A stretch of 64,000 nucleotides of DNA, from positions 54,693 through 118,692 of the forward strand of contig JAUYQZ010000036.1 in assembly GCA_030695415.1 (NCBI GenBank), written 5' to 3'. Positions 1 to 64,000 of this stretch are shown piece by piece; the first letter of the stretch is position 1, and every line of letters begins with the position of its first letter. The notes under the pieces were generated by a model. The model searched no databases. It was not told the origin of the DNA and saw only the letters and a program-made list of their open reading frames with translations. The translations under genes and the position numbers were made by a program. The stretch comes from Hylemonella sp. GTDB taxonomy: Bacteria; Pseudomonadota; Gammaproteobacteria; Burkholderiales; Burkholderiaceae_C.

Positions 1-587
1 TCAATGATGCGCTTGATGTCGTAGAGCATGAATGCGCTGAAGATGCCGATGGCCAGCATGGAGATCACGATCATGCCGGTGCTGGAGCCGACGAAGACGT
101 TGATGATGCCGCCGACCATCAGCACGATGGCGCCGACCATCAGCCACTTGCCCATGCCGGACAGATCACGCTTGATCACCGTGGCCAGGCTGGCCATGAC
201 GAAGAATACGCCGGCGGTGCCTGCGAAGGCGGTCATCACCAGATCGGATCCGTTCTTGAAGCCCAGCACCATGGCGATCAGGCGCGAGAGCATCAGACCC
301 ATGAAGAAGGTGAAGCCGAGCAGAACCGGCACGCCGGCGGCCGAGTTCTTGGTCTTTTCGATGGCGTAGATGAAGCCGAAGGCGCCACCCAGGAAGACGA
401 TCAGGCCGACGAAGCCGGTCAGGGAGGCGGTGATGCCGGTGGCCACGCCAACCCAGGCGCCCAGCACGGTGGGCAGCAGGCTCAGGGCCAGCAGCCAGTA
501 AGTGTTGCGCAACACCTTGTTGCGCTCGGTGGCCGACAGCACCTGGCCATAGCCGGTCTGCCCGTAGGTTTGAACTTGTTCGCTCAT
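1..587 (-). CDS. Bax inhibitor-1/YccA family membrane protein (3' end truncated by window edge)
   Basis: Reverse-strand translation MSEQVQTYGQTGYGQVLSATERNKVLRNTYWLLALSLLPTVLGAWVG... multi-TM, typical YccA/BI-1; absent from ORF track because it runs off the edge. Confidence 0.85.
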   Translation of the reverse strand, partial: MSEQVQTYGQTGYGQVLSATERNKVLRNTYWLLALSLLPTVLGAWVGVATGITASLTGFVGLIVFLGGAFGFIYAIEKTKNSAAGVPVLLGFTFFMGLMLSRLIAMVLGFKNGSDLVMTAFAGTAGVFFVMASLATVIKRDLSGMGKWLMVGAIVLMVGGIINVFVGSSTGMIVISMLAIGIFSAFMLYDIKRII

Positions 588-777
588 GGGGTCATCTCCT
601 TGTCAATCTGGCAACAGACGTTGGCCAGTTGCGGACATTCTAGGCGGATTCAAGTCGCCGGCTGCAAGCCACCACACACTCTGTGTATTTGTCATGGCAG
701 TTTTGCGCTGTCGGGCCGCAGAAACCCCGGGTTCTGGGGCTATGCTTGCACCTGTCATTTATTTGCCATTTCCCATC

Positions 778-1185
778 ATGCAAACCAAATCCATCCTGCA
801 GCTCGCCGACATCAAGCAGATCGCTGCTGCCGCCGAGGCCGAGGCCCTGAAAAACAACTGGGCCGTCAGCATCTCCATCGTCGACGACGGCGGCCACCTG
901 CTGTGGCTGCAGCGCCTGGACGGCGCCGCTCCCATCTCCGCCCAGATCGCCCCGGCCAAGGCGCACACGGCTGCCATGGGCCGTCGCGAGAGCCGCATCT
1001 ACGAAGAGATGATCAACGGCGGCCGCGTGTCTTTCCTCAGCGCTCCAGGCCTGGACGGCCTGCTCGAAGGCGGCGTGCCGATCATGAAGGACGGCCAGTG
1101 CCTGGGCGCCGTGGGCGTCAGCGGCGTGAAGTCGGTGGAAGACGCGCAGATCGCGCGCGCGGGCATTGCGGCCATTGGCCTGTAA
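778..1185 (+). CDS. GlcG/HbpS-like heme-binding family protein (COG3193)
   Basis: MQTKSILQLADIKQIAAAAEAEALKNNWAVSISIVDDGGHLLWLQRLDGA... GlcG-type; start set internal to ORF 586..1185. Confidence 0.85.
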   Translation: MQTKSILQLADIKQIAAAAEAEALKNNWAVSISIVDDGGHLLWLQRLDGAAPISAQIAPAKAHTAAMGRRESRIYEEMINGGRVSFLSAPGLDGLLEGGVPIMKDGQCLGAVGVSGVKSVEDAQIARAGIAAIGL

Positions 1186-1206
1186 GAGTCCCTCGCCGTC
1201 AGGGGT

Positions 1207-1228
1207 CAGGGGCCCGGCTGGGCCCCTG
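1207..1228. terminator. Hairpin (CAGGGGCCC-ggct-GGGCCCCTG), likely bidirectional terminator between convergent genes
   Basis: Perfect 9-bp inverted repeat between convergent CDS. Confidence 0.6.
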
Positions 1229-1229
1229 T

Positions 1230-1430
1230 TCATTTCGTGAGAATCAGCTTGCCCTGGCGGGTGGCCTGCAGGCGGTAGAGTTCGCCCTTGTGGTGGATCG
1301 TCACGGCCTTGCCACCCTGCAGCAGGGCGGCGCTGTCCAGCGCTTCGTGCGGCAGTGTCCGCTCTGCGGCGGCCCGGTTCGTGGCCCGGTCAACGGGCGC
1401 GACCCGTGGCTGGTGCGGGGAATCGTTCAT
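1230..1430 (-). CDS. hemP: Hemin uptake protein HemP
   Basis: 66 aa, C-terminal ...GGKAVTIHHKGELYRLQATRQGKLILTK typical of HemP. Confidence 0.9.
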   Translation of the reverse strand: MNDSPHQPRVAPVDRATNRAAAERTLPHEALDSAALLQGGKAVTIHHKGELYRLQATRQGKLILTK

Positions 1431-1442
1431 CGGTGCCTGGAT

Positions 1443-1853
1443 TCAGCGCTTCGGCTCGGAGACGAAGCCGATCTTGCGCAGCCCGGCCTGGTGCGCCATG
1501 GCCATGGCCTGCGCCACGCGCTCGTAGCGCACGGCCTTGTCACCATTGATGTGCAGCTCGGGTTGCGGGCTGCGCGCGCCCTCGGCCTGCAGCAGCGCCG
1601 GCAGGGCTTCCTCGCTGACGGGGTTGCCGTTGAGGTAGTAGGCGCCGGCGGCGTCGACCGACAGGCGCAGCGTTTCCGGTTTGATCTCCTCGCGCTGGCT
1701 CGTGGCCTGCGGCAGGTCCACGTTGACGGCGTGCTTCATCACCGGCACGGTGATGATGAAGATGATGAGCAGCACCAGCATGACGTCGACCAGCGGCGTC
1801 ATGTTGATCTCGTTCATCACCTCGTCGGTGTCGTCCTGGGTTCCGAAAGCCAT
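1443..1853 (-). CDS. exbD: Biopolymer transport protein ExbD
   Basis: NEINMTPLVDVMLVLLIIFIITVPV motif. Confidence 0.95.
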   Translation of the reverse strand: MAFGTQDDTDEVMNEINMTPLVDVMLVLLIIFIITVPVMKHAVNVDLPQATSQREEIKPETLRLSVDAAGAYYLNGNPVSEEALPALLQAEGARSPQPELHINGDKAVRYERVAQAMAMAHQAGLRKIGFVSEPKR

Positions 1854-1857
1854 GGCA

Positions 1858-2568
<711 letters not shown>

Positions 2569-2590
2569 AAGAGACTCCGGAAAACAAGGA

Positions 2591-3265
2591 TTATTCGAGG
2601 ACGAAATTGATGGGCACGTTGAACCACATGGCCTCGGCCACGCCGTTGCGCTTGCCCGGTACATAGCGCCAGCTGCGCACCGTGGCCAGCGCGGCCTGGT
2701 CCAGCCGCTCGTAGCCGCTGGAGCTGCGGATCTCGGCCTGCTGGGCCGTGCCGTCCACGCCGATCAGCACACGCACCACCACCTTGCCCTGTTCGCCCAG
2801 GCGGCGGCTCAGCGGCGGGTAGGCTGGCTTGGGGTTGTTCAGATAGGCCGCATCGCTCGCGGGCTGTTCTATGCGTGCCGGTGCCGGCGGGGCCGCTGGC
2901 GCCGCAGCGACGGCGCTCGCCTCGATGGCCGCAGGGGCGGCTACCGCGGGGGCGGCCTGCGCCACGGCGGGCGAAGGCGTCAGGGCGGTCACGGGCTGCG
3001 GCGTCGGCGGTGGCACCTGGGGTTGGGGCGGGGCCGGTTCCGGCTTGCGCGGCGGCGCCGGTGTCTGCGGCCGCTGGGCCTCGGGGGCGGGGGGGCTGAT
3101 GAATTCGCTGAGGATTTCGCCAGGGATGATGACCTCGACGGCGCGGCGCATCAGGCCGCTTTGCAGCGCCCACAGCACGCCCACGTGCAGCAGCACCACG
3201 CTGGCAGCGATGAGCAGGCGTCGGTTCATGGTCGGCTGGAAGTGTGCGGGCTGGGCAAGGTTCAT
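2591..3265 (-). CDS. tonB: Energy transducer TonB
   Basis: N-terminal TM, Pro-rich linker, C-terminal ...NPKPAYPPLSRRLGEQGKVVVRVLIGVDGTAQ... Confidence 0.93.
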   Translation of the reverse strand: MNLAQPAHFQPTMNRRLLIAASVVLLHVGVLWALQSGLMRRAVEVIIPGEILSEFISPPAPEAQRPQTPAPPRKPEPAPPQPQVPPPTPQPVTALTPSPAVAQAAPAVAAPAAIEASAVAAAPAAPPAPARIEQPASDAAYLNNPKPAYPPLSRRLGEQGKVVVRVLIGVDGTAQQAEIRSSSGYERLDQAALATVRSWRYVPGKRNGVAEAMWFNVPINFVLE

Positions 3266-3287
3266 ATTGTCGGGCTTCGTCCGCTGC

Positions 3288-3359
3288 CTACTTCCGGAAG
3301 ATCCAGCCGCTGGCCAGCGTGACCAGCGCGAGGCTGCCGAGGAGGATCAGGGGGGACAT
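3288..3359 (-). CDS. Putative 23-aa single-TM micropeptide MSPLILLGSLALVTLASGWIFRK
   Basis: Short ORF read by eye on the reverse strand, directly downstream of a -10 (TATAAT) and Fur-box-like site, 22 nt before tonB; not in ORF track. Confidence 0.4.
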   Translation of the reverse strand: MSPLILLGSLALVTLASGWIFRK

Positions 3360-3369
3360 GATGCTATCG

Positions 3370-3392
3370 ATTATAAATGAGAATTATTCGTA
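3370..3392 (-). promoter_or_regulatory. Fur-box-like site overlapping promoter of the tonB-exbB-exbD-hemP unit
   Basis: TATAAATGAGAATTATTCGTA; resembles TGATAAT-n-ATTATCA; minus-strand TATAAT at 3375-3370. Confidence 0.6.
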
Positions 3393-3413
3393 TCTGATGG
3401 GTGTGAACACTTT

Positions 3414-4535
3414 TCATGCTGACGGCCAGAGCAGGCCGGTCGGGATCTGCTCCAGCGTCCTGCAGCCGCACAGGGCCATGGCCACTTCGAGTTCGTCGCG
3501 CAGCAGGCGCAGCACGTGGGCCACGCCCAGGGCGCCGGCGTTGGCCAGGCCGTAGACGTAAGGCCGGCCGACGAGGACGGCCGAGGCACCGAGCGCCAGG
3601 GCCTTGAGCACATCGGTGCCGCGCCGGATGCCGCCGTCGACCAGCAAGGGCAGCGTGCCACCCAGCGCGTCGGCAATGCGCGGCAGCACGGCCGCCGTGG
3701 TCGGCGTGGTGTCCAACGTGCGGCCGCCATGGTTGGACACCACCAGACCGGCGACGTTCAGGCCCGCGGCCTGGCGCGCGTCCTCGGGGTGCAGCACGCC
3801 CTTGAGCAGGATGGGCAGGCGCGTCTGCGTCTGCAGCCAGGCCAGGTCATCCCAGGTCGGGGCCCGGCGCAGCAGGCCATCGAAGAGCGCGCTCTGGCCC
3901 GGGGTGAGCCTGGGCCGCGTTGCCGCGGGCAGGCCTTGCAGATTGACGGCGCGCACACCTACCGGCAATGTGAAGCCGGCGCGGCGTTCGCGGTCACGCG
4001 CGCCGTGCACCGGCGCGTCCACGGTGAGCACCAGGGCTTCGTAACCTGCGGTTTCGGCGCGCTGCACCAGTTCACGGGTGCAGCCACGGTCGTCCTGCAG
4101 GTAAAGCTGGAACCAGAGCGGGCCGCGGCTGGCTTCGTCCCGCACCGCCCGGGCCACGGTTTCCAGCGAGACGCTGGCCTGGGTGCTGAGGACCAGGCCG
4201 GCACCGAGTGCGGCAGCGGCGTGGGCGGTGGCGAGTTCGCCGTCCGGGTGCGCCATGCGCTGCAAGGCCACCGGCGCCAGCAGGATGGGGTGGGCCAGGG
4301 GGCGGCCCAGCAGGCGCACGCGCGTGTGGCCGCCGCTCAGGGGCTGCAGCACGCGCGGCAGCAGCTGCAGCGTGTCCCAGCTGCGGCGGTTGGCCGCCAG
4401 CGTGAGTTCGTCGGCCGCGCCGCCGCTGAAATAGGCCCAAGCGTTTTCGTCCAGCCGCGTGCGGGCATGTGCCTCGTGGTCGGCCAGGTTGACGAGCCCG
4501 GCGGGCAGCGTGTCCAGGGAGGGGGGCGAACTCAT
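3414..4535 (-). CDS. FMN-dependent alpha-hydroxy-acid oxidizing protein (lactate oxidase/dehydrogenase family)
   Basis: ...GLVVSNHGGRTLDTTPTT...LLVDGGIRRGTDVLKALALGA... family signature. Confidence 0.9.
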   Translation of the reverse strand: MSSPPSLDTLPAGLVNLADHEAHARTRLDENAWAYFSGGAADELTLAANRRSWDTLQLLPRVLQPLSGGHTRVRLLGRPLAHPILLAPVALQRMAHPDGELATAHAAAALGAGLVLSTQASVSLETVARAVRDEASRGPLWFQLYLQDDRGCTRELVQRAETAGYEALVLTVDAPVHGARDRERRAGFTLPVGVRAVNLQGLPAATRPRLTPGQSALFDGLLRRAPTWDDLAWLQTQTRLPILLKGVLHPEDARQAAGLNVAGLVVSNHGGRTLDTTPTTAAVLPRIADALGGTLPLLVDGGIRRGTDVLKALALGASAVLVGRPYVYGLANAGALGVAHVLRLLRDELEVAMALCGCRTLEQIPTGLLWPSA

Positions 4536-4593
4536 GGAAGTGCCTCCGTGTCGCGCACTGCGGCGCGAGCACCTTCGGGCGGCCGGGCGGTGC

Positions 4594-5277
4594 TCATGTG
4601 TCGGCCCACATGCGCAGCAGGTTGTGGTACGTGCCGGTCAGCGCAGTGGTCTCGGCGCATTCGCCATGCTGCTGGCGCAGGCGCAGCAGGCTCATGTCGA
4701 GATCGTAGAGCAGACGGCGCTGCTCGTCGCTGCGGACCATGCTTTCGATCCAGAAGAAGCAGGCCAGGCGCTGGCCACGCGTGACGGGGCGCACCTGGTG
4801 CAGGCTGGTGCCGGGGTAGAGCACCATGTGGCCGGCTGGCAGCTTGATGGCCTGTTCGCCGTAGGTGTCACTGATACAGAGTTCGCCGCCCTCGTAGTCG
4901 TCGGGCTCGGCCAGGAAGACGGTGCAGGAGACGTCGGTGCGCACGCGCTGGCCCCTGTCGGGCAGGGCGCGGATGGCGTTGTCGATGTGTTTGCCGTAGT
5001 GGTTGGCGTCGCCGCCATAGCGGTTGATGCGTGGCGTGAAGACCTTCTTGGGCAGGGCAGCCGAGAAGAACTGCGGGCTGCGGTCCAGCCCGCGCAGCAC
5101 CATGGCACGGATCTGGCGCGCGGCCTCGCAGTCGTGCGGCAATTGCTCGTTGTTCTTCACCTGCGCGGCCTGAGCGCCGGCGCTGGGCTTGCCGTCGGTC
5201 CAGGGCGCGTCGGCCAGCAATGCGCATGCGTGGCGCAGTTCGCCGGATTCCAGGATGTCGGGGATGTGCAGCAGCAT
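4594..5277 (-). CDS. PKHD-type Fe(II)/2-oxoglutarate hydroxylase (PiuC-like)
   Basis: ...[20 protein letters not shown]...[52 protein letters not shown]... Confidence 0.9.
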
Positions 5278-5325
5278 GGTCGGTGGCGAGGCCGCGCCCC
5301 GCTGGGGGCTGGCCGGTTCAGGGGT

Positions 5326-7626
5326 TCAGAGCTTGGCGGACAAAGTCACCTGCACGTTGCGGCCCGCACCCGGGATGTAGTGGCCCGAGGTGCCCGAGCC
5401 GTACAGCTGGTCCGCGTAGAGCTTGTTGGTCAGGTTGCTGATGTTGCCCTTGAGGCTGTAGCGTTCGTCAAACTTGTATTCGATCATCAGGTCCAGCGTC
5501 TCGTAGCCCGGGACTTTCCAGCCGGGGTTTCGGTTGGGGGTCTGCTCGCCGCGGAAGTTGATGCCGGCACCGATGCGCAGGGGCTGGGACAGCTGGTAGG
5601 TGTTCCACAGCGTGCCTGAGTAGATGGGGGTGAGCGAGGGTCGCTGTCCCTGGCCCTCGGCGCCCTGGGCGCCCACGTCGATCATGGCGTCGGGCAGCCA
5701 CATGAAGGAGCCGAAGATTTCCCACTTGGGGCGGGGGCGGCCGGTCACGTCGGTCTCGAAGCCGGAAACATGGCGTCGGCCCGACAGCACCGTGATGCCG
5801 GGTTGAAGCGGATCGGTGTTGCGTTCGTTGAACTTGACGGTATGGAACGCGGCCAGGCGGGTCGTGTAGCGCTTGTCGGCCGAGTCCAGCTTGGCGCCGA
5901 GTTCGACGTTGTAGCTCTGCTCCGGCGGCGTATTCGTATTGGCCGCGCCCAGCGAGTAGGCCTCGCCCGAAACGTTGTAGGAGTTGCCAGCCGAGAAGTG
6001 ATACGAGTCCAGGGCGTTGGGCTGGTACAGGGCGCCGATGCGCTGGCTCCAGCCGGCCACCGTCATCTGGTAGCTGCTCACGGTTTCGGGCCCAGGCGCT
6101 GCCGTCGGAATGGCGAAGGCATCGTAGTTGCCGACCAGGTGGTCGTAGCGCAGGCCGGCCAGCAGCTTCCACTTCGGCGCCACCTGCATCAGGTCCTGCA
6201 CGTAGGCCCCCCAGCCTGCGGCGTCATATTGGTTGGTCTTGCGCAGCACCCGCAGGCTCTCGTTGACGTTGGCGCCATCGTCCGGCGTGCCCACCGTGGT
6301 GTTGGGTTTGCTCAGATTCACGCCACCTTGCGCGGCCGTGCGTGCGCCGTAGACGCTGCGGTTCTCCATCGCCAGGTCCACGCCGCTCGTCAGCTCGTGC
6401 TTGTGGCCCAGCGCTTCGAACTTGGTGCTGTAGTCGCTCTGCGCATGCAGGTTGTTCATGTCCTGGATCTTCAACTGCGTGCCGCGCGTGAGCACGGTGT
6501 TCGGGCCGAATGTCGCGAGACTGGCCGCCACGCCACCAGGCTGGCTCGCCGCAGCGGCCAGGCGGACCGTTCCTGCACGCTGGTCTCGCGCGTAGGCGCC
6601 CTTGCGCACCTGGGTCTTGAGTTCACTGCCGTCCTCGAAGCGGTGCAAGTGCGACAGGGTGGCATAGCTGGCCGTGCCCTTGTTGTAGTCGCTGGCCATG
6701 CCGTAGTAGTTGCCCGGATCAATGGGCAGCAGCGTCGTCTCCGAGACCGGCGAGCTGGCGGTCGGGCGGATCCAGGGCATGCCGTAGTTCATGCCGTTGT
6801 TGTTCTCGAGGTGGTAGAAGCCGGCCGAGAACTCATCGCGTTCACCGATGCCCCAGCGGTAAGTGCCGGCGATGCCGGACTTGTCGATGCTGCTGCCGGC
6901 GCCGTTGTTGTCGGCTTTCGTATCCATCACGTTCAGGCGCAGGGCGGCGCTGTCGCCGGTCTTGAGGTTGAAGTCGCCGACCACCCGGCGGTAGTTGTAG
7001 CTCCCGAGCGTGAGGTCGACCTGGTTCTCGTCGATCAGGCGCGGCACCTTGCTGACCTGGTTGACCGCGCCGCCGGTGGACCCACGACCGAACAGCATGG
7101 AGGCCGAGCCGCGAAGCACCTCGATGCGGTCGAGATTGAAGGTGTCGCGGTCGTAGAAGGCGGGGTCGCGCAGGCCGTCGACGAAGACGTCACCCGTGCC
7201 CTGCAGCGAGAAGCCGCGCAGGCGGATGTCTTCTTCGCCGCCTTCGGCCGCCAGGAAGCTGATGCCAGCCGTGTTCTTCAGGGCTTCCTTGAGGGTGTCG
7301 AGGTTTCGGTCGTCGATCAGCTTTTCGGTCACCACGGTCAGCGACTGCGGGATGTCGCGCAGTTGCTGCCGGCCCTTGCCGATGCCGGACTCGGTGGCGC
7401 GGTAGGCGTCCTTGCCTTCCGGCGCTTCGGCCTGCTCCTTGACGATCACGGTGCCCAGCGTCTTGCTGCCGTCGGTTTGCGCCGTCTGGGCCAGGGCGCT
7501 CATGGAGCCCGCCAGCAGCATGACGCCCAACGGCAGCAGCCGGGCTGGCGCCGCAGCGGTCTTGTCGGTAGCGGCGTTCGGCGCAACGGCGCTTGATTTT
7601 TGACGGAATTGTTTGGAAAGGTTCAT
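5326..7626 (-). CDS. TonB-dependent siderophore receptor (catecholate type)
   Basis: Plug ...SLTVVTEKLIDDRNLDTLKEALKNTAGISF... and C-terminal ...GAGRNVQVTLSAKL; start at MNLSKQFRQK. Confidence 0.9.
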   Translation of the reverse strand: MNLSKQFRQKSSAVAPNAATDKTAAAPARLLPLGVMLLAGSMSALAQTAQTDGSKTLGTVIVKEQAEAPEGKDAYRATESGIGKGRQQLRDIPQSLTVVTEKLIDDRNLDTLKEALKNTAGISFLAAEGGEEDIRLRGFSLQGTGDVFVDGLRDPAFYDRDTFNLDRIEVLRGSASMLFGRGSTGGAVNQVSKVPRLIDENQVDLTLGSYNYRRVVGDFNLKTGDSAALRLNVMDTKADNNGAGSSIDKSGIAGTYRWGIGERDEFSAGFYHLENNNGMNYGMPWIRPTASSPVSETTLLPIDPGNYYGMASDYNKGTASYATLSHLHRFEDGSELKTQVRKGAYARDQRAGTVRLAAAASQPGGVAASLATFGPNTVLTRGTQLKIQDMNNLHAQSDYSTKFEALGHKHELTSGVDLAMENRSVYGARTAAQGGVNLSKPNTTVGTPDDGANVNESLRVLRKTNQYDAAGWGAYVQDLMQVAPKWKLLAGLRYDHLVGNYDAFAIPTAAPGPETVSSYQMTVAGWSQRIGALYQPNALDSYHFSAGNSYNVSGEAYSLGAANTNTPPEQSYNVELGAKLDSADKRYTTRLAAFHTVKFNERNTDPLQPGITVLSGRRHVSGFETDVTGRPRPKWEIFGSFMWLPDAMIDVGAQGAEGQGQRPSLTPIYSGTLWNTYQLSQPLRIGAGINFRGEQTPNRNPGWKVPGYETLDLMIEYKFDERYSLKGNISNLTNKLYADQLYGSGTSGHYIPGAGRNVQVTLSAKL

Positions 7627-7710
7627 GGGTGCAGTGCCTTCAGTCATTTCTTGGGGGTTCTGGCTGGCTGCGACCGCGGCGCCTCGGGGCGACAGGTGAT
7701 GGCTTGCTGG

Positions 7711-7726
7711 ATAATGCACGCATTAT
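7711..7726. promoter_or_regulatory. 16-bp palindrome ATAATGC-AC-GCATTAT in promoter region of the siderophore receptor
   Basis: Perfect 7-bp arms with 2-bp spacer. Confidence 0.45.
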
Positions 7727-7728
7727 AT

Positions 7729-7750
7729 ACAAATACAAATCATTCGCATT
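7729..7750. promoter_or_regulatory. Fur-box-like site (AATGCGAATGATTTGTATTT on minus strand)
   Basis: Resembles known Fur operators; upstream of siderophore receptor, overlaps its -35 region. Confidence 0.6.
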
Positions 7751-7954
7751 AAGATTTTAATCAATGAGTCTTTTGGGGTTTTGCGGTCTGGCTGCCGTTG
7801 TCTCGCGAGCGGGGCCGTGGGTGCGGGAATTGGGGCGTTGCCAGCCAGGCGCGGATCGATGCCAGGCCCGCCGGCTGCAGCCCCGGGATACTTGCCTGTC
7901 CGGGCCTGGCCCGCCGTGTGTGACAATTTCGGAAAAAGGGATCGTGATTCACCC

Positions 7955-9991
7955 ATGCATCGGACAAGCCAGCGCAGGGGTTTGCGCAGTCTGCGCCTGC
8001 TGATGCTGGCGCTTGGGGCTGGTATGTTGCTGCCCGTGCGGGCTCAGCCGGCGGCTGGCGCGGGTGATACAACGCTGGCGCCGGTGACCGTCACAGGCCA
8101 GTCCCAGGCGGCCAGCAGCGCCGTCTCGCCCACCAGTGTCCTGAGTGGCGATGAACTGACTCTGCGCTCGCAGTCCACGCTGGGCCAGACGCTGGATGGC
8201 CTGCCCGGGGTGAGCAGCACCTACTTCGGACCCAATGCCAGCAGGCCTGTCATTCGCGGGCTCGATGGAGAGCGCATCCGAGTGCTCAGCAATGGCGCGC
8301 CCACCACCGACCTCTCAGGCCAGAGCTACGACCATGCCGTCCCGCTGGACCCTCTGGTCATGGAGCGGGTCGAGGTGCTGCGCGGGCCTGCCGCGCTGCA
8401 GTACGGTGGCAATGCCGTGGGCGGCGTGGTCAACGTCATCGACAACCGCATCCCGCGTGAGCCGCAGTTTGACGCGGCCGGCGGTATCAGCGGCCGCGCC
8501 GATGGCAGCCTGGCCAGCGGCAACCTCGAGCGCGCCGGCGCCCTCGTGCTGGAGGCGGGCAACGAGCGTTACACCGTGCACGCCGACGTGATGTCGCGCA
8601 ACGCGCAGGACACCTACGTGCCGACTTCGCTGAGCTGTACGCGCGGCGGCGTGACCACCACCGCGCGGCGCCTGTGCAACTCCGCCGCGCAGAGCTCGGG
8701 CGGGGCCCTGGGCGTTTCGCTGTTTGCCGACGACGGCTATCTGGGGCTTTCCGCGACCAGCTACGCCAGTGTGTATGGCACGGTGGCCGAGGATGCCGTG
8801 ACGATCGACATGCAGTCCCGGCGCCTGGCGATCGAGGGTGAGCGGCGCAATCTGCGAGGTCCTTTGCAGTCGCTCAAGGTGCAGGCCAGCCACACCGAGT
8901 ACCGCCACACTGAACTTGACGCGGGCAGCCCGTTGACACAGTTTCGTCGCGACGGCAGCGACCTGCGACTGCAAGGCCGGCACGCCCCGCTGGGTATGTG
9001 GCAGGGTACGCTGGGCCTGCAGTTTGAGCGCAGCCGATACGCTGCGGATGGCAGCACGGTGCTGGCGCCCTTCAGCCGCACCGAGCAGTCGGCGGCCTTC
9101 GTGCAGGAAGAGTTGCCACGCAGCTGGGGGCTGCTGACTTTGGGCGCGCGCCTGGAGTCGGTGCAGGTCGAATCCCTGGGGCATCCGACGGCCACCGGGT
9201 TTTTCGTCGGAGGCCGCAGCTTTCAGCCCTTGAGCTATGCGCTCGGTTCCATGTGGCAGCTGGCGCCGGCCTGGCAGCTCACGGGCAACTTCTCTTCCAC
9301 CCAACGCGCACCGCGTGACTACGAGATGTTTGTCAACGGCTTTCACGTGGCCACCAATACCCAGGACATCGGCAACCCCGATCTGGGCTTGGAGCGAGCG
9401 CGCAACGTGGAACTGGGCGTGAACTGGAAGCGGGGGGCTGAACGCGTTCAGCTGCAGGCCTACGTGCACGAATTCGGCAACTACATCGGACTGATGCTCA
9501 GCGACGCGTCCACCAGTCCGCCCACCTACCGCTACAGCCAGATGCAGGCCCTTTTCCGCGGGCTGGAGGCCAACGCGGATCTGCGCCTGCGCGGCGGTGC
9601 GCAGCGCCTGGATCTGGCACTGCGCTGGGATGTCGTGCAGGCGGACAATCTGAGCACGGGTGAGCCTTTGCCGCGGATCGCGCCCATGCGCCTGGGCGCC
9701 ACACTGGTCCGGACAGGAGGGCCCTGGAGCGCCCGCCTGGGAGCAGACTACCTGGCCGCACAGAACCGCGTGCCCATGGGGCAGCAGTCGACCGGGGGCT
9801 ATACGCTGTGGCACGCTGGCGCCACCTACCGTTTCAAAGTCCGGCGCTCCACGCTGCTCTGGTACGCCCGGCTGGACAATGCCGGCGACACCCTGGCCTA
9901 TTCGGCCAGTTCCATCTTGACGCAGTCCGTTCCCGGTCGCGCGCCCCTGCCAGGGCGCAGCCTGAAGACCGGCCTGCAAATCACCTTCTGA
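7955..9991 (+). CDS. TonB-dependent receptor, ZnuD-like
   Basis: ...ASRPVIRGLDGERIRVLSNGAPTTDLSGQSYDHAVPLDPLVMERVEVLRGPAALQYGGNAVGGVVNVIDNRIP... ZnuD-family plug; signal peptide. Confidence 0.85.
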   Translation: MHRTSQRRGLRSLRLLMLALGAGMLLPVRAQPAAGAGDTTLAPVTVTGQSQAASSAVSPTSVLSGDELTLRSQSTLGQTLDGLPGVSSTYFGPNASRPVIRGLDGERIRVLSNGAPTTDLSGQSYDHAVPLDPLVMERVEVLRGPAALQYGGNAVGGVVNVIDNRIPREPQFDAAGGISGRADGSLASGNLERAGALVLEAGNERYTVHADVMSRNAQDTYVPTSLSCTRGGVTTTARRLCNSAAQSSGGALGVSLFADDGYLGLSATSYASVYGTVAEDAVTIDMQSRRLAIEGERRNLRGPLQSLKVQASHTEYRHTELDAGSPLTQFRRDGSDLRLQGRHAPLGMWQGTLGLQFERSRYAADGSTVLAPFSRTEQSAAFVQEELPRSWGLLTLGARLESVQVESLGHPTATGFFVGGRSFQPLSYALGSMWQLAPAWQLTGNFSSTQRAPRDYEMFVNGFHVATNTQDIGNPDLGLERARNVELGVNWKRGAERVQLQAYVHEFGNYIGLMLSDASTSPPTYRYSQMQALFRGLEANADLRLRGGAQRLDLALRWDVVQADNLSTGEPLPRIAPMRLGATLVRTGGPWSARLGADYLAAQNRVPMGQQSTGGYTLWHAGATYRFKVRRSTLLWYARLDNAGDTLAYSASSILTQSVPGRAPLPGRSLKTGLQITF

Positions 9992-10012
9992 TGCGCCGCC
10001 GCGCTGTGCGGC

Positions 10013-10834
10013 TCAGTAGCTCAGGCGCTCGGGCCGGATTTCCTGCAGGATGGTGGTGGCGATCTCTTCGATCGACTTGGTGGTGGTGGAGAGCCAGCGA
10101 ATGCCAGCGCGCCGCATCATGGACTCGGCTTCGCCCACCTCCATGCGGCAATTCTCCAGCGAGGCGTACTTCGAGTTGGGGCGGCGCTCGTTGCGGATTT
10201 CGCTCAGACGCTCGGGGTTGATGGTCAGTCCGAAGATCTTGGACTTGTGCGCCGCCAGGGCCGGTGGCAGATGCTGGCGCTCGAAGTCTTCCGGGATCAG
10301 CGGGTAGTTGGAGGCCTTCAGCCCGTACTGCATCGCGAGGTAGAGGGAGGTGGGCGTCTTGCCACTGCGGCTGACGCCCACCAGGATCACATCGGAACTG
10401 GCGAGGTCGCGGTTGGACTGGCCGTCGTCGTGCGCCAGCGAAAAGTTGATGGCCTCGATGCGGTCGTGGTAGGCCTGGCTCTTGCTCACGTCGCTGAAGC
10501 GGCCGATGCGGTGGTGCGACTTGATGCCCAGCTCATCTTCCAGCGGGTTCACGAAGGTGCCGAACATGTCCAGCAACATGCCCTTGCAGCCCTCATTGAT
10601 GATGGTGTGCACCTCCTCGTTGGCGAGGGTGGTGAAGACGATGGGCTTCTTGCCTTCGACCTCGGCCGCGTGGTTGATCTGGCGCACCGCCTGGTGGGCC
10701 TTGTCCACGGTGTCTATGAAAGGCAGGCGCACGTGGTGCAGCTGCACGTCGAACTGGGCCAGGATGGCGTTGCCAAAGGTCTCGGCCGTGATGCCGGTGC
10801 CATCGGAAACGAAGAAGACGGTGCGGTTGGGCAT
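10013..10834 (-). CDS. ppsR: Pyruvate,water dikinase regulatory protein (PPDK-regulatory/DUF299 family)
   Basis: MPNRTVFFVSDGTGITAETFGNAILAQF...; divergent from ppsA. Confidence 0.95.
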   Translation of the reverse strand: MPNRTVFFVSDGTGITAETFGNAILAQFDVQLHHVRLPFIDTVDKAHQAVRQINHAAEVEGKKPIVFTTLANEEVHTIINEGCKGMLLDMFGTFVNPLEDELGIKSHHRIGRFSDVSKSQAYHDRIEAINFSLAHDDGQSNRDLASSDVILVGVSRSGKTPTSLYLAMQYGLKASNYPLIPEDFERQHLPPALAAHKSKIFGLTINPERLSEIRNERRPNSKYASLENCRMEVGEAESMMRRAGIRWLSTTTKSIEEIATTILQEIRPERLSY

Positions 10835-11048
10835 GGTGTTGGGGCTGGCGCCAGGAAATTGTTATCGAGTTACATGCAAAAACAGCATGGTTTCCGCTGG
10901 GGGGGAATAAAATTGCCGATTCACCCATAGATTCTTCCATGCAACGCAACGCCCCACCAGAAAAAGAGCAAAGGCTGGCCGTTGGCATGGGCGCAAGCGG
11001 CATCGCGCCGGCTTGTTCACCCCGGTTTTTAAACTCTGGAGCTTTCCC

Positions 11049-13439
11049 ATGTCTGCACTTTTCAGCCCGACCGCCCTGGTCGTACCGTTTGAAAACCTGA
11101 GGATGACCGACGTCGAGGCGGTTGGCGGCAAGAACGCCAGCCTCGGCGAAATGATCTCGCAACTGCCTCAGGGGGTGCGCGTGCCCACGGGCTTTGCCAC
11201 CACGGCCCACGCCTTCCGCGAATTCCTGAAGCACGGCGGCCTGGCCGACCGCATCAACGCCAAGCTCGATGCCCTGGACACCGAGGATGTGCGTGCCCTG
11301 GCCACGGTCGGCGCCGAGATCCGTTCCATGGTCGAAGCGCAACCCTTTCCGGCTGATCTGGAAAAGGCGATCCGCGAAGACTTCGCCAAGCTGTCCGCTG
11401 GCAATCCGCAGGCCACCTTTGCCGTGCGCTCCTCGGCCACCGCCGAAGACCTGCCCGATGCCTCCTTCGCAGGCCAGCAGGAAACCTTCCTGAACGTGCA
11501 CGGCGTCGAGGAAGTGCTGCACAAGATGAAGGAGGTCTTCGCCTCCCTCTACAACGACCGCGCCATCAGCTACCGCGTGCACAAGGGCTTTGCCCACGCC
11601 GACGTGGCCCTGTCGGCCGGCGTGCAGCGCATGGTGCGCTCCGACCTGGGCGCGGCCGGCGTGATGTTCACCATCGACACCGAGTCCGGTTTCGAGGACG
11701 TGGTCTTCATCACCTCCAGCTACGGTCTGGGCGAGACAGTGGTGCAGGGCGCCGTGAACCCCGACGAGTTCTACGTGCACAAGCCCATGCTCAAGGCCGG
11801 CAAGCGCGCCGTGGTGCGCCGCAGCCTGGGCTCCAAGCTGATCCAGATGGTCTTCTCCACCCCCGAGGAGAAGAAGGCCGGCGGCAAGCTGGTCAAGACC
11901 ATCGACGTGCCGACCGAGCAGCGCAACCGCTATTCGCTGAGCGACGCCGACGTCGAGCAGCTGGCCAAATACGCGCTGGTGATCGAGCAGCACTACGGCC
12001 GCCCCATGGACATCGAGTGGGGCAAGGACGGTAGCGACGGCCAGCTCTACATCCTGCAGGCCCGTCCCGAGACGGTGAAGAGCCAGGCTGCCGGCACCGC
12101 CGAGATGCGATACAAGCTCAAGGGCCAGAGCGCCGTGCTGGCCGAAGGCCGCGCCATCGGTCAGAAGATCGGTACGGGCCCGGTGCGTCTGGTGCACAAC
12201 CTCAGCGAGATGGACAAGGTCCAGGCTGGCGACGTGCTGGTCACCGACATGACCGACCCGAACTGGGAGCCGGTGATGAAGCGCGCCAGCGCCATCGTCA
12301 CCAATCGTGGCGGCCGTACCTGCCATGCGGCCATCATCGCGCGCGAACTGGGCATCCCGGCCGTGGTGGGTTGCGGCGACGCGACCGAGACGCTCAAGGA
12401 CGGCACCCTGGTCACGGTCAGCTGCGCCGAGGGCGACACCGGCCACGTCTACGACGGCCTGCTCGAGATGGAAGTGACCGAAGTCCAGCGCGGCACCATG
12501 CCCGAGATCGACGTCAAGATCACCATGAACATCGGCAACCCGCAACTGGCCTTCGACTTCGCCCAGTTGCCCAACCACGGTGTGGGCCTGGCGCGGCTGG
12601 AGTTCATCATCAACAACAACATCGGCGTACATCCCAAGGCCATCCTGGACTACCCGAACATCGACGCCGATCTGAAGAAGGCCGTTGAGTCGGTGGCCCG
12701 CGGGCACGCCTCGCCGCGCGCCTTCTATGTGGACAAGGTGGCCGAGGGGGTGGCCACCATTGCCGCAGCCTTCTGGCCCAAGCCGGTGATCGTGCGCCTG
12801 TCGGACTTCAAGAGCAACGAGTACCGCAAACTCATCGGTGGCAGCCGCTACGAGCCCGAGGAAGAGAACCCCATGCTGGGCTTCCGCGGCGCGGCGCGCT
12901 ACCTGAGCGCCGACTTTGCCGGCGCCTTCGCCATGGAGTGTGAGGCCATGAAGCGCGTGCGCGAGGAGATGGGCTTGAGCAACGTCGAGCTCATGGTGCC
13001 TTTCGTGCGCACCCTGGGCCAGGCGAAGAAGGTGATCGACCTGCTGGGCCAGCACGGTCTCAAGCGGGGGGAGAACGGCCTGAAGATCATCATGATGTGC
13101 GAGGTGCCCAGCAACGCCATCCTGGCTGACGAATTCCTGGAGTTCTTCGACGGCTTCTCCATCGGCTCCAACGACCTGACCCAGCTGACCCTGGGCCTGG
13201 ACCGCGACTCCGGCATGGAGCTGCTGGCGGCCGACTTCGACGAGCGCGACCCGGCCGTCGAAGCCATGGTGGCGCGCGCCATTGCGGCCTGCCGCAAGCA
13301 GAACAAGTACGTCGGCATCTGCGGCCAGGGCCCCAGCGACCATCCGGACTTCGCCAAATGGCTGGTCGAGCAGGGCATTACCTCGCTCTCCCTCAACCCC
13401 GATTCGGTGGTCGAGACCTGGAAGAAACTGGCCGAATAA
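11049..13439 (+). CDS. ppsA: Phosphoenolpyruvate synthase
   Basis: ...[23 protein letters not shown]... and ...[20 protein letters not shown]... Confidence 0.97.
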
Positions 13440-13482
13440 CTCATCAGCGTAGACGGAGCCAGGTATAAGCTGGCACCGCCAG

Positions 13483-13518
13483 AAACGGGCCGTTCCTCCT
13501 TGGGGCGGCCCGTTTTTT
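13483..13518 (+). terminator. Rho-independent terminator of ppsA
   Basis: AAACGGGCCG...CGGCCCGTTTTTTT hairpin with T-tract. Confidence 0.85.
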
Positions 13519-13638
13519 TCTCGATTACGGGAAAACCCTGTCAGTGTTTTACCTCGGAAGGTCAGCTATTGGTCAGCCCTGTAAGAGAGTCGTAAGCGCT
13601 GCCCTAACAATGCCCCCAACCGCATTGTTTAGGTCTCC

Positions 13639-13935
13639 ATGCTCGCTGTCGCGTCCACCCTCAAGCTGATTGCTGAAATCGCCCTCCTGGCCCTGCTCGG
13701 TCAGTGGCTGCTGGGCTTGCTGGCCGGCGCCAAAAAGGATCAGAACCTTTTTTATCAGATCCTGCAGATCATGACCCGGCCCTTCGTGTCTGCGGCCCGG
13801 CTGCTCACTCCCAAGCTGGTACTGGACCGCCACGTGCCGCTGGTGGCCTTTCTGTTGCTGTTCTTCATCTGGCTGGGTACCACCATCTACAAGATCCAGA
13901 CCTGCGTCAAGATCGGCGTGGAGCTGTGCAAATGA
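13639..13935 (+). CDS. Conserved hypothetical small membrane protein
   Basis: 98 aa with hydrophobic segments; ATGA overlap with downstream TPR gene. Confidence 0.75.
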   Translation: MLAVASTLKLIAEIALLALLGQWLLGLLAGAKKDQNLFYQILQIMTRPFVSAARLLTPKLVLDRHVPLVAFLLLFFIWLGTTIYKIQTCVKIGVELCK

Positions 13936-14519
13936 GCACCCGCCTGGTTTACTACTACCTCAAGCTGCAGGCCATGGCCCTGCTGGTCTTCAATCGCCGG
14001 GAAGCCGCCCTGCTGGTGTTCGACCTGATACTGGAGCGTGTGCCGGATGACCGGTACGCCCTGGCCAGCCAGGCCCAGGTGCTGGTTCAACTGGGTCGCC
14101 GCGACGAAGCGCTCGCCCTGCAGGAGCGGCTCGTGACGCTCTATCCCGACAACCTGCCCTCCTGGTTCAACCTGGGCTATCTCCTGGAAGAGGATGGGCG
14201 CCATGAGCGCGCCGAGGCGGCCTTCCGCCGCGTCATCGAGCTCGACCCCAAGATGGACCGCGCCTGGTATGGCCTGGCCCTGGTGCTGATCAAGATGCGC
14301 CGCTTTGACGAGGCGGTGGTGGTGCTTAAGAAGAACACGGAACTGCAGCCCATGAGCCCGTTCGGCTGGTATCAGCTGGCGCGGGTTCATGTGGACCGGC
14401 ACGAACCCGAGGAGGCGGTGAAGATCATTCGCCATCTCAAGGGGTTCGAGCCCAAAGTAGCCGCCCAGCTGGAACGCGAGACGGGCTTGCATGCAAGCCC
14501 GGCCACGCAGCCCAGCTGA
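13932..14519 (+). CDS. Tetratricopeptide repeat protein
   Basis: TPR pattern ...LPSWFNLGYLLEEDGRHERAEAAFRRVIELDPKMDRAWYGLALVL... Confidence 0.85.
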   Translation: MSTRLVYYYLKLQAMALLVFNRREAALLVFDLILERVPDDRYALASQAQVLVQLGRRDEALALQERLVTLYPDNLPSWFNLGYLLEEDGRHERAEAAFRRVIELDPKMDRAWYGLALVLIKMRRFDEAVVVLKKNTELQPMSPFGWYQLARVHVDRHEPEEAVKIIRHLKGFEPKVAAQLERETGLHASPATQPS

Positions 14520-14649
14520 GCGGGTACTTGAGGCCTTGGTGCAAGCCGAGGCCGGATAACGATAAGCCGCGATCCGGCAGCAGGCCACCAGGAGACGGGT
14601 GGTGATCGCGAAATGCCCGAAAGGGTGACTTTGTTGGAGGTAGGTAAAC

Positions 14650-14910
14650 ATGGAGTTGACCGAAAGTCATCGCCAATACTGGCGGAAGAACCTGAACGTC
14701 ACGGCAATCCTGCTGGCGATCTGGTTCGTGGTGACCTTTGTCGTGGGCTATTTCGCCCGCGACCTGAGCTTCACTTTCTTTGGCTGGCCATTCAGCTTTT
14801 ACATGGGCGCACAGGGCTCGCTGATCGTGTATTGCGTGATCATCTGGTTTTACGCCCGTTACATGAACAATCTGGACATCGAACACGGTGTCCAGGAAAG
14901 CGAGGAGTAA
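14650..14910 (+). CDS. DUF4212 family protein, sodium/substrate symporter small subunit
   Basis: HRQYWRKNLNVTAILLAIWFVVTFVVGYFARDLSF... and position upstream of SSS symporter. Confidence 0.92.
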   Translation: MELTESHRQYWRKNLNVTAILLAIWFVVTFVVGYFARDLSFTFFGWPFSFYMGAQGSLIVYCVIIWFYARYMNNLDIEHGVQESEE

Positions 14911-14913
14911 ATC

Positions 14914-17037
14914 ATGGCTGGAATGTTTGGTAACGACGCGGGGCCGTCTGATGCCGCCTCCAACAAGGCCTTCAAGCAGGGCTTGAACAAAGTTTACAAG
15001 TGGTACACGGGTGGATTCCTGATCTTTGTGGTGGCCCTGGCCATCCTGGAGCAGATGGGTCTGCCGCGCAGCTGGATTGGCTTCATCTTCCTGCTGGCCA
15101 CCATCGGCCTGTATGCCGGTATCGGCATCATGAGCCGCACCACCGACGCCGCGGAATACTACGTGGCCGGTCGCCGCGTGCCTGCCGTCTACAACGGCAT
15201 GGCCACGGGCGCTGACTGGATGTCTGCCGCCTCCTTCATCGGCATGGCCGGTACCCTGTACCTGACGGGCTACGGCGGGCTGGCCTTCATCATGGGCTGG
15301 ACCGGTGGCTACTGCCTGGTCGCGCTGTTCCTGGCGCCCTACCTGCGCAAGTTCGGCCAGTTCACGATCCCCGACTTCCTTGGTGAGCGCTACGGCGGCA
15401 ACACCGCGCGTTTCGTCGGCATCCTGATCGCGATCCTGGTGTCCTTCGTCTACGTGGTGGCACAGATCTACGGCGTGGGCCTGATCACCGCCCGCCTGAC
15501 CGGCGTGGCTTTCGAGATCGGTATTTTCATGGGCCTGGCCGGTATCCTGGTGTGCTCCTTCCTCGGCGGCATGCGCGCCGTGACCTGGACCCAGGTGGCG
15601 CAGTACATCATCCTGATCGTGGCCTACATGATCCCGGTGGTGTGGTTGTCCGTGAAGCAGACCAACGTGCCGGTGCCGCAAGCCATCTACGGCTCGCAAC
15701 TGGAGAAGGTCACGGCCAAGGAAAAGCAGCTGACCAACGACCCCAAGGAACTGGAAGTTCGCGAGATCTTCAAGCAGCGCTCCGCCACCCTGGCCGAGAA
15801 GCTCAAGGATCCCGCCGCTGCCCTGGCTGCCGACAAGGCCGCCGCCGAGCAGAAAGTGGCCGAGCTGAAGGCCGCCAACGCCCCGGGTGCCGATATCGCC
15901 GCCGCCGAGAAGGCGCTGGCTGCCTTGCCCAAGGACGCTGCTGCTGCAAGGGCCGCCTGGACTGCCGCCAAGGCCGGTGCCGACACCAAGTCGCGCCCGC
16001 TCAACGGCATGCCCGAGCACGCCAAGCCCTTCGTTGGCGATCCCAACGGCGATGCCAAAGCCAAGGAAGCCTTCGACACCTCGCGTCGCAACTTCCTCGC
16101 GCTGATCTTCTGCCTGATGGTGGGTACCGCTGCGCTGCCGCACATCCTGATGCGCTACTACACGGTGCCCAGCGTGAAGGAAGCCCGTGAGTCGGTGACC
16201 TGGTCGCTGTTCTTCATCTTCCTGCTGTACTTCACGGCGCCGGCACTGGCCGTGCTGGTCAAGTTCGAGGTCTTCAGTGTGCTGGTGGGCACCCCGTTTG
16301 ACCAGCTGCCGGCCTGGGTCGCATCGTGGGCCAAGGTCGACCCGACCTTGCTGTCCGTGGTTGACATCAACAAGGACAACATCCTGCAGCTCAACGAGAT
16401 GAGCATCGGCGGCGACATCATCGTGCTGGCCACCCCGGAAATCGGTGGCCTGCCCTATGTGATCTCCGGCCTGGTGGCCGCTGGCGGTCTGGCCGCTGCG
16501 CTCTCCACGGCTGACGGCCTGCTGCTGACCATCGCCAACGCGCTGTCGCATGACCTGTACTACAAGATGATCGATCCGAATGCCTCTACGGGCCGTCGCG
16601 TGACCATCTCCAAGGTCCTGCTGCTCGTCGTGGCGCTGCTGGCAGCCTACGTGGCCTCGCTGAAGGTGGCTGACATCCTGTTCCTGGTGTCCGCAGCCTT
16701 CTCGCTGGCGGCGGCAGGCTTCTTCCCGGCCCTGGTGCTTGGCATCTTCTGGAAGCGCGCCACCGGTCCGGCAGCCGTGCTGGGTATGCTGGCTGGTGTG
16801 TCGGTCACGTTCTATTACATGGCCGTCAATCAGCCGTGGCTGCGCTCGGTGTTCGGTGTCACGGACCCGGTCAGCCTGTGGTACGGCATCCTGCCGATCT
16901 CGGCCGGTGTCTTCGGCATGCCCATCGGCATGGCGGTGATCATCCTGGTGAGCCTGGTCACCCCGGCTCCCAACAAGAAGATCCAGGAACTGATCGAGCA
17001 TGTGCGTTACCCGAACCTGGGTGGCAGCAAGGCCTGA
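14914..17037 (+). CDS. Sodium:solute (acetate-type) symporter, VC_2705-like, with large hydrophilic insertion
   Basis: SSS core ...DAAEYYVAGRRVPAVYNGMATGADWMSAASFIGMAGTLY...; Ala/Lys-rich insertion. Confidence 0.92.
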   Translation: MAGMFGNDAGPSDAASNKAFKQGLNKVYKWYTGGFLIFVVALAILEQMGLPRSWIGFIFLLATIGLYAGIGIMSRTTDAAEYYVAGRRVPAVYNGMATGADWMSAASFIGMAGTLYLTGYGGLAFIMGWTGGYCLVALFLAPYLRKFGQFTIPDFLGERYGGNTARFVGILIAILVSFVYVVAQIYGVGLITARLTGVAFEIGIFMGLAGILVCSFLGGMRAVTWTQVAQYIILIVAYMIPVVWLSVKQTNVPVPQAIYGSQLEKVTAKEKQLTNDPKELEVREIFKQRSATLAEKLKDPAAALAADKAAAEQKVAELKAANAPGADIAAAEKALAALPKDAAAARAAWTAAKAGADTKSRPLNGMPEHAKPFVGDPNGDAKAKEAFDTSRRNFLALIFCLMVGTAALPHILMRYYTVPSVKEARESVTWSLFFIFLLYFTAPALAVLVKFEVFSVLVGTPFDQLPAWVASWAKVDPTLLSVVDINKDNILQLNEMSIGGDIIVLATPEIGGLPYVISGLVAAGGLAAALSTADGLLLTIANALSHDLYYKMIDPNASTGRRVTISKVLLLVVALLAAYVASLKVADILFLVSAAFSLAAAGFFPALVLGIFWKRATGPAAVLGMLAGVSVTFYYMAVNQPWLRSVFGVTDPVSLWYGILPISAGVFGMPIGMAVIILVSLVTPAPNKKIQELIEHVRYPNLGGSKA

Positions 17038-17065
17038 TGACGATCTGATCTAGGTCAGAACATGA

Positions 17066-17095
17066 GCCCGGCAACGCAAGTTGCCGGGCTTTTTT
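17066..17095 (+). terminator. Rho-independent terminator of symporter operon
   Basis: GCCCGGCAAC-gcaa-GTTGCCGGGC-TTTTTT. Confidence 0.92.
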
Positions 17096-17150
17096 CATGG
17101 GGATTGCGCTAAGCTAGACACGTGCGCAACGCATGCTAGGACCTTTTCAC

Positions 17151-19064
17151 ATGACACAAGCTACCTCAGCACCCGTCACCACGACGACGGCCCAGATGCC
17201 ATCGGGCAGCTTGTTGGGCAATCTGCGTCAGGAACTGGCGCGCTACACACCGTTTTCCCAGATGGAAGCGTCCGACCTGGACTTCTTCCTCAGCCACGTG
17301 GAGCAGCTTTACTTCGCGCCCGGTGAGACCCTGATCGAGCCGGCCAACGGCGAGGTGAAAGAGCTTTTTTTCATCCGCCAGGGGGCGGTCAGCGGCAAGC
17401 GTGGACTGGCCGATCTCTCGGGGGGGGCCTTCCAGTACGAGACGGGCGACCTCTTCCCCATCAGTGCGGCCTTGGCCGGGCGCGCCGTGACGGCCAGCTA
17501 CGAGGCCACGACCGACACCTTCGTGCTGTCCCTGCCCGTGAGTACCATGCAGGCCCTGGCGCAAAAGAGCGTGTCCTTTGCCGATTTCCTGAACCGGCGC
17601 GTGCTCAAGTTCCTGGACCTGTCGCGCCAGGCCCTGCAAGTGGCCTATTCCTCGCGCACCCTGGCCGAGCAGTCGCTGGAGACGCGTCTGGGCGATTTGA
17701 TGCCGCGTACACCCGTCACCTGCCGGCCAACGACGCCCTTGCGCGTGGCCCTGTCGGAGATGAACCAGCGCCGCATCGGCTCGATGCTGGTGACCAGCGA
17801 GCGCGGCGAGCCCCTGGGCATCCTCTCGCGTGACGACGTGCTGGGTCGGATCACGCTGAAGGAGGTGCCGCTGGAGACGCCGATCGGCGACGTGATGGTG
17901 CAGCCGGTGCACCATCTGACGCACGAGCACACGGCCGAGGATGCGGCGCTGCTGATGAGCCGCCACACCATCCGCCACGTGCCCATCACCCGCGACGGGG
18001 TGGTCGTGGGCATCGTCTCCGAGCGCGATCTCTTTGCCATGCAGCGCCTGAGCCTCAAGCACGTCAGCAGCTCCATCCGCGGCGCGGCCGACGTGGGCAT
18101 GCTCAAGCTGGTGGCGCAGGACATCCGCCGTTTCGCGCTCAGCCTGCTCAGCCAGGGCGTGCAGGCCCGCCAGCTGACCGCGCTGATCAGCCACCTCAAC
18201 GACGTGCTGACCGAACGCCTGCTCGAGCTCAAGGCGGCCGAGCACGGCATCGCGCTGGACCGCCTGTGCTGGCTGGCGCTGGGTTCGGAGGGGCGCAGCG
18301 AACAGACCATCGCCACCGACCAGGACAATGCGCTGATCCTGCCGGATGACGTCACGCCGGCGCAACGCGAGCAGATTCTGGCCTTCGCGCGCGACGTCAA
18401 CCAGGCCCTGGACGCCTGCGGTTACCCCTTGTGCAAGGGCGGCATCATGGCTGGCAACCCCGCCTGCTGTCTCACGCTTGGCGAGTGGCGTGAGCGTTTT
18501 TCGAGTTGGATCGAGCAAGGCGCGCCGCAGGACCTGCTCAACGCCAGCATCTACTTCGATTTCCGCTCGCTGGCCGGAGATGCCGGGCTGGCGCAGGCTC
18601 TGCGCGATGAGATCAGCGCACGGGTGCCGCAGGTCCCGCGTTTCCTCAAGCAGATGGCGCTCAACGCGCTCACCCGCCTGCCACCGCTGAACTGGGTCGG
18701 CGGCATCGCCACCGACGAGAAGGGGCGGATCGACCTCAAGCTGCAGGGCACGGCCATCTTTGTCGATGCGGCGCGCCTGTATGCCCTGGCCCAGGGCCTG
18801 TCACTCACCGGCACCCGCGAGCGACTCAAGGCGGTCGGTCCGGTGCTGGGCGTGCTGGCCCACGAGTACGAGGCCTGGGTGAGCGGCTTTGAATTCCTGC
18901 AGATGCTGCGCCTGCAGATCCAGCTGCAGGGCGGGGCGTCGGCCGAGTGGCCCAACCATGTGGAGCTGCTCAAGCTGAACGATATCGACCGGCGCATCCT
19001 CAAGGAGACCTTCCGGGTGGCGCGCAACCTGCAGCAGCGCATCCAACTTGACTACGAGCGTTGA
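17151..19064 (+). CDS. CNB-CBS-DUF294 putative nucleotidyltransferase-type signalling protein
   Basis: Cyclic-nucleotide-binding-like N-terminus, two CBS repeats (DVMVQPVHHLTHEHTAEDAALLMSRHTIRHVPI), DUF294 ...ALGSEGRSEQTIATDQDNALI... Confidence 0.9.
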   Translation: MTQATSAPVTTTTAQMPSGSLLGNLRQELARYTPFSQMEASDLDFFLSHVEQLYFAPGETLIEPANGEVKELFFIRQGAVSGKRGLADLSGGAFQYETGDLFPISAALAGRAVTASYEATTDTFVLSLPVSTMQALAQKSVSFADFLNRRVLKFLDLSRQALQVAYSSRTLAEQSLETRLGDLMPRTPVTCRPTTPLRVALSEMNQRRIGSMLVTSERGEPLGILSRDDVLGRITLKEVPLETPIGDVMVQPVHHLTHEHTAEDAALLMSRHTIRHVPITRDGVVVGIVSERDLFAMQRLSLKHVSSSIRGAADVGMLKLVAQDIRRFALSLLSQGVQARQLTALISHLNDVLTERLLELKAAEHGIALDRLCWLALGSEGRSEQTIATDQDNALILPDDVTPAQREQILAFARDVNQALDACGYPLCKGGIMAGNPACCLTLGEWRERFSSWIEQGAPQDLLNASIYFDFRSLAGDAGLAQALRDEISARVPQVPRFLKQMALNALTRLPPLNWVGGIATDEKGRIDLKLQGTAIFVDAARLYALAQGLSLTGTRERLKAVGPVLGVLAHEYEAWVSGFEFLQMLRLQIQLQGGASAEWPNHVELLKLNDIDRRILKETFRVARNLQQRIQLDYER

Positions 19065-19065
19065 C

Positions 19066-19713
19066 ATGGCTTGGCTCAACTGGCTCAAGGGACGGGGCGA
19101 TTTCGCGGTGAACGAGAAGCGCTGGGTCATGCTGGACGTTGAAACCAGCGGTCTGGACCCGAATGGCGACCGCCTGCTGGCTATTGCGGCCATCGCCATG
19201 CGCGTGGACTGGGAGCGCAAGCGTCTGAGTGTGGACCTGGGCGACAGCTTTGAAGTGGTGTTGCGCCAGGAGCAGGTCACGGAAGCCAAGGACAACATCC
19301 TGCTGCATGGCATCGGCGTGCAGCGCCAGCGCGAGGGCATGGCGCCCGACGCCGCCCTGGAGGCCTTCGCCGGGTTTGTCTGGCAGTCTCCGCTGCTGGC
19401 TTTCCATGCGGCCTTTGACCAGGCCATGATCACCCGCCACATGCGCCACTACCTCGGGCGCACGCTGCCCAACCCCTGGGTGGACATCGAGCAACTGTGC
19501 GCCGTCACGCACGAGAAAGTGCGGGCCCGCTCGCTGGATGAATGGATGGCGAATTTCGGCATCGAGTGCGCGGTGCGCCACCAGGCTGCCGCCGACACCC
19601 TGGCCGAATGCGAGGTGCTGCTGCGTATCTGGCCTGGCGTGGCGGCCCAGTGCGACAGCTGGCGCGACGTCGAGCGCCTGGCCCGGCAGCAGCGCTGGAT
19701 CGCCCGCGCCTGA
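19066..19713 (+). CDS. 3'-5' exonuclease (DnaQ/DEDD family)
   Basis: [26 protein letters not shown]... and ...[15 protein letters not shown]... Confidence 0.88.
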
Positions 19714-19754
19714 TCCCCGGTCGGGGTGGGGGTGGGGCCGGCGGGAGATTGGGC

Positions 19755-19760
19755 TATAAT
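19755..19760 (+). promoter_or_regulatory. -10 element (TATAAT) upstream of rpsF
   Basis: TATAAT 67 nt before rpsF ATG. Confidence 0.45.
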
Positions 19761-19776
19761 GCTCGGTTCCCACCTT

Positions 19777-19805
19777 GCCGCACCCCAGTAGACGCCGGGG
19801 GCGGC
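19777..19805 (+). promoter_or_regulatory. rpsF leader hairpin, candidate S6:S18 autoregulatory motif
   Basis: GCCGC-A-CCCC-AGTAGACGCC-GGGG-GCGGC hairpin in rpsF 5'UTR with CCG at the loop/stem junction. Confidence 0.5.
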
Positions 19806-19826
19806 TTCCATCCACAAGGAGTTTCA

Positions 19827-20192
19827 ATGCGTCATTATGAAATCGTTCTCATGATCCATCCGGATCAGAGCGAGCAGGTTCCCGCCATGCTCGAGCGCTA
19901 CAAAAGCATGATCACCACCGGCGGTGGCAAGATCCACCGCGTTGAAGACTGGGGCCGTCGTCAGATGGTCTACATGATCAACAAGCTGGCCAAGGCCCAC
20001 TACCTGTGCCTGAACATCGAGGCTGACCAGGCCGTGATGGCCGAACTGGAGCATGCCTTCAAGTTCAACGACGCCGTGCTGCGTCACCTCACGGTTCTGA
20101 AGAAGAAGGCCGACACCGGCCCGTCTTCCATGATGAAGACCGTCGAGCGTGAAGACGCCCGCAAGGCCCAGCAGGCTGAATTCCAGGCCTGA
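19827..20192 (+). CDS. rpsF: 30S ribosomal protein S6
   Basis: [25 protein letters not shown]... Confidence 0.98.
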
Positions 20193-20204
20193 TCGTTAAG
20201 AGGA

Positions 20205-20504
20205 GTGAACCCCGGCGCCAACCAGCTGGACTTGAACGCTTCGATCGCAGAGCTCAATGCCATGCGGTACACGCCGGCCGGAGTGCCGGCCCTGGACCTG
20301 AGACTCGAACACGAGTCGATGCGCCAGGAAGCAGGTCAGGATCGGCAGGTGAAAGCCAGCGTCAAGTCGGTTGCCTTTGGTGCGCTGGCCGAGCGGCTTG
20401 CCAAGCAGGCGGTCGGCAGCAGCTGGAGGTTTCAGGGCTTCGTCGCCACTCCCCGCAACGGCAGGAACCTGGTGTTCCACATCCAAGATTTCAGTCAAGA
20501 TTAA
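20205..20504 (+). CDS. priB: Primosomal replication protein N
   Basis: GTG start; OB-fold protein ...LNASIAELNAMRYTPAGVPALDLRLEHES...; between rpsF and rpsR. Confidence 0.93.
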   Translation: MNPGANQLDLNASIAELNAMRYTPAGVPALDLRLEHESMRQEAGQDRQVKASVKSVAFGALAERLAKQAVGSSWRFQGFVATPRNGRNLVFHIQDFSQD

Positions 20505-20516
20505 ACAGGAGGCCTC

Positions 20517-20798
20517 ATGGCCACGTTCAAGAAATTCAACAAAGACAAGCGCCCCAAGCGCAACACCCAGTCGCTGCTGTTCAAGCGCAAGCGCTTCTGC
20601 CGCTTCACCGTCGCTGGCGTCGAGGAAATCGACTACAAGGACATCGACACGCTGCGTGACTTCGTCGGCGAGAACGGCAAGATCATCCCGGCCCGCCTGA
20701 CCGGTACCCGTGCCATCTATCAGCGCCAGCTCAACACCGCCATCAAGCGCGCTCGCTTCCTGGCGATGCTGCCCTACAGCGACCAGCACCGCATCTAA
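20517..20798 (+). CDS. rpsR: 30S ribosomal protein S18
   Basis: ...[24 protein letters not shown]...[25 protein letters not shown]. Confidence 0.98.
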
Positions 20799-20811
20799 GG
20801 AAGAACAGACC

Positions 20812-21264
20812 ATGCAAATCATTCTGCTCGACAAGGTCGTGAACCTGGGTAACCTCGGCGAAATCGTCAAGGTGAAAGACGGCTACGCCCGCAACTTCCT
20901 GATCCCCTCGGGCCGCGCCCGTCGCGCCACCGAGGCGGCCAAGAAGGACTTCGAAGCACGCCGCGCTGAACTGGAGAAGGTCGCCGCTGCCAAGCTGGCC
21001 GAGTCCCAGGCACTGGGCGAGAAGCTTGCCGGTACCACCCTCAAGCTGACCCAGAAGGCTGGCGTGGATGGCCGCCTGTTTGGCTCCGTTACCAATTTCG
21101 ACATCGCCGAAGAGCTGGTCAAGACCGGCTACCAGGTGAGCAAGGCCGCGGTGCGCATGCCCAACGGCCCGATCAAGATGGTCGGTGACAGCACGGTCAG
21201 CGTGGCCCTGCACACGGATGTGGTCGTCGAGATCACCGTCTCCGTGTACGGCGAAACCGCCTGA
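20812..21264 (+). CDS. rplI: 50S ribosomal protein L9
   Basis: [36 protein letters not shown]... Confidence 0.98.
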
Positions 21265-21280
21265 TCCCCTGGATCTCCTG

Positions 21281-21317
21281 AAAAGCCGCCGGGCCTCGGG
21301 CCCTGGCGGCTTTTTTA
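21281..21317 (+). terminator. Rho-independent terminator after rplI
   Basis: AAAAGCCGCC...GGCGGCTTTTTT. Confidence 0.85.
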
Positions 21318-21341
21318 TTGCCGACCCAGTTGTCCTTGCAA

Positions 21342-21384
21342 GTCCACAGCCTGCCCACAGTTATTCAGTGGCTTGTCCACAGCC
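21342..21384. promoter_or_regulatory. Cluster of three DnaA-box-like CCACAG repeats upstream of dnaB
   Basis: CCACAG at 21344, 21355 and 21377; last is TTGTCCACA (one mismatch to TTATCCACA). Confidence 0.4.
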
Positions 21385-21443
21385 TTTCACTCGACGCTGG
21401 GCGCGCCGCGTCGTAGGATAAGAGACCACAAGGAACCCCCTGA

Positions 21444-22856
21444 ATGTCAGCCGTATTGACCGCCGTAGACGAGGGCTATAGCCCGGACCGCCAGATCGCG
21501 CAACTGCGTGTCCCGCCGCACTCCATCGAGGCCGAGTCCAGCGTGCTGGGGGGGCTGCTGCTGGACAATGCCGCCTGGGACCGCGTCAACGACCTGCTGG
21601 GCGATGGCGATTTCTACCGCTATGAGCACCGCCTGATCTACAGCGCGATTGGCCAGCTGATCAACGGCAGCCGCCCGGCCGACGTGATCACCGTCTTCGA
21701 GCAGTTGCAGAGCCAGGGCAAGGCCGAGGAAACCGGTGGCCTGGCCTACCTGAACTCCCTGGCGCAGTACGTGCCCAGCGCCGGCAATATCCGCCGCTAC
21801 GCCGAGATCGTTCGTGAGCGCGCCATTCTGCGCAAGCTCGTCGCTGCCAGCGACGAGATCGCCACCAGCGCCTTCAATCCGCAGGGTCGGCCGGTGGCAA
21901 CCATCCTGGACGAGTCCGAGCAGAAGATCTTCAACATCGGCGAGGAGGGCTCGCGCATGAAGCGCGGCTTCCAGTCCATGGACACCCTGGTGGTGGACCT
22001 GCTCGACCGCGTGCAGGAGATGGCCGACAACCCGAACGACATCACGGGCGTGCCGACCGGCTTTTACGACCTGGACCGCATGACCTCCGGCCTGCAGCCG
22101 GGCGACATGATCGTGCTGGCCGCGCGTCCCTCCATGGGCAAGACGGCCTTTGCGATCAACATCGCCGAGCACGTGGCACTCAACGAGCAGCTGCCGGTGG
22201 CGGTGTTCTCCATGGAAATGGGCGCCGCCCAGTTGGCGGTGCGTATCGTCGGCTCCATCGGCCGTATCGACCAGGGCCACCTGCGCACCGGCAAGTTGAC
22301 CGATGAAGAGTGGCCGCGCCTGACCGAGGCCATCGAGAAGCTGCGCACCATCTCCCTGCACATCGACGAGACCGCCGGCCTCACCGCCAGCGAGCTGCGC
22401 GCCAACGCACGCCGTCTGGCACGCCAGTGCGGCGGCAAGCTCGGTCTCATCGTGGTCGACTACTTGCAGCTCATGAGCGGCTCGTCCGGCAACGACGAGA
22501 ATCGTGCGACCGAACTCGGCGAGATCTCGCGCGGCATGAAGATGCTGGCCAAGGAGTTGGGCTGCCCCCTGATCGCGCTCTCGCAGCTCAACCGCAGCGT
22601 GGAGACCCGCCCCGACAAGCGACCCATGATGAGTGACTTGCGCGAGTCCGGCGCCATCGAGCAGGACGCCGACATCATCATGTTCATCTACCGCGACGAG
22701 TACTACACCAAGGACGCCTGCAAGGAACCCGGTGTGGCCGAGATCATCATCGCCAAGCAGCGTAACGGCCCGACCGGGGTGGTCAAGCTGGCCTTCCTCA
22801 AGAACCTCACGCGTTTCGAGAGTCTGGCCGGCGGCTACGGCAGCGGCGATTTCTGA
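21444..22856 (+). CDS. dnaB: Replicative DNA helicase
   Basis: ...LRVPPHSIEAESSVLGGLLLDNAAWDRV...ARPSMGKTAFAINIAEHV... Confidence 0.98.
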   Translation: MSAVLTAVDEGYSPDRQIAQLRVPPHSIEAESSVLGGLLLDNAAWDRVNDLLGDGDFYRYEHRLIYSAIGQLINGSRPADVITVFEQLQSQGKAEETGGLAYLNSLAQYVPSAGNIRRYAEIVRERAILRKLVAASDEIATSAFNPQGRPVATILDESEQKIFNIGEEGSRMKRGFQSMDTLVVDLLDRVQEMADNPNDITGVPTGFYDLDRMTSGLQPGDMIVLAARPSMGKTAFAINIAEHVALNEQLPVAVFSMEMGAAQLAVRIVGSIGRIDQGHLRTGKLTDEEWPRLTEAIEKLRTISLHIDETAGLTASELRANARRLARQCGGKLGLIVVDYLQLMSGSSGNDENRATELGEISRGMKMLAKELGCPLIALSQLNRSVETRPDKRPMMSDLRESGAIEQDADIIMFIYRDEYYTKDACKEPGVAEIIIAKQRNGPTGVVKLAFLKNLTRFESLAGGYGSGDF

Positions 22857-22870
22857 ACGGTGATGACAAT

Positions 22871-22899
22871 AAAAAAGGGGCCTGACGGCCCCTTTTTTG
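22871..22899. terminator. Bidirectional terminator between dnaB and phoH-family gene
   Basis: AAAAAAGGGGCC-tgac-GGCCCCTTTTTT. Confidence 0.92.
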
Positions 22900-22922
22900 T
22901 TGGGTTGCCTGCCCGGGCAAGT

Positions 22923-24605
22923 TCAGAGCACCTCGCTGGCGAAATCCGCGAGGCGCGAACGCTCACCGCGCGCCAGCGTGATGTGCCCGCCGTGCGGCCA
23001 GCCCTTGAACTTGTCGACTGCAAAGGTCAGGCCCGAAGAGCCTTCGGTCAGGTAGGGTGTGTCGATCTGCGCGAGGTTGCCCATGCAGATGATCTTGGTG
23101 CCGGGGCCGGCGCGCGTGATCAGGGTCTTCATCTGCTTGGGCGTCAGGTTCTGCGCCTCGTCGATGATGACGTACTTGTTCAGGAAGGTGCGCCCGCGCA
23201 TGAAGTTCATGCTCTTGATCTTGATGCGGCTGCGGATCAGCTCGCTGGTGGCCGCACGCCCCCATTCGCCCGCGCCGGTGTCGGTCTTGGAGAGCACTTC
23301 CAGGTTGTCGTCCAGGGCGCCCATCCAGGGGCCCATCTTTTCCTCTTCGGTGCCGGGCAGGAAACCGATGTCCTCGCCCACGCTCACGGTGGCGCGGGTG
23401 ACGATGATCTCGGTGTAGCGGCGATCGTCCAGCACCTGGGTCAGGCCAGCGGCCAGGGCCATCAGGGTCTTGCCGGTGCCGGCCGTGCCGGTGAGGGTGA
23501 CGAAGTCCACCTCCGGGTCCATCAGCAGGTTCATGGCGAAGTTCTGCTCGCGGTTGCGCGTGGCCACGCCCCAGACGGCGTGTTTGAGGTGGGTGTAGTC
23601 CTTGAGCGTCTTGAGTACGGCGCTTTTGCCGCGGATCTCGGTCACGCGGGCGTAGAAGCTCGGCTCACCCGGCGCCTCGAAGTAGACGAACTGGTTGATC
23701 AGCAGGCTGGGCACGACGGGCCCGGTAATGCGGTAGAAGGTGTGCGGGCCCTGCTGCCAGCTTTCCACACTCTGGCCCTCGGTGGTCCAGAAATCGGGCG
23801 GCAGCGCCAGCGAGCCCGAGTAGAGCAGGTCGCCGTCATCCAGGGTCTTGTCGTTCTGGTAGTCGTCGGTGGCCAGGCTCAGGGCGCGCGCCTTGACGCG
23901 CATATTGATGTCTTTGGACACCAGCACCACCTCGCGCGGCGCGTACTGCTTGCGCAGCGCCTCCACCACGCCCAGGATCTGGTTATCGGCCTTGCCCTGC
24001 GGCAGGCTGGTGGGCAGCGTGTAGTCCAGAGGCTGGGTCTGGAAGAAGAGCTTGCCGCCGGCCTCCCGGTGGCCCGTGCTGTCGAGCTTGAGCCCGGTCG
24101 TGATGTCGGCGCCCTGGGCGCCGGCCAGGGCATCGAGTGAGCGGCTGGTCTGACGGGCGTTACGCGCCACCTCGGTCATGCCCTTCTTGTGGCCGTCGAG
24201 CTCCTCCAGCACGATCATGGGCAGGAAGATGTCGTGTTCCTCGAAGCGGAACAGGCACATGGGGTCGTGCATCAGCACATTGGTGTCGAGCACGAACAGC
24301 TTGGCCGGGCCGGTCGGCGCGGTCTTTTTCGAGCGCGGCCGGTCCAGCGGTTTCTCCTGGACGGCGGGAGCGGCGCGGGCCGGCGTGCGCCGGGTCTCCA
24401 CCTGGATGGCAGGGCCCTGGCTGTCGCTTCCCAAGCTGGTGCCGTGTTCAAACAGATCGCGTGCCTGCGGTTTGTTCAGGGGTTCGGGGGCGTCGAAGGA
24501 GGCCGCGGTCTTGCGTCCGCTACGTGGCTTGCCACGGGCTGCGGCTTCGAAAGCCTCAGGGGAGAGCAGGGCGGCGCGCTTGGTGGGGGCAGGAGGCAGG
24601 GGCAT
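22923..24605 (-). CDS. PIN-domain/PhoH family ATPase
   Basis: PIN ...KLFVLDTNVLMHDPMCLFRFEEHDIFLPMIVLEELDGHK... and PhoH ...TLTGTAGTGKTLMALAAGL...VIIDEAQNLTPKQMKTLITRAG...; start placed at MPLPPAPTK since the longest start lies in a terminator T-tract. Confidence 0.9.
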   Translation of the reverse strand: MPLPPAPTKRAALLSPEAFEAAARGKPRSGRKTAASFDAPEPLNKPQARDLFEHGTSLGSDSQGPAIQVETRRTPARAAPAVQEKPLDRPRSKKTAPTGPAKLFVLDTNVLMHDPMCLFRFEEHDIFLPMIVLEELDGHKKGMTEVARNARQTSRSLDALAGAQGADITTGLKLDSTGHREAGGKLFFQTQPLDYTLPTSLPQGKADNQILGVVEALRKQYAPREVVLVSKDINMRVKARALSLATDDYQNDKTLDDGDLLYSGSLALPPDFWTTEGQSVESWQQGPHTFYRITGPVVPSLLINQFVYFEAPGEPSFYARVTEIRGKSAVLKTLKDYTHLKHAVWGVATRNREQNFAMNLLMDPEVDFVTLTGTAGTGKTLMALAAGLTQVLDDRRYTEIIVTRATVSVGEDIGFLPGTEEEKMGPWMGALDDNLEVLSKTDTGAGEWGRAATSELIRSRIKIKSMNFMRGRTFLNKYVIIDEAQNLTPKQMKTLITRAGPGTKIICMGNLAQIDTPYLTEGSSGLTFAVDKFKGWPHGGHITLARGERSRLADFASEVL

Positions 24606-24650
24606 GGGCGGTGGGGTGGGAGGAGAGTGGGTCGGTTGCCGTGCGGAAAA

Positions 24651-24690
24651 CAAAAAAGCCGCCCGGTCAACCTGGGCGGCTTTGTTTGGG
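24651..24690 (-). terminator. Rho-independent terminator of peroxiredoxin gene
   Basis: Minus strand AAGCCGCCCAGGTTGACCGGGCGGCTTTTTTGTTTT. Confidence 0.8.
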
Positions 24691-24788
24691 ATGAGCAGTT
24701 GCGAACCTCAACGGCATGAATTCATTATGCATGAGCCGTATGACAGTCCAGCCCCATGTTGCTCAAAAGCATCAGGGCCGGGAGTGGT

Positions 24789-25280
24789 TCAGGCGGTAGC
24801 GGCGGCTGCAGCTTTCTTCAGGGCCTTGACGGCCTTGAGGACCTCGTCCACGTGGCCGGGGACCTTCAGGCCCCGCCATTCCTGTTTGAGGACGCCGTCG
24901 GCGCCAATCAGGAAGGTGCTGCGCTCGATGCCCTTGACCTTCTTGCCGTACATGATCTTGTTCTTGACCACGCCGAACATGTGGCACATCTTTTCTTCCG
25001 TGTCGGCGATGAGTTCGAAGGGCAGCTCCAGCTTGGACTTGAACTCGTCATGCGACTTCATGTTGTCGCGCGAGACCCCGAACACGAGGGCGCCAGCCTT
25101 GACGAAATCCTTGTACTTGTCACGGAACTGCATGGCTTCCGTGGTGCAGCCCGGGGTGTTGTCCTTGGGGTAGAAGTACAGGACCAGCGTCTGACCGAGA
25201 TGGGAAGTGTTGGAAACCCGGATGCCAGTGGTGGCGTTGGCTTCGAATTCCGGAATCGCTTTGTTGACAACAATCGCCAT
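24789..25280 (-). CDS. BCP/PrxQ-type thiol peroxidase
   Basis: ...LVLYFYPKDNTPGCTTEAMQFRDKY...; peroxidatic Cys45. Confidence 0.93.
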   Translation of the reverse strand: MAIVVNKAIPEFEANATTGIRVSNTSHLGQTLVLYFYPKDNTPGCTTEAMQFRDKYKDFVKAGALVFGVSRDNMKSHDEFKSKLELPFELIADTEEKMCHMFGVVKNKIMYGKKVKGIERSTFLIGADGVLKQEWRGLKVPGHVDEVLKAVKALKKAAAAATA

Positions 25281-25409
25281 AGGACTCAAATCTTGTGTGA
25301 CAGCAGCTGTCTAGTAAGGGTCGGGATGCTTGCCGTGACAGCGTGGCCTGGGTTCCGACTCAAGCCTGATATTTTAACCTGAAATCCATCCCCCGGCGTC
25401 CGGAGAGGG

Positions 25410-25784
25410 CTAGGGGGTTTCCAGTAAGAGGGCGGCCACCACGTGGCGGCCCTCGCCGGCCAGAATGTTGTAGGTGCGGCAGGCTGCCGCGGTGTCCATG
25501 GTTTCCAGGCCGATGCCCAGCGCCACCAGGGCCTGCAGCCATTCTGGGCGGGGAAAACGCAGGCGCGCACCGCTGCCAAAAAGGACCAGCTCCGGTCGCA
25601 GTTCGGCCAGCGCTGCGAAATGCACGGCACCCAGGTCGTCGTAACGTGAGCAGTCCCAGACCCGGCGCTCGCCACGCGAGCCGAGCACGAGGCTGGTGCT
25701 GAATCTTTCGGCATCGACGGCGATCCAGCCCGGGCCGTAGCCGTTGATGGTCTGTACCGTAGGTTTATCAGGCTGGAGTTTCAT
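25410..25784 (-). CDS. Mth938-like domain-containing protein
   Basis: MKLQPDKPTVQTINGYGPGWIAVDAERFSTSLVL...LFGSGARLRFPRPEWLQALVALGIGLETMDTAAACRTYNIL. Confidence 0.85.
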   Translation of the reverse strand: MKLQPDKPTVQTINGYGPGWIAVDAERFSTSLVLGSRGERRVWDCSRYDDLGAVHFAALAELRPELVLFGSGARLRFPRPEWLQALVALGIGLETMDTAAACRTYNILAGEGRHVVAALLLETP

Positions 25785-25874
25785 GGAACGAGAAAGAACT
25801 GTGGTCAAATTATAGGTTTCGCCTCGTCTAAAGCTTGGCTCTTGCACACCAAGCTGTTGTATCCCGGAGGGACT

Positions 25875-27104
25875 TTGAAGACCATACGCAAATCGGAAAA
25901 GCTGGCCAACGTCTGCTACGACATCCGCGGCCCCATCATGGAGCGCGCCAAGCAGATGGAGGAGGAGGGCCACAGCATCATCAAGCTCAACATCGGCAAC
26001 CTGGCCGTGTTCGGCTTCGACTCGCCCGAGGAAATCCGCCAGGACATGATCCGCAACCTGCCCAACGCGGCAGCGTATTCCGACAGCAAGGGCATCTTCG
26101 TCGCGCGCAAGGCGGTGATGCAGTACACCCAGGAGCAGGGCATCAAGGGCGTGACGCTCGACGACATCTATCTGGGCAATGGCGCCAGCGAACTCATCGT
26201 CATGGCCACCAACGGCCTGCTCAACGATGGCGACGAGATGCTGCTGCCCGCGCCAGACTACCCGCTGTGGACAGCGGCGGTCAGTCTCTCGGGCGGCAAA
26301 CCGGTGCACTACCGCTGCGACGAGGCCAACGGCTGGATGCCCGACCTGGCCGACATCCGGGCCAAGATCACTCCGCGCACCAAGGGCATCGTGGTCATCA
26401 ACCCGAACAACCCGACGGGCGCGCTGTACTCCGACGATCTGCTCAAGGGCATCGTCGAGATCGCCCGTGAACACCATCTGGTCATCATGGCCGACGAGGT
26501 CTACGACAAGGTGCTGTACGACGGTGTGCGGCACACCGCACTGGGCAGCCTGTCGGACGACGTGCTCACGCTGACCTTCAATTCGCTCTCCAAGAGCTAC
26601 CGTTCCTGCGGCTACCGTGCTGGCTGGCTGGTGGTGTCGGGCGACAAGAAGCCGGCCAAGGACTACATCGAGGGCCTGAACATGCTCTCGTCCATGCGCC
26701 TGTGCGCCAACGTGCCGGGCCAGTCTGCCATCCAGACGGCGCTGGGCGGCTACCAGACCATCAACGACCTGATCGGCGAAGGGGGCCGCCTGCGCCGCCA
26801 GCGCGATATTGCCCACGAGCTGATCACCGCGATCCCCGGCGTCTCCTGCGTCAAGCCGCAGGCCGCCTTGTACATGTTCCCCCGGCTCGACCCCAAGATA
26901 TACCCGATCGAGGACGACAAGCAGTTCATCCTGGAACTGCTGGAGGAGACGCGCGTGCTGCTGGTGCAGGGCTCGGGCTTCAACTACCCGGACAACCAGC
27001 ATTTCCGCATCGTCTTCCTGCCGCACGAGGATGATCTGCGTGAGGCCATCGGCCGCATCGCCAAGTTCCTCGAGAGTTACCGCAAGCGCCTCGCGCACGC
27101 CTGA
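25875..27104 (+). CDS. Alanine aminotransferase-like class I aminotransferase (AlaA/AlaC type)
   Basis: ...KLNIGNLAVFGFDSPEEI...NPNNPTGALYSDDLL...FNSLSKSYRSCGYRAGW...; probable TTG start. Confidence 0.9.
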   Translation: MKTIRKSEKLANVCYDIRGPIMERAKQMEEEGHSIIKLNIGNLAVFGFDSPEEIRQDMIRNLPNAAAYSDSKGIFVARKAVMQYTQEQGIKGVTLDDIYLGNGASELIVMATNGLLNDGDEMLLPAPDYPLWTAAVSLSGGKPVHYRCDEANGWMPDLADIRAKITPRTKGIVVINPNNPTGALYSDDLLKGIVEIAREHHLVIMADEVYDKVLYDGVRHTALGSLSDDVLTLTFNSLSKSYRSCGYRAGWLVVSGDKKPAKDYIEGLNMLSSMRLCANVPGQSAIQTALGGYQTINDLIGEGGRLRRQRDIAHELITAIPGVSCVKPQAALYMFPRLDPKIYPIEDDKQFILELLEETRVLLVQGSGFNYPDNQHFRIVFLPHEDDLREAIGRIAKFLESYRKRLAHA

Positions 27105-27149
27105 AATCTGCATGAAGGCGCCCCTGTGGCGCCATGGACTGAGTCAAAG

Positions 27150-28475
27150 ATGAAAGCTATACAAGTAGGCCTGCTGGGCATCGGCACCGTCGGCTCGGGC
27201 ACGTACAACGTGCTCCAGCGCAACCAGGAAGAGATCAAGCGCCGCGCCGGGCGCGGCATCGAGATCACCATGGTGGCCGACCTGGACGTGGCGCGTGCCC
27301 AGTCCCTCGTGGGTCCCGGCGTCCAGGTGGTGAACGACGCGCGTGCCGTCATCGCCAACCCCGAGATCGACATCGTGATCGAACTCATCGGCGGCTACGG
27401 CATCGCCAAACAGCTGGTGCTCGAAGCGATTGCGGCCGGCAAGCACGTGGTCACCGCCAACAAGGCCCTGCTGGCCGTGCATGGCACCGAAATCTTCGCG
27501 GCGGCGTCGGTCAAGGGCGTCATGGTGGCCTTTGAAGCGGCGGTCGCCGGCGGCATTCCCATCATCAAGGCGCTGCGCGAGGGCCTCACGGCCAACCGCA
27601 TCCAGTGGATTGCCGGCATCATCAATGGCACCACCAACTTCATCCTGTCCGAGATGCGCGACAAGGGCCTGGACTTCGACGTGGTGCTGAAGGAAGCCCA
27701 GCGTCTGGGCTATGCCGAGGCCGACCCCACCTTCGATATCGAAGGCGTGGACGCCGCACACAAGGCCACCATCCTGTGTTCCATTGCCTACGGCGTGCCG
27801 GTGCAGTTCGACAAGGCCTACGTCGAGGGCATCACCAAGCTGGGCGCGCAGGACATCCGCTACGCCGAGCAGCTGGGCTACCGCATCAAGCTCTTGGGCA
27901 TCACCAAACGTACGGCCAAGGGCATTGAGTTGCGCGTGCACCCCAGCCTGGTGCCGACCAAGCGATTGCTCGCCAATGTGGAAGGCGCCATGAACGCCGT
28001 CGTGGTCAACGGCGATGCCGTGGGCACCACGCTCTACTACGGCAAGGGTGCTGGCTCCGAACCCACGGCCAGCGCCGTGATCGCCGACCTGGTGGACATC
28101 ACCCGCCTGCACACGGCCGACCCCTTGCACCGCGTGCCGCACTTGGCCTTCCAGCCCGACGCCATGAGCAATCTTCCCGTGCTGCCCATGAGCGAGGTGG
28201 TGACCAGCTACTACCTGCGCCTGCGCGTGGCCGACCAGGCCGGCGTGCTGGCCAAGGTCACCGGCATCCTGGCCGAGGCTGGCATCAGCATCGACGCCGT
28301 GCTGCAGCGCGAGGCTGACGAGGTGGGCGGTGAAGGTTCCACCCAGACCGACCTCATCATCCTCACGCACGACGCGCGAGAGGGCACCATGAACGATGCC
28401 CTGCTCAAGCTTCAGGCCTTGCCCACCGTGCTGGCGCCCATCGTGCGTATCCGCAAGGAAGAGCTGGCCGGATGA
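27150..28475 (+). CDS. hom: Homoserine dehydrogenase
   Basis: MKAIQVGLLGIGTVGSGTYNVLQRN... with C-terminal ACT domain. Confidence 0.97.
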   Translation: MKAIQVGLLGIGTVGSGTYNVLQRNQEEIKRRAGRGIEITMVADLDVARAQSLVGPGVQVVNDARAVIANPEIDIVIELIGGYGIAKQLVLEAIAAGKHVVTANKALLAVHGTEIFAAASVKGVMVAFEAAVAGGIPIIKALREGLTANRIQWIAGIINGTTNFILSEMRDKGLDFDVVLKEAQRLGYAEADPTFDIEGVDAAHKATILCSIAYGVPVQFDKAYVEGITKLGAQDIRYAEQLGYRIKLLGITKRTAKGIELRVHPSLVPTKRLLANVEGAMNAVVVNGDAVGTTLYYGKGAGSEPTASAVIADLVDITRLHTADPLHRVPHLAFQPDAMSNLPVLPMSEVVTSYYLRLRVADQAGVLAKVTGILAEAGISIDAVLQREADEVGGEGSTQTDLIILTHDAREGTMNDALLKLQALPTVLAPIVRIRKEELAG

Positions 28476-29887
28476 AGTACTTGAGCACCCGCGGCCACGC
28501 GGACCGCAAGCGTTTCTGCGAAATCCTGCTCGAAGGCCTCGCGCCCGACGGCGGCCTTTACCTGCCGGAGAGCTACCCGCAGGTGGACGACGCCACGCTC
28601 AACAAGTGGCGCCAGCTGTCGTATGCCGACCTGGCTTTCGAGATCCTCTCGCTCTACATCGACGACATTCCGGCTGACGATCTGCGCGCCCTCTGCCGCA
28701 AGACCTATACCGAGGCGGTGTTCGGGACGAAGGAAATCGTGCCGCTCAAGACGCTGGAGAACGGCATCCATCTCGAAGCCCTGTCCAACGGCCCCACGCT
28801 GGCCTTCAAGGACATGGCCATGCAGTTGCTGGGCAATCTGTTCGAGTACGAACTGGCCCGTCGCGGTGAACAACTCAACATCCTGGGTGCGACCAGCGGC
28901 GACACCGGCAGCGCGGCCGAGTACGCCATGCGCGGCAAGCAGGGCGTGCGCGTTTTCATGACCAGCCCGCACGGCCGCATGAGCCCCTTCCAGCAGGCCC
29001 AGATGTTCGGCCTACAGGACGCCAACATCCACAACCTCGCCGTCAAAGGTGTGTTCGACGACTGCCAGGACATCGTCAAGGCCGTCTCCAACGATCTGGA
29101 CTTCAAGCGCCAGTACAAGATCGGCACCGTCAACTCCATCAACTGGGCGCGCCTGGTGGCGCAGGTCGTGTACTACTTCGCCGGGTATTTCCAGGCGACG
29201 AAGAGCAATACCGAGCGCGTCAGCTTCGCCGTTCCCTCGGGCAACTTCGGCAACGTCTGCGCCGGCCATGTGGCACGCATGATGGGCCTGCCCATCGAGC
29301 GCCTGGTGGTGGCCACCAATGAGAACGACGTGCTCGACGAGTTCTTCCGCACCGGCGTCTATCGCGTGCGCGGCAGCGCTGACACGCACGAGACCTCCAG
29401 CCCGTCCATGGACATCTCCAAGGCCAGCAACTTCGAGCGCTTCGTGTTCGACCTGCTGGGACGTGACGGCGCCAAGGTGAAAGCCCTGTTTGGCGAGCAG
29501 CTCGGCAAGACCGGCCGCTTCGACCTCAGCGCGGATCCGGCGTTTGCACAGGCCCGCAGTCGCTATGGGTTTGTCAGCGGCAAGAGCACGCATGCCAACC
29601 GCCTCGCTACCATCCGTGACACCTGGGAGCGCTTCGGCGTGATGATCGATACGCACACCGCCGACGGTGTCAAGGTGGCGCGCGAGTACTTGCAGCCGGG
29701 CGTGCCCATGATCGTGCTGGAGACGGCGCTGCCCATCAAGTTCGCGGCGACCATCGTCGAGGCGCTGGGGCGAGAGCCCGAGCGGCCGGCCAGGTTCGAG
29801 GGCATCGAGCAACTGCCCAAGCGCGTGGCGGTGATCGCGGCCGATGTGCAGGTGGTGAAGGACTACATCGTCAAGGTTTGTGGCTAA
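28472..29887 (+). CDS. thrC: Threonine synthase
   Basis: MKYLSTRGHADRKRFCEILLEGLAPDGGLYLPESYP...; overlaps hom stop. Confidence 0.97.
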   Translation: MKYLSTRGHADRKRFCEILLEGLAPDGGLYLPESYPQVDDATLNKWRQLSYADLAFEILSLYIDDIPADDLRALCRKTYTEAVFGTKEIVPLKTLENGIHLEALSNGPTLAFKDMAMQLLGNLFEYELARRGEQLNILGATSGDTGSAAEYAMRGKQGVRVFMTSPHGRMSPFQQAQMFGLQDANIHNLAVKGVFDDCQDIVKAVSNDLDFKRQYKIGTVNSINWARLVAQVVYYFAGYFQATKSNTERVSFAVPSGNFGNVCAGHVARMMGLPIERLVVATNENDVLDEFFRTGVYRVRGSADTHETSSPSMDISKASNFERFVFDLLGRDGAKVKALFGEQLGKTGRFDLSADPAFAQARSRYGFVSGKSTHANRLATIRDTWERFGVMIDTHTADGVKVAREYLQPGVPMIVLETALPIKFAATIVEALGREPERPARFEGIEQLPKRVAVIAADVQVVKDYIVKVCG

Positions 29888-29917
29888 GCCCCAGGCGACG
29901 CACAAAGGAACAGTGGA

Positions 29918-30454
29918 ATGAAAGTGGTGGGTTTCGCCGGCTACTCCGGTTCGGGCAAGACCACGCTGGTCGAGCAGCTCATCCCCGCGCTCAAGCTGCG
30001 CGGCCTGCGCGTGTCCGTGGTCAAGCATGCCCACCACAAGTTCGACATCGATCACCCGGGCAAGGACAGCCATCGCCACCGCGAGGCCGGCGCCTTCGAG
30101 GTGGTCATCGCCTCCAACCGCCGCCTGGCCATGATGCGTGAGTTCGAGCAGCAGCACGAGCCCAAGGTGCACGAGTTGATCGCCGAGCTTGACGATGGCG
30201 TGGACTGGGTGCTCGTCGAAGGCTTCAAGGGCAGCGACCTGCTCAAGGTCGAGGTCTGGCGCGCCGCCGTCGGCAAGCCCGTGCGTTACCCCGACGACGA
30301 CTTCATCTCCGCCGTGGCCACCGACGACCCTACCCGACTGCCCGTGCCCACGGGCCTGGATGTGCTGGACCTCAGTGACCCCGACGCCGTGGCCAGCTGG
30401 CTGGTCGCGCACGGCGAGCGTTTCGACTACAACCCCGAGGTGTACGCCGCATGA
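29918..30454 (+). CDS. mobB: Molybdopterin-guanine dinucleotide biosynthesis protein B
   Basis: MKVVGFAGYSGSGKTTLVEQLIPALKLRGLRVSVVKHAHHKFDID... Confidence 0.95.
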   Translation: MKVVGFAGYSGSGKTTLVEQLIPALKLRGLRVSVVKHAHHKFDIDHPGKDSHRHREAGAFEVVIASNRRLAMMREFEQQHEPKVHELIAELDDGVDWVLVEGFKGSDLLKVEVWRAAVGKPVRYPDDDFISAVATDDPTRLPVPTGLDVLDLSDPDAVASWLVAHGERFDYNPEVYAA

Positions 30455-31704
30455 CCACACCGCGTGCTCCGCTCAAGAGCCTGGACGAGGCCCTCGCTGC
30501 GCTTTTGGCTCACGCGCAGCCACTGGCCGGCACCGAGCAGGTTTCCACCTTCGACGCCGACGGCCGCGTGCTCGCGCAGGACCTGGTCTCGGCCCTGCAC
30601 GTGCCGCCGCAGGACAACAGCGCCATGGACGGCTATGCCGTGCGCTGCGCGGATGTGGTGGAGCCCGGCGTCGTGCTGCAGGTGACCCAGCGCATTCCGG
30701 CCGGCCAGCACGGCCATGCGCTGGAGCCGCTGAGCGCCGCGCGCATCTTCACCGGTGCGCCTGTGCCGCCCGGTGCCGATGCCATCGTCATGCAGGAAGA
30801 CTGCGAGCTCGTGAACGAATGCGAGGGCGGGGTGCGCGTGAACGCCACGCCCCAGCCTGGCCAGTGGATCCGCCGCGCGGGTGAAGACGTGACCCGCGGC
30901 GCCGTGGTGCTGGCGCGCGGCCAGCGCCTGGGCCCCGCCGCGCTGGGCATGGCCGCCGGTATCGGCCAGTCCCAGCTCACCGTCGTGCGCCGCCCGCGCG
31001 TGGCCCTGTTTTCCACCGGCGACGAACTCGTCATGCCAGGCGACGTGCCGCCCGAGCAGATGCCGCCGGGCGCCATCTACAACTCCAACCGCTTCTTCCT
31101 GCGCGCCCTGTTGCAGCGTCTGGGCTGCGAGGTCACGGACTACGGCATCGTGCCTGACCGGCGAGAGGCCACCCTCCAGGCCCTGCAGGGTGCGGCCCAG
31201 AACCACGACCTGGTGCTGACCAGCGGCGGCGTTTCGGTGGGCGAGGAAGACCACGTCAAGCCGTCTGTGCAACAGCTTGGCGAGTTGGACCTCTGGCAGA
31301 TCTCCATGAAACCGGGCAAGCCCTTTGCCTACGGCAAGCTCTACCGCAGCGGTCCGCAGGACGCCTGCCACTTCGCCGGCCTTCCGGGCAACCCGGTCTC
31401 CAGCTACGTTACCTTCATGCTGCTGGTGCGGCCCTTCCTGCTGCGCCTGCAGGGCGTGGCCGATGTGACGCCGGTGCGCATGGCCCTGCCAGCTCACTTC
31501 GAACTGAAGCGCGGCGACAAGCGCCGTGAGTTCCTGCGCGTGCGTCGCAACGCGGCCGGCGGCCTGGACCTGTTCCCCAACCAGAGCTCCGGCGTGCTGA
31601 CCTCGGCCGCCTGGGGTGATGGCCTGGTCGACAACCCGGCGAACACGACGATCGCCAAAGGCGATATCGTGCAGTTCATTTCCTTTGCGGAGCTGATGGG
31701 ATGA
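30451..31704 (+). CDS. moeA: Molybdopterin molybdenumtransferase
   Basis: ...PPQDNSAMDGYAVR...FSTGDELVMPG...LPGNPVSSYVTF... Confidence 0.96.
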   Translation: MTTPRAPLKSLDEALAALLAHAQPLAGTEQVSTFDADGRVLAQDLVSALHVPPQDNSAMDGYAVRCADVVEPGVVLQVTQRIPAGQHGHALEPLSAARIFTGAPVPPGADAIVMQEDCELVNECEGGVRVNATPQPGQWIRRAGEDVTRGAVVLARGQRLGPAALGMAAGIGQSQLTVVRRPRVALFSTGDELVMPGDVPPEQMPPGAIYNSNRFFLRALLQRLGCEVTDYGIVPDRREATLQALQGAAQNHDLVLTSGGVSVGEEDHVKPSVQQLGELDLWQISMKPGKPFAYGKLYRSGPQDACHFAGLPGNPVSSYVTFMLLVRPFLLRLQGVADVTPVRMALPAHFELKRGDKRREFLRVRRNAAGGLDLFPNQSSGVLTSAAWGDGLVDNPANTTIAKGDIVQFISFAELMG

Positions 31705-31952
31705 AGGTCAACGTCAAATACTTCGCTTCCATCCGCGAGAGCCTGGGCACGGGCAGCGAGCCGCTGCAGACCACGGCCGCCACACTGGGTGCCTTGCGCG
31801 ACGAACTGATCGCACGCGGCGGCGCCTATGCCCAGAGCCTGGCCCGCGGCCGTGCCGTGCGCGTGGCACTCAACCAGGTCATGAGCGGCGAGGACGCCGC
31901 GCTGACCGAGGGCTGCGAAGTGGCATTCTTCCCGCCGGTGACCGGAGGCTGA
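31701..31952 (+). CDS. moaD: Molybdopterin synthase sulfur carrier subunit
   Basis: MKVNVKYFASIRESLG... ending ...EVAFFPPVTGG. Confidence 0.95.
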   Translation: MKVNVKYFASIRESLGTGSEPLQTTAATLGALRDELIARGGAYAQSLARGRAVRVALNQVMSGEDAALTEGCEVAFFPPVTGG

Positions 31953-31953
31953 A

Positions 31954-32433
31954 ATGGTCGCGCGCGTCGTCATCCAGACCCAGGACTTCGACGTCAGCGC
32001 CGAGATCGCCGCCCTGCGTGCGCAGGACAAACGCGTGGGCGCGGTGTGCACTTTCATCGGTACCGTGCGCGACCGCAACGACGGCCAGTCGGTGAGCACC
32101 ATGGAGCTGGAGCACTACCCCGGCATGACCGAGAAGTCCATCGAGGACATGATCGACGCGGCCTTCCAGCGCTTCGACATCTATGCCGCGCGGGTGATCC
32201 ACCGCGTGGGTCCTCTCTTGCCGCTGGACCAGATCGTGCTGGTGGTGGTCACCTCGGCGCACCGCGGCGAGAGCTTCCAGGCCTGCGAGTTCCTGATGGA
32301 CTACCTCAAGACCCAGGCGCCGTTCTGGAAGAAGGAACAGACGCCTGAGGGCGCACGCTGGGTCGATGCCCGCGTCAGCGACGATGCGGCGCTGGCCAAA
32401 TGGGGCATTGCTTCCGGCAACTCCGCGGCCTGA
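31954..32433 (+). CDS. moaE: Molybdopterin synthase catalytic subunit
   Basis: ...VCTFIGTVRDRNDGQSVSTMELEHYPGMTEKSIEDM... Confidence 0.96.
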   Translation: MVARVVIQTQDFDVSAEIAALRAQDKRVGAVCTFIGTVRDRNDGQSVSTMELEHYPGMTEKSIEDMIDAAFQRFDIYAARVIHRVGPLLPLDQIVLVVVTSAHRGESFQACEFLMDYLKTQAPFWKKEQTPEGARWVDARVSDDAALAKWGIASGNSAA

Positions 32434-32510
32434 CCCCCGGGGCCGCCTGACGGGCATCGCTGCGTCATCAGTAGAAACCGCAGTGTCGGTGGGTCGGTCC
32501 TGACCTTAGG

Positions 32511-32528
32511 ATGGTAAGAGTTCTTATC
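32511..32528. promoter_or_regulatory. Inverted repeat GG-TAAGA-GT-TCTTA-TC upstream of amidohydrolase gene
   Basis: Perfect 5-bp arms; 20 nt upstream of start. Confidence 0.4.
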
Positions 32529-32547
32529 AATACCCAGGATCGACCGC

Positions 32548-33621
32548 ATGGAGATCAAGCTCCCCAATCTGGCCAACCCGGCCCCCCCGCACAAAGTGCC
32601 CTACCTGCGCATCGCCACCGAAGAGGCGTTTGCCACGCAGGAGATGATCGACATCTACAAGAAGATCCTGGCGCGCGGCGACGCTGACGCCGGCTTTCGC
32701 GGCCTGATGGGTTTCTACATGAGCAGCCCCAGCGAGCGGGCCCAGCACATCATGCGCGGCCTGCTGGACCTGGACCAGCTGCGCCTGCAGCACATGGACG
32801 CGGCAGGGGTGGACATGGCCGTCCTTGCGCTGACCTCGCCGGCCGCGCAGGTCATGGACCCGGCCACCGCGGTGTCTTTCGTGCAGACCGCCAACGACGA
32901 ACTGGCCGAAGCCGTGCGCCGCCATCCCACGCGCCTGGCCGGCATGATCGCCATCGCTCCGCAGGACCCGGCCGCCGCCGCGAAGGAGATCGAGCGCGGC
33001 GTGAGCAAGCTGGGCATGCACTCGGTCATCATCAACTCGCACACCCAGGGCGAGTACCTGTCGGACCCGAAGTTCTGGGACATCTTCGCCGCCGCCGAAG
33101 CGAACGATGCTCCCATTTACCTGCACCCCAATGCGTTGCCGCCCGGCATGCTGCAGCCCTTCCAGGAATGCGGCCTGGACGGCGCCATCTACGGCTTCGG
33201 CGTGGAGACCGGCCTGCACGCCATGCGCATCATCACCGCCGGCGTGTTCGACCGCTTCCCCAAGCTGCGCATGATCCTGGGTCATATGGGCGAGGCGCTG
33301 CCGTTCTGGGCCTACCGCCTGGACTACATGCACCAGGCCACGGTGAAGTCCAAGCGCTACCCGAGCATCCAGCCCCTGCGCAAACGCCCCAGCGAGTACC
33401 TGCGTGAGCACTTCTACATCACCAACAGCGGCGTGGCCTGGGAACAGGCCATCAAGTTCACGCAGGACTTCATGGGCACGGAGCGCGTGATGTACGCCAT
33501 GGACTATCCTTACCAGTACGCGCCCGATGAAGTGAATATGCTCGACGCCATGGACATGCCGCTGGAGCACAAGCGCCAGTTCTTCCAGACCAATGCCGAA
33601 GCCGTGTTCAAACTGAAGTAA
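32548..33621 (+). CDS. Amidohydrolase-superfamily protein, gamma-resorcylate/5-carboxyvanillate decarboxylase-like
   Basis: ...FPKLRMILGHMGEALPFWAYRLDYM...FYITNSGVAWEQAIKFTQDFMGTERVMYAMDYPYQYAPDEV... Confidence 0.8.
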   Translation: MEIKLPNLANPAPPHKVPYLRIATEEAFATQEMIDIYKKILARGDADAGFRGLMGFYMSSPSERAQHIMRGLLDLDQLRLQHMDAAGVDMAVLALTSPAAQVMDPATAVSFVQTANDELAEAVRRHPTRLAGMIAIAPQDPAAAAKEIERGVSKLGMHSVIINSHTQGEYLSDPKFWDIFAAAEANDAPIYLHPNALPPGMLQPFQECGLDGAIYGFGVETGLHAMRIITAGVFDRFPKLRMILGHMGEALPFWAYRLDYMHQATVKSKRYPSIQPLRKRPSEYLREHFYITNSGVAWEQAIKFTQDFMGTERVMYAMDYPYQYAPDEVNMLDAMDMPLEHKRQFFQTNAEAVFKLK

Positions 33622-33643
33622 TCCACGAAACGAGGAGACCGAG

Positions 33644-34603
33644 ATGAAGACGATCAAGCATCTGTTCGCAGGCTTGCTCCTGCTGGCCGGCGCCGCCGGC
33701 GCGCAGACCTGGCCCGCGCAGCCCGTGCGCATCATCGTGCCCTTCACGCCGGGCACCGGCATGGACACCATCGCCCGCACCGTGGCACCGCGCCTGTCCG
33801 AGCGCCTGGGCCAGCCCGTGGTGGTGAGCAATGTGCCTGGCGCCAGCGGCAACATCGGCGCCGACCAGGTGGCCAAGAGCAATCCCGACGGCTACACCGT
33901 GCTCATGGGCGCCAACACCATGCTCATGGCCTCGCAGCTCTACAAGAACACGCCCTTCGATCCGGTGAAGGATTTTGCCCCCGTCTCCATGGCGGCCTGG
34001 GGCACGCTGATGCTGGTGGCCAACCCCAAGACCGGCATCAAGTCGCTGGCGGACCTGCTGGCGCAGGCGCGCGCCAAACCCGGCAGCATCAGCTTCGGCT
34101 CGCCCGGTGTCGGCACGCCGCACCACATGGCCATGGAGCTCTTCAAGGTGCAGACGCAGACCTTCATGCTGCACGTGCCCTACCGCGGCACCGCCGGCTA
34201 CACCACCGACCTGCTTGCGGGCGAGCTCAACGTCGGCTTCCTGCCGGTGCACGTGGCCCAGGGTTTCGTCAGCAGCGGACGGCTCAACGCCCTGGCCGTG
34301 GGCAGCCCCAAGCGCCACCCCGTGTCACCCAATGTGGCCACCTTTGAAGAGCTGGGCGCCAAGGGCGTGGACGTGGACCTCTGGTATGCCTTCTTCGTGC
34401 CAAGCAAGACGCCATCGACCGTGCAGCAGCGCCTGAACGGCGAGATCGCAGCCATCCTCAAGCTGCCCGAAGTGCGCGACGCCCTGGGCAAGGCGGGCAT
34501 GGTGGCCGAGGCCTCCACACCGGCCGAGCTGGGTGACATCGTCCGCAAGGACTACCCGCGCTGGGGCGCCGTCATCCGGCGCAACAATATTTCGGCCGAG
34601 TGA
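33644..34603 (+). CDS. Tripartite tricarboxylate transporter (Bug family) substrate-binding protein
   Basis: Signal peptide, WPAQPVRIIVPFTPGTGMDTIARTVAPRLSERLGQPVVVSNVPGASGNIGADQVAKSNPDGYTVL. Confidence 0.93.
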   Translation: MKTIKHLFAGLLLLAGAAGAQTWPAQPVRIIVPFTPGTGMDTIARTVAPRLSERLGQPVVVSNVPGASGNIGADQVAKSNPDGYTVLMGANTMLMASQLYKNTPFDPVKDFAPVSMAAWGTLMLVANPKTGIKSLADLLAQARAKPGSISFGSPGVGTPHHMAMELFKVQTQTFMLHVPYRGTAGYTTDLLAGELNVGFLPVHVAQGFVSSGRLNALAVGSPKRHPVSPNVATFEELGAKGVDVDLWYAFFVPSKTPSTVQQRLNGEIAAILKLPEVRDALGKAGMVAEASTPAELGDIVRKDYPRWGAVIRRNNISAE

Positions 34604-36225
34604 GCGGCGGCGTGGCGTCGACGCAGGTCCTGATCGTCGGTGGTGGCCCGGTCGGCATGGGCCTGGCCATCGAACTGGGTCAGCGCGGCATCCGCTGCGT
34701 GGTGATCGAACGCTACCGCGAGCCCCAGCGCATCCCCAAGGGGCAGAACCTCACGCAGCGCACCCTCGAGCACTTCCACTTCTGGGGCGCGGAGCAGGCG
34801 CTGCGGGCCGCGCGCACCATTCCGCCTGAGTACGGCATCGGCGGCCTGACGGCCTACGGCACGCTGCTGGGCGCGTACCACTACGACTGGCTGCAGCGCG
34901 AGCTGGTGCGGCCCTATTACTACACGGCCAACGAGCGCCTGCCCCAGTACGCCACCGAGGCCGTGCTGCGCGCGCGGGTCCAGGCCCTGCCGACGGTTCA
35001 GGTGCTGTACGGCTGGCAGGCCGAGGAACTGAAAGACGAAGGGGCGCAGGTGCGGGTGGTCGCGCGCGACCCGGACAGCGCAGAGCGCCGTGTCCTGCAG
35101 GCCGACTACGTGATCGGCTGCGACGGCAGCCGTTCCCGGGTGCGCGAGCAGGCCGGTATCACGCAGACCCTGTCGGACCACGACCGCATGATGGTGCTGC
35201 TGGTCTTCCGTTCGCACCAGTTGCACGAACTGCTGAAGCGCTACCCCGGCAAGTCCTACTACAACGTGCTGCAGCCCGAGCTCGACGGCTACTGGAAGTT
35301 CTTCGGCCGGGTGGACCTTGAGGGTAACTGGTTCTTCCACGCCCCTGTGCCGCCCGGCACCACACGCGACAACTTCGATTTCCGGCACTACCTGCACGAG
35401 GCCGTGGGGGCCGAGTTCGATGTCGAGTTCGAGCACATCGGTTTCTGGGACCTGCGTTTCGCCATCGCCGACCGCTACCGGGCCGGTCGCATCTTCGTCG
35501 CCGGGGATGCGGCGCACAGCCACCCGCCTTATGGCGGTTATGGCGTGAACACGGGTTTCGAGGATGCGCGCAACCTGGGCTGGAAACTCGCCGCCGTCCT
35601 GCAGGGCTGGGGGCAGGCGGCCTTGCTGGACTCCTATGACCGCGAGCGCCGCCCGGTGTTCGAGTCCACCGCGCGCGACTTCATCGCACGCTCCATCGAG
35701 ACTGATCAGAAGTTCCTGCGCGAGTTTGATCCCGCGCGTGATCGCAGCGCTTTCGAGGCTGCCTGGAATTCGCGCAGCGTAGGAGCCGTTGGCGAGGTGC
35801 AGGCCTTCGAGCCCCACTACGAGGGCTTACCCGTGATCGCGGGCCTCAGCCCGACCCAGGGGCGCGGTGGCAGTGCTGTCGGGCAGCATGAGTTCAAGGC
35901 CCGAGCCGGTCATCATCTGGCGCCAGCGCTGCTGTCTGATGGCCGCAATGTCTATGAGCGTCTGGGTGCGGGCTTTACGCTGCTGGCTTTTGACGCCGCG
36001 CCTGAGCGCGTGCGCGCCTTCGTGGACGCCGCCGCCGAAGCCGGCCTGCCGCTGGCGGTGGTCGAGGACACGGCCGGGGAAGAACGGACGCGTTATGCCG
36101 CCGATCTGATTCTGGTGCGCCCGGATCAGTTCGTGGCCTGGACGGATTCGGGCGAGGCCATGAACATCGACGCGCGCGCCATCCTGCAGCGCGTGAGCGG
36201 GCGCGACAGCGGCGTCACGGCCTGA
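34600..36225 (+). CDS. FAD-dependent aromatic monooxygenase (PheA/TfdB/MhpA-type)
   Basis: VLIVGGGPVGMGLAIELGQRGIRCVVIERY...; ...RIFVAGDAAHSHPPYGGYGVNTGFEDARNLGWKLAAVLQGW...; GTG start overlapping upstream stop. Confidence 0.88.
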   Translation: MSGGVASTQVLIVGGGPVGMGLAIELGQRGIRCVVIERYREPQRIPKGQNLTQRTLEHFHFWGAEQALRAARTIPPEYGIGGLTAYGTLLGAYHYDWLQRELVRPYYYTANERLPQYATEAVLRARVQALPTVQVLYGWQAEELKDEGAQVRVVARDPDSAERRVLQADYVIGCDGSRSRVREQAGITQTLSDHDRMMVLLVFRSHQLHELLKRYPGKSYYNVLQPELDGYWKFFGRVDLEGNWFFHAPVPPGTTRDNFDFRHYLHEAVGAEFDVEFEHIGFWDLRFAIADRYRAGRIFVAGDAAHSHPPYGGYGVNTGFEDARNLGWKLAAVLQGWGQAALLDSYDRERRPVFESTARDFIARSIETDQKFLREFDPARDRSAFEAAWNSRSVGAVGEVQAFEPHYEGLPVIAGLSPTQGRGGSAVGQHEFKARAGHHLAPALLSDGRNVYERLGAGFTLLAFDAAPERVRAFVDAAAEAGLPLAVVEDTAGEERTRYAADLILVRPDQFVAWTDSGEAMNIDARAILQRVSGRDSGVTA

Positions 36226-36241
36226 GCGCCAGCGCGGGCAC

Positions 36242-37381
36242 TCAGCGCGGCGCAGGCTCCAGCCGCAACAGTCGACCCTGCGGCTGGTCGGTCAGCAGGT
36301 AGATGTAGCCGTCCGGGCCCTGGCGCACGTCGCGCACGCGCTCGTCCAGATCGGGCAGCAGCTTGCTCTCGCGTCGCACTCGGCCTTCAAAGGGCCGCTC
36401 CAGCTCCAGCCGCGCCACGTAGGCAAACTTCAGCGAACCCACCAGCAGATTGCCCACCCAGTCCTTTCCGTAGCGTTCGCTGGTGACAAAGGCCATGCCT
36501 GAGGGCGCGATCGACGGCACCCAGTGGTGCAGCGGCTGCAGTGTGCCGGGCTGACTGCGTTCACCCGTGCCCACCGAGGTGAAGTTGTAGTTGCGCCCAT
36601 GGCTCACCAGCGGCCAGCCAAAGTTGGCGCCAGCCACCGGCAGGTTGATCTCGTCGCCGCCCATGGGCCCGTGCTCCAGCTCCCACAGCGCCCCGCGCGG
36701 GCTCATCACCAGGCCCTGCGGGTTGCGGTGGCCATAGCTCCAGATCTCCGGCAAGGCACCGGCGCGGCCCACATAGGGGTTGTCCGTGGGCACCTTGCCA
36801 TCCTTGTGCAGGCGCACGACCTTGCCCAGGTGGTTGTCCAGGGTCTGGGCCCGGTCGCGCTCGTTGTAGCGTTCGCCCAGGGCCAGGAAGAGCGTGCCGT
36901 CGGCCGCCTCAGCCATGCGGCAGCCGAAGTGGTTGCCGCCGCTGACCTTCGGGTTTTGCTGGAAGATCACCCGCAGATCCTCGAGCCGCGTTGCGTCGTC
37001 ACTCAGGCGCGCGCGGGCCAGGGCGGTGCCCGCCGTGCGGCCATCGGCCGAAGGTTCGGCATAACAGAGGTAGAGCGTGCGATTGCGCGCAAAGTCGCTG
37101 TCCAGCGCCACGTCCAGCAGGCCCCCCTGTCCGCGCGCCTGCACCGCAGGCAGGCCCGACACAGGTGGGCGGATGCGCCCGCCGGGCTCGACCACGCGTA
37201 GCGTGCCCGGGCGCTCGGTGACCAGGTAGTTGCCGTCCGGCAGGAAGGCCAGCGCCCAGGCGTGGGTCAGGCCTTGGGCGATGGTGCGGGCCGTGGGCTG
37301 GGCCGCCGCGGGGACGGCCAGGTACAGGCCCAGCAGCATGGGGGCCAGCCAGCGGGGCAGGGTGTGCAAAGACAGCTTCAT
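36242..37381 (-). CDS. PQQ-dependent (YliI-type) aldose sugar dehydrogenase
   Basis: ...GLTHAWALAFLPDGNYLVTERPGTLRVV...ELEHGPMGGDEINLPVAGANFGWPLVSHG...; signal peptide. Confidence 0.9.
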   Translation of the reverse strand: MKLSLHTLPRWLAPMLLGLYLAVPAAAQPTARTIAQGLTHAWALAFLPDGNYLVTERPGTLRVVEPGGRIRPPVSGLPAVQARGQGGLLDVALDSDFARNRTLYLCYAEPSADGRTAGTALARARLSDDATRLEDLRVIFQQNPKVSGGNHFGCRMAEAADGTLFLALGERYNERDRAQTLDNHLGKVVRLHKDGKVPTDNPYVGRAGALPEIWSYGHRNPQGLVMSPRGALWELEHGPMGGDEINLPVAGANFGWPLVSHGRNYNFTSVGTGERSQPGTLQPLHHWVPSIAPSGMAFVTSERYGKDWVGNLLVGSLKFAYVARLELERPFEGRVRRESKLLPDLDERVRDVRQGPDGYIYLLTDQPQGRLLRLEPAPR

Positions 37382-37437
37382 GGTCACTCCCGGAATTTGA
37401 TCTGCGTCACAAGTATGCTTGCCCGACATGAATGGCT

Positions 37438-37466
37438 CTTGAAATCCGGCGTGATCACCCTCACGC
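37438..37466 (+). promoter_or_regulatory. Putative sigma-32 promoter of clpB
   Basis: CTTGAAA -35, 13-bp spacer, CCCTCACGC weak -10. Confidence 0.5.
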
Positions 37467-37502
37467 TGTGGGGCAGTTCAAAAACTTTCATCAGGGGATG
37501 CC

Positions 37503-40118
<2,616 letters not shown>

Positions 40119-40144
40119 GCGCCCCCGGCGCGACGCCCCCAGGA

Positions 40145-40176
40145 AAACCCGCCCCGGTGAAAGCCGGGGCGGGTTT
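40145..40176 (+). terminator. Rho-independent terminator of clpB
   Basis: AAACCCGCCCCGG-tgaaag-CCGGGGCGGGTTT, 13-bp stem. Confidence 0.85.
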
Positions 40177-40243
40177 CTTGCTGGCCGTGGCCGATTCGTG
40201 TACGCAATGTTGGTTAACGCACAAACAGGGGCGCAAGGCAAAC

Positions 40244-40294
40244 GTACATTGATTTCAAACGGTCCGTCCCCATGGGCTGATGTGAGATCTGTCG
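40244..40294 (+). promoter_or_regulatory. Upstream element copy A (GTACATTG...AACGGTCCG...GGGCTGA)
   Basis: Shares ordered blocks and near-identical spacing with 44522-44573. Confidence 0.55.
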
Positions 40295-40651
40295 ATGGAC
40301 CACCACTTTCCAAGCGCCACGGGCATGAGGGGCGCGGCCGACGGCTCGGCGCCCTACGGGCACGAACTGGACCGGGACGAGCAACACCGCCTGAGCGATC
40401 AGCGCCGATCGCCTGGCTGGCTGCTGATCAGCGCCATCCTCGCCGTGCTGACCCTGCTGCTGGTTTTTCACTATGTCGTTCGCGGGTCCCTGCGCCAGAG
40501 CGAATCGCGCCACAAGGCCTTGGCGGTCCACGCCCAGGCCTCCTGGCGCTGCAACAACCTGCAGGGCCGGGAGGTGAGCAGCACTTGCCACTTGCAAGCC
40601 AGTGCCGAGGCGCGCAAGGTGGCCCTCTTGCAGCCACGTGCCGCTCCCTAG
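40295..40651 (+). CDS. Hypothetical single-TM protein (paralog A)
   Basis: 118 aa; ...VVRGSLRQSESRHKALAVHAQASWRCNNLQGREVSSTCHLQASAEARKVALLQ...; clear similarity to 44574..44933. Confidence 0.8.
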   Translation: MDHHFPSATGMRGAADGSAPYGHELDRDEQHRLSDQRRSPGWLLISAILAVLTLLLVFHYVVRGSLRQSESRHKALAVHAQASWRCNNLQGREVSSTCHLQASAEARKVALLQPRAAP

Positions 40652-40695
40652 ATCGTGGACCGGATGCAGTACAAGGCACGCAGGTACAGACCCCT

Positions 40696-41766
40696 ATGAT
40701 TGAAATTCGAAAAGGCCAGGTAGCGGCACCCATCGCGCGGGCGGAGTTCGGCCTGCGTTTTCGTGTCGCTTACACCGACCCCGCCTTCCGTGCCGAGGAA
40801 GCCGCCATCGCGCGGCTGGAAGAGATTGCCTGGGCTGCCTACAGCGAGGGCCGCAAGGCGCCGTTCACGCAGAAGGCGGGGTCGGGCTTTGCCGATCCGG
40901 ACTATCTGTTGTCCACCGAATGGATCGCTGCCCGCCAGCAGATCGATGACGCTCAGCGTCGCCAGGCCGACCCGGCCAGCGCCTCACGCGTTCTGCTCAT
41001 CTGTGGCTCGGCCCGCAACGACGGCAGTTGTCCCGGCGAAATGTCCAAAAGCTACCGGCTGCTGCAGATCGCCCTGGCGGCGCTTGAGGCGCAAGGCATC
41101 CATGCCGATGTGCTGGACCTGAGCCTGCTCACCTCGGACTATGGGCGCAACATCCATCCCTGCAAGGGCTGTGCGTCCACCGCCATGCCCCTGTGCCACT
41201 GGCCGTGCAGCTGCTACCCCAACCATGGGATGAACCAGGGCAGCGACTGGATGGCCGAGATCTATGCGCGCTGGACGGCCGCTCATGGCGTGATCATCGT
41301 CACCCCCGTCTACTGGTACCAGAGCCCGAGCCCGCTGAAGCTGATGATCGACCGCCTGGTCTGCGCCGATGGCGGCAACCCGGACCCGACCTCGACTTCC
41401 GGCAAACAGGCGGCCAAGGCCAAGGCGCTGGAGCTTGCCGGCTGGGACTACCCCCAGCACCTGGCCGGGCGTACCTACGGGCTCGTGGTGCACGGCGACG
41501 TGGCCGGTGTCGACGACACGCGCCGCGCGCTCTCGGACTGGCTCGACTGGATGGGTCTCATCGACGCCGGGACCCAGGCGCGCCTGGGCCGGTACATCGG
41601 CTACTACGAACCCTACGCCAGCAGCCACGAGACGCTGGACCGGGATACGGCCATTCAGGAAGAAACCCGCCATGTGGCGCTTGCGGTGGGCCAGGCCGTG
41701 GCGGAGTTGCGTGCGGGCCGCCTGCAGTCGCTGCGCACGAAGCTGCAACGCCCCCGGCCCAAGTAG
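40696..41766 (+). CDS. Flavodoxin/NADPH-dependent FMN reductase-like protein with Cys cluster
   Basis: ...LLICGSARNDGSCPGEMSKS...NIHPCKGCASTAMPLCHWPCSCYPNHGMNQG...VIIVTPVYWYQSPSPLKLMIDR... Confidence 0.88.
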   Translation: MIEIRKGQVAAPIARAEFGLRFRVAYTDPAFRAEEAAIARLEEIAWAAYSEGRKAPFTQKAGSGFADPDYLLSTEWIAARQQIDDAQRRQADPASASRVLLICGSARNDGSCPGEMSKSYRLLQIALAALEAQGIHADVLDLSLLTSDYGRNIHPCKGCASTAMPLCHWPCSCYPNHGMNQGSDWMAEIYARWTAAHGVIIVTPVYWYQSPSPLKLMIDRLVCADGGNPDPTSTSGKQAAKAKALELAGWDYPQHLAGRTYGLVVHGDVAGVDDTRRALSDWLDWMGLIDAGTQARLGRYIGYYEPYASSHETLDRDTAIQEETRHVALAVGQAVAELRAGRLQSLRTKLQRPRPK

Positions 41767-41811
41767 GCCTGTCGCCGGCGCACTGTCCCGGTCGGTGCCC
41801 CCGTCACACCC

Positions 41812-42630
41812 CTAAAGCCGGACCTCGACACCGATGCCGCGGTAGCCGATCAGGTCGCAGCGGTTGTTGAACATCGGGGTGCCACTGACACGAAACGCCT
41901 GATGACTGCCATCCTGGCGGGTGCGCTCCAGAAGGAAATCGATGAAGGGCATGCGTGATCTGATGCGCTCCTGCATGGCCGTGCGTCCTCCTTCGTGCCA
42001 GCCATCGTTGAGCGACGGCGGCGTCACGCCTTCCAGCGCCGCGACGCGCATACCGAGCATTTCAAGTACCGGCCCTGACACTCTCGTGAAGTTCCCCTCG
42101 TGGTCCTGTTCCCAGTACCAGTCAGTGGCCAGCTCCGTCAAGGCGCGGTAGCGCGCCTCGCTTTCCTGCAGCTCGGCGGTGCGGTGCAGAACCTGCCGCT
42201 CGAGCTCCAGGTTCTGCACCTTGAGTCGCCCGTAGAGCAGCCGGATCTGGATGAGGTTGTGGATCCTGGCCTTGACTTCGACCAGGTCGAAAGGCTTGCT
42301 CACGAAGTCCTTGGCACCTGCCTGCAGGGCGCGCAGCTTGTGGCCGGGTTGGGCGGTGATCACGAGCACGGGCATGTAACTGTCAGCGCTGTTGGCCTTG
42401 AGCCCTTCCATCACCTGAAAGCCGTCCATGACGGGCAATTGGAGGTCCAGCAGGATCAGATCGAAAGGCGTCTCCCGGTGCATGCGGCACACGACCGTGG
42501 GGTCCAGCGTGGCGAAAACCTGCGTGTAGCCGGCGGATGAGAGCATTTCTGTCAAAAGACTCACATTGACCTGCTGATCGTCGACCACCAGGATGCGTGC
42601 GTCGTGGATGTCTTTTTCCGTAAGGGTCAC
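41812..42630 (-). CDS. Response regulator with PAS output domain
   Basis: ARILVVDDQQVNVSLLTEML...DLILLDLQLPVMDGFQVMEGL...; C-terminal PAS. Confidence 0.9.
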   Translation of the reverse strand: MTLTEKDIHDARILVVDDQQVNVSLLTEMLSSAGYTQVFATLDPTVVCRMHRETPFDLILLDLQLPVMDGFQVMEGLKANSADSYMPVLVITAQPGHKLRALQAGAKDFVSKPFDLVEVKARIHNLIQIRLLYGRLKVQNLELERQVLHRTAELQESEARYRALTELATDWYWEQDHEGNFTRVSGPVLEMLGMRVAALEGVTPPSLNDGWHEGGRTAMQERIRSRMPFIDFLLERTRQDGSHQAFRVSGTPMFNNRCDLIGYRGIGVEVRL

Positions 42631-44336
42631 AGTGTTTCCTGTCGTGAAGGGGGAGCTGTGTCTGCGTTGGCCTGGATCACTGCCAGTTCAATGGTTTTCA
42701 TCAGTTCAGGCACCCGGATCGGCTTGGTGATGTAGGCAAAAAAGCCGGCCTGCAGGCCTTTCTGGATGTCGCGTGGCACCGCGTTGGCACTGAGCGCAAT
42801 GATCGGAATATGGGCCGTGAGCGGATCGGCCTGCAGCACCCGCATCGCTTCGATGCCGCTGATGCCTGGCAGGTTGATGTCCATCAGGATCACTTGCGGC
42901 AGATAGGTTCGGGCAAACTCGATGCCGGTGCTGCCGTCTGCGGCGCTCAGCAGGCGGAGGTTGGGGTAGCGAACGATGATCTGTTCGACCAGCTCCAGGT
43001 TGGCAGGGTTGTCCTCAACGTAGAGCACGGTCTGGACGGGCTGGCCATCACGGATGAACGCCTCCCTGGCGGGGGCCCAATCGGCGTCGCCATGGTCTGC
43101 CTGGGCGGGGGCCACCCGGGTCAGATCCACCCAGAACATGCTGCCCACCCCCGGGGTGCTTTCCACCCCGATCTGCCCGTCCATCAGGTGCACCAGCCTT
43201 TGCGTGACCACCAGGCCGATGCCCGTGCCTTCCTCGGCGCCGGCTTCGCGCCCGAGACGATTGAAAGGCTGGAACAGCTTGCCCAGCTGTTCGGTGGACA
43301 AGCCGTGGCCGGTGTCACGCACCGTGATGCGAACGACATCGGGAGAAAGAGCCAGGCAGGCCAGATCCACACGACCCGGGTTGCGGTTGTACTTCACTGC
43401 GTTGTAGAGCAGGTTCACAAGGACCTGCTTGAGCCGCGTCCGGTCCCCCTTCACGTACAGCGGCGAGTCCATCGGTGCGAAGTGCAGCGACACCTGTCGT
43501 TGCACCGCCTGCGACTCGACCAGGGCGCGACACTCGGCGAGCAGATCGGCCAGCGCCACGGGCTCCTTGGACATGATGAGCTTGCCAGACTCGATGAGCG
43601 CCAGATCCAGGATCTCGTTGATCAGATCGAGAAGGTACCAGCCCGCCTTCAGAATCTGGTCGACGCTGCGTTGCTGGGCGACCGTCGGTACCGGCGTGCT
43701 CGACGCCACCAGCTGCGCGAAACCAAGAATCGCATTGAGTGGCGTGCGCAGCTCATGGCTCATGCTGGAGATGAACTCGGTCTTGGCCAGGTTGGCGCCC
43801 TCTGCAGCAATGACCGCGTCCTTGAGCAACAGTTGCGCGCGCTTGCGCGCCGAATTGTCGCTGCCGATCAGAAGGTAGCCGATCAGATCGCCATAGTCGT
43901 CACGCAAGGCGGTGATCGACACGATCGCCGGGAACGAGCTGCCGTCCTTGCACAGATAGGTCAGCTCGTAGATGTCTTCGATGCCGCGTGAGGCCTTGAA
44001 GGACAGGGCCTCGAATCCGGCGGCGATGGGCGTGCCGAGTTCAGCGCTCAGCGCCTCGGCCCGGGCACGAACCTCCTGCGGATCGTGCATGTCGCTGGGG
44101 CTCACGCGGTTGACCACCTCCTGCGCCTGGTAGCCCAGCATACGCTCGGCGCCCACGTTGAACAGCTGGATGATGCCCTTGTCGTCGGTGGCAATGAGCG
44201 AGAAATTGGCGCTGTTGAAGATGGCGTTCTGAAGCGCACCAACGGCCAGCAAAGCGCTGGACCCAATCGCCGATCTGAACGGCAGGCGCAGGTCTTCAAC
44301 CGCTCGATTCAGCGCCTCAATCTGTGTCTCTGACAT
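42627..44336 (-). CDS. PAS-domain hybrid sensor histidine kinase with receiver domain
   Basis: PAS; HisKA ...FISSMSHELRTPLNAILGFAQ...; HATPase ...GTGIGLVVTQRLVHLMDG...; REC ...VILMDINLPGISGIEAMRVL... Confidence 0.93.
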   Translation of the reverse strand: MSETQIEALNRAVEDLRLPFRSAIGSSALLAVGALQNAIFNSANFSLIATDDKGIIQLFNVGAERMLGYQAQEVVNRVSPSDMHDPQEVRARAEALSAELGTPIAAGFEALSFKASRGIEDIYELTYLCKDGSSFPAIVSITALRDDYGDLIGYLLIGSDNSARKRAQLLLKDAVIAAEGANLAKTEFISSMSHELRTPLNAILGFAQLVASSTPVPTVAQQRSVDQILKAGWYLLDLINEILDLALIESGKLIMSKEPVALADLLAECRALVESQAVQRQVSLHFAPMDSPLYVKGDRTRLKQVLVNLLYNAVKYNRNPGRVDLACLALSPDVVRITVRDTGHGLSTEQLGKLFQPFNRLGREAGAEEGTGIGLVVTQRLVHLMDGQIGVESTPGVGSMFWVDLTRVAPAQADHGDADWAPAREAFIRDGQPVQTVLYVEDNPANLELVEQIIVRYPNLRLLSAADGSTGIEFARTYLPQVILMDINLPGISGIEAMRVLQADPLTAHIPIIALSANAVPRDIQKGLQAGFFAYITKPIRVPELMKTIELAVIQANADTAPPSRQETL

Positions 44337-44521
44337 CTCGGGTCTTTGTTATGTACAGGCGCGGCGCGACTGCCGATGCCCAAAATAGCGGCTCGAGAAG
44401 GGCTTGTATGTGCGGTATCGCACATATGGCGGTGCTATGCCCGTCGATAGGCCATTTCGGGCCTTGGGGCCTGCAGGGCGGGTCATTTTCCCTGGGGCGC
44501 AAACGGGAAGGCCCAGCCGCT

Positions 44522-44573
44522 GTACATTGGGTGCCAACGGTCCGGGCTGCGCGGGCTGACACGAGAGTTGCCC
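44522..44573 (+). promoter_or_regulatory. Upstream element copy B (GTACATTG...AACGGTCCG...GGGCTGA)
   Basis: Colinear with 40244-40294. Confidence 0.55.
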
Positions 44574-44933
44574 ATGGATCCCCATTTATCCGATGCCACC
44601 GCGGCGAGCGTCCGAATCGCTGGTGCTGCTGCGCTGCGGCTCGAATTGATGCAGGAAGCTGAGCAAGACCGCCTGGCCCTCAAGCAAAGACCACGGCTTT
44701 GGCCCCTGGTCGTGGCGATCCTGGCGCTGGTGATTGCCTTGCCGGTTTTTTTCCTCGTCGTGCGTGGCTCCCTGCAACAAAGCGAGTTGCGCCAGGAGGC
44801 AGAGGCCCGCCTCGCCGAGGCACTCTGGCGCTGCAACAGCCTGCAGGGGCGCGAAGTGAGCGACAGTTGCCATCTGCGGGCCAACGCCGAGGCGCGCGGG
44901 ATCGTCCTCGTGCGGTCCCCGGATGCACCTTGA
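44574..44933 (+). CDS. Hypothetical single-TM protein (paralog B)
   Basis: ...VVRGSLQQSELRQEAEARLAEALWRCNSLQGREVSDSCHLRANAEARGIVLVRSPDAP. Confidence 0.8.
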   Translation: MDPHLSDATAASVRIAGAAALRLELMQEAEQDRLALKQRPRLWPLVVAILALVIALPVFFLVVRGSLQQSELRQEAEARLAEALWRCNSLQGREVSDSCHLRANAEARGIVLVRSPDAP

Positions 44934-45121
44934 GAGGGCAGGGGCCGTGTTCTTGATGCTTCCAGGCGTAACACCTGCGTGACGCCGCCGTGACGGGCGA
45001 TAGGCAATTCGTCTCAGGACTTACATCTCGATGAGAAGTTTTGAGGGCGTTCACATACGCTTGTAAAACTCCCATGGGAAGCTATCTCTTCCGAGCGCGT
45101 ATCCATCCCTGTGAGGCTGCC

Positions 45122-45346
45122 ATGAACACCTTGTCCTACAAGATCGAAAGCTCCTCTCCCATCGTGGCATCGCTGCACCGCACGCAAGTACGCGACGGCG
45201 CCCTGCTGGCCAGCCGCGAACTGGCCGTTGCCCTGGCCGCCAAGAGCATCACGCATCCGCCGGGTGGCGTGGTGCGTGTGGTCCATGTGCCCACCGGCGA
45301 GGTGCTCTTCAGCAAGGTCAGCGGCTGGGGCGAACTGGACGAGTGA
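45122..45346 (+). CDS. Hypothetical small protein
   Basis: 74 aa MNTLSYKIESSSPIVASLHRTQVRDGALLASRELAVALAAKSITHPPGGVVRVVHVPTGEVLFSKVSGWGELDE; no domain recognised. Confidence 0.65.
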   Translation: MNTLSYKIESSSPIVASLHRTQVRDGALLASRELAVALAAKSITHPPGGVVRVVHVPTGEVLFSKVSGWGELDE

Positions 45347-45399
45347 GGGCGACGGTTGCGAGTCTCCTGGGGCAAGTTCGCGTGCGGGCTATCAGGCCC

Positions 45400-46152
45400 T
45401 CAGCAGTCCCCGGTGTGCCTGTCTCGGCTGCAGCTGACCTGGGTCGGCGCGGTGGGAGGCGCCTGCTGCCATTCCCAAGCCCAGTATGCGAGCACACCCG
45501 CCAGCAGCAGTGCAGCGAGCCATGCGTGATTGCGCTTGGCCAGGTCCGGCCCCGTGCCTTCCATGCGCCCGGTGAGCATGGGCGTGGCCTGGTTCCTGCG
45601 TCGCAGCACGCTCAGCACCAGCAGGAAGGCCAGGTGGCCCAGCACCAGCCACAGCATGAATTCACCCATCGCTTCGTGGATCTCCTCGAGCCATTCGCCA
45701 CCCCATTCGTGAAAGGCTGCGAAGCCGCTCAGCGTGAGTGGCAGCACCACGACCAGCAGGGCGATCACGGTCAAGGCCATGGCGAGGTACTGGCCCTGGC
45801 GCCAGTTCACCGGCGCAGCGTTCGGCCCCGTGCCGAACCAGGCCGCCTTCACGCTGCGCAGCCAGGCCGGCGCGTTTGCCACCTTGCCCCAGAGCAGGGA
45901 CAGGCGCGCCTGTCGTGGGCCGAACAGGCCGTAGAGCACGCGAAAGACCAGCAGGCCGGCTAGGCTGTACCCCAGCACGACGTGTACCAGGCGCAGGCGT
46001 TCTCCGTCGGCCGTGAGGTAGGCCCCCACGAAGCACAGGGCAAACAGCCAGTGGAACATGCGCGTGGGCGCGTCGATGACACGGCGTGTCGCAGCGGCCT
46101 GGCGCGGCGCGGCGCTGGCCACGGGGGTGTGAGGGGAGGCGGTGGTATTCAT
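45400..46152 (-). CDS. Cytochrome b561-type cytochrome b
   Basis: ...RVIDAPTRMFHWLFALCFVGAYLTADGERLRLVHVVLGYSLAGLLVFRVLYGLFG... Confidence 0.9.
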   Translation of the reverse strand: MNTTASPHTPVASAAPRQAAATRRVIDAPTRMFHWLFALCFVGAYLTADGERLRLVHVVLGYSLAGLLVFRVLYGLFGPRQARLSLLWGKVANAPAWLRSVKAAWFGTGPNAAPVNWRQGQYLAMALTVIALLVVVLPLTLSGFAAFHEWGGEWLEEIHEAMGEFMLWLVLGHLAFLLVLSVLRRRNQATPMLTGRMEGTGPDLAKRNHAWLAALLLAGVLAYWAWEWQQAPPTAPTQVSCSRDRHTGDC

Positions 46153-46175
46153 GCTGTCACTCCGGTTGGGGTTCA

Positions 46176-46709
46176 TCAGTCCTGGAAGGCGCGGCGGTAG
46201 CGCGCGTCCAGGCCGCGGGGGAATTGAAGTTCGCGCTCGTCAAAGCTGCCCTGCTCGGCGCGGGTATGGCAGGCCGCGCAGTTGGCCGCGCTCTTGACAC
46301 TGGCGTGTTGCCACACGGGCGCGTCCAGCTGGCGGTGTTCGCGCAGGAACCAGGCCGATTCGGTGATGCGGTCCTGCGGCGGCGGCGCGCTCACGCGCTT
46401 GTAGGTGCCGGCATGGGCCTGCAGCCACTGGCTGATCTGCTGCACCGTTGCCGCGTCGAGCGAGGCATCGGTGCCGTAGTGCTGGTCCAGGCCGTTCATG
46501 ATGCGGTCCCAGGAGCGCGCCGGCAGCAGGCCCGCCGGGTAGGCCAGGTGGCAGGCCGCGCATTCCTGCTGGTAGCTCGGCAGCATCTGGCGCGGGCTCA
46601 GCTTGCCGCTGTCGGCCCAGGCGGCGGTGCTGAGACCCAGCAGCAAGGCCTGGGCTGTCAGGCTGCGCAGGCGTGCGAGTCGGGCGAGAAATGGGAATGG
46701 GAAAGGCAT
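46176..46709 (-). CDS. Diheme cytochrome c (DHC-like)
   Basis: Two CXXCH motifs (CAACHLAYPAG, CAACHTRAEQG); signal peptide. Confidence 0.92.
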   Translation of the reverse strand: MPFPFPFLARLARLRSLTAQALLLGLSTAAWADSGKLSPRQMLPSYQQECAACHLAYPAGLLPARSWDRIMNGLDQHYGTDASLDAATVQQISQWLQAHAGTYKRVSAPPPQDRITESAWFLREHRQLDAPVWQHASVKSAANCAACHTRAEQGSFDERELQFPRGLDARYRRAFQD

Positions 46710-46727
46710 GGGGTGTCTCCGGTGGGC

Positions 46728-47135
46728 TCAGGGTTTCAGGCTGGCCAGGTAGGCCAGCACGTCGGCCTTCTCGGCGGCCGTGCACTCGCGGCTCAGCACG
46801 TCCTTGCAGTTGCGGCGCAGCCACTTGTCCACCTTGGCGACCTCGGTGAAGGACAGCGGGTTGAAGGCGGGCGCCAGCGGGGCGATGGTCTTGCCCGTGC
46901 TGGCGTGTTTGCCCTGGGCGGTGGGCGGCGTGCCGTGGCAGGAGGCGCAAGACCATTCGCCGCCGTGCTGGCTGCCGAAAAAGACCTTGCCCTGGGCCGC
47001 GTTGCCGGCTGCACCGGCCAGGGCGTTCCAGCGCGCCAGCTCCTGCGCCAGGCTGGTGTCCGCAGCCTGGGCGGCTTGCAGCATCAGCATCAGCGCCAGC
47101 CCGGCGGCGGCAGACCCGTAATGCAGTTTCTTCAT
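46728..47135 (-). CDS. DUF1924 / sphaeroides-heme-protein (SHP)-type monoheme cytochrome c
   Basis: CASCHG heme site; ...KVDKWLRRNCKDVLSRECTAAEKADVLAYLASLKP. Confidence 0.88.
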   Translation of the reverse strand: MKKLHYGSAAAGLALMLMLQAAQAADTSLAQELARWNALAGAAGNAAQGKVFFGSQHGGEWSCASCHGTPPTAQGKHASTGKTIAPLAPAFNPLSFTEVAKVDKWLRRNCKDVLSRECTAAEKADVLAYLASLKP

Positions 47136-47216
47136 GGGCAACTCCTGTTTCTTGTGGGTGGTTTCGGGATGGCGTTGATGGTGCGCCCCGCTGCCTGTAC
47201 CCAGGCTGAAGCGGCT

Positions 47217-47233
47217 GTTCATCTGCCGTTCAG
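47217..47233. promoter_or_regulatory. 11-bp-period direct repeat GTTCAT-CTGCC-GTTCAG (putative response-regulator box)
   Basis: In divergent intergenic region; matches periodicity of repeats at 56492-56519. Confidence 0.5.
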
Positions 47234-47283
47234 CTTCACTGCGCAGAATGGGGGGCCTAAGATCCCAACCTGGATACCCCTGC

Positions 47284-47592
47284 ATGCGCAAAACACTCGT
47301 CATCGCCACCTTGCTTGCTGCCGCGGCACTGACGCCGCTGGCCAGCCGGGCCGACGGTGACCACGACCGCGCCCGCGCCGCCTTGCAGGCCGGTGAAGTG
47401 CTGCCCTTGGCTGTCGTTCTGGAGCGTGTGGCAAAGGTCCACCCCGGCAACGTGCTGGAAGTGGAGTTGGAGCGCGAGAAGGGCCAATGGATCTACGAGC
47501 TCAAGATCCTGCAAAGCGGCGGCAGCCTGCTCAAGCTCAAGGTCGACGCCAAGACCGCCGCGCTCATCCGGCAGCGCGAGGTGCAACGCTGA
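47284..47592 (+). CDS. PepSY domain-containing periplasmic protein
   Basis: Signal peptide; ...VLPLAVVLERVAKVHPGNVLEVELEREKGQWIYELKIL... Confidence 0.9.
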   Translation: MRKTLVIATLLAAAALTPLASRADGDHDRARAALQAGEVLPLAVVLERVAKVHPGNVLEVELEREKGQWIYELKILQSGGSLLKLKVDAKTAALIRQREVQR

Positions 47593-48251
47593 TGCGCGTG
47601 CTGCTCGTTGAAGACGAACCCACGCTGGCCGCGCAGCTGCGCCAGGTGCTGCTCGATGCCGGTTACGCCGTGGACCAGGCCGACAACGGCCGCGACGCCT
47701 GGGTCCAGGGCGGTGTGCAGGCCTACGACGCCGTGGTGCTGGACCTGGGCCTGCCCGTGCTCGACGGCCTGAGTGTGCTCAAGCGCTGGCGCAGCGAAGG
47801 CATGAGCGCGCCGGTGCTCATCCTCACCGCGCGCGACCAGTGGCACGAAAAGGTGGCCGGCATCGACGCCGGCGCCGACGACTACCTGACCAAACCCTTC
47901 CACACCGAAGAACTGCTGGCCCGTGTGCGCGCGCTGATCCGCCGTGCGCAAGGATTGGCTTCGCCCACGCTCGCCTGCGGGCCGCTGGTGCTGGACACGC
48001 GCAGCGGCCGTGTCACGCTGAGCGGCCACCCGGTCAACCTCACCAGCCACGAGTACAAGGTGCTGGCCTACCTGATGCACCGGCCCGGCGCGGTGGTCTC
48101 GCGCGCCGAGCTCACCGAACACATTTACGCGCAGGACTTCGACCGCGACTCCAACACCATCGAGGTGTTTGTGGGCCGCCTGCGCAAAAAGCTGCCGGCC
48201 GAACTGATCGAGACCGTGCGCGGCCTGGGTTACCGACTGGTGGCGCCATGA
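47592..48251 (+). CDS. OmpR/PmrA/QseB-family response regulator
   Basis: MRVLLVEDEPTLAAQLRQVLLDAGYAVDQADNGRDAW...GADDYLTKPFHTEELLARVRAL... Confidence 0.95.
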   Translation: MRVLLVEDEPTLAAQLRQVLLDAGYAVDQADNGRDAWVQGGVQAYDAVVLDLGLPVLDGLSVLKRWRSEGMSAPVLILTARDQWHEKVAGIDAGADDYLTKPFHTEELLARVRALIRRAQGLASPTLACGPLVLDTRSGRVTLSGHPVNLTSHEYKVLAYLMHRPGAVVSRAELTEHIYAQDFDRDSNTIEVFVGRLRKKLPAELIETVRGLGYRLVAP

Positions 48252-49618
48252 GGCGCTCGCCCGTGTGGGGTTCGCTGCGCTGGCGCCTGCTGGCGGGCAC
48301 GGCGCTGGCACTGGCGCTGGCCTTGCTGCTGGCCGGCCTGGCGCTCACGGCCCTGTTCCGCGCCGAGATCGAGCGCCAGTTTGACGATGGCCTGCAACAA
48401 CAGCTCGACCAACTCACCGCACGGGTCGAGTTCGACGCCCAGGGCCAGATCGGCCTGGACGACAGCGCCTTGAGCGACCCGCGCTGGCGCCGGCCGTACT
48501 CGGGGCTGTACTGGCAGGTCGATGGCGCGCAGGCGCGCGGCGTGCTGCGCTCGCGTTCGCTGTGGGATGCCACGCTGGACAACGCCGGCGACGTCCTGAC
48601 CGACGGCCGCGTGCACCGGCACGACGTGACCGGTCCGCAGGGCGCCGCCGTGCGCGTGCTGGAGCGCGCGGTCTACCCGGCCGGGCAACCGCAGCTTGTG
48701 TGGCGCCTGCTGGTGGCCGCGGACCGCAGCGCCTCGGCCCAGGCAGTGACGCGGTTTGGCCAGGTGTTGTCGCTGTCGCTGGGCGTGTTGTGGTGCTTGC
48801 TGGCGGCAGCGGCGTGGGCGCAGGTGAGCGTGGGCCTGGCGCCCCTGCGTGCCTTGCAGGGCGCCGTCCTGGCGCTGCGTGAGGGCCGTGCGGCGCGCAT
48901 CACCGCCGACGCGCCCACCGAGTTGTTGCCGCTGGTGTTGGGCTTCAACGACGTGCTGGCGCGCAACGACGAGATGGTCGAACGCGCGCGCCAGCAGGCC
49001 GGCAACCTGGCCCACGCGGTGAAGACGCCGCTGGCCGTGATGGCGCAGGCCGCGTCGGGCGATGGGTCGCCGCTGGGCCAGGTGGTGCGCGAACAGACCG
49101 AAGCCGCCCGCCGCCAGGTGGACTGGCACCTGGCCCGCGCCCGCGCCACCGCCCACAAGGCCTTTGGCGCCGAGCAGGCGGCCGTGGCGCCGGTGCTGTC
49201 CGGGCTGCTGCGGGTGATGGAGCGCGTGTTTGCCGAGCGGGGCCTGCGGCTGCACATGCGCGACATCGACCCCGAAGCCCGTTGCGCCTGCGCCGTGCAA
49301 GACCTGCAAGACATGCTGGGCAACCTGCTGGACAACGCCTGCAAATGGGCTCGCCGCGAGGTGGTGGTGGGGCTCGAAGCACACGCTGGTGTCTGGTGTG
49401 TGGTGGTGGACGACGACGGCCCCGGTGTGGATGCCACGCGGCGCGACGCGGTGCTGGCCCGTGGCGTGCGGCTGGACGAAACGGTGCCCGGCTCCGGCCT
49501 GGGCCTGCACATCGTGCAGGAGCTGGCGCAGGTGTACGGCGGTGCGCTGGCGCTGGACGATTCGCCCCTGGGTGGCTTGCGCGTGCGCCTGACGCTGCCG
49601 GTGGCCGCTGTCACCTGA
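48248..49618 (+). CDS. QseC/PhoQ-like sensor histidine kinase
   Basis: Two TMs; ...[19 protein letters not shown]...[18 protein letters not shown]...; overlaps RR stop. Confidence 0.92.
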
Positions 49619-49663
49619 TGCCGTTATGCTGTGCGCCGTGGATGAACCACAGGGAGAAAACCA

Positions 49664-50128
49664 ATGGACTTGTTGAAATCGGTGTTGGGTGGCCTGGCCG
49701 CTGCGGCACAAGGCAATGCGGGCCAGGCCCAGGCACCTGCCGCTGGCGGGGTGGACCTGGCGGCGCTGGCGCCCGTGCTCATGGAGCTGCTGGCCGGCAA
49801 AGGCGGTGGTGCCGGCGCTGCGGGCGGTGGCCTGGGCGGGCTGGTCGAACAGCTCACGCAGGGCGGCCTGGGCGATGCGGTGCAGTCGTGGATCGCACGT
49901 GGGCAGAACATGCCGGTGTCGGGCAACCAGCTCGAATCGGCGCTGGGCAGCGACGTGCTGGGGCGCCTGGGCGGGCAGGTGGGCATGAACGGCGGCCAGC
50001 TTGGCGACGTGCTGGCGCAGGCGCTGCCCGGCCTGATCGACCGCATGACACCCGACGGCCAGCTGCCGCAGGGTGGCGCGGGTCAGGGCCCCGATCTGGG
50101 TGCTCTGCTGGGCCAGTTGCTGCGCTGA
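49664..50128 (+). CDS. YidB family (DUF937) protein
   Basis: [18 protein letters not shown]...[36 protein letters not shown]... Confidence 0.88.
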
Positions 50129-50144
50129 ACAGGCGGGCTTGTGG

Positions 50145-50178
50145 ACGGGGCCGTGGTTCTATCGGACCACGGCCCCGT
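50145..50178. terminator. 13-bp perfect hairpin without T-tract between yidB-like gene and galU
   Basis: ACGGGGCCGTGGT-tctatcgg-ACCACGGCCCCGT. Confidence 0.45.
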
Positions 50179-50229
50179 CATCGCTTGCATGTATGCTTTT
50201 CACATTTGGCTCGCTGTCCCCTTCTTCAG

Positions 50230-51117
50230 ATGAACCCCACCCCCGTTCGCAAAGCTGTCTTCCCCGTTGCCGGCATGGGCACCCGCTTCTTGCCCGCCAC
50301 CAAGGCCATGCCCAAGGAGATGCTGCCGGTGGTGGACAAGCCGCTGATCCAGTACGCGGTGGAAGAGGCCTATGCGGCGGGCATTCGCGAGATGATCTTC
50401 GTCACCGGCCGCCACAAGCGCGCCATCGACGACCATTTCGACATGGCCTACGAGCTCGAACGCGAGCTGGAAGACGCGGGCAAGGCCGCCCTGCTGGAGC
50501 AGGTGCGCTCGGTCAAGCCCGACGACATGGTGTGTATTGCCATCCGCCAGCCCAAGGCCCTGGGCCTGGGCCATGCGGTCTTGTGTGCCGAGCCGCTGGT
50601 GGCCGGCGAGCCTTTTGCCGTGCTGCTGGCCGACGACCTGATGGTGGGCACGCCCGCCGACGGCGCGGTGCTCACGCAAATGGTGCGCCAGTTCGGCCAG
50701 TTGGGCCGCTCCATCCTGGCGGTGCAAGAAGTGCCGGCCGAACACACGCGCCGCTACGGCATCGTGGCCGGCGACATGCTGAACGAGCGCCTGATGGACG
50801 TGCGCGAGATCGTCGAAAAACCCGCGCCCGAGGTGGCCCCTTCGCGCTGGGGTGTGGCCGGCCGCTACGTGCTCACGCCCGAGGTGTTCCAGCAGATCCG
50901 CGAACAGCCGCGTGGCGTGGGCGGCGAAATCCAGCTCACCGACGGCATCGCCGGCCTGATGCGCAGCCAGAAGGTGTACGCCTTCCGCTACGAGGGCAAA
51001 CGCTACGACTGCGGCAGCAAGGAAGGTTTCCTGGAGGCCACGGTGGAGCTGGCGATGCAGCGGCCCGAGCTGGCCGAGGGTCTGCGCGAGACCATGCGCA
51101 AGCTGCTGGCGGTCTGA
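50230..51117 (+). CDS. galU: UTP-glucose-1-phosphate uridylyltransferase
   Basis: [47 protein letters not shown]... Confidence 0.97.
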
Positions 51118-52590
51118 TCAGGGCTGCCCTGCGGCCCAGGCCAACAGCGCTTGCAGCGCGGGCCGCGCCGCGTGTGCGTTGGGGTGGTTGACGATGGCCA
51201 CGAACACCAGGCGCCTGCCTTGCGCGCCGTGCACGTAGCCGGCCAGCGCACTCACATCGTTCAGGCTGCCGGTTTTCAAATGGGCCAGGCCCACCGCGTT
51301 CTGGCTGCGCCGCAAGGTGCCGTCGTGGCCGCTCAGCGGCAGTGAGGCCATCAGCTCGGGCATGTGGCCGCTGGCGTAGGCGGTGCGCAGCAAACGCCCC
51401 AGCGCCTGCGCGGTGGTGCGGGCCGTGCGGCTCAGGCCGGCGCCGTTGTCCACGTCGGGCAGCGGCACGTCGGCGCCCACACGCTCGCGCCACCAGGTGG
51501 CCACGCGCTGGCGGGCGGCATCGAACGTGGCCGGCCCGTTGCTTGTGTTCAGGGCCAGGCTGAGCAGCAGGTGCTGGGCCATCACGTTGTTGCTGAACTT
51601 GTTGATGTCACGCACCACCTCGGGCAGCGGCACCGAGGGCCAGACCAGGCGGGGGCTGAGGCCGGCGGGCACGGCGCCGTCGCGCACCTGGCCGTCGAGC
51701 TGGCCGCCCACGGCCTGCCACATGCCCAGCACCGCACGCTCGGCAAAACGCTCGGGCGCGGCGTAGGCCACGGGCCAGCTGCGTTCGCCGCAGGCCGCGG
51801 GGTAGGCGCCGGCCAGGCGGATGCGCAGCGGGTCGGAAAAGTCGGCCTTGAGGCCACCGCGCCAGTCGCCGCAACCGTTGCCGTTTCCATTGCCGATGGG
51901 GGCCAGCGGCACGCTGGCGGGCAGGGCCACGCCGCCCAGTGGGGGCTCCACGGCGACCTGCGCCACGCCGCTGGCGGGATCGGGCGAAAAAGTCATCACC
52001 ACCGACTTGAAGTTGAGCAGCAGCGCGTCGGGCGAGGCGTTGTAGGGCCGCAGCGGTTCGCCGTCGAAGGCGCCGGGGTCCACCGGGGGCAGCTGGAAGG
52101 CGCGGCGGTCGAGCACGATGTCGCCCGTGATGCGGCGTATGCCCAGCCCCTGGATGCGGCGCATCAGCAGCCACAGGCGCTCGGTCACCAGCTTGGGGTC
52201 GCCGCCGCCCTGGAGGTAGAGGTGGCCCTGCAGCACACCGTCTTTCACCGGGCCATCGGTGTAGACCGGCGTGGTCCAGGTGTGGCCGGGGCCCAGCAGG
52301 TCGAGCGCGGCGTAGGTGGTGACGAGTTTCATCACCGAGGCCGGGTTGACCGGCGCCTGCGCCCGGTGTGTGGCATAGACCCGGGCGTCGTCGCCCGCGT
52401 CCATCACCAGCACGGCCAGGGCCGAGGCGGGCACGCGCGCCTGCGCCAGCGCGGCGTTGACGGCCGGCGGCAGGGTTTCGGGCGCCAGCGGTGCGGGTTG
52501 TGCCAGGGCCGGCAGCGCGCAACTCGCCACGAGTGCGCACACGCAGCGTCGCCAATGGGAAATGGAATGGGAAAGGGATAACGGGGCCAT
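51118..52590 (-). CDS. dacB: D-alanyl-D-alanine carboxypeptidase/endopeptidase (PBP4)
   Basis: ...NPASVMKLVTTYAALDLLGPGHTWTT...VDNGAGLSRTARTTAQ...HLKTGSLNDVSALAGYV... Confidence 0.94.
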   Translation of the reverse strand: MAPLSLSHSISHWRRCVCALVASCALPALAQPAPLAPETLPPAVNAALAQARVPASALAVLVMDAGDDARVYATHRAQAPVNPASVMKLVTTYAALDLLGPGHTWTTPVYTDGPVKDGVLQGHLYLQGGGDPKLVTERLWLLMRRIQGLGIRRITGDIVLDRRAFQLPPVDPGAFDGEPLRPYNASPDALLLNFKSVVMTFSPDPASGVAQVAVEPPLGGVALPASVPLAPIGNGNGNGCGDWRGGLKADFSDPLRIRLAGAYPAACGERSWPVAYAAPERFAERAVLGMWQAVGGQLDGQVRDGAVPAGLSPRLVWPSVPLPEVVRDINKFSNNVMAQHLLLSLALNTSNGPATFDAARQRVATWWRERVGADVPLPDVDNGAGLSRTARTTAQALGRLLRTAYASGHMPELMASLPLSGHDGTLRRSQNAVGLAHLKTGSLNDVSALAGYVHGAQGRRLVFVAIVNHPNAHAARPALQALLAWAAGQP

Positions 52591-52629
52591 GGGCCGGATT
52601 ATCCGAGCGCCACCGGGATAATCCCTCCC

Positions 52630-53595
52630 ATGAGCTTTTCCTTTCGCCGGCCCAGCCCGCGTGTGCTGGGGGTGGGCGCGGCGCTGGTGACGGTCCTGAT
52701 GTGGACCGCCTTCATCGTCGTGGCCCGCGCCAGCGCCCACCGCACCCTGACCCCCTTCGACATCGCCTTCATGCGTTTTGTGGGCGCGGGTGTGGTGCTG
52801 CTGCCGGTGGGTTGGTGGATGGTGCGGCGCGCCTCAGCACAGGGTGGGCGGGCGACGTCGTGGCTGGGGTTGTCGCCACTGTCGGCGCGGCTCACGGTCA
52901 CGGTGGGCCTGCTGGCGGGCATCGCGTATTCGTGCCTGGCCTACAGCGGCTTCTACTTTGCGCCGGCCACCCACGCCTCGGTGCTCATGCCCGGCACGCT
53001 GCCGCTGTTCACCACCCTGGTGGCCGCGTGGGTGCTGCGCGACCGCATCACGCCGTCCCGCGCCGTGGGGCTGGCGCTGATCCTCTGCGGCGACCTGCTG
53101 GTGGGTGGCGCCAGCCTGCTGCAGGCCTTTGGCGGCGGCACGGTGTGGATGGGTGACCTGATGTTCATGGCCGCGGCCTTCTGCTGGGCCAACTACACGG
53201 TGGTGGCGCGCCGCCACGGGCTGGCGGCGGTGCCGGCCACGGTGGCGGTGTCGGTGTTTGCGCTGCTGGGTTTTGTGCCAGCCTACGCGCTGCTGGCCGC
53301 CTCTGGGGTGGTCACCAGCCACTTGCTGCAGGCACCCTGGCAGGAGCTGCTGTTCCAGGGTGTGGGTTCGGTGGTCATCTCGGGCATCACCTTCACCCAG
53401 ATGGTGCGCCACTTCGGGCCGGTGCGCTCCACCATGATCACCTCGCTGGTGCCGGGGCTGTCGGCCATGGGCGCGGTGTGGCTGCTGGGCGAGCCGCTGC
53501 ACTGGAACCTGCTGGCCGGCCTGCTGCTGGTCACGGCGGGCATCGTGTTCGGCGTGCGGGCGGTGGCGCCACCGCCCGGGGCCGCACGTGCCTGA
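52630..53595 (+). CDS. DMT/EamA-family transporter
   Basis: About ten TM segments, two EamA repeats. Confidence 0.9.
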   Translation: MSFSFRRPSPRVLGVGAALVTVLMWTAFIVVARASAHRTLTPFDIAFMRFVGAGVVLLPVGWWMVRRASAQGGRATSWLGLSPLSARLTVTVGLLAGIAYSCLAYSGFYFAPATHASVLMPGTLPLFTTLVAAWVLRDRITPSRAVGLALILCGDLLVGGASLLQAFGGGTVWMGDLMFMAAAFCWANYTVVARRHGLAAVPATVAVSVFALLGFVPAYALLAASGVVTSHLLQAPWQELLFQGVGSVVISGITFTQMVRHFGPVRSTMITSLVPGLSAMGAVWLLGEPLHWNLLAGLLLVTAGIVFGVRAVAPPPGAARA

Positions 53596-53608
53596 AGCAC
53601 AATTGGGC

Positions 53609-54376
53609 ATGGTCAGCGTTTCCCGATTTCTTGCTTTTGACACCAGCACCGACACCCTGTCGGTGGCCGTGGGGGTGGGCGGCCCGCACAACGCGCCCTT
53701 GGCCGCCTTCACCGGCGTGGGCGGCGCCCAGGCCTCGGCCACGCTGATCCCGCAGATACAGGCGCTGCTGGCCCAGGTCGGCTGGCGGCTGGACGAGCTC
53801 GATGCCATCGTTTTCGGGCGCGGGCCCGGCGCCTTCACCGGCGTGCGCACCGCGTGCGCCGTGGCGCAGGGGCTGGCGTTTGCTGCCCGCCCGCAAGGCC
53901 TGCCGGTGTTGCCGCTGGACACCTTGTGGGCCGTGGCCGAAGAAGCCCGCGCCGCCTTGGCCGCCGATGGCCAGACCGCGCCCCACACCATCGCCGCCGT
54001 GCTCGATGCCCGCATGGACGAGGTCTATGTGGCCAACTACACCGTGAATGCCGACGCCCTGAAGCCGCTGGACGCCCCGCGCCTGTGCCGGCCCGACGAC
54101 CTGCATCTGGCCGTGTCACCGGTGGCGGGCACGGTGCTGGCGGGCAACGCGGCGGCGGTGTACGGCGAACGGTTGGATGCGGCGCTGCGTGCCTTGCCGC
54201 AGGTGCCGTGTCTGCCCACCGCCGCTGCCCTGCTGCGCCTGGCGCCCGCCGCGCTGGCCCAGGGCCTGGCCGTGGGTGCCGCCGAGGCACAGCCGCTGTA
54301 CGTGCGCGACAAGGTGGCCCAGACCACGGCCGAGCGCGAGGCCATCAAGCTGGCCCAGGCAGCGGGGTCGGCATGA
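53609..54376 (+). CDS. tsaB: tRNA threonylcarbamoyladenosine biosynthesis protein TsaB
   Basis: FLAFDTSTDTLSVAVG...IVFGRGPGAFTGVRTACAVAQGLAF. Confidence 0.95.
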   Translation: MVSVSRFLAFDTSTDTLSVAVGVGGPHNAPLAAFTGVGGAQASATLIPQIQALLAQVGWRLDELDAIVFGRGPGAFTGVRTACAVAQGLAFAARPQGLPVLPLDTLWAVAEEARAALAADGQTAPHTIAAVLDARMDEVYVANYTVNADALKPLDAPRLCRPDDLHLAVSPVAGTVLAGNAAAVYGERLDAALRALPQVPCLPTAAALLRLAPAALAQGLAVGAAEAQPLYVRDKVAQTTAEREAIKLAQAAGSA

Positions 54377-54879
54377 CGCGGCGCTTCGAGTGGGTGCCGC
54401 TCAGCGCGGACGTGCTGCCGCTGGTGGCGGAGGTGGAGAAAACCGCCTACAGCCACCCCTGGACCGTGGGCCATTTCAGCGACACCATGAACGCCGGCCA
54501 CCACACCCAGGTGCTGGCGGGCGAGGCCTTGGCCAGCGATGTGGGTTTGCCGACCCTGGCCGACGGCCGCGTGCTGATCGGTTACCTGGTGGCCATGCAG
54601 ATTCTGGACGAAGTGCACCTGCTCAACCTCACCGTGGCACCCGCCCTGCAGCGCCAGGGCTGGGGCCGTGTGCTGCTGGACGCCCTGGCCCTGTGGGCGC
54701 GCGGCCAGCAGGCCCAGTGGCTGTGGCTGGAGGTGCGCGCCAGCAACGTGGCCGCGCTGGCCGCCTACCGGCAACGCGGTTTTGCCGAAGTGGGCCGCCG
54801 CCGCGACTACTACCCGCTGGACAACAGCCGGCGCGAGGACGCCATCGTGATGAGCCTCAACCTCAAGGTGACGCCATGA
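54373..54879 (+). CDS. rimI: Ribosomal protein alanine N-acetyltransferase (GNAT)
   Basis: ...LLNLTVAPALQRQGWGRVLLDALALWARGQQAQWLWLEVRASNVAALAAYRQRGFAEVGRRRDYYP. Confidence 0.93.
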   Translation: MTRRFEWVPLSADVLPLVAEVEKTAYSHPWTVGHFSDTMNAGHHTQVLAGEALASDVGLPTLADGRVLIGYLVAMQILDEVHLLNLTVAPALQRQGWGRVLLDALALWARGQQAQWLWLEVRASNVAALAAYRQRGFAEVGRRRDYYPLDNSRREDAIVMSLNLKVTP

Positions 54880-55754
54880 GCGACACGCCACCCGTGTTGA
54901 CCCAGGGCCTGCAGCTCGACGAACGCCAGCGCGCCATGCTGGCCGAGATGGGCGTGCGACTGTGGTGGCCTGAAGCCGACGTGTCCCCCGACGCGCTGAC
55001 CGACACACTCACCGAGGCCGTGCCGCCGCCGGCTGCAGCGCCTGTGGCGCGCCCACCCGTGGCCGCGCCCGCCGCCGCGCCCGTTGTTCGCCCGGCACCT
55101 GCCGCTGCGCCCGCACGCCCACTGCCGCCTGTGGTGGCGGCACCCTCCAGCCTGTCCCATCTGGACTGGGCCGCGCTGCAGGACAGCATGAAGGCCTGCA
55201 CCGCCTGTGCCTTGAGCCAGGGCCGCAGCCACGTGGTGCCCGGCGTGGGCGACACCGACCGCCCCGACTGGCTGGTGGTGGGCGAAGCGCCCGGCGAACA
55301 GGAGGACCGCCAGGGCGAGCCTTTTGTGGGCGCGGCCGGCCAGCTGCTCGACAAGATGCTGTTCGCCATGGGCCTGGCGCGTGGCGAGCGGGTGTTCATC
55401 ACGAACGTCATCAAGTGCCGCCCGCCGCACAACCGCAACCCCGAGCCGGCCGAGGTGGCGCAGTGTTCACCCTTCCTGCAACGCCAGATCGAGCTGCTGC
55501 AGCCGCGCATTGTGCTGGCCGTGGGACGTTTCGCTGCACAAAGTGTGCTGGCCCTGGCGGGCGTGGACGAAGCCACCCGTGCCCAGCCCCTGGGCAAGCT
55601 GCGCGGCCAGGTCTTCCGCCTGCCCACCGCACAGGGCACGGTGCCCGTGGTGGTGAGCTACCACCCCGCCTACCTGCTGCGCAGCCCGGCCGAAAAAGGC
55701 AAGGCCTGGGCCGATCTGTGCCTGGCGATGGCGCAGTTGGAGCGTTCGGCTTGA
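54876..55754 (+). CDS. Uracil-DNA glycosylase, family 4 type
   Basis: ...WLVVGEAPGEQEDRQGEPFVGAAGQLLDKML...FITNVIKCRPPHNRNPEPAEV...VVVSYHPAYLLR. Confidence 0.93.
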   Translation: MSDTPPVLTQGLQLDERQRAMLAEMGVRLWWPEADVSPDALTDTLTEAVPPPAAAPVARPPVAAPAAAPVVRPAPAAAPARPLPPVVAAPSSLSHLDWAALQDSMKACTACALSQGRSHVVPGVGDTDRPDWLVVGEAPGEQEDRQGEPFVGAAGQLLDKMLFAMGLARGERVFITNVIKCRPPHNRNPEPAEVAQCSPFLQRQIELLQPRIVLAVGRFAAQSVLALAGVDEATRAQPLGKLRGQVFRLPTAQGTVPVVVSYHPAYLLRSPAEKGKAWADLCLAMAQLERSA

Positions 55755-55801
55755 GTGGTGCTTGAGGCGCCTTGCCTCATGGTGGCTAGGTGGTTGGTAT
55801 T

Positions 55802-55818
55802 ACGGTTGTTATAACCGT
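55802..55818. promoter_or_regulatory. Inverted repeat ACGGTT-gttat-AACCGT, putative TA operator
   Basis: Perfect 6-bp arms immediately upstream of antitoxin gene. Confidence 0.55.
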
Positions 55819-55829
55819 CAGAGGTCGCC

Positions 55830-56054
55830 ATGCACACGCTCAAACTCACCCAGATCGGCAACTCCGTGGGCGTCATCCTGCCCAAGGAGATGCTGGCGAA
55901 GCTCAAGTTGGAAAAAGGCCAGTCCGTGTTCGTGACCGAAACACCAGAGGGGTTTGTGCTGACACCTTACGACCCAGCGTTGGACGAACAGATTCAAGCC
56001 GGTCGCGCCTTCATGCAGGATTTCCGCGACGCCTTCCACCAGCTCGCCAAGTGA
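55830..56054 (+). CDS. AbrB/MazE-fold antitoxin
   Basis: MHTLKLTQIGNSVGVILPKEMLAKLKLEKGQSVFVTETPEG... Confidence 0.93.
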   Translation: MHTLKLTQIGNSVGVILPKEMLAKLKLEKGQSVFVTETPEGFVLTPYDPALDEQIQAGRAFMQDFRDAFHQLAK

Positions 56055-56434
56055 ACTGGCGCTCGATAGACCGTGTGGCGCTGATGCTCTTGCAAGACGA
56101 AAGTCTGGCCGAGCATGGCGGACGTGCCGGCTTGCGCGATGCGGGCTTGCTCGACTCGGCACTGGCTCGGCCATTGAACCTGACCGCTTGTGGCGAATCT
56201 GATTTTGCCGACCTGGCGGCCAGCTATGCCTATGGGCTGGCGCAGAACCACGCTTTTGTGGATGGCAACAAACGGGCTGCCTTCTTGGCCGTGGGCTTGT
56301 TTCTGTACCTCAACGGCTACCGCTTGCGCACCACGCAGGCAGACGCCACGATCAACATGCTCGGTCTGGCGGCGGGTGAACTTTCAGAAACCGACTTCGC
56401 CGCCTGGCTGCGCCGCCACGTCCAAGCAGTGTGA
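56051..56434 (+). CDS. doc: Death-on-curing (Fic/Doc) family toxin
   Basis: Fic motif HAFVDGNKRAAF; GTG start overlapping antitoxin stop. Confidence 0.92.
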   Translation: MNWRSIDRVALMLLQDESLAEHGGRAGLRDAGLLDSALARPLNLTACGESDFADLAASYAYGLAQNHAFVDGNKRAAFLAVGLFLYLNGYRLRTTQADATINMLGLAAGELSETDFAAWLRRHVQAV

Positions 56435-56491
56435 GCCGTGGCCGGCGAGTGTGCAGCTTGCGTGACAAACCACGCGCGCGTGTCGGGCCCA

Positions 56492-56519
56492 CTTAAGACC
56501 CGCTTCAGGCGCACTTCAG
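56492..56519. promoter_or_regulatory. Three 11-bp-period repeats CTTAAG-acccg-CTTCAG-gcgca-CTTCAG (PmrA/QseB-like box)
   Basis: Exact 11-bp periodicity; matches layout of known PmrA boxes YTTAAK-N5-YTTAAK. Confidence 0.55.
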
Positions 56520-56595
56520 GCACCGATAAGCAGCGCCCCGTCCAATCGGTTTTGAGCCAGCCACCCGGCTTGCCAACCGACCGAAAGGACATCTC

Positions 56596-56856
56596 ATGCA
56601 ACGCACCCTGATCACCTCCGCCCTCATCGCTTTGGCCTCCACCACCGCCCTGGCCGGCCCCGCCTGCAACGTGCCACAAAACCAGTGGATGAAGGAGGGC
56701 GACTTCCGCGCCAAGATGGAGCAGCAGGGTTACCAGGTCAAGACCTTCAAGGTCAGCAAAGGCCAGTGCTACGAGATCTACGGTTTCGACAAGGCCGGCA
56801 AAAAGGTCGAGATCTATTTCGACCCCGCCACCGCTGCCGTGCTTGAGCAGAAGTGA
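56596..56856 (+). CDS. PepSY domain-containing periplasmic protein
   Basis: Signal peptide; ...NQWMKEGDFRAKMEQQGYQVKTFKVSKGQCYEIYGFDKAGKKVEIYFDPATAAVLEQK. Confidence 0.92.
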   Translation: MQRTLITSALIALASTTALAGPACNVPQNQWMKEGDFRAKMEQQGYQVKTFKVSKGQCYEIYGFDKAGKKVEIYFDPATAAVLEQK

Positions 56857-57398
56857 GCGCGCCCACGCCGCAGGCACGGCCCCGCGCGGTGAAGGTGTGG
56901 GACCCGTTTGTGCGCCTGTTTCACTGGAGTGTGGTGGTCTGCGTGCTGCTCAACCAGTTTGTGCTGGAAGCGGGCGAGACGCCGCACGAGTGGAGCGGTT
57001 ACATCGCCAGCGCGCTGGTGGTGGCGCGCATTCTGTGGGGTTTTGTCGGCACGCGCCATGCGCGCTTTGCCGACTTCTTTCCCACGCCCGCGCGCATCCG
57101 CCAGCACCTCATGGCCATGCGCCAGGGGCACGCAGCCGAACACCCCGGTCACAACCCGTTGGGTGCACTCATGATGCTGGCGTTGATGGCCCTGGTGCTG
57201 TCCCTGGGCGTCACCGGCTGGCTGCAGGGCACCGACGCGTTTTGGGGCGAAGACTGGCTGCAGGAACTGCACGAATGGCTGGCCAACGGCCTGCTGCTGG
57301 CCGCCGGGCTGCACGCGGCAGCCGCTGTGGTGATGGGCCGCATGGAGCGGGTGAACCTGGTGCGCGCCATGGTCACCGGCGTCAAACGGTTTGAGTAA
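56853..57398 (+). CDS. Cytochrome b561-type cytochrome b
   Basis: VKVWDPFVRLFHWSVVVCVLLNQFVLE... GTG start overlapping PepSY stop. Confidence 0.9.
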   Translation: MSAPTPQARPRAVKVWDPFVRLFHWSVVVCVLLNQFVLEAGETPHEWSGYIASALVVARILWGFVGTRHARFADFFPTPARIRQHLMAMRQGHAAEHPGHNPLGALMMLALMALVLSLGVTGWLQGTDAFWGEDWLQELHEWLANGLLLAAGLHAAAAVVMGRMERVNLVRAMVTGVKRFE

Positions 57399-57417
57399 GC
57401 GGTTTGAGTGAGGTCGA

Positions 57418-58473
57418 TCACGCCTCGCCGAGCGAGACACCGATCTCGCGCGCCGTCACCAGCAGCGGGTCATCGGGTGCGATGGTGCGCTGCTGGTTGG
57501 CCACACGCGCCATGGGCAGGCTGCGCAGTTCGCCGCCCTGCAGCGTGACCATCTCGCCAAAACGCCCTGCGGCCACCAGTTGCGCCGCGTGGTGGCCGTA
57601 GCGCGTGGCCAGCACGCGGTCGAAGGGCGTGGGCTGGCCGCCGCGCTGCACATGGCCCAGCACCGTGGCACGCACCTCGCTCTTGAGGTGGGGCTGCAAC
57701 TGTTCGCGCAGCACATGGGCCACGCCGCCCAGGCGCACCGGGTCAAAGCTGCCTTCCACACGGCCTTGCACGGTAAGGTCGGAACCCCGTGCCTTGGCGC
57801 CTTCACCGATGCAGATCACGGTGTAGCGCTGCTTGCTTTCGCGCTCGTGGCAGACCCGCGCCACGGCTTCGATCGCGTAGTCGATCTCGGGCAGCAGCAC
57901 AATGTCGGCCGCTGCGGCCAGGCCAGCTTCGAGCGCGATCCAGCCGGCGTGCCGGCCCATGGTCTCGACGATCATCACCCGGCTGTGGCTCATGGCCGTG
58001 GTCTCTATGCGCATGAGGCCGTCGGTGGCGGTGGCCACGGCGGTGTCGAAGCCGAAGCTGCGTTCGCAGCCCACGATGTCGTTGTCTATGGTCTTGGGCA
58101 CCCCCACGCTGCGCAGGCCATGTGCCGCCAGGCCGTGGGCGATGGACATGGTGCCATCACCGCCGATGACCACCAGGCCATCGAGGGCCAGTGCGCGCGC
58201 ATGGACCAGGGTGCGTTCGGTGTCGGCCGGGGTGCGCAGCGGGTTGGATTGGTTGCTGGTGCCCAGGATGGTGCCGCCTCGATGGGCAATGCCGCTGACA
58301 CTGCGCCAGTCCAGCACGCGGGTGCGCGGGCTGGTGTCCATCAGGCCAAAAAAGCCGTCCTCGATGCCGATGACCTCGGCCCCACATTGCCGGATCAACG
58401 ATTTGGTGACCGCGCGGATCACCGCATTGAGGCCGGGGCAGTCGCCGCCGCCGGTGAGGACGCCGATGCGCAT
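57418..58473 (-). CDS. pfkA: 6-phosphofructokinase
   Basis: MRIGVLTGGGDCPGLNAVIRAV...VVIGGDGTMSIAHGL...VPKTIDNDIVGCERSFGFDTA... Confidence 0.93.
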   Translation of the reverse strand: MRIGVLTGGGDCPGLNAVIRAVTKSLIRQCGAEVIGIEDGFFGLMDTSPRTRVLDWRSVSGIAHRGGTILGTSNQSNPLRTPADTERTLVHARALALDGLVVIGGDGTMSIAHGLAAHGLRSVGVPKTIDNDIVGCERSFGFDTAVATATDGLMRIETTAMSHSRVMIVETMGRHAGWIALEAGLAAAADIVLLPEIDYAIEAVARVCHERESKQRYTVICIGEGAKARGSDLTVQGRVEGSFDPVRLGGVAHVLREQLQPHLKSEVRATVLGHVQRGGQPTPFDRVLATRYGHHAAQLVAAGRFGEMVTLQGGELRSLPMARVANQQRTIAPDDPLLVTAREIGVSLGEA

Positions 58474-58481
58474 GGGTTCTC

Positions 58482-59645
58482 CTATCGGGGCCACAAGGCC
58501 CACAACTGCAGAGCTTGCTTGAGTCCGGCGGCCTGCGCAAGCGCGTCATCGCCCCAGCCGGTGAAGTAGTCGGCGCGCACCGCACCCACGATGGCGCTGC
58601 CGGTGTCCTGCGCCAGCACCAGCTTGTTGAAGCGCGCGGCCGGCCCTTGTGTGCTCATCCACACCGGCGTGCCGTAGGGCAGGCTGCCGGGGTCCACCGC
58701 GATGGAGCGCCCGGGCGTGAGCGCGACACCTTGCGCGCCGCGCGGGCCGAACTGGGCGTCGAGTTCGCTCAGGGCTTCCTTGCGGAAGAACACGTAGCGC
58801 GGGTTGCTCCACAACAATTCATTCACGCGCTGCGGGTTGGCACGGGCCCAGGCTTTGGTGGCCTCGGGCCAGGGCGTGATGGGCGCACCCTGTTGCTGCA
58901 GCCAGGTGTTGATGCTGCGGTAGGGCTGGCCGTTGGTGCCGGCAAAGGCCACCCGCACGGTCTGTGTGGTCTGCCCGTTCTGCTGGATCAGCAGCCGCCC
59001 CGAGCCCTGGATGTGCAGCAGCATCAGGTCGATGGGGTCGGCCAGCCAGGCAATTTCTTGCCCGCGCAGCGCGGCCTGGGCCTGCGGCAGCGTGTCCATC
59101 TCTTGCCGGCTGAACCAGGGCTGGCCGTTGCGCACACCAGCGGGCAGCTTGTGCAGCGGCCAGGCAAATTCGGCGCTGGGCGTGCGGCTGGCCTTGAGCG
59201 TGGGTTCGTAGTAGCCGGTCAGCAGGCCGTTGGGGTTGCCGTCGCTGGCCGTGATGCGGTAGGGCTGCAGCCGGCTTTCGATGAAGGCGCGCTGTTCTTC
59301 TGGTGTGGCAATCGACAGGCGCCGCACCTCGGCGCACAGCGCGCCCACCGTGGGCGCGGGGCGCTCGCAGCTGCGCAGCCAGGCGTTCCAGGCCTCGTGC
59401 AGGGCGTCGGCGCCCCAGCCCGGCAGCTCGCTCCAGCGCACCGGCACCCACTGGCTTTTGGCGCGGGTGATGGTGCCGGGCAGCGGCGTGTCGTCGGGAG
59501 GGCTGACTGCCCCAGGCGCGGGCACCACCGAGGGGACGGGCGCGCGTGGGGGTTCTGGCAACGGGCGGGTGGCGCAGGCGGCCAGCGTTCCTACAATCGC
59601 CACCATCGCCCATCTCGCGTGTGCCCAGGCGCGCGCCCTCGCCAT
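58482..59645 (-). CDS. mltA: Murein transglycosylase A (lipoprotein)
   Basis: ...LLTGYYEPTLKASRT...LLHIQGSGRLLIQQNGQ...LAQDTGSAIVGAVRADYFTGWGDDA...; lipobox-like LAAC. Confidence 0.94.
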   Translation of the reverse strand: MARARAWAHARWAMVAIVGTLAACATRPLPEPPRAPVPSVVPAPGAVSPPDDTPLPGTITRAKSQWVPVRWSELPGWGADALHEAWNAWLRSCERPAPTVGALCAEVRRLSIATPEEQRAFIESRLQPYRITASDGNPNGLLTGYYEPTLKASRTPSAEFAWPLHKLPAGVRNGQPWFSRQEMDTLPQAQAALRGQEIAWLADPIDLMLLHIQGSGRLLIQQNGQTTQTVRVAFAGTNGQPYRSINTWLQQQGAPITPWPEATKAWARANPQRVNELLWSNPRYVFFRKEALSELDAQFGPRGAQGVALTPGRSIAVDPGSLPYGTPVWMSTQGPAARFNKLVLAQDTGSAIVGAVRADYFTGWGDDALAQAAGLKQALQLWALWPR

Positions 59646-59772
59646 GACCTTGTTGTTGCTCGAAGCCCTGGGGGCTTTGCTGATTTTTGTGTTCATCGTC
59701 TGGTGGACCATGTTCTCGGGGCGCAAGAAGGGGGAGTTGCCGCCCGAGGACGAGGACAACACCAAGGGCTGA
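59644..59772 (+). CDS. 42-aa single-TM hypothetical protein
   Basis: MTLLLLEALGALLIFVFIVWWTMFSGRKKGELPPEDEDNTKG; TM plus acidic tail. Confidence 0.55.
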   Translation: MTLLLLEALGALLIFVFIVWWTMFSGRKKGELPPEDEDNTKG

Positions 59773-59774
59773 AA

Positions 59775-60410
59775 TCAGCTCTCCACATCGCGCAGCATGT
59801 TGGCCAGCTCCACGGCCGACTTCACGTTCATCTTGTCGAACACGCGCGAGCGGTGCACCTCCACCGTGCGCACGCTGATGCCGAGCTGATCGGCCACCAG
59901 CTTGTTGGGCAGACCGGCCACCACCCGCTGCATCACGTCGCGCTCGCGCTCGGTCAGGCTGGCCAGGCGGGCCTGGTGGTCGCGCCGGACCTGGCGCACC
60001 GCAATCGCCTCGGCCGAGGCTTGCAGCGCCTGCTCGATGCGGTCCACCAGCGCGTTGTCGGAAAACGGTTTTTCGCAGAAGTCGAAGGCGCCGCGTTTGA
60101 CCGCGTCCACGGCGGTGGGCACGTCGGCGTGACCGGAGAGAAAAATCACCGGCAACACGCTGCGCCAGGGTTGCGCCAGCAGGTGTTCGAACAGGGTCAG
60201 GCCGCTCATGCCGGGCATGCGCACGTCCAGCAGCAGGCAGGTCGGGTCGGTGGGTTCGCTGCGCCAGCCTTGCGCCTCGGCCCAGAAGGCGTCGGCGCTG
60301 GGGTAACACTCGCTGAGCAGGCGCCGCGTGCGCAGCAGCCAGGCCAGCGCGTCGCGCACGCTGGTGTCGTCGTCAACGATGAAGACTCGGGCGCGGTGGG
60401 GCGGGTTCAT
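59775..60410 (-). CDS. FixJ/LuxR-family response regulator
   Basis: RVFIVDDDTSVRDALAWLL... and HTH ...LTERERDVMQRVVAGLPNKLVADQLGISVRTVEVHRSRVFDKMNVKSAVEL. Confidence 0.94.
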   Translation of the reverse strand: MNPPHRARVFIVDDDTSVRDALAWLLRTRRLLSECYPSADAFWAEAQGWRSEPTDPTCLLLDVRMPGMSGLTLFEHLLAQPWRSVLPVIFLSGHADVPTAVDAVKRGAFDFCEKPFSDNALVDRIEQALQASAEAIAVRQVRRDHQARLASLTERERDVMQRVVAGLPNKLVADQLGISVRTVEVHRSRVFDKMNVKSAVELANMLRDVES

Positions 60411-60420
60411 GGGTTGGCGA

Positions 60421-62475
60421 TCATACGGTTGATGCCGGCGCCGCCGGCAGCGTGAAGCGGAACACCGTGCCGCGCGGCTCGGCGGGGCCGTGTTCGAGCG
60501 CGCCGCCGTGTTGTTCGATCACGGTGCGGCACAGGCTCAGTCCCAGGCCCATGCCTTCGGCCTTGGTGGTGAAAAAGGGCGTGAACAGGCGCGCAGCCAC
60601 CTCGTCGCTCAGGCCCTGGCCGTGGTCCGTCACCTGGAACTCGACCCAGCGTTTGCCCACCGCCGTGGCCAGGGTGGCGCGCACCGGCGCCACGCGCAGG
60701 GTCAGCGTGCGCAGGCCGCTGGCGGCCGGTGGGTCGCCCCGGGGCATGGCCTGCATGCCATTGCGCACGAGGTTGAGCAGCACCTGCTCGACCATGGTGC
60801 GATCACACAGCACCGGCGGGCAGTTGTCGTCCACGATGTCGTGGATGCGTATGTCGGTCTTGCGGGCCTGCAGCTGTGCCAGCGGCAGGATGGCGTCGAG
60901 CAGGGCCTGCGGCGCCACCGGTTCGCGCACCTGCTCGCGCCGGCGCACCAGGTCGGCCACGCTCTTGACCACGCGGCCGGCGCGCTCGGCCTGCTCGACG
61001 ATGCGCTGCATGGCCTGGCGCAGGTCTTGTGAGAGCTGGGGGTCGGGCGGCTGCGTGGGCTCGCCAGACATCAGGTTGAGCGCGCCGGTGGCGTAGCTGG
61101 ACATGGCCGCCAGCGGCTGGTTGAGTTCGTGGCTCAGCAGCGAGGCCATCTCGCCCACCATGGCCAGGCGGGCCGTGGCCTGCAGGCGCTCCTGGCTGGC
61201 GCGCGAGAGCTCTTCCACACGGCGCTGCTCGCTCAGGTCCAGCACGGCGCTCATCCAGCCGGTCTGCTGGCTGAAGGCGTTCACCAGCGGTGCTTCGATG
61301 ATGAGCACCGGCAAGAGGCTGCCGTCCGGGCGCATGAAGACCGACTCGAAGCCCTCGCGCGGAAAGGTCATGCCGGCCAGGCGCACGGCCTGGCGCTGGC
61401 GGTACTCGTCCACCAGTTCGGGCGGCCAGTAGGGCGCGGGTGCGCCGCTGCCCAGCAGCTGCTCGGCGCTCAGGCCCACCATCTGGCAGAAGGCCGGGTT
61501 GACGTAGGTGATGCGCCCTTCCATGTCGCGCGCACGCAGCCCGGTGACGAGCGAGTTCTCCATCGCGTTGCGAAAGGCCAGGGCCTCGGCCAGCTCGCTT
61601 TCGGCGCGCATGCGCCGGCGCATGTCGCGTGCCAGCAGCAGCAGCACGGCCAGCAGCGCCAGCGACAGCGTGCTGACCATGGCGGTGAGCACGTTGGGAA
61701 ACAGGCGCGGCACGTCGCGCGCGCTTTCCAGGCGCACCAGCATGGTCACGCCGGGCAGGTCGAGCAGGTGGCTGGCGTGCATCGTGCGGCGGCGCCCGGC
61801 CACGCTGCCGAACATGCTCAGCCGGGTGCCGTCCACCTCGGTCAGCGCCACGGCCTTGCCGCGCAGCGTGTCCTTGCTGGTGAACTCGCTCAGCATGCCC
61901 TGCAGCGAGTAGGTGGCCACAAAGTAGCCATCGGGCCGCGCCGACACGAACAGCGGCACACACACCTCCATCAGCTCCAGTCCCAGGCCCTGCGGTATGG
62001 GCCAGAAATAGCTCTGCGAATAGGACGGCGTGTTGTTGCGCCCGGCGGTGGTGCAGGCCTGGCGCACATCGGCCAGCGACTGGCTTCGCGGCGCGGTGTC
62101 GAACAGCGTGGGGTGAAAGCCGCTGTCGCGCGCGGCCAGCAGGCGCAGGTCGTTGCTGCGCCATTCCAGCCGCACCAGCTCGCGGTGCTGGCCCAGCAGC
62201 TCGGCGGCCATGGGCTCCCAGGCCTCGGCGCTGGGGCGCGAGGCGTGCAGCGACTGCAGGGTCTGCAGGTTGCGGATCAGGTTGGTGCGTATGTCGCTGC
62301 CCAGGGTGGCGGCGTCCTGCTCCAGCGCCTCCAGGCTGCGCGCCTCCTTGTATTCGCGCGCCAGAAACACCAGCGCACCCAGCATCAGCGCCACCAGCAG
62401 GCACAGCAGCACCCACAGGCGCCAGCGCCGGGCCTGGCCCGGGCGCGGGTCGTGGGGTGGCTGGCTCGGGTTCAA
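60421..62475 (-). CDS. PAS-domain sensor histidine kinase
   Basis: Periplasmic sensor, PAS, ...MASLLSHELNQPLAAMSSYATGALNL..., HATPase ...GMGLGLSLCRTVIEQHGG. Confidence 0.93.
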   Translation of the reverse strand: MNPSQPPHDPRPGQARRWRLWVLLCLLVALMLGALVFLAREYKEARSLEALEQDAATLGSDIRTNLIRNLQTLQSLHASRPSAEAWEPMAAELLGQHRELVRLEWRSNDLRLLAARDSGFHPTLFDTAPRSQSLADVRQACTTAGRNNTPSYSQSYFWPIPQGLGLELMEVCVPLFVSARPDGYFVATYSLQGMLSEFTSKDTLRGKAVALTEVDGTRLSMFGSVAGRRRTMHASHLLDLPGVTMLVRLESARDVPRLFPNVLTAMVSTLSLALLAVLLLLARDMRRRMRAESELAEALAFRNAMENSLVTGLRARDMEGRITYVNPAFCQMVGLSAEQLLGSGAPAPYWPPELVDEYRQRQAVRLAGMTFPREGFESVFMRPDGSLLPVLIIEAPLVNAFSQQTGWMSAVLDLSEQRRVEELSRASQERLQATARLAMVGEMASLLSHELNQPLAAMSSYATGALNLMSGEPTQPPDPQLSQDLRQAMQRIVEQAERAGRVVKSVADLVRRREQVREPVAPQALLDAILPLAQLQARKTDIRIHDIVDDNCPPVLCDRTMVEQVLLNLVRNGMQAMPRGDPPAASGLRTLTLRVAPVRATLATAVGKRWVEFQVTDHGQGLSDEVAARLFTPFFTTKAEGMGLGLSLCRTVIEQHGGALEHGPAEPRGTVFRFTLPAAPASTV

Positions 62476-62482
62476 GCGGGTG

Positions 62483-63289
62483 TCAAAGCTTGCGGTGTTC
62501 CAGGGCCGGCAACTGCTTGCGCACCTGCCGCAGGCGCTCGAAGTCGAGGTCGCACACCACCACGCCCGGCCCTTCGGCGTGCTGGCCCAGCACCTGGCCC
62601 CAGGGGTCGATGACCATGGTCTGGCCCCAGGTGCGGCGGCCGTTTTCGTGCTGGCCGCCCTGGGCGCTGGCGATCACGTAGGCCTGGTTTTCGATGGCGC
62701 GGGCGCGCAGCAGCAACTCCCAGTGCGCCTGGCCGGTGGTGTGGGTGAAGGCCGAGGGCACCAGCAGCACATCGGCTTGCAGGGCTCGGTACAGCTCGGG
62801 GAATCGCAGGTCGTAACACACGCTCATGCCCACCCGCCAGTGCTGGCCGCTGTGGTCGGCCAGATCAAAGGTGGTGGGCGTTTGGCCGGCCTGCAGCACG
62901 GCGGCTTCGTCGTAGCGTTCGCGCCCGTTGTCGTAGCGGAACAGGTGGATCTTGTCGTAGCGCGCCACACACTCGCCCTTGGGGCTGTAGGCCAGCGAGC
63001 TGTTGGTGGCGTGGGTGGGGTCGTCGGTGGCCATGGGCAGGGTGCCGCCCACGATCCACAGGCCCAGCTCGCGCGCGCTGTCCTGCAAAAAGGCCTGCAC
63101 CGTGCCCAGGCCGGGGGTTTCGGCCAGTACCAGCTTGTCGCGGTCGCTGGTGCCCATGAAGCAGAAGTACTCGGGCAACACGGCCAGCTCCGCACCAGCC
63201 TGTGCGGCCTGGTCCAGCAAGGCGTGTGCCTGGGCAAGGTTGTGGTCCAGGCTGATGCCTGACACCATCTGGAGGGCGGCGGCTTTCAT
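62483..63289 (-). CDS. Carbon-nitrogen hydrolase (nitrilase/omega-amidase family)
   Basis: ...ELAVLPEYFCFMG...YDKIHLFRYDNG...VGMSVCYDLRFPELYRAL... Confidence 0.93.
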   Translation of the reverse strand: MKAAALQMVSGISLDHNLAQAHALLDQAAQAGAELAVLPEYFCFMGTSDRDKLVLAETPGLGTVQAFLQDSARELGLWIVGGTLPMATDDPTHATNSSLAYSPKGECVARYDKIHLFRYDNGRERYDEAAVLQAGQTPTTFDLADHSGQHWRVGMSVCYDLRFPELYRALQADVLLVPSAFTHTTGQAHWELLLRARAIENQAYVIASAQGGQHENGRRTWGQTMVIDPWGQVLGQHAEGPGVVVCDLDFERLRQVRKQLPALEHRKL

Positions 63290-63326
63290 GGCGTGGGTCT
63301 CCAGTGCGGATGTGCGGTGGGGCGTT

Positions 63327-64000
63327 TCATTGTGACGGAAGCGGCAGGCCGGCGGGGGGCTTGCGTTGCAGGCGCTCCACCTGGGGGTCGTCCCAGCGGC
63401 CGGTGATGCGGAATTCCTGCGTGGCAGCCTCTTGCAGCGGTTGGCGCAGCAGGAATTGGGCCAGAAAGCTGCCCAGCCCCACGGCCGGGTTGATGGCGCT
63501 GGCCAGCAGCGAGGCGGTGCCGGCGTTGAGTTCAGGCACCACCACGGCGTGGATGTCCTGCGTTTCGCGGGCGATGTCGGCCTGGCCCTCGAGCAGCACG
63601 GCGGCGTTGATGCCTTTCATCTGCAGGTTGTTGGTGGTGGCAACGCCTTTGTCGATGCGGGCGTCGCCGCGCACGAAGTCGAAAGCGAAGCCTTGCGAAA
63701 ACACATCGCGGAAATCGAGCGCCAGCCGGCGTGGCAGGGCCTGCAGGCTGAGCACACCCAGCAGGCGCCCGGCACCGGGCTCCACCTGCAGGAACTGGCC
63801 GCGCTCGAATTCGGCGCGCAGCTGGCCCGAAAGGCTGGGGTAGTCGATGGAGAGCGGCGAACCGAGCCAGCCAATGTTGCCTTCGATGCGGCCTTTGCCA
63901 CCGCGCACGGCGCCATCGCGGCCGAAGCGCTTGAGCAGTTCGCCGGAGTCGTCCACATCCAGCGTGAAGTTGAGCGCGGTGCGACGCTGGGTTACCGGGC
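63327..64000 (-). CDS. YhdP/AsmA-like family protein, C-terminal part (5' end outside window)
   Basis: ...IEGNIGWLGSPLSIDYPSLSGQLRAEFERGQFLQVEPGAGRLLGVLSLQALPRRLALDFRDVFSQGFAFD...; reading frame continues past window edge. Confidence 0.88.
   Translation of the reverse strand, partial: PVTQRRTALNFTLDVDDSGELLKRFGRDGAVRGGKGRIEGNIGWLGSPLSIDYPSLSGQLRAEFERGQFLQVEPGAGRLLGVLSLQALPRRLALDFRDVFSQGFAFDFVRGDARIDKGVATTNNLQMKGINAAVLLEGQADIARETQDIHAVVVPELNAGTASLLASAINPAVGLGSFLAQFLLRQPLQEAATQEFRITGRWDDPQVERLQRKPPAGLPLPSQ

Follow-up and report, generated by a model that had tools for sequence, protein, structure and literature searches.

The 56492-56546 region of the window, the window being the whole stretch of 64,000 nucleotides that was analysed, is very probably the regulated promoter of a PepSY_2-cytochrome b561 operon, bound by an OmpR-family response regulator (RR) of the PmrA/QseB/BqsR group. 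Three exact CTTMAG hexamers, which are CTTAAG, CTTCAG, and CTTCAG separated by acccg and gcgca, follow each other at 11-bp steps on the forward strand (56492-56519), just as the first-pass annotation had described in sequence, position, and periodicity. A fourth unit in the same register, GATAAG, was overlooked there and is off CTTMAG at two positions. It is best read as a degenerate repeat, since arrays of four intact units, with 10 bp between the last unit and the -10, are found in a Gallionellaceae locus (L153) and in Hydrogenophaga intermedia (L210) and share the geometry of the window array. The four units (CTTAAGacccgCTTCAGgcgcaCTTCAGgcaccGATAAG, 56492-56530, forward strand) are located between the stop codon of a Doc-type toxin gene at 56434 and the start codon of the PepSY_2 gene at 56596. 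Exactly 10 bp separate the end of unit 4 from the -10-like hexamer TCCAAT, transcription is expected to start ca. 6-7 bp past this hexamer, near 56553, and the promoter has no good -35. TCCAATCGGTTTTG recurs unchanged in the promoter of the Rubrivivax pictus pair (L011/L184), the closest orthologue. The array is hence made of direct repeats with a TTAA or TTCA core and an 11-bp period, has a fixed position with respect to the -10 when counted from unit 4, and is kept upstream of orthologous genes. By these features, it is an OmpR-family tandem operator of the PmrA/BqsR layout and probably an activator site over the -35 region, and the sites of several OmpR subfamilies are indistinguishable by sequence alone. 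The region was also considered as an RNA element, a reading that was dropped because an Rfam search of 44000-60000 gave no match to such an element. The features are listed in Table 1.

Table 1. Coordinates of the operator, the pair, and the resident two-component system in the window.
Feature	Coordinates	Strand	Basis
Operator unit 1, CTTAAG (extra upstream unit)	56492..56497	+	Sequence; PWM, pair of units 1-2
Operator unit 2, CTTCAG (extra upstream unit)	56503..56508	+	Sequence; PWM, units 2-3
Operator unit 3, CTTCAG, first of two promoter-proximal units	56514..56519	+	Register with orthologues: unit pair, N10, -10
Operator unit 4, GATAAG, degenerate, at the conserved promoter-proximal half-site position	56525..56530	+	11-bp register; 10 bp before TCCAAT
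-10-like TCCAAT	56541..56546	+	TNNAAT-like hexamer at the corresponding place in orthologues
Shine-Dalgarno-like AAGGA before PepSY gene	56585..56589	+	Sequence
Small secreted PepSY_2 protein, 86 aa	56596..56856	+	Pfam PF13670, 8.7e-31
Cytochrome b561, 181 aa	56853..57398	+	Pfam PF01292, 3.6e-26
Divergent operator CTTCAG-cctgg-GTACAG towards the DUF1924-DHC-cytochrome b cluster	47195..47211	-	Sequence, PWM
Resident PepSY-RR-HK operator GTTCAT-ctgcc-GTTCAG-N10-CAGAAT	47217..47233	+	Sequence, orthologue comparison, PWM
PepSY protein of the kinase operon (Orf1/DbfQ-like)	47248..47592	+	Pfam PF03413; PMC2909971, PMC12714742
OmpR-family response regulator RR47592, BqsR/CarR-like, candidate regulator	47592..48251	+	Domain, profile, and receiver comparisons
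SK1-type (BqsS-like) histidine kinase, SGLYWQ and RSRSLWD motifs	48248..49618	+	Translation, Pfam, profiles

At 56853, the stop codon of the PepSY_2 gene and the start codon of the cytochrome b561 gene overlap (GTGA), and the pair is hence probably transcribed as a single operon. Two cysteines of the PepSY_2 protein, C24 and C58, are invariant in the orthologue alignment, which suggests a disulfide or a metal/redox role. No solved structure related in sequence to this protein was found, and a role of the pair in periplasmic electron transfer or sensing is a guess from its domains. Directly upstream of the operator, at ca. 55827..56434 of the forward strand, a short AbrB/MazE-like ORF overlaps the Fic/Doc gene (Pfam PF02661), the two being a probable toxin-antitoxin pair. 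The earlier view that no two-component genes flank the pair holds insofar as none of the OmpR type adjoins it; a LuxR-domain response regulator and a PAS histidine kinase are encoded 2.4 kb downstream on the reverse strand (59775..62475). Since a LuxR-type DNA-binding domain would not be expected on 11-bp direct repeats, this regulator is an unlikely controller.

The repeats are rare by composition and widespread by descent. A first-order Markov model of the window predicts 0.008 occurrences of CTTMAG-N5-CTTMAG per 64 kb; for the CTTMAG triple, the expectation is 2e-6 per 64 kb or 1e-4 per 3.7-Mb genome. These expectations, together with shuffle controls on the orthologue promoters, rule out that the repeats arose by chance. 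The 301 genomes of the same family contain ca. 28 strong PepSY_2 orthologues. After the upstream regions had been oriented, BTTMAB-N5-BTTMAB was found within 150 bp of the start codon in 20 of 25 of them, compared with 0.05 in shuffles. The 23 family promoters without a linked RR47592-type regulator all carry a TNNAAT-like hexamer, with one mismatch allowed, exactly 10 bp after the best site. The second set, which partly overlaps the family set, comprises 80 named loci from Burkholderiales, Rhodocyclales, Gallionellaceae, and others. Among its 77 readable loci, 71 reach an operator score of at least 14/16, and the gap between operator and -10 is exactly 10 bp in 73. The full arrangement of operator, N10, and TNNAAT is exact in 46 of 76 loci and in none of 200 shuffles. 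As the sites were picked with a seed pattern, the consensus is biased towards the seed, whereas the shuffle controls are unbiased. Both the proposal of a PmrA/QseB-type 11-bp operator in front of the pair and the expectation that its repeats would recur at orthologous PepSY-cytochrome b promoters are thus borne out by conservation and by enrichment over shuffles.

By analogy with PmrA and BqsR, a phosphorylated RR of the OmpR/PhoB family, belonging to the PmrA/QseB/BqsR group and acting on the pair in trans, would bind the operator units head to tail and activate the promoter. An RR dimer on the promoter-proximal units 3-4 would replace the -35 and recruit RNA polymerase to TCCAAT. Occupancy would be increased by a second dimer on units 1-2, and the upstream units may offset the weak unit 4. 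On account of this weak unit, the upstream units may matter more than they do in BqsR promoters, and activation may be weak since the promoter-proximal unit is degenerate.

Elsewhere, PepSY_2-cytochrome b561-RR-histidine kinase (HK) operons or divergent RR-HK genes are common, and their RRs are usually PmrA/QseB-like. The adjoining RRs comprise group A1 (L045, L046, and others), group A2 (L055, L058, and L062), and the QseB-like group A3 (L051 and L059). An RR of the RR47592 type, referred to as B, adjoins the pair in divergent arrangement in L061 and L070, and more distant B-type relatives do so in Zoogloea (L202, L212, and L221). Where a B-type RR adjoins the pair, the operator units read GTTCA or TTTCA and the gap is 11 bp. 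The three Zoogloea promoters, with this 11-bp gap and GAGAAT or GACAAT as the -10, are unlike those of nearly all other pairs and, at the level of sequence, are a naturally occurring example of a promoter that changed along with its partner. Mapping the partner labels onto the tree of the pair requires 12 changes, and the window pair sits beside a clade containing A1 operons and two B-type pairs, with mixed support (98/64).

Whole-genome scans connect the pair to regulators encoded at a distance. The pattern BTTMAK-N5-BTTMAK-N10-TNNAAT has 17 matches in 22 whole genomes and one in the reversed control. Of the 17, eleven lie at pair promoters and two at the promoters of RRs that G012 (Rubrivivax pictus) and G139 encode apart from the pair. 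In each of these two genomes, the sole two full-pattern matches belong to the pair and to an A1/A2-type RR encoded elsewhere, a strong comparative argument that a regulator encoded far from a stand-alone pair, and carrying a matching box, can control it. The strict full pattern has no match in the genome of the window (G000), the window promoter escaping it because unit 4 is degenerate. When the genome was scanned with the repeat, as the first-pass annotation had suggested, the CTTMAG triple proved unique to 56492-56519; looser BTTMAK-N5-BTTMAK sites stayed close to the control count (15 genome-wide versus 10 for the reversed pattern), and no wider regulon was found in G000. It is an evenly balanced proposition that the pair is a redox module of constant operator and promoter design, whose two-component partner has been swapped among at least four OmpR subfamilies (A1, A2, A3, and B) or has been relocated; half-sites and gap would have adapted to the new partner, and the regulon of a split genome would consist of two promoters.

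The system to which the pair had been assigned, at 47592-49618, does not resemble QseBC. A 2CSK_N domain (PF08521) is absent from the kinase, which carries SK1 motifs and scores 145 bits with PhoQ versus 63 bits with QseC, for which the cut-off is 475. RR47592 scores 184 bits with QseB (cut-off 345) and higher with PmrA (214.5) and PhoP (202), all below the cut-offs; the window has no QseB equivalog. Periplasmic motifs resembling SGVYWQ and RSRSLWD mark the SK1 sensor and set it apart from the QseC-like SK2 (Meyer, PMC2909971). The 47248-49618 genes combine SGLYWQ and RSRSLWD in the kinase with a PepSY/Orf1 gene before the RR gene. Among solved structures, the RR47592 receiver best matches P. 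aeruginosa CarR/BqsR (8gc6), and a BqsR homologue (L247) has the gene order PepSY-PepSY-RR-HK and a kinase with RSRSLWD. From the SK1 motifs, the receiver match, and the L247 gene order, 47248-49618 is classified by sequence as BqsRS/DbfQRS-like (PMC12714742, PMC4682146). The kinase-operon operators of RR47592 orthologues are uniform (GTTCAT-N5-GTTCAG, 10-11 bp gap), with a mirrored one for the DUF1924-DHC-cytochrome b genes, and the back-to-back operators at 47195..47233 are kept in most of the orthologous clusters examined. A second SK1-type PepSY-RR-HK system (L039/L078), with its own box ATTCAG-gctcg-GTTCAG, lies near one end of contig 1 of G000, and its RR is 73% identical to RR47592. In G209, G138, and G115 (L223, L226, and L227), the gene of a PmrA-like RR, which has a CTTAAG/GTTAAG-type box of its own, is a few kb away from the SK1 cluster, and visual inspection places a PAP2-type phosphatase gene next to it in G209 and G138.

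RR47592 nevertheless stays a candidate through the box at its own promoter, and its control of the pair, which the first-pass annotation had thought probable, is a matter of roughly even balance. Judged by the pattern in G012 and G139, such a box makes RR47592 and its contig-1 paralogue the best resident candidates, either of which would act in trans; taken together, they fall a little short of an even chance. About as likely is an A-type PmrA/QseB-like regulator outside the assembly or either of the two TctD-like RRs of G000. The genome encodes eight OmpR-type DNA-binding proteins, none of the A1, A2, or A3 type, and a missing or foreign contig is possible, as the assembly is 98.7% complete with an estimated contamination of 7.8%. 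Position weight matrices (PWMs) were built from A-type and B-type sites, and the three overlapping unit pairs were scored. For units 1-2, 2-3, and 3-4, the scores are 17.5, 20.1, and 13.3 with the A matrix versus 10.0, 16.8, and 9.8 with the B matrix, by which an A-type regulator would be favoured and a B-type one would be possible for units 2-3.

That the operator belongs to an A-type PmrA/QseB-like regulator, which ancestrally adjoined the pair and is now encoded elsewhere, outside the assembly, or replaced by a TctD-like RR (L042 or L044), is a serious possibility, though somewhat below even. All three unit pairs score above B with the A matrix; the 10-bp gap and TCCAAT, both A-type features, are kept; the tree places the window pair beside clades with A1 operons; and G012 and G139 are likewise split, their RR acting in trans with a matching box at its own promoter. 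However, despite its completeness, G000 has no A1/A2/A3-like RR above 46-48% identity, and neither L042 nor L044 has a box at its own promoter.

The other reading makes the first-pass assignment specific and can be put forward tentatively: RR47592, the BqsR-like regulator of the SK1 system, would occupy units 2-3 and switch on the pair along with its own operon and the divergent DHC-cytochrome b cluster. Of the eight OmpR-type RRs, only RR47592 and its contig-1 paralogue have their own promoters marked by an 11-bp TTCA box, and the other BTTMAK-N5-BTTMAK sites in G000 are nearly all intragenic. The B score of units 2-3 is inside the spread of B-type divergent sites, the pair is divergent beside an RR47592 orthologue in the two genomes of L061 and L070, and TTAAG repeats are the target of a member of this family in P. 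aeruginosa, BqsR (PMC4682146). Four genomes of the same genus have a strong match neither to RR47592 nor to the pair. On the other hand, B-type operators start with GTTCA in the kinase promoters of all 20 genomes used, and the gap of the window promoter is 10 bp versus 11 bp in pairs adjoining B-type RRs. RR47592 is missing from five of the ten genomes with stand-alone pairs and is no commoner there than with RR-adjoined pairs (5/10 versus 9/14, p=0.68). Within the family, RR47592 and the pair co-occur (16/27 versus 70/274, p=5e-4), an association that is confounded by kinship and is no proof. The recognition helix reads F-V-G-R in RR47592 versus H-I-N-R in the BqsR homologue, residues that are suggestive only as a regulator identifier.

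It is improbable that the operator is a relic whose cognate regulator is gone, the pair being constitutive or silent: no OmpR-type regulator adjoins the pair, the deviant GATAAG could mark decay with loss of unit 4, and the strict full pattern is unmatched in G000, but both genes of the pair, the -10, and three of the four units are intact, and the extra units, found in other lineages too, could make good the loss.

A regulated promoter of the PmrA/QseB/BqsR group is an operator of a known kind, and for the PepSY_2-cytochrome b561 pair we found no description in the literature searched. The pair is now tied, in Burkholderiales and Rhodocyclales, to a regulator group associated with sensing of iron and envelope stress; Fe(II), Mg(II), and polymyxin are the customary signals of BqsRS/PmrAB. 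As the regulon is so small, with one or two promoters per genome, co-evolution of regulator and operator after a partner change is directly testable.

Four known systems can be compared. The SHP/DHC/cytochrome b clusters with SK1/SK2 (Meyer 2010) are matched in kind by 45400-49618 of the window (DHC, DUF1924, cytochrome b, PepSY/Orf1, and SK1), whereas the 56596-57398 pair differs in having no SHP or DHC gene adjoining it. The QseB/PreA regulon offers a functional precedent by kind of target, as Salmonella PreA/PreB (QseBC) strongly activates the cytochrome b561 gene STM1253 (PMC2653508), and QseB-like RRs adjoin the pairs at L051 and L059; the window differs by its lack of a QseB equivalog. 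The PmrA box, as in K. pneumoniae pbgP, likewise consists of tandem hexamer half-sites, CTTAAT and CCTAAG, which PmrA binds head to tail (PMC4660055, PMC3973317), the binding mode predicted here, but it has two half-sites and the window operator four; none of the four PmrA-like RRs of G000 tested reaches the NCBIfam PmrA cut-off. BqsR sites of P. aeruginosa are TTAAG-N6-TTAAG repeats, and where there are four pentamers, as in the PA14_04180 promoter, the last overlaps the -35, with 3 and 4 critical and 1 and 2 additive (PMC4682146). The window operator differs from them in mixing TTCA and TTAA units, in its degenerate last unit, and in its target, the PepSY_2-cytochrome b561 pair. It resembles them in the 11-bp period, the direct repeats, the last unit at the promoter core, and the chaining of units, which reaches up to five in BqsR operators.
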